The notes under the pieces are model-generated. The model saw nothing but the letters and a program-made list of their open reading frames with translations. It searched no databases and was not told the DNA's origin. Made by a program: the position numbers and the translations under genes. A stretch of DNA of 64,000 nt from Brachionus manjavacas (lineage: Eukaryota > Rotifera > Eurotatoria > Ploima > Brachionidae), in contig JAHQIY010000011.1 of NCBI GenBank assembly GCA_019054805.1, positions 1,493,001 through 1,557,000 of the forward strand, written 5' to 3'. The stretch's first letter is position 1, and each line of letters starts with the position of its first letter. Shown here piece by piece: positions 1 through 64,000 of this stretch.

Positions 1-974
1 ACAAACTATTTTTTTTTAATTTAGAATTTTGAAAAATTGTAAAGATTGATTAATCATTCGAAAAGTAATTTCAGATTTTAAAATATTTTTTATTTAATTT
101 CAAGGAATATAACTCAATAAAAATATATTTTTAATTAATATTAATAATAATAAGCTACAGCAGGACGCCTGTGGAGCGAGACAAGATCTAGTTTCGCTAT
201 GGTAATTATAACTCATGGGAAAATTGTCACGTATTCAAAAAGTTCTAGAATATTTATCGAACTATCAATTTTGAAGTTCGGTCTTAAATCATAAGCTTAT
301 GATCAGTTAGTAACAAAACTTGACATTCCAAATTTAGCCATATAAAAACAATAATAAATACAAATCCTAAAAATTTTAGATCTTTTGAATAATATTTTCC
401 GATCTTTATAATAAAATAAAACAAATCATGAATTGAATTTTTATTCCAATTTAATTCTTGTGCCAGGAACTACGCACCATATAGGTTAACATCTCATAAC
501 AAAGCATTTGAGATCAAAAATGTATCAAAAAAATTGCTAGTTACTCCAATAAATGTGTGTAGTCATGATCCTTCTTAGCACTATGAATCTACAAAGCACA
601 CTTTCCTTTTGTGAGAATACTCTTTAGGTTACAAGACATGTTTTATTCAAATAATTAATATCATAAATACCCAAATATCTGTTTTTTTTAACAATGAATT
701 ACTGGCTTTTATTAATTTTAAAAATTACGTTCCCTTCCAAATTAATCTATCTCAGAGACACTATCCATACGATGATTTAATATTTTTAAATAATAAAATT
801 TTTTGTCTCTTTTATTCTCTTTTTTTTTATCTTTATTTCCACTTTTTTTTCTTTGTGTTTAATTTCTATAAGTAACTTATTTATGTAAGGGTTTCAGGAC
901 TAAATTTATTAAAATGCCTTAAAAATTTTAAAGCATTGAACGATAAATCGCAGACATACAAAGTTTTGACTGTA
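1..974. other. AT-rich stretch without a recognisable gene
   Basis: I see no convincing coding region, RNA gene or mobile-element motif here. The sequence is dominated by A/T runs. A short more GC-rich patch near 150-200 does not give a protein I recognise in any frame. Confidence 0.5.
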
Positions 975-1115
975 ATTTAATTTCATTGATTCTAAGAAAG
1001 CCTTCGATATCATACTCCGAGAGGCCATGTAGGCCATTTTACGATCTTAAGCCAGCCACAGAAGAAAGTTCACTTGATAAAGCTCATCTATGAGAAAAAC
1101 GGGTGTAACTTAACA
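975..1115 (+). mobile_element. LINE reverse-transcriptase fragment
   Basis: This fragment reads as the reverse-transcriptase block that carries the IDxKKAFD motif. Its DNA matches the better-preserved LINE copy near 22990-23100, including the shared words GCCACAGAAGAAAGTTCACT and TTGATAAA. It is a 5'- and 3'-truncated scrap with stops and no coding potential. It shows that the LINE family at 21.8-24.1 kb is dispersed in this genome. Confidence 0.65.
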
Positions 1116-1982
1116 TAAATATTTTGTAGTTTATATTATATTTTTACATTTACTTATGCTTTGCAAATAAATCAATTAAGTCAACTCCTTAATTTAGTTG
1201 TATATGATGCTCCTATTATTTTCAATTCGTTTTAAATTTAAACATTATTTTTGAAGAAATCGCAAAAAAACTATATTTTTTTTATTTTTTTATAATGCTT
1301 CGATGATTTAAAAAAAATAAAAACACAAATTAAAATCGTTTAAATAAACTTATCAAAGAAGTTAAAGATAACAAAAATGTAACAAAATAGTTTGAAAGGA
1401 ATTTCGATGTAAAATTACAATTTTCGCCAGTACAACAGAATTTTAAGAATATTTATTTAAAACTTTATCATTTAGAACGGCATTGACTTGTTTAAAAGTC
1501 ACCGTTTTAAGTCTTTATCACAATAATTAAAGTCAAAGTTATTTCTTAAGACATGTGACTTTAAAACTAGTCTGCTTTCACATGTTTATTTAAAATCTCA
1601 TTTCAAAACCTTTCTTTCTTCTTAATTTGAGCCAATCAATGAAAATAAAATAGAAAAAATTTAAAAAAATATTAATTTTGGACTCGGATTTTTGCCAAAA
1701 AAAAAACTAAAAAAATACAAAAATCATTCAAAAATAAAAAAATAATGACATTGACATTAGTTTTTAAAAATTTCAAAATATTTGGAACGAATTTAGCATT
1801 TGTTTTTAAATTTCTCAAGAGCTAAGAATTCAAAAAAAATTAAACATTTAAACCTAATAAGTTATTTTTGTAATTTCAAAGAAGGCAAAACAAACGAATT
1901 AATTCAATGGAGATTGGTTCTGAAGTTATTTTTGAAAGAACAAGTGGTTTATTTCTTAAATTTAATTTTATTTAGGTTTTGA
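1116..1982. other. AT-rich stretch without a recognisable gene
   Basis: No gene or RNA is supported. Several TTGACTTT/AAAGTCAA words occur around 1480-1570. They resemble the GACTTTGAC-rich terminus of the hAT element at 8440-8504 but do not form a defined end. A short T-rich reading frame at 1800-1982 looks like chance. Confidence 0.45.
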
Positions 1983-2932
1983 CTTTTTATTTTGAGAAAA
2001 TATAGAAGGGAAGAATCCCTAAAACTTAAAATTCGAGAAGGGTGGAGAAATGGATTGAGTTTGCCAATATTCGTGCAAAAATTGTTAGCAAAACAAAAAT
2101 TATTTCATGCTACCTTTGGTCATCTTACTTTTTTTATATTATAAAAATATTATGTAATGGTTTGGTCAAATTACTTTTGCTATTTTTAATGATTTTTGGG
2201 ATCTCGTTGGATAAACTGATAAGTCGAACTGCTTTTTTTGCTCATGGAATTATTTTTTATTTGAACGGAATATTTTCAACTATCTGTCTCTGGAAAATAC
2301 AAGTAGTAAATGTGAAATATATAAAGAAATTTTCTCAGATTTATTGCGATATTGGCTCTCAGAATAGAAAAGTTATTCTTTTTGGACTCTAATTTTTTTA
2401 TAATTAAAAATTTACCAAATTAAATTTTTTAAAGGCCTTTCTTGTGACAGACTTGGATATTTTTCGATTTTTTTTGTTCATCGATTGGCATATTCATCAA
2501 TGGCTTTCTCCAAACTGTAGAGTAAGGATTCAGAATTTTTGGACAATAAAAATATTCTTAGCAATTTTTGGTCTGGTTCCTTTTTTTATTTATCTTTTAA
2601 TTGTTTACCCATTTAAAAAGAAAAAATTAATACAAAACTCTTTTTAACTTTATATTTTTTTTAGTTAAAAAAAAATCATTATAAGATAATTCACTTTTTT
2701 TGTAAACAAAAATTAATATAATTCTATCAATTTTTAATTTATTTTACTCTTTTCCCCGGCTGAGCATTTATTTAACGAATTCACAAAAGTGTGTTTCAAC
2801 GACTTTAAGGCAACACAAGTGGCCTATTATTATAAAAAAGATCAAGAACGCGTCGATTATGAACACTCGTATTCTAATTTTCGAGAGAACTGTGAAATCA
2901 CCTTAAGATTTATAAAAGATATAAATTTTTAA
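1983..2932 (+). CDS. possible exons of an unidentified gene
   Basis: Three stretches look more protein-like than the surrounding DNA. One frame at 1983-2144 encodes a basic, amphipathic segment. Frames at 2042-2392 and 2444-2647 are hydrophobic, but T-rich DNA does this by chance. The best piece is 2765-2932: it follows a pyrimidine-rich stretch and an AG, has balanced codons with G/C at third positions, encodes about 55 residues rich in Phe, Tyr, Asp and Glu, and ends at TAA. I do not recognise the family. These could be exons of one gene with a terminal exon at 2765-2932, or relics. No start codon or complete splice chain can be assigned. Confidence 0.25.
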
Positions 2933-3845
2933 AATAGAATTAAAATATATAAAAAAATTATAAGACTTGAATTTATTTTTAGGAATATTAAAATTATTTG
3001 TTTAAATTTCTTTATCAAAGGAAATATTCAAAAATGATTTTTTTAGAAATTCACATTATTGTCTTATTCTTTTTAAGTGTATTTATTTATCAAAACAAAA
3101 AAATTTGTGCCTTAAATATTTTTAGAAATGAATTAAACAGAAAAAAAATTAAAAAATATAATATATCAAAATATAAAAAAAAATTATGCTTGTTTTAATA
3201 AACAATATGAAGATTTTTATATGTAATTTTGGACAAAGAAATTTTTTAATTTATTATAATTGCAGAATTTTTTGAGTTTTTTAAGAGTAGAAAAATAATT
3301 TGATTAAAGTTTTTATTGAACATGTTTATACAGCCAATTTAAAAATTTTTTTAAGGATAATCCTTGGTAAGTAATAAAAGTTAATTGATTAATTGATTGA
3401 ATTTTTACATTACCAATTAAAACTGACATTTCTTTTTTTAAAACAATATTTAACTAACATATACTAGAATGCTAAATATGTCCGCAAAATCTTCATACAA
3501 ATTAAAATTATGACTTTAAATTATCTGAATCAAGTCAAATTCCTGAATTTTTTTTTAATTTTTTGAAACTAGTACTATATTATGTTGGCGGAGCTGTAAG
3601 CTTACCCGAGAAAAAAAAACGCCATTCTAAACGAAGTTAAATGCGTTTGTAATTAAAAAACTGATTAAAACGCGTTTTTATTTATTTTATTATAAAATTG
3701 TTAACTTCTATAAAATTATATATTTTAAAAGTTTATAGATGAAAACGATTCTAAATTATAAAAACAAAATTAATATAAATCCTTTGAAAAAATGCGTTAA
3801 AATGCATTTTTAGCTAATTAAAATAAATAACAATCAATTTATATT
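2933..3845. other. non-coding AT-rich stretch
   Basis: I see no supported gene. A lysine/isoleucine-rich frame at 2998-3198 is typical of chance reading frames in A/T runs. The words AACGCGTTT and AATGCGTT recur between 3640 and 3800, but I cannot build an element from them. Confidence 0.4.
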
Positions 3846-6588
3846 TTAAGATGAATTGTTTTTTTTTGAATAAAATTTTAATAAGTCAACATTTGCTAGT
3901 AATTTTATAAAAAATTGGTCACTTTCATTAAATTCATTTAGAGTAACAAAAATTTTTTCAGAATTATATTTTAGAATTATGCATCTTTTTGTTATGTTAT
4001 TTAGGTAAATAATTTCATAGTCATCATCAAAATCACCTTTTATAAAAAATCTATTGATATATTTTTGGTATTGTTGTGAGATTAACTCGAATAATTTAAA
4101 GCTATTTTGTTGTTTAAAAACTCTTACTATACCTAGATTTAGACCATCCAAATTTAAAAATTTTTTTAATACTCCGTACTTGATTTTATTTTGATTAATC
4201 CCTGAAAATTCAATCGAATGGTTATCCATAGACATGTATCGCTGGTCATAAAAGTATGAAATATTTTATTATTAATCATGACTCTAGAGCTTGTATGTAT
4301 TATTTTTTTTTTGATTTCATTATCACATAAATTTAAAAAATTTTTTAAAATTGATACTCAACTTGACTTAAAATAGAGCAATCTAAATTTTTAGGATTCA
4401 ACAATTTTATCCCGGATTCATATTTAACAGGGAGAAGCTCATTCTGAATAAAAATTTTTTAAATTTTGATTTTTTGTTTCAGAAAGCAAAAGCTTAATAT
4501 TTTCTCTTGTATATTTTTTTTTAATAACATTTTTGGCTATCTGACCATCAAAATTTCTTGTTCCATGAAATAGGCTTCTTGTAATTTTAAAAACATTCTC
4601 AAAAGGAAAACATGAGCATTTATTTAAAGGTCCAAGTCTCTTCACCTGTCTTGGTAAATGAAGATGAGCATGCAAGTTAAAAACCATGTTTTCCTTTCCA
4701 TTTAGCCTTTGATATTCCACCGAAAAATCAAATATAATACTTTGAGCGTCCTTAATATCTTCTGAGCTAATTTTATCTTGGCATAATATTCGTAAAAAAA
4801 TGACATATTTCATTAAGTTTGATAAATATTGATCATCCACTAGCCCATCAAACAAACCAAAAGATAAATAGAATGCCAATGTCCTAAACTCATTAGCTTT
4901 GTAATGAGCCCGCTCATCTGGGGATCTTAATTTTCGACTGAAATTATTTGGTAAGGAAAATTTACTCAAGCGGTTGTCAATGAAATTGATTACTTTCTCT
5001 AATAAATTGATTGATATAATATAATTTTTTTTAATTTAAATTTACTTAAATAATAAGGCTTATTCCAATTTTTAGAGTCAAAAAAATTATTGAAAATTTT
5101 TTTATATGTTCCGATTATACAAAGATGCATGTAATCAAGCATTAAATCATTAGGTATATTTATCCAATTACATAGATAAGAAAAGCCTTTTATTCCCTCA
5201 AAATTAGTACCTTGTTCGATAGCTATTTGAACTTGATTATTGTAAACATCTGGTGATCGAATAACAACGTTTTCTGAAACTGGATAAACTGTTCTATTAT
5301 TTATTCTTTCTCCAGGGTGAAGACATTTTATGCAGCCATAGAAACCATTAAATTGTACACTGAAACAGGCTTTAGATCTACCAGGTGAATCAGAGATAAA
5401 CGACAAAACTCTAAGTTTGAATTTTATATTTTTCCATTGAAATCCATTTTGAATCAATTGTTGAATCTCTTGATTATAAACTTCAAGACATAAATTAAAG
5501 TCTGGTTCTGAGCCTGACCAGCTTGAATGAAAAATAATATTCACAAAAGAACACCTTAAAATTGGAGGGAGCTCAGCAACACACGAGAGCAACGCCCACA
5601 TAGAATTTGGTCCTGACTTGTTATAGTTCACTGCATCGGCAAAAAGTACTAAGCTAATTGTGTTAATCTCAAGCCTGTTACGTCCAGTGTAAAGCAAATC
5701 TGAGTATGTTTCTCCTAGGTGATCTAGTTTTTCTTTAAAAAATTGAATGAAGATTTTAAAAAATTATTTAATTCGTATTTACCTTTATAAATAATAATTT
5801 TTTCATAATTTTTATCTAGAATACTTTTAATTTGATAGAGTAAATCAATTTTGAAAATTTTAATATTTTTGGATTTAAACAATGCTGGCATACTTAAACA
5901 AAGTTGATTTGAGCATCTTTTGTTGCTTAATATTGTTTGATTTGGTTTTTTACAAAATGAACAAAGTTTTTCAGATTTTATAAACGAATTTTTAAATTTT
6001 TTGTTAATTCCTGCGTAATTTTTAGGCAAATTGCTATCGAAGGGTAGTATTAATTTTATAAAGTTGTATAAAACATTTTTCTTAATTTTCGGGTAAACAT
6101 AGTTTATCTACAATGGATTCAAAAAGTGTAAAAAATTCTAATTTTGATAAATTAGAATTCGGAAAAATCGATTCTTTCATACTTTCACTAAAGTTATCTT
6201 CTTCAAAATTATAATTATCCGAATCTTAAAGCAAAAATTGAAATATGCTATTTAAAAAAATTTTTTTTGGTTTTTAATTACCAGAATCTGTTTTATCAAA
6301 ATCGGAACAATTAAATTTTTCTTTGCTGGAATAATCAAATGAAGAGTTTTGAGCTGTTTCATAGCGAACGTTTTCATCCAAACTATGAATTGAATTTTGA
6401 CAGATTTCGATCTCTAAATTTTCACCTTTTTCTTCTAAAACTTGATTTTTTTCGTTATATATCTTGTGAAGATCAGCTTTTTGTCTGTCTCTATATTTTT
6501 TTTGTTTTTGCTTATTTGATAATTTTCTTTTTTTGTTTAATTTTTTTTCCGAAAGAGAATCATCAGTTAAATCGCTAGAACTTGTCAT
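3846..6588 (-). pseudogene. CMC-type DNA transposase, frame-disrupted
   Basis: Five minus-strand reading frames in order (6588-6274, 6029-5724, 5697-4999, 4969-4439, 4235-3846) line up with one long transposase of the type often annotated in invertebrates as transposase domain-containing protein (CMC superfamily; Plavaka/CACTA-related is my assignment). Seen: a basic lysine-rich N-terminus; a small Cys cluster (CSFCKK); a core with FADAVNYNKSG, the segment ELPPILR and a later DLMLDYMHL; then the C-terminal block LPNNFSRKLRSPDE, FNLHAHLHL and FGP-like PLNKCSCFPFEN, which is characteristic of this family. The reading frame shifts near 5745 and near 5015, where coding sense continues in another frame. 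A real intron may follow 6274 (GTAATT). It is most likely a decayed copy. The terminal repeats were not found. Confidence 0.7.
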
Positions 6589-6815
6589 GATATTTTCTTA
6601 ATTAGAAAAAAAATATTCAATTTATTACAAAAGCACAAAATCCAAATATAGCTTATGATAGGGCTTTAGTTTTTTATGAAAGACCTTCATCTTCATTTTT
6701 TTGAAATAAGACAATTCTTTAGTCATAATTAAGAAATATAAATGTATATGTAGTATATTGATGTAGGAAATCAAATTAAATTTCTTAAGCCAAACAAACC
6801 AAAAAGATCGAAACT

Positions 6816-6995
6816 TAAATTTTTCATTCAAACACTTGAATACAGTTGCTTTTTGATTTCATCTTTGATGCATCCTTCTTTTTATGGTAAAAATTTTTCT
6901 AAAAAATTGAATGTTAGCTAATGTAAAAAAAATGATGCATCAAATATGAAATCAAAAAGCAACTGTATTCAAGTGTTAGAATGAAAAATTTAAGT
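6816..6995. repeat. hairpin-forming inverted repeat (foldback/MITE-like)
   Basis: The arms at about 6816-6877 and 6930-6995 are near-perfect reverse complements. The outer part reads CACTTGAATACAGTTGC on the left and GCAACTGTATTCAAGTG on the right, and the loop is about 50 bp. The arms begin CACTTG, reminiscent of CMC/CACTA ends, and the copy lies just upstream of the CMC transposase remnant. No clean target-site duplication is visible, so a link to that transposase is only an inference. Confidence 0.65.
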
Positions 6996-7129
6996 TTGAT
7001 TTAAGTCAAAATGATTCAAATGTAAAAAATTTATTTTATTTTATAATTATTAAATAAAAAAATTAAATTTAATTTAATTGCTAATTTTACTTTTTTAAAC
7101 AATTAAAGCAAATTCGAAAAAAAAATTAT

Positions 7130-8382
7130 GCACTTATAACACTTATGCAAAATGTACATCATTTAATGAAATCGTCAACGACTTGGCTTGTAACACCTCG
7201 AATTTTATACGACATTTTAAAAAAATGCAATACAAATATCTAAAATGAATTTAAAATCTTATTTGAAAGAAAACTATCGGTTATGGCATTTATAAGCAGT
7301 GATGACAAAAAAGCGCTCTCACAACAGAATATAAATTTCTTCATTTTCAAAAACTTAATTGTACTCTTTAGTTATTAAGCCATTAAGACTTGTTGAGACT
7401 GAAAGCTAATATAATTTTAGAATAATATTGAAAAAATTATTTGTATCGTAATTTAATGCTAGAAGTAACTCTTATAAAAGTGATTTTCACATTTTTTTCG
7501 ATTTTAAATTTTTAAAATTATAAAGAACTAAAGGTATCGAGATTAAATTAATACACAACAGTCCGTACAGATTAAGTAAGAAAATAAAAATTCTCATAAA
7601 ATCATACATTTGTTCTATTATGTTTTATAAAAATTTTATATACAAGTTTGATATTAATAACAAATGATATTAATAACAAAGTAAAAATTAATAACAAATG
7701 TTCAAAAACCTTAGTTAAAGATTTAAAAAAAGAGATAAGTGATCGTTTCGCTGGAATATTGTCAAATATTTATGATCTGCCTGTATCTGGAATTTTTAAT
7801 GATTGATCTGGTTTATTGCAACCTTCCTTGATCCAAGTTTTAATTTTTATTGGCTTGAATCTAAAAATTTGATTGAAACTGATTCAGACATTTTTCGTTC
7901 ATGTTTAAAAGAGCTAATTAATCAAATTTAAATGCACCAAGTCATAACAATGAAAATGATCAAACAATGCAAACAGACATCCTAACTTCAGCTAGTACAA
8001 TTAGTGTAAATTCTGATTTATCTTTTCTCTTCTTAACTCACCAACAAAGAGAAAAAAGTTTTTTAGCTTTCCTAATGTAAAATTAAAAAATCCATGCCAC
8101 CATAAATGTTTTGCGAAGGAATATAAATATTATGAAGAGATTGAGTACGATGCTGATCTAGATGTAAACGATTTTTGGAGAAAAATGAAATCTGTTATTC
8201 CTGGAATGTATCGATTGGCAATTAAATTTCTTAGTATTCCAGCTACATCTGGTACAGTTGAACGATTATTTTCTTCATCAGGCTATATCATTAGACCTCA
8301 TCATTCAAGATTAACACCAAATAAATTGGAAAAATTAACAACGATAAAATGTAATTTTGAAACATTAAAATTCGAGAACTAA
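7130..8382 (+). pseudogene. hAT-family transposase remnant
   Basis: Pieces of a hAT transposase run in order. At about 7170-7235 there is a BED-finger-like stretch (CNTSNFIRHFKKM). Near 7720-7790 a frame reads LKKEISDRFAGIL. Near 7830 there is ATFLDPSF, a motif typical of the hAT core. At 8185-8382 the C-terminal dimerisation domain is well preserved, with the hallmark order PATSGTVERLFSSSG, then RPHHSRL. Stops and frame changes separate the parts, so no functional protein is made. The element's right end probably lies at 8440-8504. Confidence 0.7.
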
Positions 8383-8439
8383 ACTATTTAAAATAAATAT
8401 TTTTTATTGTAAATTTTAATTTTAACTTGATTTCAAAAA

Positions 8440-8504
8440 ATAAAAATTAAAGTCAAAGTCCAGGCTTGACTTTGACTTTACGACTTTGACTTTTGACCAA
8501 CTCT
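8440..8504. repeat. probable right terminal region of the hAT remnant
   Basis: The sequence is built from repeated GACTTTGAC/AAAGTCAA words and ends in CCAACTCTG. The reverse complement begins CAGAGTTGG, a plausible hAT terminal inverted repeat. It lies directly after the transposase C-terminus. No matching left end was found in the window, so the element is probably 5'-truncated. Confidence 0.45.
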
Positions 8505-8992
8505 GCATGTGATCTTAAAAAACTTGACTTTAAAAAAAGGGCACAATGGTCATTATTTTCAGTATTTGCCAGTTTTTATAAGCGTCTAAATTCGGATAAT
8601 AAAACAGGTATAAAACTCACTATCTGAATTGCAAAGAAATACTTTCTAATAAGAATTTTAAAGATTTTTAACAATGAAACTAAATTTTTTTGCATGTCCA
8701 TTTATTAGAACCACAAAATTTGACTCACATTTTAAAATTTTTGCAATTAAACGATAAAACAATTTCATTTTAATTTTTTTAAATTTATTAAAAAAAAAGT
8801 CTTACTTTAAATATAAAATGAAATGAAATTTTTATTTTCAGCCAAAATTTGACTGTTAAAAATACTGTTACAGTCGATTAATTTATTTTTTTGTTCAAAA
8901 TCTTTGATCGGTGAACCATTTGACAATTTTTTTCTCAAGAGCATAGATTTTCTTAACCAGAATAGAGATCTTATTTATATTTGACTTTCATT
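8505..8992. other. non-coding stretch
   Basis: No gene or RNA is seen between the hAT remnant and the LTR retrotransposon. The last four bases (8993-8996, AATG) are the target duplication of the retrotransposon. Confidence 0.5.
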
Positions 8993-8996
8993 AATG

Positions 8997-9332
8997 TGTT
9001 GTAGTTCTCTCAATAACTACAACACCGACTCTATTCAACTTACATGTCTATAGTTTCACAGTGCAATACTATGATCTCATGCGCTTAGCAAGTAATAGTA
9101 TTTAACACTGTGTAAAATATTAGACATGTGCGATCAGAAGAGATCTCAATTATTATTTCTCTTTATTTGTTTTCTCTTTTCTCTTTTCTTTATAATTTGT
9201 AAAGGCTAGAAGCGGCCACAGTAATTAATAAAGTTTATAAAAGATATTATACTTTCATTTAATTGTCCCTTCCCTTAGGTCTTTATCCCAATCTGATTTA
9301 AAGACAAGTTAAGCCGTACTTGAACTTTAAAA
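8997..9332 (+). repeat. 5' LTR
   Basis: This 336-bp repeat starts TGTTGTAGTT and ends CTTTAAAA. It matches the 3' LTR over its full length by eye. It contains a pyrimidine-rich CTCTTTTCT stretch, an AATAAAG polyadenylation-like signal near 9229 and the palindromes CACAGTG (9057) and CACTGTG (9106). The end is not the usual CA; the exact boundary is set by the duplicated AATG. Confidence 0.92.
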
Positions 9333-9333
9333 G

Positions 9334-9348
9334 TGGCGTCCCTAGGTG
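9334..9348 (+). promoter_or_regulatory. primer-binding site, tRNA-Asn type
   Basis: One base after the 5' LTR the sequence TGGCGTCCCTAGGTG begins. Its complement matches the 3' end of animal tRNA-Asn including CCA, with one mismatch (A for G at the 11th base). Such a site primes minus-strand DNA synthesis. Confidence 0.75.
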
Positions 9349-9538
9349 TAAAATTTTTCTAAAATTTTCTTTTTCACCCCCACAAAATCACGTGCTTTAA
9401 GTCACACTTTAATTTACATTGAAGTTTAAAAACGTGAAAAAATTAATTACATTACAGGATTATCTTATCGATATATCCTATTTAATCATATCTTTCCTTA
9501 TCAATTTTTGTAAAGTTCTTTTTCCTTTTCTTTCAAAA

Positions 9539-10102
9539 ATGGTAAATGGTCCTATCGATAGAATCACCGTGTTGGCAATGATGTTTTTTACGTCGATTGT
9601 CCCATCGAGCGTTTTGGCGATTCTTGGCCTCAATCAACAAACATTTACTGAGCGTGTTGTTTCAATTATACACCGTTCAGTCATGTATCTTTTGTATTAT
9701 GGTTATGCCGTTGTCGCTAGCATACCAAAAGAAACAGCCTGTTTGATTGGCATTATCACAGTGCTGATATTAGTGTTCAAATTATTCAAAAAAGGGAGGC
9801 ACTCCACGCCGAACTCCAACTCCCACAACTTTAACGTTTATAATACCATGCAACTTGATTCATCACGGAACAATTCGACCGTGCAAGATACAAGTGGAAG
9901 CAACATGGTAAACAAATCAATCAAGGTTCCAGACATGTTCAGAGAAGGCATGGACCTTAACTCATGGTTGATACAACTAGAAATTTTTCTAAGATGTTTT
10001 GACAAGTCTGAATGGGTCGATATTGCAATTAGCTATATCGAGAGCAAAGTTCTTAGAAGAGTTCGTAATTTAAACGATCTCATTCAAAAAAGTTTCATTT
10101 GA
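9539..10102 (+). CDS. gag: Gag N-terminal part with membrane segments (frame broken)
   Basis: I take the ATG at 9539 (context AAAAATGG) as the start; the open frame extends upstream to about 9419 but has no earlier ATG. The product is about 187 residues. Residues about 8-30 and 45-83 are strongly hydrophobic (for example ITVLAMMFFTSIVPS and CLIGIITVLILVFKLF) and are followed by a basic KKGRH. This looks like two or three membrane segments, which is unusual for Gag. The C-terminal part (FREGMDLNSWLIQLEIFL) is the Gag-like capsid start. The frame ends at TGA 10100-10102, but capsid homology continues in the next frame from about 10080. A run of six A at 10086-10091 is the likely slip or indel site. 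Confidence 0.75.
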   Translation: MVNGPIDRITVLAMMFFTSIVPSSVLAILGLNQQTFTERVVSIIHRSVMYLLYYGYAVVASIPKETACLIGIITVLILVFKLFKKGRHSTPNSNSHNFNVYNTMQLDSSRNNSTVQDTSGSNMVNKSIKVPDMFREGMDLNSWLIQLEIFLRCFDKSEWVDIAISYIESKVLRRVRNLNDLIQKSFI

Positions 10103-13100
10103 TGAATTCAAATCGATTTTAGTCGAAGCTTTCACAGTGAAACAAAAAGAATCGGAGATGAATTTTGAGATGTTGACACATTGTAGACAATCGCCTAAAG
10201 AATCAATTGTATCATTTGGAGAGTCAGTTAGTCGAATAGTCAAAAAAATCTTTCCAAATGTTAGTGACTCGGAAGACATTGATAGGGTAATGCAAGAAAG
10301 ATTCGCAGCTGGTCTTTTGAATCAAAGATTACGTGAAACCGTTCGTTCAAAGATGTTAAAAATGAGAAAAATTAAGAAGGACGAGTCATTCAAATTACAC
10401 GATTTGATCGATTATGCCGAATGCAAAAATTCGAGCTATGAAACATCGAGTCAAAGTGATGGTCATTTTGTATCGAGTGAGAGTGACAATTTTGCTCAAC
10501 CGAAGAAACTTCAGTTTCAAACACAAACGAACCAGAATTACAAACCGAATATGGGTTACAACAAAAACTACGTTAAACCATCCAACAATGGTTTTCAACA
10601 AAACAATTTGAATACAAGTGTTCAACCAACTCCAAAGCAATCGCAACTACAGACACAACAACAAGAAAAAATTATGTCGGTTAAACGAGTGTTCGGAAGA
10701 ATTTCTGAGCCAAATAAACCAATCGGAGGTCAAGCCTTATTTAATAATACACTCGTCAACTATATGTGCGATAGTGGCGCGGATTTGTCAATAATTGACG
10801 AAAAAACCTTTTTGTTGATAAAACGCCACGATCCAGACACTGTGTTAGAAAGAAGCGAGAACAAATTGACTTCTGTGAGTGGTGAAATCAAAGTTTTGGG
10901 AACATTGAGATTAAAACGATGTTTAATTGTACCAGAATTGGATTTGAGGAACACAAAGATATTGGTTACGGAAAATGTCTCTGGTTATCAGTGTTTACTT
11001 GGTCGAGACATTATCAAGCGTATTCCAGCCCTAAAACAAAAGTTTGATGGAATCCACACGATACTAAAAGAATATTCTTCGGTCGTCATGAAGATATTCA
11101 AGAGTGAAATGGAAGAACGCAAATTTAGAGCCAATATTCGAAGAGCGAGTAACAAACTAAATATTCACGGTGAAAAATCTGATGAATCGATAGAATTGTT
11201 GAATGTTAAACAAAACCAAACTGAAGATAAATCCTCAATTAATGTGGTTTCGTCCAATGTCGAAGTGGTACCGACAGTTTCACAGTGTACTGATGAAATC
11301 CAAATTAAAAATGCTTCAGCAGTCCAAGATGAAAAAGTGGTCGAAAAGAAGGTATCATTTATAAACGACGATTCGATTCATATTAATTCAATTGAAATGG
11401 TGAATGAAGTTGAGATGGAATTTGAACAAGCCAAACAAGCTATCGAATCTGAATTTAAAAAAATTTCCGCTCATTCCGTTACCGATTTGAAGCCTGAAGT
11501 AAATTACGACTGTGCGTTCAAAATCGATTTTAAAGAGGCTAATCAACGACCGATCCGATGTAAAAGTCGTCCTCTACCATACAATCTAAAAGAAAAAGTT
11601 CGACTCGAGATTGATAAGCTCCTCAAAGCGGGAATCATCCGAGAGAGCAAGAGCGAATGGTGTTCACCGATAAGAGTAGTCGACAAACCAGATGGTTCGA
11701 TAAGGCTCACAGTAGACTACAAAGAGCTCAACAAGGTCATAAAAGATGACAATTATCCAATTCCTTCGATCAGTGACATGTATAATAAGATCAATGAATC
11801 CGATACATTTACAAAAGCCGATTTGAAGTCAGCATTCCATCAAATTCCAGTTCACAAAGACTCAATCGAATTCACATCTTTTATTTGTGAATATGGAGTG
11901 TTTGAATATGTTTCAATGCCAATGGGTATCAAAACAGCTCCAGCGTGTTTTCAACGTTTTATTGAGAAGACACTTAAAAAATTTATTGATAATGGAACAC
12001 TTGGTGTTTTTTTCGATGATACTATTATTCATTCGAATTCAAAAAAGAACGGTCTCAAATTTCACGTGGACACAGTGATGGATGTGTTGAATACTTTAGA
12101 AAACCGAAGACTAAAAATATCGTACGAAAAGAGTGTCACACTCTCGAACGAAATTAAATTATTAGGTCACATGATTTCGGATCATCAAATTAAACCAGAT
12201 CCAGACCGATCACAGTGTGTTGAACAAAGACCAAAACCGATCACAGTGAACGATTTACAATCATGGTTAGGCGCTTCAAATCAGTACAGGAAGTTTATTC
12301 CAATGTACGCAGAATTAGCGAAACCTCTTTACGATCTATTGTGTTTAAAAGACGTACCAAAAAATCTTCGTAAAAAGAATGGTGCAGTCAACGGTAAAAA
12401 AGTTTTACTAAATTGGAACCCTGAAGCTGAAGAGAGTTTTGTAAAACTAAAAGAAACGTTGTGTAGTGACTTAGTTCTTGCTTTGCCAGATTTTAGTAAA
12501 CCATTCATTCTTAGTACGGATGCTAGTGAAGATGGTTATGGAGCGGTATTGGAACAATTTATCGATGGGCAATTAAGACCAATCGCGTACTTTTCGAAAA
12601 ACTACACACCAACTCAAAAGAAGTATAGTACATCCGAAAAAGAAATGTTGGCTTTGGTAATGGGAATAGAATACTTCCATCAATGTTTATATGGGATTTT
12701 ATTCACTGTGAAAACGGATCATCTTCCGTTGACATGGCTCCCCAACAAGAAAAATATACAATCTCGTCTAGAACGATGGTTCCTTAGACTGTGTATTTAT
12801 AATTTCGTTATTGAATACAAGCCGGGTAGAGAAAATGTCGTTCCAGATTGGTTGTCAAGACCACCAACTGATCAAATCGATGAGAATGATTATTTGGATA
12901 ACGTAGTCGCTGTTGTAAGTCAAATGTTTGACGAACAAAAAACACAGGATGATGAAGATGAAATTGAATCGAGCGCTTCAGACCAAGACGAAAACGCCAT
13001 CACAATTGCCAACAATCCAAGTTCAGTCAATATAAACGAATTCCAAAGTTTAAACGAAGAACAGTTAAAAGACAAAGATATTCAGTGGATCAAGAATTTA

Positions 13101-13721
13101 ATTCAAACCCACGGTGAAACCAAACCAAAACTTTCGATATTCGAAAATGTAACTCGTCGAATACTCTTCAAACAATACGACAATTTAATGATCGTTGAAG
13201 GTATTTTATATAGAAATAGTGAAGATCGTAATGGATACAAAATCACTCAATTTGTTTTGCCAAAACAAATCACTGTGATGATAATTAAACAAGTTCATTC
13301 ATCGATTTACAATGGTCATTTGGGTAAGTCAAAGACAACTCACAAAATCATCGAGCGTTTTTATAGACCGTTCTTAAAAGATGAAATTAAAAATTTCATT
13401 AAACATTGCGATGTTTGTCAAAAAACCAAGATCACACAACCAAAACGTCTCGCTGAATTGATGTACCTCACTCCAACAAATCCAAATGAGCTTATCACAA
13501 CTGATCTTTCAGGTCCGTTTAAACTCACAATTCGAGGAAACAAACATATTCAGGTGATTGTCGATCACTTTTCCAAGTTTGTCGCATTCTTTGCTCTCAA
13601 GAACATAAAAGCACCACCTGTTGCGAATAATGCAGTTAACGGTTGGTGTTGCAAATATGGTATTCCTGGAGCAATTCTGTCGGACGGAGGAAGCAATATC
13701 AATCAAAGTTGTTGGAATTAG
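10080..13721 (+). CDS. pol: Gag C-terminus and Pol: protease, RT, RNase H, integrase N-part
   Basis: Coding sense resumes in this frame at about 10080; the first ATG is 10137, and residue numbers here count from it. Residues 1-100 finish the Gag capsid region, followed by a Gln/Asn-rich linker with no CCHC zinc knuckle. The retropepsin motif is CDSGADLS, with Asp212. Reverse transcriptase spans about residues 480-680; its active site reads FFDD (625-628) in place of the usual YxDD. RNase H follows, with the DAS motif Asp at 795. The integrase zinc domain has HSSIYNGH then CDVCQK, and the catalytic domain begins with TTDLSG. The frame stops at 13719-13721, just after the second catalytic Asp (LSDGGSN), where integrase homology shifts into another frame. 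Confidence 0.9.
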   Translation, partial: SFKKVSFDEFKSILVEAFTVKQKESEMNFEMLTHCRQSPKESIVSFGESVSRIVKKIFPNVSDSEDIDRVMQERFAAGLLNQRLRETVRSKMLKMRKIKKDESFKLHDLIDYAECKNSSYETSSQSDGHFVSSESDNFAQPKKLQFQTQTNQNYKPNMGYNKNYVKPSNNGFQQNNLNTSVQPTPKQSQLQTQQQEKIMSVKRVFGRISEPNKPIGGQALFNNTLVNYMCDSGADLSIIDEKTFLLIKRHDPDTVLERSENKLTSVSGEIKVLGTLRLKRCLIVPELDLRNTKILVTENVSGYQCLLGRDIIKRIPALKQKFDGIHTILKEYSSVVMKIFKSEMEERKFRANIRRASNKLNIHGEKSDESIELLNVKQNQTEDKSSINVVSSNVEVVPTVSQCTDEIQIKNASAVQDEKVVEKKVSFINDDSIHINSIEMVNEVEMEFEQAKQAIESEFKKISAHSVTDLKPEVNYDCAFKIDFKEANQRPIRCKSRPLPYNLKEKVRLEIDKLLKAGIIRESKSEWCSPIRVVDKPDGSIRLTVDYKELNKVIKDDNYPIPSISDMYNKINESDTFTKADLKSAFHQIPVHKDSIEFTSFICEYGVFEYVSMPMGIKTAPACFQRFIEKTLKKFIDNGTLGVFFDDTIIHSNSKKNGLKFHVDTVMDVLNTLENRRLKISYEKSVTLSNEIKLLGHMISDHQIKPDPDRSQCVEQRPKPITVNDLQSWLGASNQYRKFIPMYAELAKPLYDLLCLKDVPKNLRKKNGAVNGKKVLLNWNPEAEESFVKLKETLCSDLVLALPDFSKPFILSTDASEDGYGAVLEQFIDGQLRPIAYFSKNYTPTQKKYSTSEKEMLALVMGIEYFHQCLYGILFTVKTDHLPLTWLPNKKNIQSRLERWFLRLCIYNFVIEYKPGRENVVPDWLSRPPTDQIDENDYLDNVVAVVSQMFDEQKTQDDEDEIESSASDQDENAITIANNPSSVNINEFQSLNEEQLKDKDIQWIKNLIQTHGETKPKLSIFENVTRRILFKQYDNLMIVEGILYRNSEDRNGYKITQFVLPKQITVMIIKQVHSSIYNGHLGKSKTTHKIIERFYRPFLKDEIKNFIKHCDVCQKTKITQPKRLAELMYLTPTNPNELITTDLSGPFKLTIRGNKHIQVIVDHFSKFVAFFALKNIKAPPVANNAVNGWCCKYGIPGAILSDGGSNINQSCWN

Positions 13722-14800
13722 TGTATGATCATTTGGATATTAGAAAGTTAAAAACAACGCCATTTCATCCTCAATGCGATGGTCAAAGTGAAAGAACAAT
13801 CAGGACTCTAAAATCGATGATTAGAGCGTATGTTGATGCCGATCAAACTGATTGGGATTTAAATTTAGAAAAATTAGCATTTGCATATAACACTGCTGTT
13901 CACAGTGTTACGAAACAGACTCCTTTCGAAATGATGTTCGGCCGAAGACCAAGACTGCCAATCGACTTAGTAATTCCAACTCTCGACCAAGTGGATCGTA
14001 CCCCTATTCTACAAGAATATCAGGTAATAAACGATTTAGGTGTAGTCACAGTGTTGGAAGACATAGAACAAAAAATTGAACAAAATGTGCCAATTGTAGC
14101 TCACAATTATCTGAATGATTTAAAAACAAAGCTTGAGATTTGTTATGAAGCTGTAAGAACGAACCGAAATTGTCGAATGGACAAGGCGAAATTGGAGCAC
14201 GACAGAAAAATTCGTAAATTTGAATACAAAGTAGGTGATTACGTTCTAACCGATCATCCAAAATTAAAAAAAGGACATTCTCATGGGTTAGCACACAAGT
14301 ATTATGGACCGTTTGTTATTGTCGGTATCAACGAAAATAAAATTGATTATTTTATTCGCTTAGCTTCGAGTCCAAGGGCAAAAATTAAACAAATACACAA
14401 GAATCGTCTGAAGTTTTATTTTCACACTGGTCCATCATTGGAAACGATTAAAGAAGAACATGAAGATGAGCATGTTCAATCACACAAAAGAAAGTACAGA
14501 AAAGACCCCAATAATCCGCGTTGGACAAAATCCAGTACGAATCCTCGAATCACAGTGAATAGCTCTGATGCTGAATCATGTAGCTCAACTGAATCAAGTT
14601 CCGCTAGTCTAACTGAGAACGAAGAGATACAAACAAATTCCAAGAGACTAAGCAATCACAGTGATTCTAGTTCAAATGGGTCTCAAATAAAAAGTACTAA
14701 AAAAAGAAAAGTCTTAAAAAAAAACCGCATCCTGAAATCTAACAGTGAACTAAGAAGGTCGACTCGTCAATCAAAGCCACCTGACCGACTAGTATTTTAA
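13700..14800 (+). CDS. integrase C-terminal part (frame-shifted continuation)
   Basis: The open frame begins at 13643, but integrase similarity starts at about 13700 (KLLELVYDHL). It carries the third catalytic acidic residue in DGQSERTIRTLKS and the typical ETPFE-like segment KQTPFEMMFGRRP. It then has the GPY/F-like region (KYYGPFVIVGI) and a Ser/Lys-rich tail ending in RRSTRQSKPPDRL, a common end of gypsy integrases. No chromodomain is evident. In this copy the fragment is separated from the rest of Pol by one frame change near 13690 and has no plausible start of its own. Confidence 0.85.
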   Translation, partial: QSKLLELVYDHLDIRKLKTTPFHPQCDGQSERTIRTLKSMIRAYVDADQTDWDLNLEKLAFAYNTAVHSVTKQTPFEMMFGRRPRLPIDLVIPTLDQVDRTPILQEYQVINDLGVVTVLEDIEQKIEQNVPIVAHNYLNDLKTKLEICYEAVRTNRNCRMDKAKLEHDRKIRKFEYKVGDYVLTDHPKLKKGHSHGLAHKYYGPFVIVGINENKIDYFIRLASSPRAKIKQIHKNRLKFYFHTGPSLETIKEEHEDEHVQSHKRKYRKDPNNPRWTKSSTNPRITVNSSDAESCSSTESSSASLTENEEIQTNSKRLSNHSDSSSNGSQIKSTKKRKVLKKNRILKSNSELRRSTRQSKPPDRLVF

Positions 14801-14993
14801 ACTTGTTATTATAAAAAAAAAAAAAAAAAAAAAAAAATTTTTGAGGAGAGGAAACTCAGAAGAACCTCGTGGTAAGGAGGATATTTCCAGAAGAACCTTA
14901 TTTAAAGTTTTAATTATCAGACAAAATGGTTGTCGATAATAACAAAGTTTAAAAATTTTAATTTAAACATAAATTATAAAATTTTAAAATTCG

Positions 14994-15032
<39 letters not shown>

Positions 15033-15076
15033 TAATTTTAAAAATAGAAAAAAAAAAAAAAAAAAGAAAAACAAAA
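14801..15076 (+). other. A-rich spacer between pol and ORF3
   Basis: This spacer has three long poly(A) runs (about 14812-14836, 15000-15028 and 15049-15065). The word AGAAGAACCT occurs twice (near 14857 and 14891) within a purine-rich patch. The reading frame of ORF3 is open back to 14930, but that part encodes mostly lysine from poly(A), so it is not credible protein. Confidence 0.6.
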
Positions 15077-15676
15077 ATGGATAAAATTTTCGACATTTAT
15101 ATCCGGAACATTACAGTTCTTGGAGGGGACCGGAGAAAGACAGCGGAAACCTTGGAGGTTTTCATAAACAAGGAAATCATCCGGCAAGGTTTGGACAACA
15201 GACTGGGACTCATCGATAATTTGAAAGTCCCAGAGATGTGCAGGGACCACGACGGGACAACGTACATCGCGTTCTGTCGGATGGAGAGACCTGACCGACA
15301 TGGTGAGGCTGTCGAAGTCATGAACAAGATGACATTCGAAGGCCGGAAGCTCCTGGCTAAGATGAACGATATAGAGTCAGGGGCTGCACAGTGGTCGAAG
15401 AAGACAGTTGTGGACCAAGATGGTAGGCCGATCTGGTACCATGCCGAGAAAGCTAAATACCTCGAGAGGACCAACCACACAATGGAAACGCAAGAACGCC
15501 TTATTGTCCACGTTGAGCGCCGATTCCGAGAGGAGCAGGAAGGCAGAAGGAATGCCGAAGCTCACCTAAGACAAGCAGAGGATGAGCTCAACAATGCTAA
15601 GGAGACCATCCGTCAACTGGAGGACACTGTGAAGAGCCTACAGGAAGTGTTAGAAGTCTATGAGCCATCCGGATAG
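15077..15676 (+). CDS. accessory ORF3: RRM-like fold plus coiled coil
   Basis: ATG at 15077 (CAAAAATGG) gives a 199-residue protein. Residues 6-12 (DIYIRNI) and 61-69 (TTYIAFCRM) are placed like RNP2 and RNP1 of an RNA-recognition motif, with a helix between and a terminal MNKMTFEGRKLLAKM, as in RRM alpha-2/beta-4. This fold assignment is inference from the pattern. Residues about 136-190 form a charged heptad-rich coiled coil (RRFREEQEGRRNAEAHLRQA). Its G+C content is clearly higher than that of gag/pol and of the surrounding genome. It lies between pol and the 3' LTR, the position of env or accessory genes, but has no signal peptide or membrane segment. A role in RNA binding or packaging would be a guess. 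Confidence 0.75.
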   Translation: MDKIFDIYIRNITVLGGDRRKTAETLEVFINKEIIRQGLDNRLGLIDNLKVPEMCRDHDGTTYIAFCRMERPDRHGEAVEVMNKMTFEGRKLLAKMNDIESGAAQWSKKTVVDQDGRPIWYHAEKAKYLERTNHTMETQERLIVHVERRFREEQEGRRNAEAHLRQAEDELNNAKETIRQLEDTVKSLQEVLEVYEPSG

Positions 15677-15752
15677 AATTCTGTTTGTTATTTTTATTTT
15701 TAAAATTTTTTGCTGTTATGTGTTTTTTGTTTTTGTTTATCTTTCTTCTTCT

Positions 15753-15763
15753 AGGGGAAGGTA
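15753..15763 (+). promoter_or_regulatory. polypurine tract
   Basis: AGGGGAAGGTA lies immediately upstream of the 3' LTR start TGTTG. It is the expected position and composition of the plus-strand primer tract. Confidence 0.65.
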
Positions 15764-16099
15764 TGTTGTAGTTCTCTCAATAACTACAACACCGACTCTA
15801 TTCAACTTACATGTCTATAGTTTCACAGTGCAATACTATGATCTCATGCGCTTAGCAAGTAATAGTATTTAACACTGTGTAAAATATTAGACATGTGCGA
15901 TCAGAAGAGATCTCAATTATTATTTCTCTTTATTTGTTTTCTCTTTTCTCTTTTCTTTATAATTTGTAAAGGCTAGAAGCGGCCACAGTAATTAATAAAG
16001 TTTATAAAAGATATTATACTTTCATTTAATTGTCCCTTCCCTTAGGTCTTTATCCCAATCTGATTTAAAGACAAGTTAAGCCGTACTTGAACTTTAAAA
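15764..16099 (+). repeat. 3' LTR
   Basis: This 336-bp repeat matches the 5' LTR at 8997-9332 over its full length by eye. It is followed by the target duplication AATG at 16100-16103. Confidence 0.92.
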
Positions 16100-16103
16100 A
16101 ATG

Positions 16104-16504
16104 CTTAGAAAAAAAATAATATATTCTTGTTTTTACACAAATAATTTTATTATTCATTATATCTGCATTTCGCTTCTTTAGCAAGGTTCTTTTCCAAACT
16201 AACCAGTGATTAATTCTTTTAATGGTGAAGTTTGTTTTATTCAAAAGCAGTATTTTTGATTCCAAAGAGGGATTTTCTAAATTTTTGTTCAGCCAGTCTT
16301 CTAAAAAAAAATTTTAAATTGTTGTCAATATATTTTTTTAGAATTTATAACTTTAAAATAATAAATTCAATAGATTTCCTCTTATTGAATTTGATTTAAA
16401 AAAAAAAAAAATTAGTAATTATTAAAAGAAACATTAAACATTAAAAATTTAAAAATATTGAGATATATACTCAATTTTTTCAAATACTTTAAATCTGTTT
16501 ATCT
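16104..16504. other. non-coding AT-rich stretch
   Basis: I see only A/T-rich sequence here between the LTR element and a LINE remnant. A minus-strand frame at 16065-16265 overlaps the LTR end and is not credible. Confidence 0.5.
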
Positions 16505-19500
16505 TAGTCCAGATTTGACTGAAAATGAAAGAGCTTTAGACCATGAACTGAGAAAACAAAGAAACGAAGCAAACTATGGTCTTTCACAAGTCTCGCCCTT
16601 TCGATATAGCATCCGTGGAAATTAGATCGTCAAATTCATGAAGCAATAATCGTTAATCAAAAGTGTCATCACGTGTAGATTATCTCAAATTTTTAAAATG
16701 TCTGTATTTAAATGCTAAATCTTAGGACAAAAACCAGATGAATTTAGTGTTGTTTTAATTTAATTAAAATAGAACAAATTTGTAGTAGTTTACTTTGATT
16801 GTGAAAAGTATTTAGCTGGCTGTTTTTATAGGCCAAACGATTTTCATTTAGTCTTCAAACAAGCTAAGGACTATGTGGATGATAGAAGTTTTAAGGATAT
16901 TCTAACAATGAGTGACTTTAACTTTCCATTAATCATCTGGTCAAATGGCTGTTTGTCAGAAATCTTAAACGGAATAGCATCGAACATAAATTCAGCGAGA
17001 CGCTAAGCGATACTTACATATATCAGCATGTAAATGTTCCAAATTTATAAACATATGAGAATCGAAATTATGAAAATCAGTATTGGATTAACATTGTGTT
17101 TGAAATATTATTGGATTTAAAATTAATCAATTTGATTACAGCAAACAAACATCCTTTATTAATCTCTTATTATTTGACCTTAATTCATAATTGTTTATAT
17201 CAACCAATAGTTTTTTTTTATTTTTCTAATGTAGACATGACACATTACATATAATTATATTAAATTGACTTTTTTTTTATGTCCGGATTTACATGTAAAA
17301 ATTCTCATATGATGTCAAACAAAAAAGCTGTCAATACTTTGGATTTGATTTTCACGAGTCAGCCTGGCAGTGTGTATCCAAGCGATACAAAATTTGTGTT
17401 TGAGAACATTATTTAAGGACATCTGGTTATATTTTTTAATTTTGTTCTCAGAAACAAGGTTAGTATGGAATCATATACTATTAAAAAATAAAGCGAAGCT
17501 AGTAATCATTCTAGATTCATTCCAGTGACGGATGGCTCTAAAAAGAAAAGTATCTCAAAACCTTGGATAAAAGATGATCTCAAGATCTTAATTAGGAATA
17601 AGAAAAATCTTAGATACAGGAACTGTTCATGTAACTGGAAGGAAATGAATCATTATAATGATTACAAAAGTATCTGTAAATTAGTTTCTTCGGAAATAAA
17701 AAGAGCCAGACTAACTTATATACAAAATTTAGTAGATAAAGCTAAGAAGAATCCAAAATTATTATACAAATATCTAAATGATCAACAAGTAATCAGAGAA
17801 TCAATATAGCCGTTAAAAAAGTCAAACAAGAATTAACGCTAGAACCGAAAGAGATATTAAATCAACTTAATAAATGTTTTCAAGATGTTATTGTTATTGA
17901 ACAAGATGGGAAGCTTCCACTTTTTGAAGCCGAAATGAAAACTGTTCCGAATATATAGACATTTAACCAAATGATATTAAAGCTTTATCTAATAGTCAGA
18001 TACCAATACAATTCAGATCAGCAAATATTACTCTTTTGTTTTAAAAGGTGATAAATCAACGGTTAGCAATTATCGTCCTGTATCTTTAACTTCAATACCG
18101 TGCAAAATTATGGAAAGCTTAATAAACCAAAATGAAAGACAATCAAAAAAAGAATAATATTATAGCTAAAGTACAGCATGGATTTGTCAAGATAAAGTCA
18201 TGTTCAACTAATCTTCTGGAAACCCTATATTTCGTCTCAATGAATCTAGACAAAAGTATTCCTGTTAATGGGATTCTGCTAGATTTTGCGAAAGCATTTG
18301 ATATTGTTCTGTACAGACGACTAATAGCTTAATTGAAAGCGTATTGGTATGATGGGTTGATACTGAAATGATTTAAAGCTTTCTTAAAAAATAAATGACA
18401 ACGAGTTGTTCAAGGTGAAATTTTGTCGGATTGGGTTGAGATTTTTGGCAGTGAACCACAAGAGTCAGTGATTGGTCCACCAATGATCGTTTTGTATATC
18501 AATGATCTACCAAAAGGAATAGAGAATGTTGTGAAAATGTATGCAGATGATACAAAAATATTGTTGCAAACTGTATTAGAATAAGCGCAGTGATACTAAA
18601 ATCAGATTTAAATTTAATTTTCGAGTTGACTCAAGATTGGTTCTTCTTTTCAAAATGTGTGGTTATGCATTACGGTCATAAAAACAAAGAATTCACTTAT
18701 TCTAATAATGGTAAACAGTTATCAACGTCAGATACCGAAAGAGGTCTTGGAGTTATCTTAAGTACAAATCTTAAATGAAAATATTAAGGCTACAAACAAA
18801 GCAAATCAAATTTTGGGTCGCATCAGGAAATCATTCGCTTGTTCTGATTGTAAACTATCTCGATCATTGTAAATAACTTTTGTTCGTCCTCTTTTGGAAT
18901 TTGCAGTGCCTGTATGAGAATTTAGAGAGTAGAGCAACGGAATTTGGTTTTTCAATTAAAAACAAATCGTATGAAAGCACATTGAGGACTTTGAACATTC
19001 CAAATCTGGTGGAAAGAAGTAAAGAGGTGATAAAATTCAATTATAAAAGTTCATGCTTGGAATAGAATTGGTTGAAAAAAGCAACATCTTGAGTGAATTC
19101 AATGTAAATCGAACGGATTTTTATTTTCTTTATAAAATTTTTTATTGGATATAAATAAAATTATAATAATTTATTCAGTATTAAATTAAAAAAATGCTAA
19201 TTTGGATAAATTTTATTATAAGAAAAATGAAAAACATATTATTTGAAAGAAAATTTATTAACAATATTCAGACGATTTAATTTATTTTATATTTTTTATA
19301 CGTTCCTTTTTTTGAATTAAAAAAATTTGATTTTTCAACAAAAATCTTTCATTCCAAATTTCAACCAATCAAAATATAATGTAATTTTTAAAAATTCGAA
19401 CGATTCACTCACTAAGACAAATCTAATGTCACCAAAATCCAAGGAAGAGGCCACAGCTTCAAATATCACAAAGAAATTTGAGGCTCAAACATAGAGATAA

Positions 19501-19670
19501 CCTTTTTTTCAACAGAACCGCTAACATATGGAACTCACTGCCAAATCAATTAGCTGAAGCCCCCAATGTTAACAGCTTTAAAGCAGGCATTGATTGCTGG
19601 ATGAGCAGCAATCAATCACATCAGCTGCCAGCTACAGTCAAAACTACTACTACTAAATTTTGATAGAAAG
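16505..19670 (+). mobile_element. degraded LINE (Jockey/CR1-like) with RT motifs
   Basis: LINE pieces occur in the correct order with many stops. 16505-16640 reads like an ORF1 C-terminus (LTENERALDHELRKQRNEA). 16800-16960 has the endonuclease end (CFYRPND then SDFNFPLIIW). 17340-17370 reads NTLDLIFTSQPG. 17525-17809 is the linker before RT. 18130-18330 carries RT blocks (QHGFVKIKSCSTNLLE, LLDFAKAFD). The YADDTKIL active-site block is near 18540. 18590-18960 follows, ending in RPLLEFAVPV. 19478-19663 is the typical C-terminus (FFNRTANIWNSLPNQLAEA). A 400-bp non-matching A/T insert lies at about 19080-19470. It is a dead copy; the clade is assigned by pattern only. Confidence 0.8.
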
Positions 19671-20118
19671 TTTTAATTTTATAAAAAATAATTATTAAAA
19701 TATATGTTCATTTCAATTATTAATTCCATTTAAAAAAAATTTTGTGAAACGAAAATGTCCAATGAAGATGATATCAAAAACGAGCAATATTCGAACTTTA
19801 ATTTTTCAGCAAAGATTCTTGGAAGTTATTATTTTATTAAGATAAATGAGCTAGGAAAATGAAAATTCAATATTGAATTATTTCTTTGTTACTCCATTCG
19901 GCTATTCCAAATCAAATTTGAATCAAATGTACTAGTAGTTTCAATTGCAGTCAACTTAAAATTTCTTCTAATTAAAAGATCTGATCTGCGCGAAACCGGA
20001 CAATCTACTCTTACTTTACTTTTTTCCACCAGTAAAAATGCTGAACGAATTATTCCAAATTAATCAAATTTTTTATCCACTTTGAAGCCGCTGAAGCACA
20101 ATTTTAACAAAGAACTTT
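19671..20118. other. non-coding stretch
   Basis: No gene or RNA is seen between the LINE 3' end and a small inverted repeat. Confidence 0.45.
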
Positions 20119-20340
20119 CAAAATTGGAGCTGTTTACAGCCAGTCCAATTTGTGTTTAAAAATTGAAGGCCTTGCATCTTGATATTCATTTGCATCTACA
20201 AACATTAATGGATATTCATTTGCTAAGAATTTAAGTAAAGACACATTTGAAAAATTATCACCTCTTTTTCACTCTTGACCAAAGACTTCCATTTTTTGAC
20301 ACAATTTGGACTTGCTGTAAACAGCTCTAATTTTGGAAGC
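20119..20340. repeat. imperfect inverted repeat
   Basis: The arms at about 20119-20157 and 20302-20340 are reverse complements with a few mismatches; the cores are GAGCTGTTTACAGC and GCTGTAAACAGCTC. Each core is itself nearly palindromic. It is probably the remains of a small DNA element; no target duplication is identified. Confidence 0.5.
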
Positions 20341-20559
20341 AAGAAAATTGTCTCTGAGCAAGACTGACAACTGCGATAAAGTAATCGAAGAGTAAAGACA
20401 TGTTTTTGGGAATCTAAGTTCAAAAGATCCGAGAGAGCAACTCGATATATTATGAAAAGATCCGAATGAATCCTACCAATATTTTGGAATAGAGGTAGTC
20501 GAACTGATCCAGATCGTATACAAAAGCATAAATGGACTATGTGCCAACATTCTAAATGT

Positions 20560-20827
20560 CTAAAACTTCATTAGACTCCTCCTTAAAGTTTTAGGAGTGC
20601 TTGTTTGGACGCACCAACCTGAAAATTCGGAAAAAGCAATTAAATATGCTAGGCAATATGAACGAGAGCAATTGTTCCGCGCGAAGTCCCCAAGAGAAAC
20701 TAAAATCAGAGATAAACTTTTGATGGATACTGTAACTCCCAAGCAAAATATCAGCGTACCTACAAATTCTTTTCTCGATGTGGCGGAAAAATTGGAAAAG
20801 GGAGCTAGTGAAATATATAGTCAGTAA
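20560..20827 (+). pseudogene. retrotransposon Gag fragment
   Basis: The frame reads WTHQPENSEKAIKYARQYE, which resembles the end of Ty3/gypsy-type Gag capsid (a Pro, Leu/Ser, then EAI..A..YE pattern). It continues as a hydrophilic stretch to TAA at 20825-20827. No pol or LTR is recognisable around it. It could alternatively be a chance match, so confidence is low. Confidence 0.35.
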
Positions 20828-21782
20828 AGCACATTGAATAGCAAAATAAAGAATTGTGAGTTACGAAATGCTGATACAAATGAAGGAAGCCAAAAAAAGA
20901 CTGAAGAATCTAAATTACCTCGTATGGGGCGATAGCTTGGCCAAATGCAACTTCAGTCACCAGAGCGAAGTCAGAATAAGAGACTGGCTCTATATAAAAG
21001 GTGCTTTCTTCACAGCCTGATTGGCCATATCCTATTTAAATGCCTGAATCAGAAAAAAAAATTGGATGATTTAACGGAGGTTCAATAATCAAAATCAGAA
21101 AGTGTTGGCTCTAAAAATAAAATAACCAACTTTTTTTACATTCTTAATACGACTCTAGTTTAAAATTTAATATTATCTTTTGTGCCAAGTTTTGTGTCAC
21201 TTGTTTGTTCAGTTGTGTTAATTTTTTTGATATTGAACTAAATTGTCATTTCTTTCCTCAATCTGTTGGCAAGTTGGTAGCTTACATTCGAATTTGTAAT
21301 TTTCTTTTAACAATTTAGATATATCACGAAGTTGTATATTTCCTTTTTAAAAAAGAATCTGATCATTAAATTATTTTGATTTTTTCGATTACTTTTTCTT
21401 CAATTTCGATACTATTTTTGTGTTGACTTAAAATTAGAAAGTATCTTTACAAAATAATTATCATTCTAAATATAAACATCAAAACCTTTGAACAAAAACA
21501 ATAAATACAGCATTCTTTTAAAACTTTTTACTGCAAATAATATTTAAAAAAATATTTATAAATACCTTTGAAGCCAATTTATTTTTCATTTTGTTTTTAT
21601 TTTCATTAAGCCAATTAAATTTATTCAAAACATAATCTATTAAATCGTCGTTTTTTATCAAAAGCCATCCAACTGTGTTTTCTTTATCTTTTGATTGGAG
21701 AAAATGCAATCATTCTACCAACAATTATTTCTAAAATAAATAGATATCATTAATAATTTATTAAATGCAATTTTGTCATTTA
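20828..21782. other. non-coding stretch
   Basis: I see no supported gene, RNA or repeat boundary. A minus-strand frame at 21518-21709 has A/T-driven composition and no recognisable motif. Confidence 0.45.
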
Positions 21783-24060
21783 GCTAAAGTGCCTCGACAT
21801 GACCTCGTGGAAGTCATGGGCGATATGAATGCGTAAGTTGGAAGTGATTACTATAGGTTTGAAAAATGCTTGAGAACCAACGGTTGCGTCTTTGTATTTC
21901 AACCTCTGAATAGGTGGCACAATGTTTCAGCACAAAAATATACACAAACTGGCGATCTACAGATAGATTAATAAATACCAAATTGATCTTGATAATGATC
22001 GATAAGAAATAGAGGTCTTCCCTAAATGACACCAAAATCATTAGAGGAGCCGACAAATATAGTGATCATTATCTGGTAGGAATATGTTTAAAGCTGAAAC
22101 TAAGTAAAGCCTTTCATGGAAATGCAGTAAAGAAATACGATGTTGGACGTCTAGATGAGCCAGAAGCCTAAAAAGAGTTTTCAAAAACTTGAACAACGAT
22201 AGGAGTCGGATATACTGAGAAGATGGTCACAAATTCGGGAAGCATTTCGTAAAATAGCAGAAGAGGTTTTTCGGAATTTTAAAACATCAAAGATAAAGAT
22301 GGATATCCGACGAAACATGGGCACTGATAACTGAAAGAGGGGAAATCAAAGCGAAAATAATTCAAGCAAAATCTGACCGAATCCGTGAAAAATTAGAAAC
22401 ATCATATGCAATAAAAAACAGGCTTGTAAAAAAAAGAGTAAGTCATAGAAAAGAGCAATAAAAGGGCAAAGATAGGTTGAGAACTTAAAAATAAAGTTCT
22501 AAATAGACCAGAACCTAAAGAGTCTCTAAAACATTTAGCAGCTAGCACTGAACTCGATAATAACACCGAAGTGCCAAGCGTAAAAGAAATAGAAGCTGCG
22601 ATTAAGCTTTGAAAAACAGAAAAGCCCTGGGTATAAACAAAGTCTTAGCAGAAATGTTGAGACCTGACAGTACGATCACAATAGGAATATTACAAGACCT
22701 CTTCAAAAAGATATGACGGCAAAAACCATACCAGAGGACAGGTCAAAAGGACCAAATTCAAGCTCTCTAAGAAAGGTAAAAAATGATTTGTGACAATTGG
22801 CGAGGAATAACACTTTTATTAATAGCAAGCAGAGCGTTCTACAACTGGAAAGAATCCGGAACTCTCTGGATGTTATACTTAAAGAAGAACAAGCAGGGTT
22901 TAGACGAGGTAGAGGATACATAGACCAGATATATCACTTAGGGACATCAGAGTACAAAGTCTGGAATGGAAAGGTCCCATGTATCTTAACTTCATTGAAT
23001 TCAAGAAAGACTTTGAAAGCATACACAGAAAAAACTTGTGGGCCACATTAAGATCCTAAGCCTGCCACAGAAGAAAGTTCACTTGATAAAACTCTTCTTC
23101 GAGTGTAGCGTTATCTAAAAAAGGACAATCTGAGAGCTTTAATGTGTGTACAGGAGTCAGACAAGGGTGAGTTCTCTCTCCGACACTATTCTTAATACTG
23201 ATTGACTATGTAATGAAGAAAATAACTGCCAGTCCGAGGGGTATTCATTGGGTATTAACAGGAAAGCTTGAAGACTTAGACCTTGCGGACGATCTGGTGC
23301 TAATATTTAATACAGAAGCACATATGCATATAAAGACGCAAGAGTTGACGAACAACGCTAAACCAACCGGACTCGAAATAAATGTGGCCAAAAGAAAGTT
23401 TTGTGCATAAATACCAAATTGGAGACCCCGATCACCATCAATGGTACACAAATCGAGTATGTAAATGAATTCACATACCTAGCAAAATCAGTACTACGTA
23501 GGAACATACAGAGACATTATGAATAGACTTGCTAAAGCAAAGAGTGCCTGCGCTATATTCAAACCAGTTTGGAAGTCAACCAGCAACATTAAAGAAACCA
23601 AACTTAAACTATACAACGTTTTAGTAAAAGCAACACTGATGTAGGTTAGTGAATGTCGGGAGATGTGTGAATCTGACAGGAAAAGTCCTTCCACAATAGA
23701 ATACAAGAATACCTTCCACACCGGAAGCCTGCGAAGGACACTGGCCTGAGACATTGCAGAATGCTGACCTATACAGAGGAACAAATTCAGAGGCAATAAG
23801 TCAATGCATTAAGAACAAAAGACTGCGAAGGCTAGGGAATGTCTGTGAATCTGACAGGAGACACGGATACCAAAAAGAGCCCTTCATGAACATCTCATCG
23901 GCGACGTAATGCAGGACGACCCGCAGTAACATGGAGGTCAACAATCACGAAAGAGCTCATCAGAATGGGAATCACATGGGGAAAAGCAAGGGTAAAGGTC
24001 GACTTAAGTGAAAATCAAAAGTAATGACCCAATGCTCAACTAGGAGTGAATAAGGAAGAA
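21783..24060 (+). mobile_element. degraded LINE (endonuclease-RT type)
   Basis: This is a second LINE family, different from the one at 16.5-19.7 kb. The endonuclease motif VEVMGDMNA is near 21810. The pre-RT linker reads KNRKALGINKVLAEML near 22610. Then come NWRGITLLL (22795), EEQAGFRRGRGYIDQIYHL (22885), IEFKKDFES-like sequence (22995) and the active-site region LADDLVLIF (23280-23310). This is followed by GLEINVAKRKFCA and a tail that reads like the usual C-terminal region. Stops and frameshifts are frequent. A fragment of the same family lies at 975-1115. Confidence 0.78.
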
Positions 24061-24133
24061 AAAAGAATTAAAAACTGTTGTGCAATGATTGATTTTGATT
24101 TTGAACCTAGCTGTTCTGACGGAGTAAATGCAG

Positions 24134-24365
24134 GAAAATAAAAAAAAGGATATTAAAAAAAAAGAAAAAAAACGAAACAATCTTGAATTCTTGCTTGGTA
24201 AACAACTGATTACTTAAGAGATTCCACAAATCAATTTCTCAGAAATAGATGATTTTCAAACGTAAAACAATAAAAAATAAAATTTTTCTGGGTTCTAATC
24301 AAATAAGGCAAGCTAAAAGCTATATTAGCATTTTACCAGAAAATTCGTCTGCTTTTATTGTTAAT
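24134..24365. repeat. dispersed repeat, copy A
   Basis: About 230 bp that recurs at 24991-25434. It contains the word TTGAATTCTTGCTTGGTAAA, which is also present at the 5' edge of the LINE fragment near 26525-26570, so at least part of it derives from that LINE. Here the site TTTCTCAGAAATAG is uninterrupted. Confidence 0.75.
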
Positions 24366-24990
24366 CATTATTTAATTGAAAAAAAATAAAAAAAGATGTA
24401 TTCCAAATTCAAGGGGACAAAAATTTTTTCAGTAAAATTACCTTTACGACATTAGCGAGGCAAAAAAAATCATTTCGACTTATTTAAGAATACGTATAAA
24501 GTTTTTGTTCAATTTACGCCTTAATTAGTTTGTTCTAAAGAATTAATTGTAAGACATCTAAATTTTTTTCTTCTAAAGATTTTTAAAATAATTTACTTTT
24601 AAGCATACATTTGTAGCTGTTTGTCTGGTCGCATAGTTGCTGGTTGTTAAAGTCACGTTACAGCATTAATTTACTATTATGCAAAACACAGAGAAATTAT
24701 TTTTTCACGAGCAGAAGGTTTAAATAATATCCTTATTAACATGGACAGTAAAACTCCTCCAAACGACCCAAAATATTTGAGAAATAAAAGAAGAAAAAAG
24801 GAACTCAGATTTATCATTTTGTAGCGATGAATCAAATGAAAATCGTTCGGTAATAAAAAAAAAGAAATTAATGGGAAATTTCTAACAAACAAATACAAAT
24901 TGGATATAAAACAATAGAATGATTCAATGAAATTCATTTACAAAATTAAAAATTCAAAAAATAATCAAATAACAAAAAAAAAATGAGAGT
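24366..24990. other. non-coding spacer between repeat copies
   Basis: I see A/T-rich sequence only. The minus-strand hydrophobic frame at 24677-24937 has no recognisable motif and is probably chance. Confidence 0.4.
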
Positions 24991-25434
24991 GGAAAATAAA
25001 AAAAAGGATATTAAAAAAAAAGAAAAATAACGAAACAATCTTGAATTCTTGCTTGGTAAACAACTGATTACTAAAGAGATTCTACAAATCAATTTCTCAG
25101 ATGTAGTATCATTGGTATAAATGTTGAGTTTATTTTGGCTAATAGATTTTGAACATTCTAGAACTTTCTAAGATAACCCTGGATAAGATTTGAGGCTTCT
25201 TGGCTGAGCCAACTTAAACTTAATATAAATACTAGTTCTTTTACTTTATTGAGGGGTGTGTTATTTAATAAAAGATTTTAAAAAAAGCTTAATCTTTGGA
25301 TATTTCACTCAGAAATAGATGATTTTCAAACGTAAAACAATAAAAAATAAAATTTTGTTGGGTTCTAATCAAATAAGGCAAGCTAAAAGCTATATTAGCA
25401 TTTTACCAGAAAATTCGACTACTTTTATTGTTAA
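24991..25434. repeat. dispersed repeat, copy B, split by a solo LTR
   Basis: The same sequence as 24134-24365 is interrupted after TTTCTCAGA by 206 bp that is absent from copy A. After the insert the repeat resumes at CTCAGAAATAG. The two halves are 24991-25101 and 25308-25434. Confidence 0.8.
25102..25307 (+). mobile_element. solo LTR (206 bp) with target duplication
   Basis: The insert starts TGTAGTATC, ends ATATTTCA (TG...CA), and is flanked by CTCAGA on both sides (25096-25101 and 25308-25313). It contains an AATAAAAG polyadenylation-like signal near 25267. Copy A of the host repeat shows the empty site, which proves insertion. Its LTR does not resemble that of the element at 9-16 kb. 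The orientation is inferred from the polyadenylation-like signal. Confidence 0.8.
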
Positions 25435-25639
25435 TTTATTTATTTATTGAATTGAATTAACCTCCTTTAAGGAGAAGTAAAAAAAAAAAAAAAAAAAATT
25501 TTGTGTTTTTTTAAAAAATGAAAAATTATTACCTAAAAATAAAATTACAAAAAAAAAAAAAAAAAAAAAAAGGAACATTAGTTCGAAAATAGAAAAAGGC
25601 ATGAAAGTAAGAAAGCAAGATAATTTGGACCAAAATTTA
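25435..25639. other. poly(A)-rich spacer
   Basis: Two long poly(A) runs (near 25480 and 25550) separate the repeat from a minus-strand LINE fragment. Nothing else is recognised. Confidence 0.5.
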
Positions 25640-26530
25640 TGAATTTCTTTTATTTTGAATTAGCTCGTTTAGGAGAGTTCTGTAATGTTTAAATTTTAAA
25701 TTGCATAGACATAACCAAATTGAATCAGATATACCATCATTAGAAATCAGATTAATCTTAAGATTTTATTTAAGTTGGTTTGTATTTACTGTAATTTTTG
25801 AGGTTTCAATTTTAAAGTACTTGGAAATAAGAACCAAGTCAGAGGAAAAAGATTTATTAGAGGGGGGGTCATTAAGCATATATATTAAAAATTGTGACGA
25901 TAGATAATTATTTTTAATTGTATCAATAAAAGTTAGTTTTGAAAATAGATAAAGTTCATCAAAGTTGAAAACTTTCAGTACTTTTAAGACTCATGATATG
26001 TGACAATAGGCTTTTAAACCAAACATTTGTCTAATTAAGTTGTTTTTTAATTTATTTATTGAATCCTTTGTGGTCGAATTAAGAGTGAAAGCCTCAAGAC
26101 CATATGTGAATTTAGATGAGCAATATGTTTTGTATATAAATGATTTGAATTTAGGTGAAGAGGAAGGACTATTTTTAGGCAGAAGATACGAAATTCCAAA
26201 AAAGCTGCTCTGAACTTTTTTAAAATTTATAATTGCCTGTGTGTTAAAGTCAAGATTAGAATCTATAATGAATTCTAAGTATTCTAACTGATTTGCTTCT
26301 TTAAGTTCGGATCCATTAAGGTGAAATACCGACTTAAATAATTGAATGCCAAAGTTAACAATTTTTGTTTTATTAGAGTTAAATTTTATTCTGCATTTAT
26401 TCCCATAAGTCCCACAAATATCCAAAAGCATTTGTAGATGGGAGTCAACTGGGCTTATTAAGATTATATCATCTGCGTAGAGAATGATAGAAACATTAAG
26501 ATTTTTAAAAAGAGCTCCAAGTTCCTCTTG
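25640..26530 (-). mobile_element. LINE reverse-transcriptase 3' half, minus strand
   Basis: Reading the minus strand from about 26530, the frame gives a LINE RT active site (SIILYADDIILIS, near 26465-26500). It then gives the post-RT thumb region, with FNSNKTKIVNFG and LEYLEFIIDSNLDF. The open stretch 26431-25991 encodes 146 residues. Similarity to a LINE C-terminal region seems to continue to about 25640 with a few stops. It is a truncated dead copy. Confidence 0.7.
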
Positions 26531-26580
26531 AATTCTTGCTTGGTAAACAACTGATTACTAAAGAGAACTCTTAAGAGAAA

Positions 26581-27251
26581 AAAAAATAAAAAAAAACGCT
26601 TAAATAACAATATTTATTCTTAAAGCATTTCAAATAAAACTCTTTGTTAATAAGAAATAAAGTTTTTGGGATGCTTTAATCGGGCAGCTCGATCGACATG
26701 GTCACTGTCATCTTGCCTATTTCAAGTTTGTATTTGGTGTTGTGTTGTCTGAAAGCTTACGCAACTTGAATATCATGCAGCCGAACGAGAACTTATCTCT
26801 TGATCTATAATGTTGGAGAGAGTATCATATTTTCTTAAATAAAAATCTAAATACTAAATTCTTAAAGCTTAGACAACTTTTACTATAATATGGAAACTCC
26901 AAAAAATTTTTTGCTTAGTTTAATTCTAGATTGATATTAGAAACGAATTTATTGTTAAGTAAGATTTGTGAATTAAAGAAGTTTTATTCTCCAAATTGGT
27001 AAACTTTGGAACAAAAATTGAAAAAATATTTTAAAAAATCCGAATAAAGTTTAAACAACGTATCTTTATTGACAATTATAAAAAAATTAGTAATCTGATC
27101 AAAAATAAAACAGGGGCAAATTTTCAATGCAAATCATGTATTCCTCTTAAAATATATTTTTATAATTTTAAAATAAATGTGATCATTTTAAGATCATTAC
27201 ATTTTTGATCACTAAAATCAAAAATGTAAAATAAAATGTAATAAAAAAAAT
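26581..27251. other. non-coding AT-rich stretch
   Basis: Near 26690-26790 there is slightly richer sequence, but no frame gives a recognisable protein. No RNA gene is seen. Confidence 0.45.
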
Positions 27252-27372
27252 TCTCTGTAAATTCCTCGGATTAATAAAAAAAAGCATCTTTAAACGATGC
27301 TAACTTTTTGTCTCGTATCCAGTCTAGATTTACATGTTAACTGATTTTTAACAGTTTCTGTAAAGAAATAGA
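27252..27372 (+). repeat. partial copy of the intron/exon junction at 28704-28819
   Basis: About 110 bp matches 28704-28819 closely (shared word AGCATCTTTAAACGATGCTA, then TTTTTGTCTCGTATCCAGTC). The downstream block contains the intron 3' part and acceptor of the discoidin-BTB gene. This copy lacks the following exon, so it is either a relic of a duplicated gene or a small repeat shared by the intron. Confidence 0.75.
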
Positions 27373-28132
27373 GACCAAAAAAAATTAAATTTAAAATAGG
27401 AAATTTTATTTGAGATCAAAATTTTTTTAAATGAAAAAAAATATAATTAGTAAGTACATTAATATCTTTCTTTGTTTATTATATTATTCATACATTAAAG
27501 AGCATTCTTTATATATTTTATATTTATTATAGTTTAATAAATTTTTTTTATATCTTATTTAAGTCTAAAGGTAAAAAGTTTTTTTTCGATTTATATATCA
27601 AAGTTTTAAAATCATTTTTTGATTTTTTTTTTGATCAGATTAAGTCGACCAATTTTAACAGTAATTTTAATTTAAACATTTTTCCAATAAATTCTGTTCT
27701 GATTTCTTGTGTTTATTAAAAAGATTTTAAAATCGAATAAATATTTATAATTTAAATTAAATATTTCTAAAATTCATTTTTTTTTTCAACTTAAAAAGAA
27801 ATTAAAACTGAATTTAAAATTATATAAGTTGTTTATCAGAATTCAATCTTTTTAAAAAAAATACATAAATTTCTTTTTTAAATGGCGACTTATTTATTTT
27901 TCAGTAACCTGGATCAAATTATTCTGGATAAATTTTCAGTCAATCTAAATTTTTATTTAACTTAAAAAGGTTAATTGACTAGCAGTACTACTTAATTTTC
28001 AATGCTTTTTGCAATTTAATAAATTAAATTAAACAAATTATAATAATTTTTTAAATTTCGTTAAGCAACAACAGTTTATCAAGCGAGGTACTTGAATTTT
28101 AAAATCAATTCCATATATTAAAAAATACTCGA
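27373..28132. other. non-coding upstream region
   Basis: I see strongly A/T-rich sequence without gene features. It presumably includes the promoter of the gene starting at 28133, but no specific promoter element can be named. Confidence 0.4.
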
Positions 28133-29535
28133 ATGTCACAGAATAAAAAAGAAGTAATTCAATGGGTCTCAGAGGTACTGAACGTGGAAAGCAAGTCCGA
28201 AAAAAATCTTGAATACTTAAACTCGGTCCTTGGTCCTGTAAAAAACGACTTCGATTTTTACATTTTTGAACAAGAAGAGATTCCATTAGAATCCGAATTG
28301 AGCAATTTAATCGAAAGTGAAATTGATCAAGAAACCAAAAATCATTTTAAAGGTGTTTTTATGCACGAAATTGTGTTCAAAATTGACGAAAAAATATTTA
28401 TTGAAAATATTAATATTTACGAAAAAATATGTCCTGGTTCAACAATTCTTAAATTGGAAGCTTTTGATTTTGTTAATAATGAGTGGTTTCTTTTGTGGCA
28501 AACTAAGAAAATACTTGATGCTTCAAAGCCTAAAATATTTACTCCAGCCATTAATGCAACCCCATTCAAAACCGACACGGTTAGGCTTACAGTTTGTGGC
28601 AGCATATATTTAATAGATGGAATTGGTATGTACTGTTTTAAATATTTCATAGAAATTATAAAAAGAGAACACCGTTAAGGATGCTTTTTTGAAACACCAA
28701 AAGTATTCTCTGTGAATTCCTCGGATTAATAAAAAAAAAAGCATCTTTAAACGATGCTAACTTTTTGTCTCGTATCCAGTCTAGATGTATTTTTAACAGT
28801 TTCTGTAAAGAAATAAAGGGAAATAAATTTGGCGTTGAAGATGACCAAATAGAATATCAAGAATCTAATTCTATATCAGAAGACCTTGAGAATTTGATTG
28901 CAAATGAACTTTTTGCTGATGTGTATTTTGAAGTGGAAGGAAAAATAATTCCAGCGCACAAAAACATTTTAATTTGTAGAAGTGAATATTTTGAAGAGTT
29001 GATTGATTCTCATTTTAAAATATCTGGTTCAAGCTCGAATCCAGCAAAAAATCCAATTTATCTCAAAGACATGGAACATGATGTTTTTATGCAGATTATA
29101 AATTATATTTACACTGGACTAGTAAACTACAAGAATGATAATTCAGCAAGCGTCCTGCTCATTAAAGTGGCGAAGATGGCCAAAATATTTTATCTCGATG
29201 AACTAGGAAATCTTTGCTTTTATCATCTAAGCGAAATGATTAATGAAAATAATGTGATCCGGATTTTTAAAGAGGCGTTTGACTCATGTGATATTCCAGG
29301 CCTACTTGTGGATTTATGCTATGAGGTTATTTTAGAGAATTTTACAACAATTTCGCGAAGTGAAGATTTTTGTTCACTTAACCAAAATTTGATGCATAAA
29401 GTGATCCAAAATGTAGTTCCAAAATTAAATGAGATAAAACATTCCATGGATGAAGATGAATATGAATATCAAGGAGTTTATTTAAATTCTAAATATTATA
29501 AAAAAAATTCTAATTACCTAGAAGAGAAGGGCTAG
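28133..29535 (+). CDS. discoidin/FBXL4-like domain plus BTB/POZ protein (2 exons)
   Basis: Exon 1 is 28133-28625 (ATG at 28133) and exon 2 is 28811-29535, giving 405 residues. The intron starts GTATGT; I place the acceptor at TGTAAAG/AAATAAAG because it alone keeps the frame from exon 1 into the BTB frame. Residues about 80-170 resemble the galactose-binding-like domain found N-terminal in FBXL4-type proteins (NINIYEKICPGSTILKLEAF, then EWFLLW). Residues about 190-300 form a BTB domain (FADVYFEVEGKIIPAHKNIL, FEELIDSHF, INYIYTG), followed by a short BACK-like helical region and an acidic tail. BTB proteins often dimerise and recruit Cul3; that role is inferred. The intron contains a block that is repeated at 27252. 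An alternative is two separate genes. Confidence 0.72.
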
Positions 29536-30146
29536 AACAATCTTATTTTTTTAAATATATGTAAAACAAAATTTTTGAAATTATTATTTAATAAAACTTT
29601 GTTTATTCATCTTTGAAAAAATATTTCCTTCAACTTCTTCATTTAAGAATAAGGATGCATAATTCTAATATTTATTTAAAATTTTTAAATAAAGTATTAA
29701 AAGATGCTTTAAAAACATTAAATTATTTCTTTCCAAGATTAATAATTTTGCCTCGTGATCAAAAAATATGTTGAAGTTTTCTACATTAAAACTATCAACT
29801 TTCAATCACATTAATCTGATTTAAATAAATTTGTAGCAAAATTTGAATTGTTTAACTTATTGTCAAATGTTTAGATAACTCTGTAGTAATTTTTTTTTTT
29901 TAATTTTTTTATTGAATATAAACTTTAACACTAAATTTTAATTAAATGAAGTGATAATCATTCTAAATGATAGGATAACTAGCCTGTTAGTAAACCTTGA
30001 AAAACTTTTAATAAATATCTCTCGTATTAAAACATTAACTTACACCGAATGCTCTATAGATGTTTTTTAAATTTTGAGTTCGTATTAAAATTAAGTTTTT
30101 TATGCTTAATACCTCAATTTTTTGTATCAACTTGTTTGGTTTTAGC
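29536..30146. other. intergenic region
   Basis: It holds an AATAAAAC polyadenylation-like signal at about 29591, downstream of the BTB gene. The word ACTAGCCTGTTAGTAAACCTTG near 29978 recurs in altered form near 45268. Nothing else is recognised. Confidence 0.45.
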
Positions 30147-30287
30147 ACGGGCGAAATGGTGTTTGAGTTGGCTTACGAGGCTGCAATATCGAACAAGGAA
30201 ATAAAAAAGCTTGATTCTAAATTTTTATTTTTTATTTCAGGAAATCTTTTTCTAGGGCAATTAGCTGGCTTTAAGTCATCAACTTGA
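30147..30287 (+). pseudogene. possible orphan exon
   Basis: After a good acceptor (TTTGGTTTTAG at 30136-30146) comes a stretch with balanced codons (GEMVFELAYEAAISNKE), followed by a hydrophobic run and a TGA. It vaguely recalls a transmembrane-transporter segment, but no neighbouring exons are visible. It is probably a relic or a chance frame. Confidence 0.2.
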
Positions 30288-30450
30288 GAGAATCGATCAT
30301 TTTACTTAAAAAAAATTTAAAAAGCTATCCAGACTGTAAAAAAATTTAATTTTCATTTTAAGAATTTTTTTTTTTATTTTAAATATTTTTTTTAATCCGG
30401 TTTATGGGATAAGTCGGAAAACTTAATCCTGAAAAGGATTTTCCGATGAG

Positions 30451-30473
30451 TCCGGATTAACCAGGTTTGACTG
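30451..30473. repeat. pogo/Tigger-like transposon end
   Basis: The sequence ends CCAGGTTTGACTG followed by TA. The reverse complement begins CAGTCAAACCTGGTTAATCC, in the style of pogo/Tigger terminal repeats that insert at TA. A stem (TCGGAAAA / TTTTCCGA) lies just inside at about 30414-30444. No second terminus or transposase was found. Confidence 0.4.
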
Positions 30474-30475
30474 TA

Positions 30476-31353
30476 TTTGCTTAAATAAAATGTTAGAAAA
30501 TTTGTTTAACAATAGCAATTTTAAATTTATTCTATAATTTGTATTCACCCTAAGTTGATTCTACCTACATTACTCTACCTGTAGATTAAATTGTTGTTAT
30601 TTTTATTTTTTGTTTTTTAGAAAAATATGGGAAACTCTTTGGGATTTACTAATTACATCAAACTTTGTTCAATATCATGTGTAAAAGGATCGGTTCTTTT
30701 GTATTCGCGAAGATAATTATTTAATAGCGAAATTTCTATGGGGCAATACGATAATTTTTTCAATTATTACTTCTTTGGAGAAGAAAAAAGAAAATGGTTT
30801 AGTTAAAAAAATTCTTTTCAGGAAGACAAATAAATTTTGGATTTAAGAAAAGATGTTTATAATCAAAAAAAATGCTTTTTTATACAAATGCTTCATTAAA
30901 AAATTTTATTTGTTTAAACTGAATATATAAAAGTTTGGTGAAAAAAATTTCACTTAATTCTAAGATTGAAGTGAAAAATTTTATCTTATTAATAGTAATA
31001 TTGAAATTAACAAAATTCCTAGCTATTTTATTTTAAGAACGATCCATCTTATTCATTGTTATATTTGTTGAAATTTATTTAGAGCTAGAAAATATTTTAT
31101 AATAATGTATCCAAAACAATTAAAATGCAGCTAAAATATTTCTAAATAATTTCAGCGTATAACAGCTTTAGCAATAATTTAGAATTTTAAAATAAAATTA
31201 AGATAATTTAAAAAATTTGAAAATTTTTGATAAAATTTTAAGAATCTAAAATAATTTTAATTTTCTAAATTAGCTAAATTTAGATATAAAAAATTGCTAT
31301 AAAATTTTCAAAAATTGCAACATTATAATATTAAATTAGTTGTTTAGCAATTA
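30476..31353. other. non-coding AT-rich stretch
   Basis: No gene, RNA or defined repeat is seen. The last part is presumably the upstream region of the macro-domain gene. Confidence 0.45.
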
Positions 31354-32276
31354 ATGAATAATATGCATGAAATGAATTTTCATCTATCACAATTGAGTTC
31401 AAATGTCCAGCTAAATTCGAACAAAAAAACTTTTAATTATGAATTTAAGAACAAAAATTTTAAAATTTTTATTCAAAAAGGCAATCTATTAGATCAGCAA
31501 GTCAACATTATAGTAAATGCTGCCAACAATTCACTTATCCTCGGAGGTTTTTCTTTTTAATAAATTTGCTTGCTAAATAACTTTCAATCGAAGGTGGTGT
31601 GGCAGGAGCAATTTTGTCAAGATGTGGAAATAAGATTCAAGATGAGTGCAATAGAATTATCCAAAAAAGAGGAGACTTGGAGGTCTCAGAATCAGTTCAT
31701 ACAAGCAGTAATGACAAAATTGATGCAAATTTTATAATTCACGCTGTTGGCCCTCGTTGGAGTGATTATAAGGAAAAAATAGAGTGCTATAACGACTTGA
31801 AATCAACATTCTATAATATCCTAATGTACGCTGAAAATAAACTCCCAAGTGCAAATTCTATTGCAATTCCTCTCATCAGCTCAGGTATTTTCGGAGTTCC
31901 GAAGCTTTTATGTTGCAAAGCTTTATTCTTTGGCCTCGAGGATTATTTGACAGACTCGGATGATTCCAAAAGAAAATTAGAAATTGTCAGATTAGTTAAT
32001 ATAGACGATGAGACTAATGATGAGCTGGTTAAATTTTTTAGAGAAAAATTTTTGAAAATTGATGGCTATTTAGAACTTAAAGTTGAAAATGATGAAGAAA
32101 AAAAAATTAAAATTAAAAAGACCGAGATGATAAAAGATTTATTAAGCTGTCGAATGTGTGAAAAAGATCTAGAAAAAAATGAGGCGACAAAATTTGATTG
32201 TGGGTGCTTTTACTGTATTGATTGTCGCGAAAATATTGAACAAGGAAATGAGTGTGAATGCAAAATTAAGAAATGA
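31354..32276 (+). CDS. macro-domain protein with C-terminal RING-like finger (2 exons)
   Basis: Exons 31354-31546 and 31594-32276 are joined across a 47-bp GT-AG intron and give 291 residues. The N-terminal two thirds are a macro domain (ADP-ribose binding). It has the start GNLLDQQVNIIVNAANNSL, the glycine loop GGGVAGAI completed across the splice, FIIHAVGPRW, and the second loop IPLISSGIFGVP. In the first loop the Asp often found before GAI is Ala, so hydrolase activity is uncertain. The C-terminus (about 250-290) is a compact Cys cluster (CRMCEKD, then CGCFYCIDC, then CEC) that resembles a RING finger. The pair suggests an ADP-ribose-guided ubiquitin ligase, but this is inference. No signal peptide is present. 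It is on the same strand as its neighbours. Confidence 0.85.
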
Positions 32277-32556
32277 ACCTTTTAATTAAATACCGACAAA
32301 TAAAATTTTTATCTCTTATCACAATTCAACTTTGAGATTCGGTTTCAAAATGTTTGTAATTAATTTTTTTTAAAAATCACTACTTTGATATTTAAAAGAG
32401 TTAAAAAAATAAAAAAAAGAGAGACAATTGATTTCTTAATATTTAAAGGTTAAAATATTAGTTTTCAGGGTCTTAATTTACACTTGTTATTCAAAAAAAA
32501 AAAATTTATCACAAAATTTTATTAGAACACTTTCATAATAGTCTTGAGCTTTAAAA
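32277..32556. other. short intergenic region
   Basis: About 280 bp of A/T-rich sequence between the macro-RING gene and the lectin gene. It includes a polyadenylation-like AATAAA near 32300. Confidence 0.5.
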
Positions 32557-33756
32557 ATGCAGTTCTTCATTTTTATATTATTTTTGCATTCATTAACAGC
32601 ACTTGCCGAAGAAAATGTAAATATTTTTGTCACCGTATAAATCTTTTTTCCTTCCCCCCCCCCGAATTTAATCTAAAGATTTCAGGAATTATTAAAAAAT
32701 TTTTTTAAACAAAAAAACAGGAAAAAATCAAAATCGATCTCAAAATTGAATTACCAAAAAATTCAATGCTAAATCTGATCCTAAAAGCTAGTTCTAGTGA
32801 CTCTGCTGAATGCATCGAAAAAAAATCATCTCAAAAGGTCGGCCCAAGTACTAACCAGAATAATTTTACCAAAAATGAAAACAAAGATTTGACTTCTTTT
32901 GAAAAAAATCAAATGGCCAATGCCCATACCACCCACTTGAGTACTAAATCAATTTTATTTGTGCGAAAATTTATCAATTTTTGCGCTCTGGATACTAAAG
33001 AAAATAGCTCCACACCATTTGAAACTCAAGGACCCACTTTTGTTTCTTCGACTAGTAACCCTTTGACGACCACTTCTTATGAAGAACAACTTCAATCAAG
33101 CTTAATGGTCGAGAAAATTATCCCCTCGAAAAATATAACCACTTTGTCGATTCTAGAACAAAAAATGTGCCCTGAAAACTTTAGAAATTATGGTGAAAGA
33201 TGTATCTACATTTCGACAGAATTCAAAAATTGGTTCGAAGCAAAAAAAAAGTGCGAAGAATTAAATTCTGGACTGATAATTCCAGACACAATTTTTACCT
33301 TCGAAAGAATGCTTTTACCAGTTGCTTATGAACTAAATCAGGATTTCTGGGTAACAGAAATTTTTTTTTTTAAAGTATTAAAAATTTTCTATTTAGATAA
33401 ATGCTTATTTTAATGTAGAGTTTGATGAATGGTTGTATCCATTGAATCGATTAGAAATTTCTACAGCTGACGTGAATCAAACAAATGATTTAGCTTTTGA
33501 AAAGGTCTTAAATAGCCAAATGATTTATATTGACCCTGACGAGAACAAAGAATGGTAAATAAATGAAATTGAAGCAAAATGAGCTTAAATTTTTTTAAGG
33601 TTTTGCAATTCTGATAAATTGAAGTTATACGCGACCGCCATTCGAGAGCCTAAGGATAACTACTTGGCTATGAGTTGGTCTGAGGAATTTGGAAGAAACT
33701 GCATTGATAATTTTAATTTAAATTCAAACAAACGCGTTGTTTGTGAGCTTGTCTAG
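32557..33756 (+). CDS. secreted C-type-lectin-like protein (4 exons)
   Basis: The exons are 32557-32616, 32721-33350, 33397-33554 and 33600-33756, with introns of 104, 46 and 45 bp; all junctions are GT-AG and keep the frame, giving 334 residues. Residues 1-18 form a signal peptide (MQFFIFILFLHSLTALAEE). Residues about 40-145 are Ser/Thr/Asn-rich. The C-type lectin fold starts at CPENFRNYGERCIYI, continues with WFEAKKKCEELN and a DFW segment, and ends with Cys residues in WFCNSDK, NCIDNF and the terminal VVCELV. The EPN/QPD and WND sugar-binding motifs are absent, so Ca-dependent sugar binding is doubtful. It is likely an extracellular recognition protein. Confidence 0.85.
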
Positions 33757-36234
33757 AATTATATACTTTTTCTTATTTAAATGTAAAGAATCAAATTAAA
33801 TATGGTAATAGAGAAAATTATTAGAAAATAATTGAAATTATATAAAAAAAAAAACAATAAACAAATAAAAAATTTAATCTTTTTTAATTTTTAAACGCAT
33901 TATTTAATTATTAATTAATTAGGACTGAAATAAAATTTTCTGAAATTTTTAAAAGCGCATTCTGGTCTTTCTGAAGATCATGATACAAGTTTCCAGATAT
34001 ATTGTCAAAATTTTAAGATTGCGATAAGTTTTTTATTTTGATGAATGCATTATACTACTCGATAATGACTGCTAATTTAAAAACGAAGAGGACATTTTAT
34101 TATTTTAATAATGGACAAAATTTTTCCTAAAATCATCAATTTCTAAAATAAAATGTTTATTCACTTAAGATTGAAAAAAAAAACTATTATTAACGGGTGG
34201 TCAATCATGGCTGTCCAAAATTTCAACAATAAAAAAATTTGTGATGCCATTAATTTAAAATAATAAAAAATTTGTTGGTTTATGTGGTTTAATTTTTTGT
34301 GTTTGAATTACAAAATGTATCCAATGTTGAAATATCATTGAAAAAGTGCGATGTTTCAAATGTTTTTTTCAGTATCAAATAAAAAAATAATTTTAAGTTT
34401 ATAATGCAAGCATGAAAATCTTTGTTTTTTTTTAATAAATTTTGACTGTGGGTTTGTGATATGATGATCCTTAAGATAATATTTGTAGTTTGAAAAGCTA
34501 TTTACGCTCTGTTTTTCATTTTTTATAAATTGAAGTTTTGTTAAAATGCATCAAACGAACGTCAATTATCACTAAAGTCAAAATTTATAAAGAAAAAAAC
34601 GAAAAAAGTTTTTCGAGTCTAGTCTGTTAGGTGGAGTATGGTTCACCTATTACCGGAGCAATTTTTGTTCTCAGATTTTATAAACTATTAGTTCACCTAA
34701 TCTGAAAATTGTTTACCTAATTCAAAAATTGTTCACCTATTTTGAAATTTTTTCATCTATTTAGGAAAAAGCTAAATGTTATATTAAAAAATAAGATAGA
34801 AAAAATATTATGATTAAAAAGTTTTGTTTTGATAGATTTTATCTTTTTAATCCATATAATTAAATTATAATATTTGCATAATAATCCATCCTTGTAATAT
34901 ACAAAAACGGCACTAAAAAGTTTGTTTTTAAAGGTTATTAAATTGTTTTGTATATTAAAAGAATGGTTTATGTATATCATAATTTTTTTTTCTATAATTT
35001 TATTATAAAATTTTTCATAGATTTTTATCTGCTGATTCAGAAAAAAATTAATATTGAACTTGACGTACTTAGTATTTTATCCTATACTTTATTCCTAAAC
35101 TTATTAAATATTTCTAAGTATTAATTTTAACAACAAAAAGTAATTTTGTTAAAATGGCAAAATTAACAGGATAACAAAATATGTCGTTCATATACAATGG
35201 CATTCATTCATTCATTTTCAGACGAATTAAGCTACAGAAATTCAAAACTTAAGTGATATATGAATTTCTTATTTTTTGACTTTGATTTTCATTTTTTTAA
35301 AATAAAAAATTAATTTTTGAAAACTGAAAAAAATTAATTAATTTTTAATTTAAAATTTTTTATATAAGAAAGATTATTTATACGGTTTTTTATTAAAATA
35401 CATTCTGATAAATTATTTTTCAACTTTTATTTGTATTTGAATTTTATATTAAATATAAAGTATATTATTCAAGTAAAATATCTTAAAGTTTTTTAAATAT
35501 AAAAAAGAATTTAATATTTTATTTTAAAAATTTACCTTTTTTTTAAGACTGTTTCTTGATCAAGCACCATATAGTCACCACTTACCCAACACTAAAAACA
35601 ATTCAAACAGCTTTAAATAAAAGAATATAGCCAATTTTAGGCAACTTGAAGTTCATGATCATGATCACATGATCAAAACTTAATAGATTAAAATTTAAAA
35701 AAAAATGATGAAAAGAAAAATTTTTTAAATATTTTTTAAATTAAACACAAAATGCTTATTATCTAAATTTTTTTCCCAATTGATCTTTAATTCATTTTTG
35801 TTAGATATTAATTTGAAATTTTAAAGACAAATTTAAAATATACATTAAAGCATTCAAAGTATGGCTTTAAATGATATTTTAATATTAATTAAAATAAATA
35901 ACGGCGAAACAAAGTTTAAATTTGTATTGAAAAATTTCAAAATATTGATTTAGATTTTATTTGACTTCAAATATAAATTCATTAAATTTTCTTCCTAATT
36001 AGAGATTAAAAAAATCATGTATAATAAAGTTTGAAAATTTAGCATTTAAAAAATTGATAAAAAATACTTTTTTTAAATCAAATACTAAAAATTCTGATCT
36101 GAAATTAAGATTTGATCATAAACTTCAATTTTACATAATTCTACCATATAATATTATTCAAATCGCTAAAACATTTCCAATTCAATATGACAATCAAAAA
36201 TTAGACTTTTACGTTAATTAAGAAATTTAAACAA
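33757..36234. other. long intergenic region
   Basis: I see no gene in about 2.5 kb. 34640-34765 holds a degenerate tandem repeat of about 24 bp built on GTTCACCTAATTCAAAAATT. A minus-strand frame at 34753-34980 has A/T-driven composition and is not credible. The rest is A/T-rich without features. Confidence 0.5.
34640..34765. repeat. degenerate ~24-bp tandem repeat
   Basis: Four to five imperfect units containing (G)TTCACCTAxxTxxAAAATT. The same word reappears inverted near 49670 (AATAGGTGAACTACAAA), so it may be part of a dispersed element. Confidence 0.45.
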
Positions 36235-36307
36235 GCCCGGTTAGCTCAGTCGGTAGAGCGTGAGACTTTTAATCTCAAGGCCAAGGGTTCGAGCCCCTTA
36301 TCGGGCG
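36235..36307 (+). tRNA. tRNA-Lys(UUU), copy 1
   Basis: 73 nt with a full cloverleaf: a 7-bp acceptor (GCCCGGT/ATCGGGC, one G-U), D stem GCTC/GAGC, anticodon stem TGAGA/TCTCA with loop CTTTTAA (anticodon TTT) and T arm AAGGG-TTCGAGC-CCCTT. Discriminator G. Intron-less. A T-run follows, suitable as a Pol III terminator. It closely resembles animal tRNA-Lys(UUU). It is convergent with copy 2. Confidence 0.97.
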
Positions 36308-36620
36308 AATTTTTTTATATAGTTTCTATTAAGAAAATGAAAAATTGTGTAGCATAATGAAAAATAAGCTTGATTGTTTTTATGTTATCTTAAAAGAACA
36401 CATTACGCCAAATGAAGAAGATGCCATTTTGTATTTTCATAAATCTTATCTTTAAATCTAAAAAGAATATCAAATTATAGCTTTTTTAAACGCAAAAAAA
36501 AAGTTTTACTTGAAAATTTTCTAATGATAAATTCAATAAAGATTATTTGAAATTATTTTAATATTTATAAATATTTTGAAAAGATTGAATAAAATGCTTT
36601 TTATTAATTAAAAAAAAAAT
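36308..36620. other. spacer of convergent tRNA pair
   Basis: 313 bp of A/T-rich sequence between the two inverted tRNA-Lys genes. It begins and ends with T- or A-runs that can terminate Pol III from either side. No other feature is seen. Confidence 0.6.
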
Positions 36621-36693
36621 CGCCCGATAAGGGGCTCGAACCCTTGGCCTTGAGATTAAAAGTCTCACGCTCTACCGACTGAGCTAACCGGGC
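36621..36693 (-). tRNA. tRNA-Lys(UUU), copy 2
   Basis: The same 73-nt gene as copy 1 on the opposite strand, with no difference by eye. The 3' end faces copy 1. Confidence 0.97.
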
Positions 36694-37169
36694 TTGATTA
36701 TTCAAAAATCAAACATTTTTTTATCAATTAAAAACTCATTTTTATTTTTAACTATATTAATATTCAAATAATGAGTTTTAAAATTGATAGGTATGTATAT
36801 TTAATGAAATGAGGGATTGTTTAAAAATAACTCTAGCTTCAAAAGTTAAACCAATAATTAGAAGGCTTAAAATAACTGATAACTAACAAATCAGCAAGTG
36901 AACTTAAGGGTGTGCATGATCAGTTATATAATTTCTTATGCATTTAACTTTTATCAGCATATGATCATCATTTTTCGTATTTCAACAAAAAATAAAAAAT
37001 TAAACCCATATGTTTTAAGCAAATATTTACTTAAACTACCAAATATTCTTTTTTTATTTGCTCAATTTTAATTTATCTCTTAAATTAAGATATTTTCATC
37101 TCAAAAGTATCTTCAAAAATTCATTCAAGCTATAGAAAAAAATTGTGCTAGTCTCGACCCAATATTGAA
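36694..37169. other. intergenic region
   Basis: No gene or RNA is seen. The sequence is A/T-rich. Confidence 0.45.
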
Positions 37170-37560
37170 ATGAATGAAAATAAGGTAAGTTTATCGATTG
37201 TAAATTTTATGTTCGCTATGAAATTTTTATTTCGTTTGTCAATTTTATTTAAAATTTTTAGTTTTGAGAGTTGAAGAAAAATTCTATCAAGAGGAGCTAA
37301 AAAAAAATTTGTTGTTTAAAAATTTCAAGTTGAACAATCAAAACAAATTTTTTGAAAAATTTTTAATTTTCTTAAAAGTTTAAAAATAACTAAAATTAAA
37401 GTATCATTAGAAAAAAGTTTTTGTAAAAAATCTTGTTTAAAAACAAAGAAATTTATTATTAATCTTTAAACAGATGGAAAAATTAAAAATCGATTCTGGC
37501 GATTTTTTGAAAAAAAAAACACCAAAAGATGACATGAAATTATCTAGAATTTGTATAAAA
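37170..37560 (+). CDS. possible 5' exons of a small unidentified gene
   Basis: ATG at 37170 gives five codons (MNENK) followed by a consensus donor GTAAGT at 37185. A second piece, 37474-37560, follows TTTAAACAG, is 29 codons long in the same phase (EKLKIDSGDFLKKK and on) and ends at GTAACT. The splice signals are good, but the peptide is lysine-rich and unrecognised. A third exon is not identified; one candidate begins near 37595 after TTTTAACAAG. It may be a short real gene or a chance arrangement. Confidence 0.3.
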
Positions 37561-37599
37561 GTAACTATTTTTTAAATCTTAATATTTTAACAAGTCTCT

Positions 37600-38249
37600 T
37601 CTAAAAAAATTCTTATTAAACTTTTTTTTTCAAAAATGTAATAAAAAATTAAGTATTGTTCTATTTTAAATTAATCAATTTGAATTAAAGGCAATTTTGT
37701 AATCCTGCAATTAAACATAGATTAATTGAAGTATTAACAACAGCATAGTGTGGCATCTCTAAGACAGGGTTAATAGATTTCGTAAATTTTTAATTTACTA
37801 AGATGCTCATAGTATTCTATACCAGCTCCAAGAACGCTTAGCCCCTAAATATCTCTAGGAGTAAAGCACAGTTGGCTTTTATTTTTTTTCAAATTCCAAG
37901 TCATGACTTTATTTTTGACAAATTATAAAATAAAATTATTTTAATTAATTAGAATAAGGTTTTTTCCTTCTTTTGAAAAATCGCTTACTAATAAAATTGC
38001 TTTTTTTCCTTACAAAATGCAACAAATTACAAAATATAGTTAGATAGTTAGAGCGAAATTTAAGAAGCAAATTAAAGCAATAGTTTCTTTAAATCTAATA
38101 TCGCAGTGAATTGAACTAAAATCCCGAATTTTCAGCATTTTCTTTGATAATTCAGACACCTTTTTAAGCGTATAATAATTTTACCCTTCAATAAAAACAT
38201 AAATACAAAGACACATTAATTGGGGTCTCCTACGTTATGCAATATTGAT
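37600..38249. other. intergenic region
   Basis: No gene is supported. A slightly richer patch near 37735-37880 does not translate into a recognisable protein. Confidence 0.45.
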
Positions 38250-39490
38250 GTTGGTCACGAAAGATGCTACCAATATTTTAATTAAGTGAGCAACGAATTC
38301 ATTAAGATTGTGTAATAGTGACCAAAATTAATAAAAATGTGACCAGTTTTAATAATTAGGTGACCATTCATTAATTTGGTTACTAATGAAATTTTTATAA
38401 AATAAAATAATTAATCACATTTAATTAAATTTAATTTATATGAGTTCAAGTAATTCAAGTTAAAACTATAAAGCCAAATAAATAATATAAAAAAGTAATT
38501 TAATTTTTGCGTTTTCAGGTTTAATTCGCCATCCATGTATTTACAGCATATATAACATAAATAGGATATATTTTTATCACCAGTCAACCTTGAATTTTTT
38601 TTAAAATAAAAAATTAAAAGAATTTATACACTTTTGACCAGCTAAGTAAATTCTAGCAGTTTCTGAAACTAACACTAGAAGATTAATTTTTTACTCTTAA
38701 GTCTTAATAACTTCTTTGAAACATTAAATGAAAACAATTAGTTTTTTTTGGTTATTTCAACCTATTATTGTATAATTTTAAGCTATTAATAAATTAATTT
38801 AAATATTTTAAAAACTACTGAACCTAAAGATAAAATTAGTAAAAAAAAGTACAAAATGATTTAGAAAGTGACCATAAATTGATCACCTATTTCCTAGGTC
38901 ACCAAATAGTGATCAATATTGGTAACAACTAGTGTTGGATACGGTCAAGACAAACCGGTCCAATACACGGATGGTTTTTTGTGGTCATTTGGCCGGCCAG
39001 CTAGGCGGTCAAATTTTTGGACCGCCAAAGTAAACGGTCTAAAATATAAGGTCGGCCAAAATTACGGCCAAATTTTTGGCGGTTAGCCACTTTGAATTTT
39101 TTTCGAAGAAATGTTTTTAATTTAAAAAAAATAAATAATTAAAATAATAAAAAAAAAATTTCTTTATTTATTTTAAAAAGTTTTTTAAGATTTAAGAATT
39201 TTTTTTGATTTTTCAAAATTCTACAAAAAATTTTGTGATCACCCGCCAAAAAGTTGGGCGGTTTTCTGGCCGCCAGTATATTTTAGACCGTTTAATTTGG
39301 CGGTCCAAAAATTTGACCGCCTAGCTGACCGGCCAAATGACCGCGCGCCAAAAAGTTGGCCGGATAATGCGGACACGGTCACGGTTTCTAAAAATTTTGG
39401 CCGGTCAAGTGTCCGCTTGTACGGATCCCAACAATAGTAACAACTGAGCTAAATGATTTTAGTCACATGTTTTGTGACCAATTGATCAGA
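38250..39490. repeat. GTGACC/GGTCAC-rich degenerate repeat region
   Basis: The words GTGACC, GGTCAC and GATCACC recur in both orientations (near 38254, 38319, 38338, 38369, 38869, 38880, 38897, 39465 and 39472). The part at 38800-38929 continues at 39437-39490 on the far side of the MITE. It looks like an old element with repeated internal motifs; the class is unknown. Confidence 0.4.
38930..39436 (+). mobile_element. hAT-type MITE, copy 1 (507 bp)
   Basis: It starts TAGTGTTGG and ends CCAACAATA (near-inverted ends), flanked by perfect 8-bp duplications GTAACAAC (38922-38929, 39437-39444). It is much richer in G+C than its surroundings and is full of GGCCGG/CCGGCC and ACCGCC/GGCGGT words, so it can fold extensively on itself. 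It has no coding capacity. Eight-base duplications and TAGTGTTGG ends fit hAT. A shorter, inverted relative lies at 44196-44488. Confidence 0.88.
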
Positions 39491-39959
39491 TAACATGGAA
39501 AAGTCGTTAAATGGAAAGTTAATTCCTAAACAATTCAAAATTGGTAAAATTACGTTAATTTTTTATATCAAAAAAAAAATACAGAAAAAAAAAATAACAA
39601 CTGAAATTTCAAATATTAGTTTCAAAAATTTATTTAGTTAATTAGATTCATAAATGAAAATGACGGTAATTGGTTTAATCATTGATTAGTTCGTAATAAT
39701 TTTTATTCATAGCTAAAGTGGCATTTTTCTTTAATTTCTCTTTAATAATATAATAAGAAAAGTCAAATGTAAAAAAAAAAAATTCCTTACAACAGCATTA
39801 TTAATCGAATTATGAAAAGCATCATTGAACATTATCTGTTCAGTCAAAAATTATTAAGATAGCGATGAATTAAAAATTAATTATACTGTGTTATTTTTCT
39901 AAAAGAAAAAAAAGCAAAAAATGCAATTTATAAAGGAAATTTAAAAATTTGATATCAGA
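39491..39959. other. non-coding AT-rich stretch
   Basis: No gene or RNA is seen between the MITE region and the left arm of the inverted duplication. Confidence 0.45.
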
Positions 39960-40590
39960 TTTTTATTATATTAATTATATTTAAGATGCTTTAATTATTT
40001 ACAATTAGTTTTAAAACATAAATTAACCTGAAATTATTTTTTTATGCAAAACAAAATAACAAAATAAAAGTTAAAATTATAGAAAATAAAGTTTAAGTAA
40101 GTGATAAAAAAAATTGATAAGAACAACATTTATAAAAGAACTCTTATTATAATAAGAAATTATGGAGAATTAATTGATTAAAAGTGCAAAAAAAAGTATA
40201 AAAAAGAAGAAAAAATATAAGCTAAAGCATTATTGATAATTTGTGTCCATTTCATCAGTCACATTAAATTGAACATGCTGGTAAAGATCGTATTGTAGAT
40301 CCTCATCGGAAAAAAAATTGAGCAGATCAGGCTTATTGTTGTCCATTTCATCAGTCACATTAAATTGAACATGCTGGTAAAGATCGTATTGTAGATCCTC
40401 ATCGGAAAAAAAATTGAACAGATCAGGCTTATTGTTGTCCATTTCATCAGTCACATTAAATTGAACATTCTGGTAAAGATCGAATTGTAGATCCTCATCG
40501 GACAAAAAATTGAGCAGATCAGGCTTATTGTTGTCCATTTCATCAGTCACATTAAATTGAACATTCTGGTAAAGATTCTTAATTAATCTT
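39960..40590 (-). repeat. left arm of a large inverted duplication
   Basis: Reading outward from 40590 to about 39960, this arm matches 43459-43920 in inverse orientation. The match covers the 96-bp repeats, then GCACTTTTAATC, CATAATTTCTTAT, TGTTCTTAT and TTTCAGGTT, with indels and many substitutions. A further short match joins 40889-40965 to 43125-43190. The HDHD5-like gene lies between the arms. Confidence 0.7.
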
Positions 40591-40595
40591 TTCAT
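40230..40595 (-). CDS. four-fold 32-residue repeat protein or exon
   Basis: An open frame of 121 codons starts at ATG 40595 (MKRLIKN). It consists of nearly four copies of a 96-bp unit encoding LYQNVQFNVTDEMDNNKPDL then LNFLSDEDLQFD (N/H, F/Y and L/F variants), ending in DTNYQ and TAA. The repeats are acidic and hydrophilic; no family is recognised. The frame is conserved across units with mostly synonymous or conservative changes, which suggests coding history. The inverted counterpart at 43459 has a stop codon in one unit. It could be one exon of a larger gene, or a coding-like minisatellite. Confidence 0.45.
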   Translation of the reverse strand: MKRLIKNLYQNVQFNVTDEMDNNKPDLLNFLSDEDLQFDLYQNVQFNVTDEMDNNKPDLFNFFSDEDLQYDLYQHVQFNVTDEMDNNKPDLLNFFSDEDLQYDLYQHVQFNVTDEMDTNYQ

Positions 40596-40888
40596 TTTAA
40601 TCTTTTTTATGAAAAGATCGGTCCGGGCAGAGCCTTGGTTAATTTAATTATTGATATATGTTATTAATTATTTAAGAATTTATTTGTTAATTTTTGATTT
40701 TTGTTTGCTTTTTTAAACTTTTTTTAAGTGCTCCTTTATTTGAAAAGAAAATTTTACTAAAAAATATAGATTTTTTGCCGATAAATTAAATAAAAAATTA
40801 TAATTTAAAAAAAAAAAAAATATTTATTTCATGGAAAACATTTTAAAGTTTTAAAATTTAAAAATTTTTTTTTTTACAAAAATTAAAG
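40596..40888. other. upstream region of the HAD-hydrolase gene
   Basis: The missing first coding exon of the HDHD5-like gene should lie here or further upstream. An ATG at 40832 (MENILK) has no donor that keeps the frame, so I could not assign it. Confidence 0.4.
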
Positions 40889-42828
40889 AATACAAACGAA
40901 GTGAATCCAGGAGTTTTTATTGACATTGACGGAGTGGTTTTAAAAGGTGGTAGACCTTTTGAATGGTCCAAGAAAGCAATTCACGTAAATTGAATTTTTA
41001 AAATTTAAAATTTTTTATTTTCTAAAATCCAGGCCTTATGGGATAATAATATCCCATTTGTTTTTGTCACCAATGGAACCTACTGTTCTAAGACTCTGAT
41101 CGACACCTTAGAGAGTATTCTTGAATTGCCCTTTACAAACGATCATTGTGTTGTGGCTCCATCGCCTTGCAAAGCATTGACCGACTTTCACGATAAACGG
41201 GTTCTTGTTTGTTGTCAAAACGATTCTTATGATCTAATTAGCGAGTAAATAGTCAGGACTCCCTTGAGTTTGTGTTTTTACCAAAATTTACCTAATTTTC
41301 AATAATATTAAAAAAATTCAGATAGAATTCCTAATAAAATTTGTTTTAAAAATTTGGATAAATTTTTTGAAGTTAAAATAAATGCAGTTATTTGACTGTT
41401 TAAAAAAATAAAGCTATAAAGTTCAAAAATGTAAGGAAATCGATCTTAAAAATAAATTTTTGACAAAATTAATATTTCTGTTATTTTTAATGAAAAATTC
41501 ATTCGACTTTCAGTCATTTTTGAGTTCTCTAAGGCAAAATCAAGTCACATCTTTTACTTAAATTTTTATTTTGACTTTTATACAACTCTCTTGGAAATAC
41601 AAAAATATACTTAAAATTAAAAATGGCAAAAAATATTTGAAAAAAAAATTCAAGTAAAGTATTGGCAATTTTTTTCTTCTATTTGCGTAATTCTTAAAAT
41701 TTTTGGATTTTCTTAGAATTCTTTCAAAGTGTAATCTTTCATCTTGAAAATTAACAATCTATCTTTAAATTGGCGTAAATTTTAATAAAAACTTAAAATC
41801 ATCCAAATTAAAGAAATTGGAAGAATAATTTTTTTCTTTTTCTTAGACTTGGTTTCAAAGATTATTTGACTGTGCCAGAATTGGTCAATATATTTCCAGA
41901 TTTGGATTTTGTCGATCATGAACGTAGACACATGCTTCTAAAAAACCCGCTCACTGACGAACAAAAAAAACTACAAGCAGAATTTCGCCCGATTGAAGTA
42001 ATTTTACTTCTTGGTGAACCAATTAATTGGGAATGTGCCTTACAAATATTGCTTGATGTAATCATGACAAATGGTGATCCAAGAAAGCAATTTAAATTCG
42101 TACCATTTCCTCACTTGCCAATAATTGCCTGCAACAAAGACTTGACTTTCAAAGGCGCAGCAGCTTTGCCACGATTTGGTCATGGCGCTTTTCTAGAATG
42201 TCTAGAGACTTTGTACATGAAGGTGACTCGAAATGAGCTTGTGTATGAATATCTCATGGGTAAACCATATTTGATTACATACGAGTATGCCGCTGAGCAG
42301 ATTCAGAATTTGTCAAAAAATGGTCAGCGAATAAACAAGTTTTACATAATAGGCGATAATCCTGAGGTTGATGTACGAGGTGCCAACTTGTACAAAGAAA
42401 GTTTAACAGGAGAAAAATCAAATCGAGGATCTACAAAGACTTCAAGACGACAGTCTACAGTGGATTTCTTAAATCAAAACTTATTCAAGCCAGTTGAATC
42501 AATTTTAGTGTGTACTGGGGTTTATAATCCTCAGAGTGACATGCTTTATCATTTAAGAAATCTATTTGACAAATCCCTTAGACGAAGTTCTATCAATCCG
42601 GATTATTTATCAAATGAATCCGAGGGTATTACCTTGACTGTGCCTCAACCAATAATTCAAAAGGAGTCAAGTTCGAACTTTTTGGATGTTGAAACTTTGC
42701 AGCTAAAGGACGCTCTAAGTCGAAAGAATTCATTCATTAGCTATTTCGATAATCAATGCAATATTCCTGATGTAACAGTGGATAATTTAATGGATGCTGT
42801 TAATTATATAATAAATAGTTCAAAATAA
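40889..42828 (+). CDS. HDHD5: HDHD5/CECR5-like HAD-superfamily hydrolase (5' exon missing)
   Basis: Three exons are visible: 40889-40984, 41033-41244 and 41847-42828 (introns of 48 and 602 bp). All are GT-AG and in frame, giving 429 residues plus an unassigned N-terminus. HAD motif I is FIDIDGVVLKGG (nucleophile Asp and DxD), motif II lies in VFVTNGTYC, and motif IV is IIGDNPEVDVRGANL. Family-specific segments include LLLGEPINWECALQILLDVI, PHLPIIACNKDL, PRFGHGAFLECLE and SILVCTGVYNP. The order and length match animal HDHD5 (CECR5), a HAD protein generally regarded as mitochondrial; the substrate is unknown. A Ser/Arg-rich insert lies at about residues 280-300. The gene sits between arms of an inverted duplication; its first visible exon is partly copied at 43125-43190. 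Confidence 0.88.
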
Positions 42829-43124
42829 AAAATGTCTTAAGAGCACTTAAAAAATTTTTAAGAATTAATTAATAAAATTTCATTTACAGATTTTTATTTA
42901 GAATTATTAAAGCTGCTTTTTGTTTAAATGCAATAAAATAATTAAATAATTTCGTTTTCACTTTGAATTATCAATAATTTAAGAAAGTTAAATAATAAAG
43001 CATTTAAGAGACTAAACATTTTTCCTTAAATTTTTTTAAAATCCAAGAACGATGCAATAAGAGATGAGGATACTTGAAGTCAAATAAAACAATATGAAAG
43101 GTCAAGCAATTTTCATTCAAAAGG
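42829..43124. other. 3' flank of the HAD-hydrolase gene
   Basis: A/T-rich sequence with AATAAAAT-type polyadenylation-like signals near 42930. No gene is seen. Confidence 0.45.
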
Positions 43125-43190
43125 TCTACCACCTTTTGCAACCACTCCGTCAATGTCAATAAAAACTCCTGGATTCACTCTGTTTGTATC
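43125..43190 (-). pseudogene. inverted copy of the HDHD5-like motif-I exon
   Basis: The minus strand repeats 40891-40965, including an acceptor-like AAATAAG before it, and encodes DIDGVV with Ala for Leu next (GVVAKGG). Similarity stops soon after PFE. It is an isolated exon fragment in the right arm of the inverted duplication. Confidence 0.7.
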
Positions 43191-43458
43191 CTTATTTGAA
43201 ATTAAATAAAATTAAATTAATTTTATCAATTTTTAATTTTTTACATACTAATTTTGAAACTAAGTTTTTTTTCTTTTGAAATTTTTTGAAATTTTTAAAT
43301 TACGTTGTTTCATTAAAACTCAATACTTAAGAATGTTAAAATTTGAAATATAATCACGCAATTATATTTAGAAATGTAAAATAGAAAAAAAAACTTGCCC
43401 CTTAAAAAAAAAGAAGTAAACTAAAATCTGAAGTTAACTTATAAAATTTCTAAATCTT

Positions 43459-43713
43459 TACCAGAATGTTCAATTTAATGTGACTGATGAAATGGACAAC
43501 AATAAGCCTGATCTGCTCAATTTTTTGTCCGATGAGGATCTACAATTCGATCTTTACCAGAATGTTCAATTTAATGTGACTGATGAAATGGACAACAATT
43601 AGCCTGATCTGCTCAATTTTTTGTCCGATGAGGATCTTCAATTCGATCTTTACCAGAATGTTCAATTTAATGTGACTGATGAAATGGACACAAATAATCA
43701 ATAATGCTTTTTC
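43459..43713 (+). pseudogene. inverted partner of the 96-bp coding repeat
   Basis: Two and a half units of the repeat from 40230-40595 occur in the opposite orientation. The second unit has TAG where others have AAG (NNK to NN-stop), so the long frame is broken. Flanking homology continues to about 43920. Confidence 0.75.
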
Positions 43714-44195
43714 ATGAATTTTTTGAGCTTTTTTGTTCAATTTTTTGCACTTTTAATCGGTTAATTCAGCATAATTTCTTATTTTTTTTCTTATTCTTTT
43801 ACAATTGCTGTTCTTATTTTAACGTTAGAGTCATTTATTTTTTTTCTGAATAAAAAAATATTTTCAGGTTCATTTAAATTTTGAAACTAATTTTTTAATT
43901 ATTTAAGATTTTTAAATTTTTAAAATTTAATTAATAAAATAAAAATTTGATACTAAATTTTTAATTTAACTTACTAGATAATTAGCTTTTTTTCTTTAAA
44001 AACAATACCACAGTATGATTATTTTTCAATATTTCGAAATCCTAATATATTTCTATATTTAATTTTTTTCATATATTTTTAGTAATAATTTTTAGCCGGA
44101 TAATTATATTTTTTAACGTTTCATCTTTTTAACTCTTTTTAACAATTCAAGAAGTCTTTGTTTTTTACATGAATTGAACATTGGTTCTTAAAAAA
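43714..44195. other. right inverted arm continuation and AT-rich flank
   Basis: Homology to the left arm fades by about 43920. The rest is A/T-rich without features, up to the second MITE. Confidence 0.5.
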
Positions 44196-44488
44196 TAGTG
44201 TTGGGATCCGTACAAGCGGACACTTAACCGGCCAAAATTTTCAGAAACCGTGACCGTGTCCGCATTAGCCGGACAACCTTTAAGCGGGCGGTCTATTTTT
44301 TGGACCTCCAAAATACCAAATGGCCAAATGACCGCCCGCCAATAAGTTGGCCGGTTTTTTGGCCGCCCGTTTTTTTTAGACCGTTTAATTTGGCAGTCCA
44401 AAAAATAGATCGCCTAGCTGACCGGCCAAATGACCGCAAAAAACCATCCGTGTATTGGACCGGTTTGTCTTGACCGTATCCAACACTA
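44196..44488 (-). mobile_element. hAT-type MITE, copy 2 (293 bp)
   Basis: It has perfect TAGTGTTGG...CCAACACTA ends and perfect 8-bp duplications TTAAAAAA (44188-44195, 44489-44496). Its sequence is related to the MITE at 38930-39436 in reverse orientation (shared ATCCGTGTATTGGACCGG and ACCGTGACCGTGTCCG) but is internally shorter. Its own target duplication shows an independent insertion, not a by-product of the inverted duplication. Confidence 0.88.
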
Positions 44489-44796
44489 TTAAAAAACTAG
44501 CTTTAAATAAAAATATCAAACAAAAACTGATACATATTTTTTTTATTATTCATCTCATCAAACATTATTTTTTTTTAATTGAAAAATAAAACATAAATGT
44601 TGTTTTCAGTTCAATTTGCGGAATCGCACCTTATGCATATTTAAAAGTTTATCTTATTTTTTATTTGTAAATTCTGAATAAAATAAATTACTTAAAAATA
44701 ATAAGACTCTTAAATCTTTAAAACTAAATTATAATTGAAAAAAGATTTTGAATTTAATTAATTTTAAGGTTTAATTTATTCTTTTACTATTTTTAC
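44489..44796. other. intergenic region
   Basis: About 300 bp of A/T-rich sequence with no gene seen. Confidence 0.45.
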
Positions 44797-44925
44797 CAGC
44801 TAAATCGTAACAGCAGCTTTTCGACCAAAAGTGGCTTTAATTATTCTGAAAGATTTAAAAGCAGACTTTATGTCGAAGAGGATATTAGTTTTTGAAAACA
44901 GTGTTTATTTGGTCTGCTAGTGCAG
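44797..44925 (+). pseudogene. duplicated 3' end of the ARM-like gene
   Basis: This sequence matches 47097-47224: the last ~34 codons (LNRNSSFSTKSGFNYSERF and on), the TGA stop and about 30 bp of trailer up to the tRNA. Only a few bases differ (for example AACAGTG for AAAAGTG after the stop). The upstream coding region is absent, so it is a fragment duplicated together with the adjacent tRNA-Lys gene. Confidence 0.88.
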
Positions 44926-44998
44926 GCCCGGTTAGCTCAGTCGGTAGAGCGTGAGACTTTTAATCTCAAGGCCAAGGGTTCGAGCCCCTTATCGGGCG
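44926..44998 (+). tRNA. tRNA-Lys(UUU), copy 3
   Basis: It has the same 73-nt sequence as copy 1 by eye, with anticodon TTT. It is followed by AATTTTTTT, a Pol III terminator. It was duplicated together with the tail of the ARM-like gene (compare 47225-47297). Confidence 0.97.
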
Positions 44999-45354
44999 AA
45001 TTTTTTTCCCAAAAAAAAATTAAATTTTTTTTAATCTTCATTTTTGCCAAAAAATAATAAAGGAAAATTTTTTAAAAAAATTTCAATTTTCAATTTTTTC
45101 AATTTTTAATGAAGCAACACAACTTTTTGATAAATTTAATTTGAACAAAAATTTTTTTACTATATAGTTGAATAATTATCTTTATTTTATTTTTTTTATC
45201 ATTATTGTTCTTTTTATTTTTATTAATAAAAGGAGAGTTAATCAGTCTTAACAAGATAGGAGCACTAGCCTGTTGATTAACCTTGAAATTGAAAAATTTT
45301 CTTTTTTTTCTTTTTGTAAAAAAATATTAAAGGAAAATTTTTGAAAAAAAAATT
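44999..45354. other. spacer of convergent tRNA pair
   Basis: 356 bp of A/T-rich sequence. The last ~65 bp (TAAAAAAATATTAAAGGAAA and on) is shared with the segment before the tRNA at 50940, again showing segmental copying. Confidence 0.55.
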
Positions 45355-45427
45355 CGCCCGATAAGGGGCTCGAACCCTTGGCCTTGAGATTAAAAGTCTC
45401 ACGCTCTACCGACTGAGCTAACCGGGC
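45355..45427 (-). tRNA. tRNA-Lys(UUU), copy 4
   Basis: The same 73-nt gene on the minus strand, convergent with copy 3. The cloverleaf is intact and a T-run follows on its strand. Confidence 0.97.
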
Positions 45428-45847
45428 CTTACCATCCAACTTACAAATTCTCAAAATTTATTAATATCTAGGTTGGCAAATCATAATTTTCCTTATCTAA
45501 TATAATTATTAGAACAAACCCATTTAAAAGTTTAATATTAACCTTTTCGGTAGTTTTTCCTAATGAATCATATTTAAATAAATTTTATTCTTGATTTAAC
45601 TAAAACAAAAATCCTGAACCATTGTTTTTCCTAGAATTAAAATTTCTAAATTTTGAAATTTAATATCTTTCGAGTATAATTTATAATACTTTTAATTTAA
45701 AACACAGTAAGCAAGATAAAATCCTCGAGAGAGAGAGAGGTTCATTTTAATTACCAAAATCCTAATTTCAAGCCTTGTATAATTCACTTTTTCAGTTAAA
45801 ATTATAAAATTTAAATCCGTCTTTTATTTTTCCACAAGCTCATTAAT
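45428..45847. other. upstream region of the ARM-like gene
   Basis: A/T-rich with a short (GA)n run at about 45728-45740. No promoter element can be assigned. Confidence 0.45.
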
Positions 45848-47194
45848 ATGAACAAAATTTTTAAATTAACCAAACTTCCACATATCTCGGAAAATGTGGA
45901 GATTCAATCGGACCACAAGGACGACAATGTCACCTTTATAGAACAAGTCAACTTTTTGATATATCTAAAAAGTCCTTGGAAACTAATCAACAACTGTCCA
46001 GCAGAAACATTAAATTGTTTAAACCGAATAATAGACTTTAGCTTCAAGAACACCACATCATTCGACCATTTAAGTGAGGAAAAAAAAAATGACCTAATCG
46101 AAATTCTAATCGACTACTTTAAATACATTCACGAGTCATTGCATGAATCTTTTCAAAAATCATTTTCAAAAAAGTCCCCAAAAACCATCATTTTTGACGG
46201 ATTAACTCAAAACAAAATTCAAATTTTGCTCAAATTTTCCCTTATTATGTGGACATGGGCAGACAAATCGGTCGATTTTTGTACCAGAATGCATGAGACA
46301 AAATTTGTGCGGGTTCTATTTAAGTTTTTGAATGATTCCATTTTGGTGGAAAGCATTCTGAGCCATTTGAGCTCGAATGACATGTACCTCAACCTGGCTC
46401 TAAGCTACAAGTCATTTTTAGGCCTGGTTCACAATCTAAGCAAGCATGAACAGCTTTTTCCGGATCAATGGAAAGACACAAGTTGCATTAGCTGCTTGCT
46501 CAATCTGTCACACGAATTCCGGAATTTGAAATTTTTGGAAATTCGCATGCTAGTCTATTTTTCATTGATAAATTTGTCGAATGACCAAGCTGAATTGTCT
46601 GAGATTCGACAAGTGGTTGAAGATGTTGTCTATCTTATTTCAAAGTGTTCGGCAAAAATCGTTCTTGAAGAGGCAAAAATGAGACGGGTCTATAAAATAG
46701 AAAATGAGGGTTTAAAAGAAATAGCAGTTGTTTGTTCAAATGAGATTCTATGGCGGCTGACAGAACTGTTGAATTTTTTATTAAAGGCAGTTGACTTAAA
46801 TGAAAAGCTTAAGTATGACATTTATGAAGGCATGAACGGGAAAGTGTGCTTGTCTAGGATTTTGTATTACGGAAATATATTTGAAAAAGAACATGCTCTT
46901 AAACTTTTATGGAAATTAAGTATGGATGAATTTGTTGCCAATATGATTCGGAATGATTTGAGTCTTTACTCGTATTTGTTGGGTCTTTCCAAAAATCAGT
47001 TTAACAAAAATAAAACACTACTAAAATATTCAAATTATATTTTGTTCCTATTGGGTCCAAATGGTACTGCGACCAAAGTGGTCAGCATAAATCAGGAACT
47101 AAATCGTAACAGCAGCTTTTCGACCAAAAGTGGCTTTAATTATTCTGAAAGATTTAAAAGCAGACTTTATGTCGAAGAGGATATTAGTTTTTGA
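45848..47194 (+). CDS. ARM/HEAT-like alpha-helical repeat protein
   Basis: A single open frame from ATG 45848 to TGA gives 448 residues. The protein is almost wholly helical in pattern, with repeated Leu-rich amphipathic segments (for example LEIRMLVYFSLINLSNDQAE, EHALKLLWKLSMDEFVANMI, SYLLGLSKNQ). The LLWKLS and SLINLSND segments recall armadillo repeats. The last 40 residues are Ser/Asn-rich and probably disordered. There is no signal peptide, membrane segment or enzymatic motif. ARM arrays of this kind often precede a TIR or other effector domain, but none is present here. Its 3' end lies 30 bp from a tRNA-Lys gene and has been copied with it to 44797 and, inverted, to about 51013. The exact family is not recognised. 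Confidence 0.75.
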   Translation: MNKIFKLTKLPHISENVEIQSDHKDDNVTFIEQVNFLIYLKSPWKLINNCPAETLNCLNRIIDFSFKNTTSFDHLSEEKKNDLIEILIDYFKYIHESLHESFQKSFSKKSPKTIIFDGLTQNKIQILLKFSLIMWTWADKSVDFCTRMHETKFVRVLFKFLNDSILVESILSHLSSNDMYLNLALSYKSFLGLVHNLSKHEQLFPDQWKDTSCISCLLNLSHEFRNLKFLEIRMLVYFSLINLSNDQAELSEIRQVVEDVVYLISKCSAKIVLEEAKMRRVYKIENEGLKEIAVVCSNEILWRLTELLNFLLKAVDLNEKLKYDIYEGMNGKVCLSRILYYGNIFEKEHALKLLWKLSMDEFVANMIRNDLSLYSYLLGLSKNQFNKNKTLLKYSNYILFLLGPNGTATKVVSINQELNRNSSFSTKSGFNYSERFKSRLYVEEDISF

Positions 47195-47224
47195 AAAAAG
47201 TGTTTATTTGGTCTACTAGTGCAG

Positions 47225-47297
47225 GCCCGGTTAGCTCAGTCGGTAGAGCGTGAGACTTTTAATCTCAAGGCCAAGGGTTCGAGCCCCTTATCGGGCG
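47225..47297 (+). tRNA. tRNA-Lys(UUU), copy 5
   Basis: An intact 73-nt tRNA-Lys, anticodon TTT, 30 bp after the stop codon of the ARM-like gene and on the same strand. A T-run follows. It is the likely source context for copies 3 and 10. Confidence 0.97.
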
Positions 47298-47382
47298 AAT
47301 TTTTTTTTTTTAAATTTTCCTTTATTATTTTTTTACAATGTGAGAATTTAAAAAAATTTTAATTTTTTTTGGGAAAAAAATT

Positions 47383-47455
47383 CGCCCGATAAGGGGCTCG
47401 AACCCTTGGCCTTGAGATTAAAAGTCTCACGCTCTACCGACTGAGCTAACCGGGC
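47383..47455 (-). tRNA. tRNA-Lys(UUU), copy 6
   Basis: Intact and convergent with copy 5, with only 85 bp between them. This is the tightest inverted pair and could form a long cruciform. Confidence 0.97.
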
Positions 47456-47551
47456 CTGTACTCTCATACTAATAATTACAGTATTTTATTTTTTAATTAT
47501 TCAAATCATAGACAATAACTTGTTAATTCAAAACTCTATTTGGTTTTTTAT

Positions 47552-47860
47552 TTAATTTACATTTAAAAATTTTAATAAATTTAAGACAATTTTATTTTTT
47601 ATTTTCAAAATTAATTGTAAAGCATTAGAGGCCAGACCACACCTTAGGCCTATAGTTTCCAAGCTAAAATCTATGAATGATTGAATAGATCCTGAATAGC
47701 TTGATTCTGAGATCTTAAAAGTTTCAAGCAAATGATGATGAATCAAATTTTGAATTTCTTCCAGTGTTAAAACAATGATTGAAAAACTTTCTAATTTCAC
47801 AAGCCATGCTCCAAGTGTTTTTTTTGGATTTGTTAACTCACACGCTCTTTATGGCAAAGA
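47552..47860 (-). CDS. hypothetical small protein or exon
   Basis: The minus strand is open for about 100 codons ending at TAA near 47552, with no ATG near its upstream end. It encodes WLVKLESFSIIVLTLEEIQN and later FIDFSLETIGLRC. The composition is more protein-like than most A/T frames, but no motif or splice partner is recognised. It could be an exon or a chance frame. Confidence 0.2.
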
Positions 47861-48035
47861 CTAGAATAGAAAATGCTAAATTTCGTGCTAATATCCACAT
47901 GAGCCATCCACACTGCTAGAATCGGCTTACGATTTTGACAATAAAATCAACTATAAAAATGCACTGAAAATTGATCATTCTTTATAATTTTTTGTCAAAC
48001 AAAAAAAGATAAAGCTTAGCATTTCAAAACTGAAA
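47861..48035. other. upstream region of the coiled-coil gene
   Basis: Short A/T-rich region. No specific element is recognised. Confidence 0.4.
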
Positions 48036-49409
48036 ATGATGTACCAAATTGAAAACCAACCAACTCAATTGAAAGAGAAAATTCAACAATCTGTTGCTCA
48101 AATCCCAAGAATGATGGAGCACACCCAAAAGAGATTCCCAGTCTCTCCAATTCCAATTGACGAAAAACACCAAGAGTTCAACTTGGAAAAGAGAATCGAA
48201 AAGGAAGACTATGTCAAGCAAATAAAAGATTTGGTCGGTCAAGTCCAAAACATGTTGCTCGGTCACGAACAACAACAGACCAAAGCCGAACACCAAGCTT
48301 TGTTGAGACATGTCCGCGACATCCAAGCCCAAGTCGACACCATCAGACAACCTGAAACAATCAAGACCGAAAAAATTCAAGAGCCTGTCAAGAAAATCAG
48401 CCAGGAACTCATTGGTGAGCAAAGCTACCAACCAAGAACTTATGAGACCACCCCAATTGAATTGATGGCTGAGCCGATCAGAGCTGAACAAATGGACAGA
48501 AAACTCTGGATCGAAAAGCGAAAACAATTGATCGAGAAGTTGATCCAAAAGATCCGAGTCTTCGAAGATCTATTGGTTGAGAAAATGTACGAATTTGTGC
48601 ACCAAAGCATCAAAATGGAACAATTCCACTTCGATTTGGAAAGAGAATTGTTCGAGCAAATCAAAAAGAGATTTGCTGAGTTGGAAGAACATTTCTACAT
48701 GTACGGCTATGAGCAAGAGTGCCATCAACGTCACATCAAAATGTTTGTTTTGTTGAGAAAACAAGTCAAGCAAATTGAAGAGCTCTTTTACCAAATCGCT
48801 GGCCAAACCACTGATTTGAGAGCTTTGAAGGGAAAAGAACAATTCTACCGTGATCAATACCAATATGTGTTGGAGAAGGTGCGCGGATTCAGAGCTTTGT
48901 TGCAAGAAGTCTTCTACTACACTTGCCCAGAGAGCTGTGAGCCAAGAACCGAGAGATTCGAGACCACTTTTGCCATCGAGCCATTGACCAAATTGTTCAA
49001 CTTGATCAGCTTCCCAATGTTCTATGATGAAGAGGAAATCTTCGGCAGACAAATCAAAGAGACCGAAAAGACTGCTCTATTGAGAAAAGAGTTGGAAGAA
49101 ATCAAATTGGCCAAGCAAGAATTGGAAATGAGATTGTACGAGACCGACCGCAAAGTCGAAAAATTCAAGCGTCACATTGAGTTGTTGGAAAAGAGCCCAA
49201 AGACCGAGCAATTCGAATACAAGCCACAACAACAAATCAGAGCTGAATTTGTTCAATACACCAAGCCAGAAGAGGAGCTGATCAAAATTAGCTTGAAGCC
49301 AACTCAACAACAAACATGGTACACCACTGTTGAGCCAAGACAATGGACTGGCAAATTCTATGAACAAGAACAACAAATTCAAAGACAACCAATCACCAAA
49401 TATTTCTAA
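48036..49409 (+). CDS. Gln/Glu-rich coiled-coil protein, probably highly expressed
   Basis: ATG at 48036 (CTGAAAATGATG) to TAA gives 457 residues without introns. It is rich in Gln, Glu, Lys and Arg. Heptad-like helical stretches lie at about 55-110, 155-235 and 330-395 (LLRKELEEIKLAKQELEMRL). Pro-rich linkers (FPVSPIPI, ETTPIELMAEPI) separate them, and there is a Tyr/Gln-rich tail ending in KYF. It has no signal peptide, membrane segment or enzyme motif. Codon use is strongly biased (TTG for Leu, AGA for Arg, CAA for Gln, AAG/AAA for Lys) and G+C is higher than in the flanks, the style of an abundant structural protein. The FAS-derived gene downstream has the same bias and Gln richness. The family is unknown; a filament or cortical role would be a guess. 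Confidence 0.8.
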   Translation: MMYQIENQPTQLKEKIQQSVAQIPRMMEHTQKRFPVSPIPIDEKHQEFNLEKRIEKEDYVKQIKDLVGQVQNMLLGHEQQQTKAEHQALLRHVRDIQAQVDTIRQPETIKTEKIQEPVKKISQELIGEQSYQPRTYETTPIELMAEPIRAEQMDRKLWIEKRKQLIEKLIQKIRVFEDLLVEKMYEFVHQSIKMEQFHFDLERELFEQIKKRFAELEEHFYMYGYEQECHQRHIKMFVLLRKQVKQIEELFYQIAGQTTDLRALKGKEQFYRDQYQYVLEKVRGFRALLQEVFYYTCPESCEPRTERFETTFAIEPLTKLFNLISFPMFYDEEEIFGRQIKETEKTALLRKELEEIKLAKQELEMRLYETDRKVEKFKRHIELLEKSPKTEQFEYKPQQQIRAEFVQYTKPEEELIKISLKPTQQQTWYTTVEPRQWTGKFYEQEQQIQRQPITKYF

Positions 49410-50321
49410 ATTTTAGTTTATTACTCACATTTTAGCCTTTTATATAGCATTCATATTTTAAAATAAAGTTTTATTTTAAAAAATTTTAATTTTCAAAAAT
49501 TATCTATCTCAAAGCACAACAAAATAGCTTGTGATTAAATTGTTAAGCTTGTTGAATAGTCACCACCTTTTTGGCTATTTTTAGAGACCTTTATAAATTA
49601 TTTGCTTAAATTTAGCTTTAACGGGATAAATAAAATCAGAAAAAATTAATTAATTCCGAGTTTGATTTTAATAGGTGAACTACAAACTTTGCAAAAATTT
49701 TCATAGTAAAGAAAATATGATATGAATATAGCAAATGGGTAGTGGAATTTTTCCGATTTATGATGTACATTTTTATCCGACAACTGATTCTAACACGTGT
49801 CTAGAACTTAAAAGGTCCTCGATAAAGAAAACTTATTATCAATCACTTAAAAAACAAAATACTCAATTATTAAAATTTTTAGCTTTTTATTTTTAAGTTG
49901 GCGTCACTACGTTAAATTCATTTTTGAAATAAAATTGAAAATTATGAATATTATTTGCTTTTAAATATGATCTCAAAATACCATAAATTGGCAAAATTTA
50001 GCCCATTAGCTATATTAACATCATAATTTTTAACTTTAAAAATTTTTGCAAAAATTTATGATACACTGATTGAACAAATTTCTTGAATTTTTGGATATAG
50101 AAAAAACATCTTTATTTAAAATTTAAAAAAGTAACTGTAAATGTTATTGAATATTACCACATGAGTTTAAGTGGGAAATTTGTTCGACATCTGAGCCCGA
50201 AAAAAAAGCATTAAACAATCTGAATCTGAAATTCTACTTCTAATGACAGCGTTTTATCGTACCATAATCTAAATAAAAAAAACTTTATTACATTATAATT
50301 TACAAAAAAATTGAAAAAATT
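49410..50321. other. intergenic region
   Basis: There is an AATAAAGTTTT polyadenylation-like signal at about 49461. The remainder is A/T-rich; the word AATAGGTGAACTACAAA near 49670 relates to the 34.6-kb repeat. No gene is seen. Confidence 0.5.
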
Positions 50322-50361
50322 CGCACGATAAGGCCAAGAATTCGGGCCCCTTATCGGGTGA
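50322..50361. pseudogene. collapsed inverted tRNA-Lys remnant
   Basis: The sequence TCGCACGATAAGG is joined to GCCAAGAATTCGGGCCCC and TTATCGGGTGAA. This is the 3' end of a minus-strand copy abutting the 3' half of a plus-strand copy, with several mutations. It looks like a convergent pair whose centre was deleted. Confidence 0.7.
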
Positions 50362-50441
50362 ATTTTTTCTTCAAAATATTATTCTTTAATATTTTTCCAA
50401 TATGGCAATGTAAAAATTTTTTTATTTTTTGAAAAAAAATT

Positions 50442-50514
50442 CGCCCGATAAGGGGCTCGAACCCTTGGCCTTGAGATTAAAAGTCTCACGCTCTACCGAC
50501 TGAGCTAACCGGGC
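50442..50514 (-). tRNA. tRNA-Lys(UUU), copy 8
   Basis: Intact 73-nt tRNA-Lys on the minus strand; same sequence as the others by eye. Its plus-strand partner is the collapsed remnant at 50322-50361. Confidence 0.96.
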
Positions 50515-50796
50515 TTAATTTTCTCTGCTTTTAAAGTGCTTTCTATTAATAAAACTCAATAAAATCTTTCAATTTTTAAATATAAAGTTTTAAAAATTTT
50601 AATATAATATATGCTTTAATGGTCAGAAAATTCGAATAAATTAATTAGATGAATTTGTTGAAATGATTTTTACAACATGGTCAAAAAAATAATATAAAGT
50701 TTAAATTTTTTGAGTATTTAAAGACTGTTCATGGATTAAAGTTTAGTTGAGTAAATAGTTTCATGTATGAATTTGGTAAAATACAGAAAAGACAAG
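50515..50796. other. spacer
   Basis: About 280 bp of A/T-rich sequence, no features. Confidence 0.5.
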
Positions 50797-50854
50797 GCCC
50801 AATTAGCTGAATTGGTAGAGCGTGAGACCTTTAATCTCATGGGCAAGGGTTCGA
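50797..50854 (+). pseudogene. truncated tRNA-Lys pseudogene
   Basis: It starts GCCCAATTAGCTGAATTGG and retains D and anticodon arms (loop CCTTTAA, so U33 is lost). It breaks off inside the T arm at GGGTTCGA, after which a T-run begins. The acceptor stem cannot form. It is the plus-strand partner of the intact copy at 50940. Confidence 0.85.
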
Positions 50855-50939
50855 AATTTTTTTTTCAAAAAAAATCAAATTTTTTTAAATTTTCATTTTG
50901 TAAAAAAATATTAAAGGAAAATTTTTTGAAAAAAAAATT

Positions 50940-51012
50940 CGCCCGATAAGGGGCTCGAACCCTTGGCCTTGAGATTAAAAGTCTCACGCTCTACCGACTG
51001 AGCTAACCGGGC
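50940..51012 (-). tRNA. tRNA-Lys(UUU), copy 10
   Basis: Intact 73-nt tRNA-Lys on the minus strand. Upstream of it (51013-51090, minus) lies an inverted copy of the ARM-like gene's 3' end. Confidence 0.97.
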
Positions 51013-51090
51013 CTGCACTAGCAGACCAAATAAACACTGTTTTCAAAAACTAATATCCTCTTCAACATAAAGTCTGCTTTTAAAGCAACT
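51013..51090 (-). pseudogene. inverted copy of the ARM-like gene's 3' end
   Basis: On the minus strand this repeats the last ~20 codons, the stop and the trailer of the gene at 45848-47194 (for example TTGGTCTGCTAGTGCAGGCC before the tRNA). The trailer AACAGTGTTT matches the 44.9-kb copy rather than the 47.2-kb one. It diverges after about 78 bp. Confidence 0.82.
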
Positions 51091-51880
51091 TTTGGTGAAA
51101 TCTAATAAAAAAGAATTTGTAATCGTTTTTGTTTGCCTAATAATTTCTCTTAGAACAATGTTTAAATTTAAAGTATCATTTAATGGAAAGTTTTAATTAA
51201 AAAGTCTAGAGACCATTTGATTTCAAGTTTTCAATTTAAAATTAATTAAATTACTATTCTTTGTTCATAGGCTTAAGCATAATTTTATTTAAAAATGAAA
51301 ATTTTATTTTTTTTGACTAATTTTTTAAATTTGTAAAAGTGATAATTATTGAATTTTCTATTCAAAATTAAGCTTAAGATTGATCTAATAATTTTGTAAT
51401 TTTAAGTGAGAAAACTTCGTAATTAGAAAAAAAATTAAAGTTGAAGCGAGATATTCTCTCAAGTAAGTTTGAACATTTATTTTTAGTAATAAAATTTTAT
51501 TTGATTTCAATTTCAAGTGATTTCATGATTTTTGTTTCATTCGAAAGAATTTGATTTAAACTTGTATGTTTCAAATACTAGATAGTGCTATAATGCAGCG
51601 TGTTCAAATTTAACCAAAGTGCTAGATTTCCATTCAAAAACTTTTTCATGTGGGATTTAAATAAAGAAAATCATGATATTTTTAGACAATTATCAAAAGT
51701 TTTTAATATTTCCAAATACCTAATCAAAATTTGCTATAAAAGCACTGAATAAAATTTTAAATTTAATTTTATTTAATTTTTCAATAAGAAAATAGATAAG
51801 CCAAACGTAAAAAAAATTAATTTGATCTTTTTTAGAAACCTAACTTATTGTTATTTTTATTTATTGCTATCTATTCTAAA
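51091..51880. other. upstream region of the FAS-derived gene
   Basis: A/T-rich, no gene. An AG after a T-run at 51834-51835 could be a 3' splice site of a 5' UTR intron just before the start codon at 51881. Confidence 0.4.
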
Positions 51881-54800
51881 ATGTATGCCAATAATTGCAA
51901 AGCTTTATCAACTGAGATCCAAGGTGTTGGTTCAAATCAGCTTGTGAGTAATGGTAAAAAGGAATGTGTAGATATTCCATGCTGCCATAAAACAATGGTC
52001 CAAGCTGCAATAAATCAATCGCAGGAACCAAAAGAAATAGGTATTTGGGAACAACCAGAAATTGTGTCCGAATTGGTTAAATTGCCACGTGTGTTGCCAT
52101 TTTATGCCAAGAGCAGACAAACTTTAGAACAAGTAATGGACTATGTTGAACAAAACGCAAGTGATTTGACTGTCCAGTCTCTATTGAACGCTCATTCTAC
52201 CTACAGTCCAAAATCGTTCCCATTCAGAGGATTCTGTTTGATCAATGGTGAACAAAAAATGAGACAAATCGAACAAGTCGATGATTTGGTTCAAAGACCA
52301 GTTTGGTTCTTGTTGTCTGGTATGGGCGTTGAACAATGGAGATGTGGCATGGCCAGAGAAATGATGAAATTGGACTCGTTCCGATGTTCGATGATGAGAT
52401 CATGCGAACTGTTGAAACCATACGGAATCCCGTTGATGCAATTGATCACTGGCGAACAACAAGACAAACAATATGTGATGACCGGTGTTGAATCATATGT
52501 TTACATGACAGCGATTCAAATCGCTTTGGTCGACTGTTTGAGATTGATTGGCATCAGAGCCGATGGCATGATTGGTCAATCAGCTGGTGAATTGGTGTGT
52601 GCCTACATTGATCAATGTTTGACACACGAGCAAGCTTTGATGTGCTCGTACTACTTTGCCAATTGTTTGCAACAAGCTCAAAATTTGCCACAATCGTTGA
52701 TGGCAGTTGTTGGCGACTTGACATGGGATCAATTGAGATCGAGATGTCCAAGCGGTGTTGTGCCAGTTTGCTTCGATTCAGTCGACCAAGTTGTAATCAC
52801 TGGTCCAGTTCAATTGGTCAGAGACTTGTTGAGACAATTGAGATTGGAAGGTATCTATGTTAGAGAAATAGAAATTCCATCAGCAGCAGCAGCAACAACA
52901 ACAACAACAACAACAACCATCAATGCTGGTCAAAATTCAACTGGTGTTTTTGTTCAAAACTTTGGTCTCGTTCACACTCAATACTTGGTCGACATGTTGC
53001 CACTATTGAGAAAGTGTCTAGAAACATTGAACATTGTTCCGAGAACAAGATCGTCCAAATGGATCTCGACTTGTTGTCAACCAGAACAATATTCGCTTGG
53101 TCTCTATCAAACAATGAGCATTGACTATTTGTGCAAATTGTTCACTACACCGGTCATGTTGCAGCAATCTTTGATGCAAGTGCCCAAGAGTGCCATTTTG
53201 ATCGAAATTTCGCCAAGATCTTTGATGCAAACTTTGTTGAAAAAAAGTTTAATTCAACCAACTTTGATGATGACCAGCACTGGCTGGAAAACTCCAACTG
53301 CCAACATGCCAACCATTATTCCATTGATGCCAACCACTTTTGGCATTAGTGGTCAATTTGTTTTGGAACACTTTTTGGTCCAATTGGGCCGACTCTATTT
53401 GGAAGGTGTTGAATTCGATTGTGTGAAATTGTTTGTACCATTCAAATTGTGTCCAACTGTTTATCCAGTGCCAGTCGAACAAAAAGTTTTGAGCCTTTTG
53501 TCTCAGTGGAACATTCAACCAGAACAAATGTCATACATTGTGAGCAAACAAGCAATTGGCAACAGTGTTGAACAAGTGATCATGAATGCCATCAATTCAA
53601 TGAGCATTAACACTGATTTACAAAGTGTCACATTTACTGTTGATGTTGAATCGTTGTTGGAAAAAGAGTCCTATTTGTTGAACCATCAAATCAACGGACG
53701 TGTCTTGTATCCAACCACTGGCTATTTGTACTTGGTATGGAAAGCTTTGGCTCAATTTAGACAACAGCAACAAACTGTTGTCGGACCAATCTGTTTGGAC
53801 TCAGTATTTGGCCAAGCATGTGAATTGGAACAATTGCCACCAGTTTGCTTTGAAAATGTTCAAATTCATCGTGCCACTGTTTTGCGTGAACAAGCTCAAC
53901 AAGTTGTCATTGTTCCACAAAACAAACGTGTCCTATTCAAAATCAACTATCAGCCATCAACTGGTCTATTTGAAATAGTCGAAGGCAAAAATTTGATTGT
54001 CAACGGAAAAGTGTATGTACCAGCTGGTCTTGACTTTGTCACTCCATTCAAAAGCCAATGGGAAAGCCAAGTCAGATGCAATTTGGTCGTTCCACAAGAA
54101 CAAATTTACACCCAGTTCAAACAATGTGGCTACGAATTGATTGGCGAATTTCAGCCAATTGTTAGATCAAATGTGACTGGCACTCAAGGCGAACTTTTGT
54201 GGACTGGCAAATGGATACCTTTCTTGGACTCGATGTTGCACATGAACTTTTTGGCTCAACAAAAACAACAAACAATTGAGTGCCAACAAAAAGGTGGTCT
54301 CGTGTTGCCAACTAGAATTCGATCAGTTAGAATCAATCCAATTGAACATTTGATTAGAGCTGAAAAATTTGTCACTTTGCCTGTATTGCACGATTTGTAC
54401 ACCAACAAGACTGTTTGTGGTGGCATCGAAATAACTGGCATTCAAATGACTCCAGTTGTTTTGCCAAAAGATCAATTCAACCCAAGCATCATCACTGAGA
54501 CAATTGCCAACACTTATTTGCCAACAATCAACTCAACCGCTTTTCCACTTGTTGAAAATCAACCTCAATCACTTGGTATCAGCCAAGTTAAATCAACCAC
54601 AGCAGCAGCCACATTGCCACTAGTGAGACCAACTTTTGTCAACAACTGGACCATTGGTCAAACATGTGTTTTAAATTCGAGATTAACTCATTTGATCGTT
54701 GGCGCTTTGGACTGTGACTTTGGTCTTGAATTAGCTCAATGGATGGTCCAATATTGTGGTGTCAAATACCTTGTATTGACCACTCAACGAGTGAACACTG

Positions 54801-56347
54801 TCGAGCCAGTTGTTTTGAATGCTCAACAAAGCCAAAAGTTGAGATATTTGCAAAACGAATTTGGCTGTCAAATCAAATGTGTTTCCACATTGGACTTGAA
54901 CGATGAGACCGAATGTTTGCTTTTGGTTAGACAAGCTTGCCGCATGACTTCGCACTTTGAGGCAAAAATTGGCAGCATTTTCCACTTGGGTGGTCTATTT
55001 GTTGAACAACCACAACAAGGAATGACTTTTTCGGTCAAATCGTTGAGCCATTTGGACAAGTACACCAGAAATCAAACAATCATGCCAGACTATGGCCTAT
55101 TTGTTGTATTCAATAGAAGCCAAATGACCACTGGTGTTCAAACTGCTGCAATCCAAAAGATGATCGAAGGAGTTTGCGAGTCACGCAGACGTGAATGTGG
55201 TCGACATGCTTTGCTCGTCGACTGGATGGTTTTGATCGGCACTGGTGAACAAGTCCAAGTTCCAGTCGAGTACAAAAAATTGATTGTCAGATTGGAACAA
55301 ATGTTGGTGCAATCTGTGCGAATTCAATTGCCAGCTGAGTTGCAACAAATGCCATTTTTCACTTTGAGAGTGCCAGAAGTACAGACTGTTGGCGTTGAAC
55401 AAACCAGCGAGCTTGTCAACAAAGTTAGACGACAAGTCCAAGAAAGACCAATGATTTTGATGGCACAAAAGTGTGTTGAACAATTGAACAATGTTGAATG
55501 CGTGAATGGTCAATTGCCATTGTTTGTTGTAATGCCAATCGAAGGATCAGTCAGCTACATTAGAACATGGGCTCAACAACTCAAAGTTCCAGTGTTCGGT
55601 CTTCAATTCACCCAAGAATGCTTGAGATTCGAAACTGCTGAACAATTGGCTCAATTCTACTGGCAACAAATCGAAAGAGTGGTTCCACATGTTGAAAGAG
55701 TTCACTTGGTCGGCCACACTTTCGGAGTTCCAGTTGCTTTTGAAATGGCTTCGAGACGACCACAACAAGTTGTTTCATTGTGCTTGTTGGACTCTGGTTT
55801 GAGTCAAACATTTTTGAATGGTTTTGTGTTTGGCGTCGAGAGTGTTTGTGAATTTGACGGTTTGTTCAGATTTTACCAACAATTTGTCACTCCAGCTGTT
55901 AGACTCAGTGTTGAACAATTCTACCAAATGTTGGCTCAAATACCAACCTTTGACGAACGTGTCAAATTTGTTGTTGGCAAAGTTGTCGAACAATCTCAAT
56001 TTAGCTTCGACTTGGTCGATTTGGAAACTGCTGTTCGCTCGTACGTTCGCTACATGATCATTTCATGCAAATACGTGCCATGCCAACCGTTGAGATTGAA
56101 CAGAATTGTTGTCGTCAGACCAAACATTGTTCCAACAATCAAATGCCAGCCATGGGAAATGATCTTCAGTCAACAAGAAACAGTTGATCAAGAAATGGTC
56201 GAGAAACTGTTCCAAGGATTGAGACAATACGTTAATGGCAGACTACAAGTTCACTTAATTGATGGTGAACAAAAAACTTTTTTCATGGGAGAGAGTGCCA
56301 CAAAAATTGCTTCAATCTTGAACAGCTTCTTGGCAGCTGAATTCTAA
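51881..56347 (+). CDS. fatty-acid-synthase-derived multidomain pseudoenzyme
   Basis: ATG at 51881 to TAA gives 1488 residues with no intron or frame break. The domain order follows animal FAS. About residues 60-120 match the post-KS linker (ending FPFRGFCLING). The acyltransferase (about 130-480) keeps GQSAGE (nucleophile Ser234), but the partner His is Arg446 (ISPRSL). The dehydratase keeps His602 in NHQINGRVLYP and Asp783 in PFLDSML. The KR-like region (about 930-1130) has lost the glycine motif (VGALDCDFG, residue 941 on) and the catalytic Tyr. The thioesterase has Thr1280 for the nucleophile Ser (GHTFG) and Gln1464 for His. KS, ER and ACP (no GLDSL motif) are absent. An Ala/Thr tract from a trinucleotide repeat lies near 52880-52920. 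The intact frame, Gln richness and biased codons suggest an expressed, probably structural or binding protein, not a lipid synthase. Confidence 0.9.
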   Translation: MYANNCKALSTEIQGVGSNQLVSNGKKECVDIPCCHKTMVQAAINQSQEPKEIGIWEQPEIVSELVKLPRVLPFYAKSRQTLEQVMDYVEQNASDLTVQSLLNAHSTYSPKSFPFRGFCLINGEQKMRQIEQVDDLVQRPVWFLLSGMGVEQWRCGMAREMMKLDSFRCSMMRSCELLKPYGIPLMQLITGEQQDKQYVMTGVESYVYMTAIQIALVDCLRLIGIRADGMIGQSAGELVCAYIDQCLTHEQALMCSYYFANCLQQAQNLPQSLMAVVGDLTWDQLRSRCPSGVVPVCFDSVDQVVITGPVQLVRDLLRQLRLEGIYVREIEIPSAAAATTTTTTTTINAGQNSTGVFVQNFGLVHTQYLVDMLPLLRKCLETLNIVPRTRSSKWISTCCQPEQYSLGLYQTMSIDYLCKLFTTPVMLQQSLMQVPKSAILIEISPRSLMQTLLKKSLIQPTLMMTSTGWKTPTANMPTIIPLMPTTFGISGQFVLEHFLVQLGRLYLEGVEFDCVKLFVPFKLCPTVYPVPVEQKVLSLLSQWNIQPEQMSYIVSKQAIGNSVEQVIMNAINSMSINTDLQSVTFTVDVESLLEKESYLLNHQINGRVLYPTTGYLYLVWKALAQFRQQQQTVVGPICLDSVFGQACELEQLPPVCFENVQIHRATVLREQAQQVVIVPQNKRVLFKINYQPSTGLFEIVEGKNLIVNGKVYVPAGLDFVTPFKSQWESQVRCNLVVPQEQIYTQFKQCGYELIGEFQPIVRSNVTGTQGELLWTGKWIPFLDSMLHMNFLAQQKQQTIECQQKGGLVLPTRIRSVRINPIEHLIRAEKFVTLPVLHDLYTNKTVCGGIEITGIQMTPVVLPKDQFNPSIITETIANTYLPTINSTAFPLVENQPQSLGISQVKSTTAAATLPLVRPTFVNNWTIGQTCVLNSRLTHLIVGALDCDFGLELAQWMVQYCGVKYLVLTTQRVNTVEPVVLNAQQSQKLRYLQNEFGCQIKCVSTLDLNDETECLLLVRQACRMTSHFEAKIGSIFHLGGLFVEQPQQGMTFSVKSLSHLDKYTRNQTIMPDYGLFVVFNRSQMTTGVQTAAIQKMIEGVCESRRRECGRHALLVDWMVLIGTGEQVQVPVEYKKLIVRLEQMLVQSVRIQLPAELQQMPFFTLRVPEVQTVGVEQTSELVNKVRRQVQERPMILMAQKCVEQLNNVECVNGQLPLFVVMPIEGSVSYIRTWAQQLKVPVFGLQFTQECLRFETAEQLAQFYWQQIERVVPHVERVHLVGHTFGVPVAFEMASRRPQQVVSLCLLDSGLSQTFLNGFVFGVESVCEFDGLFRFYQQFVTPAVRLSVEQFYQMLAQIPTFDERVKFVVGKVVEQSQFSFDLVDLETAVRSYVRYMIISCKYVPCQPLRLNRIVVVRPNIVPTIKCQPWEMIFSQQETVDQEMVEKLFQGLRQYVNGRLQVHLIDGEQKTFFMGESATKIASILNSFLAAEF

Positions 56348-57107
56348 ATTAGTTATCAACGATGTTTGGTTTCTTTTTAATAGTATTTTATGATTTTTAG
56401 TTGGTTTTTTATTTTTTTTATTTGAAATTTTTATTTTTATTTTTCAAAATAAACATTTTTAACTTAGCGAATTTTTTTTTAATTTTTTTTTTTTTTTAAT
56501 CAGCACCAATTAATTTTGAAATTTTTTTTTCAAGCTCAAATTAGATCACAAGATTAGATAATTTACTTTTAAAATCCTTAAGTAAGCAAGCATAAATTGA
56601 ATCACTATTTAATTAAATAAGAATAAATTTAAATAATATTTTTGCGCTAAACAAAAAATAAGATAGCATCTTTATCGAAATAAATTAGCAATTTTTTCAT
56701 TTTTTAAAAAATGAAAAAATGTTTTAATGTTGTACCATAAAATTTTTAAAAAAATTTAATAATTTTAAAATCGAATTTTCTAGTCTATTTTCTAATCAGC
56801 AAAATAAACTCAATGCTCTTGACTGTGACTTGTCAGTTATTCTTCTCTAATTTTTAGATAATTTCTAAATATTTTAAATAAAATTTAATAGAAATTAATT
56901 TTTCTTTAATTTAACAAAAAGACATTATTTGTTAAATGCGATTTTCATTTTTTAATTTTCTAACTCTCTAGTCAAGATAAAATCTCAATTGATGAAAGTG
57001 TTTTTGATTTTTCAAAAATATCATGAATTAAATTTCTCTTTTCTATAATTAGACTCTTTAGCAATTTTTTATTATTTTGTCTTAAAATCAAGCAGGAGGA
57101 CTAATGT
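56348..57107. other. intergenic region
   Basis: AATAAACATTT near 56449 is a likely polyadenylation signal of the FAS-derived gene. The rest is A/T-rich without genes. Confidence 0.5.
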
Positions 57108-57339
57108 CAGTATTATTTATTTATTTATTTGTTTTCTGTACCGAGCTAGAGCTCCTTCAGAATAAGTTAAAAATTAAAAAAATAAAATAAAAATGAAATA
57201 AAATAAAATAAAAATAAAAAATTAAAGTTAAAAAAATAAGATAAAAAAAAAAAAAAAAAAAAAAAAGAATTAAAAAAAAGTAAATAAGCTAAATAAATGA
57301 AAATTAAGAATATATAAAATTGGAAAAGATTGTTACATG
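57108..57339 (-). mobile_element. LINE 3' end, inverted arm 1
   Basis: On the minus strand this is a LINE-like 3' end: an A/T-rich trailer, then GAAGGAGCTCTAGCTCGGTA, then CAGAAAACAAATAAATAAA. It is almost a perfect reverse complement of 58048-58273, including the long A/T runs. Confidence 0.7.
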
Positions 57340-57467
57340 AGTAAAATTCGATTTTACTTATATAAAATTTCCAATAATTTAGCAAATAATTCAAGGCAGG
57401 GAGAGAAACCGTCAATTAATTTAGAGAAATGTCAATTATTTTTTCTGTCAATTGTATTTTCGTCAAT

Positions 57468-57540
57468 ACTATTATTTATTTATTTATTTGTATATCTGTA
57501 CCGAGCTAGAGCTCCTTCAGATTAAAAAAAAAATAAAAAA
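57468..57540 (-). mobile_element. second LINE 3'-tail fragment
   Basis: It has the same CTGTACCGAGCTAGAGCTCC word preceded by a TATTTATTTATT tail, followed by poly(A)-rich sequence. It is an independent short insertion in the same orientation as the arm at 57108. Confidence 0.6.
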
Positions 57541-57967
57541 AAAAAATAAATAAAAAATTAAAATAAAATAAAAATAAAAAGTAAGAAAAAAATAAAGTTA
57601 AAATAATATAACTTAAAAAGTAGATAAATATTAAAATTAAAATTAGATAAATTTTGATAGAGAGTAACAGAATACATATTTTAATTATTTGATGATTCAG
57701 GAAAAAAAGAAGAAATAGTAAGGTAGCAATTACACAATGGAGTTGGGATACTAACTTGTCAATTATATTAAATTATTGTCACTTAAAATAAATAATTGTC
57801 AATTAAATTAAATTATTGTAAATTTTATTAATTTATTGTAAATTAAAGCTGTTAACAAGGAATATGTCAATTAAAAAAAATATTTGTAAATTAAAATAGA
57901 ATAAATGAAAATTAACTATTTATTAATTGTCAATTATATCTGTAAATTTTGAGTCCTATAAGTAAAT
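57540..57967. repeat. TTGTCAATTA-motif cluster (left side)
   Basis: The word TGTCAATTA or close variants occurs repeatedly from about 57408 to 57945. Its reverse complement TAATTGACA is repeated at 59610-59760, on the other side of the MULE-derived gene. Opposed subterminal arrays of a short motif are typical of DNA-transposon ends. A shorter inverted pair (57692-57749 with 57968-58020, core AAATAGTAAGGTAGCAATTA) is nested here. Confidence 0.5.
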
Positions 57968-58257
57968 GTCTCCAACTCCATTGTGTAATTGCTACCTTAC
58001 TATTTCTTCTTTTTTTCCTGAAACTTGAACTATTTAAACATGAGCCACATGTAACAATCTTTTCCAATTTTATATATTCTTAATTTTCATTTATTTAGCT
58101 TATTTACTTTTTTTAATTCTTTTTTTTTTTTTTTTTTTTTTTTTATCTTATTTTATTAACTTTAATTTTATTTTTATTTTATTTTATTTCATTTTTATTT
58201 TATTTTTTTAATTTTTAACTTATTCTGAAGGAGCTCTAGCTCGGTACAGAAAACAAA

Positions 58258-58288
<31 letters not shown>

Positions 58289-58292
58289 AACG
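57968..58292 (+). mobile_element. LINE 3' end, plus orientation
   Basis: The trailer runs from AACTCCATTGTGTAATTGC through a long T-run to GAGCTCTAGCTCGGTACAG and an (AAAT)n tail of about ten units at 58255-58292. Short tandem tails are usual for CR1/Jockey-type LINE 3' ends. A related, more divergent copy is at 61842-62096. Confidence 0.72.
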
Positions 58293-58367
58293 GTACAGTT
58301 AACAAATAAATAAATAAATTAAATTTATATACTCCAACGAGAAACCAAAAGCTAATAAAGGGAAAAA

Positions 58368-59512
58368 ATGGATATTCCAAATCTTGAACAGTTAGATCAA
58401 ACACAATCTTCAAGTTCAGCTTTAACCAGAAATCCAATAGCAAATCATGACCAAGACACTGACGACGATGTAGAAGAAATAGTCTTGCCACATGAAAAAC
58501 CACCTAAACGACGCAGAAAAATTATTTATGTATTATTTAAAGAATATCCAGATAAGAAATCTGCTTTGGTTGCTTTAAATGAAGATTTTTTACAAGATTG
58601 TTCATGGGCAAAACTTTCGAAAAACAAGACTGATGACTTGACAGTTCAATTTTATTATTGTAGCAGCGCAGGTAGATTTGTTTGTCCAGTGCGCCTCAAA
58701 ATAGTCCCAGATCCGTCTTCAATGAAAGTTTCAATATATATCTCAGAGGACGATCACAGCCATCCAGAACCTAAAACAGGAATTTCCACTGAAACAAAAG
58801 ATTTGGTCGAGAGAAAGTCTATGCCTTTAGCTGACTTTCTTAAGAATATAAACGACGCTGTTCTTCAATTTTGGTCGTTTCAGCGTAATGACATCCGTCC
58901 AGATCAGAAAGTCTTTTCAAAAGAGCCTAATGTAACTATAGACGACTTCAAAAGAGGTTTTGCCTGGGAGATATTAGGACTGAAAGTTGTAAAACAAAAA
59001 TTTGTCGGTAAAACTTTCTTTTTCGCTCAACCATACCGAAGGCAACCCAAGCATCTACATCAACCCAAGCATCTAGATCAACCCAAGCTACAACATCGAC
59101 TCAAGCACCCACATCAACACAACCAGAAAAGAGAAAGCGAGGAAGACCTCCAAAAAAAAATGTTAAGGAAGTAGAAAACAAGGTACATGAAGTAGATACA
59201 TTCAAGCCAATAGATAAAGAACGCTGTAAGAATTATATTCAGATGCTAAATCAATGCGAGTGGAACAGCTTTCAACATTTCGTCGAAGCTTTCCAAGAAT
59301 TACGCATTATTCGTCTAAATGAAGATAATTGGCGTTTGAGCACATGTACTTGTCCATCGTGGTTTAAACATTACATGTGCAAGCACATAATAGGAATTGC
59401 CTTTCGAGATAGATTATTTACAGAATTTCCAAAAGAAGCCTGGACAATAGGACTTGGTCAAGTTGCGAGTGTTGGACGACCACGTAATATGTCAAAAGCA
59501 TTGCAAAAATAA
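58368..59512 (+). CDS. MULE-derived gene: N-terminal domain, AT-hook, SWIM finger, no transposase core
   Basis: ATG at 58368 opens a frame of 268 codons to 59174. Residues about 45-150 resemble the FLYWCH/FAR1-like N-terminal domain of Mutator-like transposases (YYCSSAGRFVCPVRLKI, then EDDHSHPEP). Near 59030 coding sense moves into another frame. There it reads as Thr/Ser-rich repeats (TQASTSTQAS), an AT-hook (RKRGRPPKK), then CTCPSWFKHYMCKH, a canonical SWIM finger (CxC-x8-CxH), ending at TAA 59510-59512. The DDE transposase core normally between these parts is missing. It could be an internally deleted MULE or a host gene derived from one; the frame change suggests decay or an unrecognised splice. 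Opposed TTGTCAATTA arrays lie on both sides. Confidence 0.72.
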
Positions 59513-59609
59513 AGGCTTCACATTTTTGTTATATTTTCTTTCATTTTAGTTTTTTACTGGAAAAATAATTTTATATTTCACAGAAAAAATTTTTTTTAAA
59601 TTGAAAAAT

Positions 59610-59830
59610 TTGTTTATATTAAATTGACAAATATTTTTTTTAATTGACAAATATAAAAACTAATTGACAATTTCAGAATTATTTTTTCAGATTGACAATA
59701 GTATAACTGACGAATTATCTAGTTTTAATTGACAAATATTTGTTTTTTAATTGACATAATATCATTTAGTCATAATTCAATTGAACTTTCAGTTACAAAA
59801 GTTGATAAATGTCAGTAAAATTCTCTTTTT
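59610..59830. repeat. AATTGACAAATA-motif cluster (right side)
   Basis: At least five copies of AATTGACAAATA or variants occur between 59620 and 59760, in the opposite orientation to the left-hand cluster. ATGTCAGTAAAA near 59808 may be near the element end (compare AATGTCAGTATT near 57102). Confidence 0.5.
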
Positions 59831-61369
59831 TATTTTGTAATGTCAGATTTTGAAAAAGAATTACAATAGAGATTTCATTGTCATGAGAAAAAAAAATCCA
59901 AAATATTTTTATTCTTTCAAATTTTTACTAATTTGGTTATTTTTTTATATTTTTTTTATTAAATTTTATAACTTAATAAAGATGACTTGATTATTTTAAT
60001 TTTTCACTCAATTATAATAAATATCTATGTGAATAAAAGATTGAGAATTTACTAGAAAACTCTACCCACTGTAAAAGATTATTTCTTGATTACACAATTA
60101 AAATAAATGATGGCGATAGTCAAAAAAATCTTTAATACTTTAAAGACTGTTACAGGTGATTAATGTTTTTCTTATCTTCTAATTTTATTTACAATCTAAA
60201 TTTTTTTGATGGACATTTATTTCATTCTACGATTAAATTGTTTAAGGGATATAATTTTCCGACCTATAATTTTTTTGTCAATCAAAGTCAATTTTTTCTC
60301 TCTCTATTAGTACAATAATTTTCATTTCAAGTTTGTGTTCTCGCAAAAAAAATAAATATGGAACTCGGGTAAGAATATTTTTGCATTTTTAAACTATTAA
60401 ATGATCTACTGAAAATAGACTTTTATACGTAATCAAAATTTGTACAAAGTTTTTTATTTTTTATCTTTTTAGCCTGTGAGGCTTGGAACTAATAAATAAT
60501 AATAATTACATTTTGAAGAAATTGAAGATCTGTAGATTTAATTAAATAACCTGGTGTATAAAATTTTAAGGACTTTTCTTTTGAAAAAAAAATACAAGGA
60601 CCATTGTCAGTAAGAATAATTTTGTATTAGCGATATCAAATTATAAAATTAATTGAATCAATGAATTTATATTAGAATTAGTTTTTAATTATTTTTCTTA
60701 TTTAAATGAAATTCTATGATCTCAAATGAAATAATTTTACATTAAAAAAAATAATTAAGGAAAAAAATTTATTTTTTTTAATGTAAAAAAAATTAAATTT
60801 ACAGGTTTGAATTTGAAGACCAGTACATTTTTAGCAAAATAATAATATTAAAAGTTTAGATAAATTTTTTTTTTGATAAATTTTAAATTTTATTTAATTA
60901 TTTGTAGATGATTAAATTGTTTATTTGTGCCCGGCTATAGCTCTTTGAGATTAAAAAAAAATAAACTTAAAACATAAAATATAAAAGAAAATATATAGAA
61001 TATATATATTTATATAAATAGCCATCAAAATAGTATTTAAAAAAGGTATTGTTCTGATGCAGAGAAAACAAGATTTCCATTTCTCATAATTTTTAAACCA
61101 TGATAAATTTTTTTTATTGAGATTTTTTCACACTTTTGTTATTCCTAACAACAATAGAGTAAAACAAATGGCAATATAAATCATTTGGCAAGCAGGATGA
61201 AATACCACTGTTATAAGTTTATTTGTTTAAATTGTCGGCAAAGATGTGATTTTTAAGGAAGATACATTCAAATATTGTGTTTTTTTATTTGTATTTATTT
61301 TCTTATAATCGCTAAAGGGAGGATAATCATTATAGTTCAATTCGACTATCTCGTTTGTCAGATTACCAT
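59831..61369. other. non-coding AT-rich stretch
   Basis: No gene. A decayed LINE tail (GCCCGGCTATAGCTCTTTGA, minus orientation) lies at about 60915-60965. A (TA)n-like stretch is near 60995-61015. Confidence 0.5.
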
Positions 61370-61841
61370 CTACAATTCTATAAATATAATTATAAGAATA
61401 TTCATCATCTGATTCCTCAGATTTCGGGTTTAGATATATTTTTTTTCCCGGTATAAAAGCTGTCTTCTAGAAGGGTCAATAATGGCTTTTTTTTGTTCAA
61501 TCCAATCTAATCCCAATAGTATTTCAATGTGTAAAATATTGGTTATTACGAAATTAAAATGAGCTAAGGTGTCTTCAACTTCTATTTTAATTAAGTCTTT
61601 TTTACCTAAAACATTGTGAGTAGTTCATCGGCTGTGATAATTTTTTGATGTGATGGGTTTATATTTAAATTTAGTTTTTTGGCTACACTTAGACTAACTA
61701 AAGAAATAGATGCACCCGTGTCAAACACAGTTTCTATTTTTTCACCTTTGAAAGAAGTGAAATTTTTTAGTATTTCATAACTCTTACATAATTCATTAAT
61801 TTGTAATACAAAAAAGGTTTCGAATCGAGATATATTGAATA

Positions 61842-62096
61842 CCCAACTCAATTGTGTAATCGCTTTTACTATTTCCTCCTTTTTTCGTGAAACTTGAATT
61901 ATTTAAACATATGCTACATGTAACAATCTATGTCTTCTAAACTTTCTTTTTTTTAGCTTATTTACTTTATTTTGATTTTTTTTATCTCATTTTATTAACT
62001 TTAATTTAATATTTTATTTCGATTTTGATTTTTTAATTTATTCTGAATAAGCCCTAGCTCGGTACAGAAAACAAATAAATAAAAATAAAATAATAC
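61842..62096 (+). mobile_element. LINE 3' end inserted in the Gag remnant
   Basis: A divergent copy of 57968-58270: CAACTCAATTGTGTAATCGC, the CTACATGTAACAATCT word, GCTTATTTACTT, then CCCTAGCTCGGTACAGAAAA and an AAATAAATA tail. It lies between the zinc-knuckle and protease parts of the gypsy remnant. Confidence 0.72.
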
Positions 62097-62134
62097 ATTA
62101 TTAAACTTATTTTTAAATTTTGTATTTGGTTATT

Positions 62135-62408
62135 TGTTACCCTGAATAATCACTTATTCATCAGCTTGTCAACTGATGCACAAAGATAAGTAAGAATTAT
62201 ACTTGTCACGTATCTCAGAAGTTAGACGCTTCGAAATGCTGACATATACATTAAGCACTAAGCTCACATCTTGAGTAAATTATAAGCTCGTGTTCTTGAC
62301 ACGAGCATCTAGGTATAAATAAGAATTCCATTCTTAGAACTTCAGAACGTTCAATATCTTAAATAAAGCTTTTAAAGATTAAACATTGTTTATTATAAAC
62401 CGGTTACA
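62135..62408 (+). mobile_element. solo LTR (274 bp) with target duplication
   Basis: It starts TGTTACCCTGAATAATC and ends AACCGGTTACA (TG...CA), flanked by TATT on both sides (62131-62134, 62409-62412). Inside are a TATA-like TATAAATAAG near 62316 and AATAAAGC near 62362, as expected for a promoter and polyadenylation signal. It is unrelated by eye to the other two LTRs in the window. Confidence 0.8.
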
Positions 62409-62819
62409 TATTACCTCTTTTATAATATAGATTAGGCTTTGATTTTTTATTATTTAAACAAGAATCTGTGTTTTGGTTGTCTTTCCTACAAATTTTACAG
62501 TAAAGTTTTTTTGTATTTCTGCTATTATTTCTCTCTTTATTATGAAAAGGATAGCTATAATGTTTCCTTTCTTCTTTAGAAAATTTTTTCTGTTAATCAT
62601 TAAAATATCTACATATTTTGGATGGCGGAGGAATTAAACCTAGTATAATCTACAGCGTATTACATTGCCAGTTGTAATGATTCTGAATTGCGAAGCCTAA
62701 AGTTATTTCAGTCAGTTCAAATAATCCTTTATTAAATAAAATAAGTCATTAATATAATTTCCTATATCTTTATCTTGTCTAAGACCTCTTAACTTATCTC
62801 TCATGTGAATTATTCGATT

Positions 62820-64000
62820 CGAATTATTATCGATCTGGTGTGCAGGGCGGTGGTGTAATAATCTATGTCAATAAAGCTTTAAAATCGTATGAGGTCACTA
62901 ACGATATATTTAACTCGAATGAAATTGAATATATTTGGTTTAAAATAGCTGCGGGCAAAGAAACATTTCTGGTTGGATGTATCGTTTAGATCACCGAATT
63001 CTAGTCGAGAAATATCACTTAAGATAAATGAAATCATCAGACATGCAAAACTTCTAGTCGATCAAAACGTTTTTAGTTCTATCTAAATTTTTGGAGATTT
63101 CAACTTTCCAAATATTTCGTGGTCAAATTTAGGTGGTCATTGTCAATCAAAATTCGCACAAAGTTATAAGTTCCTAGAAAATCTAGAAGAAAACTTTTTG
63201 TATCAATCGGTCTTAGAACCAAATTAAAAAAAAAATATCCTAGACCTAATCATCACCGAAAATTTTAATCTTATTTTTACAGCGTATTACATTGCCTGTT
63301 GTACAAGTACATCCATGAATAATAGCTTACACAACAGCCTGAACTGGGAATTTTCGGTTCTCAGTTCGATACCAAATGAAGAAAACTCTAATGAAAAGTT
63401 AAATAATAACTTCAATAAATTAACTTTAATCAATTCAGTGACAAACTGAATAGTTATGATTGAATCAAAGAATTTTACAACTTAAACGTCGAAGAAATGT
63501 ACAAGCGATTCATCGAGTTTTACAACCAAAACGATGAACAACTTATTCCTAAATTCAAATCAAAGAAAGATAAGACAAAAGACAAAAGAAAGCAAAAGAA
63601 AGATCCGAGTGGATCAATAAGCACTTAAAGTCACTTTGTCGTAAAAATATAAGCTTTGGAACAAATTAAGAGCTAGCTCAAATAATACTGAGACCAAAAA
63701 AAAATACAACATATGTTATAAAAGTTCAAAAAAAGATATCAAAAAATCGAAAAGCTCTTTAAATTTAGCTGGCCAAAGACACCAAAAAAATCCGAAACTA
63801 CTATTTCCATATATTAAAAAAAAACGGCTTTTAAAGATCATAAAAAGTCGTTATTAGACCAAAAAGGCCAAACAAAAACTGATAAAATTGATATTCTTGA
63901 GATATTGAGTGATCAATTCTACGGTGTTTACAAAAAAACTAACTCAACCGACTATGTCAAGACGATTACACCATTTATTAAAAATAAATGTGCGGTTAGT
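62820..64000 (+). mobile_element. degraded LINE, runs off the window
   Basis: Endonuclease-region pieces occur in order with frameshifts: GGGVIIYVNKALKSYEV near 62845, IFGDFNFPNISWSNLGG near 63087-63140 and LDLIITENFNL near 63240. Then comes the pre-RT linker (MYKRFIEFYNQNDEQLIPKF near 63497, LKSLCRKN and FHILKKN near 63810). The RT itself would lie beyond the window end. It is similar in type to the LINE at 16.5-19.7 kb. Confidence 0.72.

Follow-up and report, generated by a model that had tools for sequence, protein, structure and literature searches.

The single-exon coding sequence at positions 51881..56347 of the window, the whole 64,000-nucleotide stretch of Brachionus manjavacas DNA analyzed here, encodes a member of a rotifer family of altered fatty acid synthase (FAS) proteins, which we designate pseudo-FAS. 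Read from its sequence, the protein is dismantled by half rather than completely: KS, ER and ACP are absent and the KR and TE active sites have lost catalytic residues, while MAT and DH keep their catalytic dyads. Probably the protein now does something other than make fatty acids, perhaps in a structural capacity, and we give roughly even chances to the reading that it serves as an intracellular multi-domain building block or scaffold.

Domains and active sites of the pseudo-FAS gene

The frame, supported as a gene by its orthologues, is open throughout its 1488 codons, the interval including the stop, just as an earlier note on this DNA had described it. All features given below lie on its strand, the forward one. 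Pfam and PDB matches also bear out the domain order which that note had recognized, namely linker, MAT, DH, KR-like and TE. A PDB search with the protein matched human and pig FAS, with E-values from 8.5e-119 to 2.5e-112. The PDB alignment begins at residue 66, where what is left of the KS-MAT linker, the KS C-terminal extension (residues 66-119, 52076..52237), scores 19.7 bits to PF16197, under the cut-off of 33. There follow a MAT-like domain (residues ~142-525, 52304..53455; Pfam AT, 129.3 bits) and a DH-like domain (residues ~586-857, 53636..54451; DH_N, 27.1 bits against a cut-off of 27), each also traced by PDB alignment, residue alignment and a structural model, then a KR-like region found by PDB and residue alignment (residues ~933-1123, 54677..55249), and lastly a TE-like domain found by Pfam and both alignments (residues ~1199-1485, 55475..56335; 34.1 bits).

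KS and ER have no Pfam match in the frame, and ACP is likewise absent from it. When the full-length FAS sequences P0009 and P0010 were searched against the window by tblastn, the MAT-DH, KR and TE parts of the frame were matched, but no KS, ER or ACP was found anywhere in the 64 kb, which rules out exons for these domains spliced to the gene from elsewhere in the window. One further match lies outside the frame (37 residues, E-value 0.30).

The mammalian MAT dyad is S581/H683, according to PMC6954729. In the window protein these align with Ser234 (52580-52582) and His365 (52973-52975). The earlier note had taken Arg446 for a replaced catalytic His; Arg446 in fact aligns with the His of an IAPHAL motif, and this assignment is rejected. 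The Ser is kept in all nine altered rows that cover the site (six, plus P0048, P0014 and P0051 in a second alignment), and so is the His in nine of nine (seven, plus P0048 and P0014 in the second alignment). MAT has Phe259 (52655-52657) instead of R606, the Arg in contact with the carboxylate of malonyl, and this position is Phe, Leu, Ile or Thr in P0001 and P0004-P0008. GHS has become GQS, and the GMGxQW loop carries two one-residue insertions. In DH, both His602 (53684-53686) and Asp783 (54227-54229) are kept, as the earlier note held, and the same His and Asp are found throughout P0001-P0008; the further claim that only these dehydratase residues remain is wrong because the MAT Ser-His dyad is kept.

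The other two active sites fared differently, as that note had read them. In the KR-like region the glycine motif is altered (Cys945), the Ser is Asn1078 and the Tyr is deleted, while in TE the triad positions hold Thr1280 (55718-55720) for Ser, Asp1304, and Gln1464 (56270-56272) for His. Residue letters for the window protein are taken from one alignment throughout; an alternative alignment reads the KR glycine column as Asp rather than Cys945 and the KR Tyr column as Thr, with the functional residue in neither column, and placements of P0012 and P0014 in DH and in some KR and ACP columns vary between alignments and are not meaningful there. KR and TE are very likely dead. Positions invariant in FAS are kept at 46 of 67 in MAT (69%) and 26 of 33 in DH (79%), against 21 of 52 in the KR-like region (40%), and the MAT and DH models resemble human MAT and DH with TM scores by target of 0.86-0.89.

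Fatty acid elongation, by established FAS enzymology, needs condensation, two reductions and a carrier. The window protein has none of these and so cannot make fatty acids alone; a total loss of catalysis, as previously proposed, is unsupported, given the MAT Ser-His and DH His-Asp that it keeps.

Relatives, expression signals and constraint

Close relatives P0002-P0007 are 58-91% identical to the window protein. None of them restores the lost residues: six of six have the TE Thr and Gln and lack the KR Tyr. The four full-length relatives, P0004-P0007, share with the window protein both the MYA start and the layout. The altered FAS paralogues form one clade beside Brachionus FAS, with support of 100/98 in the TE tree and 93/94 in a MAT tree of 24 rows, from which P0022, P0026 and P0028 were left out; the nine altered rows also cluster, at 91/94, in the 27-row version. 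These two trees support an origin of the family by FAS gene duplication, which would have occurred in the Brachionus lineage or in an older monogonont ancestor. P0052 and P0053 group with insect FAS; P0053 keeps the KS Cys, and P0052 begins past that site.

The family has several architectures, and some members carry repeat insertions: TGVYP fourteen times in P0008, YPGEY in P0048, and TVEPKQWT in P0014, where a Gln-rich stretch takes the place of the middle part. P0048 has Glu for the DH Asp, and P0014 and P0012 lack DH. Long repeats are absent from the window protein. In P0047 coiled-coil periodicity is weakly elevated, at 11% of the windows within residues 151-400, a level reached by 1.5% of shuffles; P0104, P0105 and the middle of P0014 show no such rise. 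A TVEP[KR]QWT stretch common to P0047 and P0014 (E-value 2e-4 pairwise, 0.003 among 16 rows) is suggestive only.

The bias in codon use remarked on in the earlier note is evident: the pseudo-FAS frame has an ENC of 37.5, the second lowest of six ORFs examined, and four others in the window range from 47.6 to 52.0. Compared with P0009, the protein is depleted in Ala, Asp, Lys, Asn and Ser and enriched in Gln, Val and Pro. A TATA-like box with GCACTGA, picked by eye and post hoc 146 bp 5' of the ATG (51735..51748), is only suggestive of a promoter element; with three mismatches allowed, this motif has 14 matches against 16.1 expected, not above chance. An AATAAA found by reading the sequence at 56448..56453 is a possible polyadenylation signal.

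Constraint was measured by a protein-level proxy rather than as dN/dS, and by this proxy the substitutions that separate the protein from each of four relatives are milder than those in all 200 neutral simulations. Changes are concentrated in linkers; against P0002, DH, the most conserved domain, is identical at 272 of 280 positions and the next linker at 44 of 64. P0002 has no stops, where neutral simulations average 7.8 (minimum of 200 runs, 0), and the simulated minimum is 6 for P0003, 35 for P0005 and 28 for P0007. Codon bias and these signs of purifying selection suggest an abundant, maintained protein, and together with the orthologues they uphold the earlier view of a maintained coding gene. 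A B. calyciflorus transcript called FASN has been reported with Ka/Ks above 1 (PMC6768451), which would count against constraint if that FASN belongs to the pseudo-FAS family.

Scaffold, reduced enzyme or regulator

In the history we propose, a FAS gene would have been duplicated, with loss of KS, ER and ACP and of the KR and TE catalytic residues, while the MAT and DH folds, as modeled, and their dyads were retained and the protein kept under selection. The product would be an abundant protein inside the cell, self-associating through folded FAS domains connected by Gln/Val/Pro/Thr-rich linkers, and its remaining MAT and DH pockets might hold acyl groups or CoA esters without turning them over. 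A structural or scaffolding role is plausible in view of the codon bias and of the inserted repeats and replaced domains of relatives. The rotifer integument has a cytoplasmic skeletal layer, and our guess is that such a protein would naturally belong there; in the literature searched, no paper linking FAS-like proteins to the integument or lorica was found. MAT and DH keep dyads and most FAS-invariant positions, which a pure scaffold does not need, and the absence of long repeats from the window protein and the absent or weak coiled-coil periodicity in the related proteins tested also speak against a scaffold.

The main rival, with something over a quarter of the probability, is a reduced enzyme, with MAT and DH still active and KR and TE serving only as scaffold. 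MAT might form an acyl-enzyme from non-malonyl acyl-CoAs and DH might add water to CoA esters or remove it from them; alternatively, the two might work in trans, with the intact FAS supplying the ACP. The dyads kept among relatives, the retention of invariant positions in MAT and DH but less so in the KR-like region, the modeled fit to the human domains and the conservation of DH would all accord with activity. Arg606, however, is gone, GHS is changed and the GMGxQW loop has insertions; no ACP is present in cis; and some relatives dispense with the DH Asp or with DH altogether. Nor does loss of the Arg simply yield a broader enzyme, since the R606A change in mouse MAT lowers kcat/Km for octanoyl transfer about 700-fold (PMC6954729).

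A bolder form of the scaffold reading, to which we assign about one chance in four, holds that in one rotifer lineage a whole FAS, duplicated and then stripped stepwise, became a structural protein family, its domains dropped or swapped for repeats, furnishing bulk material for the cytoplasmic skeleton, with the MAT acyl-enzyme site perhaps binding or attaching acyl groups. Distinctly unlikely is a regulator that uses its DH or linker surfaces to pair with FAS subunits and restrains or positions the enzyme: the lineage also has an intact FAS (P0009), and many pseudoenzymes regulate active relatives (PMC5201418, for example), but the codon bias suggests protein in much larger amounts than a regulator would need, KS, which forms the main dimer surface in FAS, is absent, and the relatives differ widely in architecture. 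A decaying pseudogene, or a gene with missing exons, could appeal to a possible 3' splice site 5' of the ATG (TTTTTTAG, 51828-51835) and to the window's end 7.6 kb 3' of the gene, but is rejected as very improbable on the start and layout common to P0004-P0007 and on the neutral simulations, with the tblastn result also against it.

Comparison with known systems

Pseudoenzymes are common. In the literature searched we found no description of a megasynthase dismantled domain by domain into a lineage-specific family. Public records label P0002 and P0012 fatty acid synthase, and under the FASN label counts of rotifer lipid genes and studies of selection or expression, which may include PMC6768451 and PMC7721884, may mix pseudo-FAS with the real enzyme. 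The pseudo-FAS idea is testable, because rotifer gene editing has been published (PMC10395877).

Animal type I FAS (FASN; PDB 2vz8, 8vle) has the same linker-MAT-DH-KR-TE order and is mostly alignable with the window protein. Among the features of a working enzyme of this type, the window protein has the MAT Ser-His and the DH His and Asp and lacks KS with its Cys-His-His, ER, ACP with its phosphopantetheine Ser, the MAT extender Arg606, the KR motifs and the full TE Ser-Asp-His triad, and it is 1488 residues long against ~2500 for FASN. Intact Brachionus FAS (P0009 of B. plicatilis, P0010 and P0011) is its nearest functional relative in the MAT and TE trees, yet the two are 34% identical, and P0009-P0011 keep the FAS residues compared where the window protein does not. 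Like pseudoenzymes in general, it combines conserved folds, here of FAS descent, with lost catalytic residues and apparent selection, the last by the protein-level proxy; unlike them, it is a megasynthase minus whole domains, with several architectures represented within a single animal lineage and with the MAT and DH dyads kept.

Domain content and catalytic residues

The frame at 51881-56347 (+ strand) runs for 1488 codons without a stop, as the earlier note had it, through AT-rich DNA (G+C 20-41% in 2-kb bins across the window). Pfam finds an acyltransferase (129.3 bits) and a thioesterase (TE, 34.1 bits) in the encoded protein, with the dehydratase (DH) N-lobe right at the cut-off (27.1 bits) and the KS C-terminal extension sub-threshold (19.7 bits). 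Its PDB sequence matches are human and pig fatty acid synthase (FAS; E 8.5e-119 to 2.5e-112), in alignments that run through MAT, DH, KR and TE. KS, ER and ACP are indeed absent: when two full-length Brachionus-type FAS proteins, P0009 and P0010, were searched by tblastn across the window for missing exons, the frame was matched only in its MAT-DH, KR and TE parts, and the sole match elsewhere in the window was 37 aa long (E 0.30).

Catalytic residues were read from an alignment of the protein with 13 of its 45 database matches. According to PMC6954729, the MAT dyad is S581 plus H683, and R606 touches the extender carboxylate. The dyad columns hold Ser234, in a GQS nucleophile motif, and His365; a reported replacement of the MAT His by Arg446 is not upheld, as that column holds a different His. 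The Arg606 column has Phe259 here, Leu or Ile in the close relatives P0004-P0007, and Thr in a further altered relative, P0008. The residue claims for DH, KR and TE stood: DH His602 and Asp783 are present; the KR glycine motif contains Cys945, Asn1078 replaces Ser and the Tyr is gone; and in TE, Ser has become Thr1280 and His Gln1464, with Asp1304 retained. No TE residue is restored among the six close relatives, P0002-P0007, which all carry the same Thr, Asp and Gln. Because the TE His is replaced by Gln in P0001 (the window protein) through P0008, P0048 and P0014, and by Asp in P0012, TE activity may have been lost ancestrally.

At positions invariant across ten FAS rows assumed functional, the protein retains 46 of 67 in MAT, 26 of 33 in DH, 21 of 52 in KR and, over a small number of columns, 10 of 12 in TE. 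FAS folds are predicted to persist: AlphaFold models of the two halves (mean pLDDT 72.9 and 73.8) were matched by Foldseek to human MAT (2jfd, 2jfk; TM by target 0.86-0.89) and DH (8g7x; 0.87-0.89) for the first half. For the second half, the thioesterase of human FASN was matched (0.74-0.82), and so, less strongly, was the modifying region of the human enzyme (8eyk; E 4.6e-7).

Relatives and the altered family

The top match, "fatty acid synthase, partial" of Brachionus plicatilis, has 91% identity and covers 73% of the query. Four of the six close relatives (P0004-P0007) share the MYA start and the C-terminus and likewise have no KS, ER or ACP; P0002 and P0003 are missing their N-termini. 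Judged from match lengths, the frames of P0004-P0007 take up 96-99% of their contigs, which would be expected of assembled transcripts.

A profile search returned 97 matches, bringing in P0048, P0051 and others. P0008 runs from MAT and DH through a KR-like part and an ACP-like one, whose Ser is replaced by Asn, to TE, and carries fourteen TGVYP repeats. The KS-like domain of P0048 has Lys in place of Cys; its MAT keeps both dyad and Arg, its DH has Glu instead of Asp, its KR still has the Tyr, its ACP has Thr instead of Ser, and in its TE the His is Gln. In P0014 a KS-like domain (Leu for Cys) and MAT with dyad and Arg precede a long Gln-rich stretch bearing TVEPKQWT repeats and a TE with Gly for Ser. 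P0051 has a KS-like domain (Ser for Cys) and a partial MAT; P0012, from B. plicatilis, has a pseudo-KR, a KR-like part and a TE with Thr. At its N-terminus, P0012 has 30 residues that come close to repeating a stretch of P0002, which may mean that the P0012 gene model is chimeric. Both these B. plicatilis records are labelled fatty acid synthase despite their lost TE catalytic residues.

In a TE tree of 21 rows, all 11 altered rows included form one clade (100/98) adjoining three Brachionus-type FAS rows (joint support 100/98). A MAT tree of 24 rows concurs (9 altered rows 93/94, joint 92/89), with four altered rows deviating in composition from the tree model. Because only P0002, P0009 and P0012 bear species names, we infer that the remaining rows belong to monogonont rotifers.

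Selection, codon use and neighboring features

Selection was gauged by a protein-level proxy under an assumed AT-rich mutation model, which is not dN/dS. P0002 differs at 84 of 1085 aligned residues, with a mean BLOSUM62 score of +0.36 for the changes versus -0.35 in 200 neutral simulations (sd 0.18, maximum 0.27), which picked up 7.8 stops on average (minimum 0). Changes in P0003, P0005 and P0007 also beat all simulations, where simulated stops numbered at least 6, 35 and 28, respectively. DH is identical to that of P0002 at 272 of 280 positions and the post-DH linker at 44 of 64. By this proxy, the pattern points to purifying selection.

The codon bias previously noted is real: ENC is 37.5, versus 47.6-52.0 for four other window ORFs, and TTG supplies 76% of Leu, CCA 89% of Pro and CAA 92% of Gln codons. 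The gene is probably highly expressed. Over 1330 positions aligned with P0009, the protein is poorer in Ala (49 versus 89 in P0009), Asp (32 versus 60), Lys (50 versus 86), Asn (46 versus 67) and Ser (77 versus 102), and richer in Gln (120 versus 74), Val (144 versus 92) and Pro (63 versus 37); P0005 and P0007 show a similar shift.

Bias is stronger still (ENC 34.2) in a Gln/Glu-rich, intronless 457-aa ORF at 48036-49409 (+), possibly another abundant rotifer-specific protein. Seven homologs of it were found, of which both named ones are from Brachionus, and it matches nothing in Pfam above cut-off. With the B. plicatilis protein BpHYR1_029794 it shares 96% identity; taken with the top match of the FAS-like protein, this suggests that the window comes from a Brachionus near B. 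plicatilis. Upstream of both codon-biased genes, 84 and 146 bp from their ATGs (47952-47967 and 51735-51748, +), TATAAAA is followed by GCACTGA with 0-2 bases in between; this motif, picked post hoc, has two matches in the window and none in 100 shuffles. The window also contains eight tRNA-Lys(TTT) genes (36235-51012), six in three close inverted pairs with common flanks; a 364-nt, 90% inverted repeat (40117-40577 and 43453-43817) with 96-bp tandem copies inside its arms; Gypsy-like retroelement ORFs (gag/pol and integrase; 9419-14800, +), recognized by reading their conceptual translations, the two pol ORFs overlapping in different frames; and BTB and macro-domain ORFs (28765-29535 and 31599-32276, +).

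Role of the protein

Fatty-acid synthesis requires KS, two reductases and ACP; because all of these are missing or broken, the protein alone cannot carry it out. We give roughly an even chance to a scaffold, a reading for which we count the codon bias and composition drift, the repeats and replaced domains of altered relatives, and the lack of any hydrophobic signal sequence seen by eye at the N-terminus. A reduced enzyme would fit the MAT and DH dyads and the conservation of both domains, but it appears rather unlikely given the lost MAT Arg and ACP; in mouse MAT, PMC6954729 reports, R606A cuts octanoyl transfer about 700-fold in kcat/Km. That the protein regulates FAS is improbable.

Among the literature matches listed, mostly without subscription papers, no such altered-FAS family is described. 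Two papers mention FAS transcripts in diapausing rotifer eggs (PMC7721884) and a 981-aa FASN with Ka/Ks 33.4 between two B. calyciflorus lineages (PMC6768451), and either could represent true FAS or the altered family alike.
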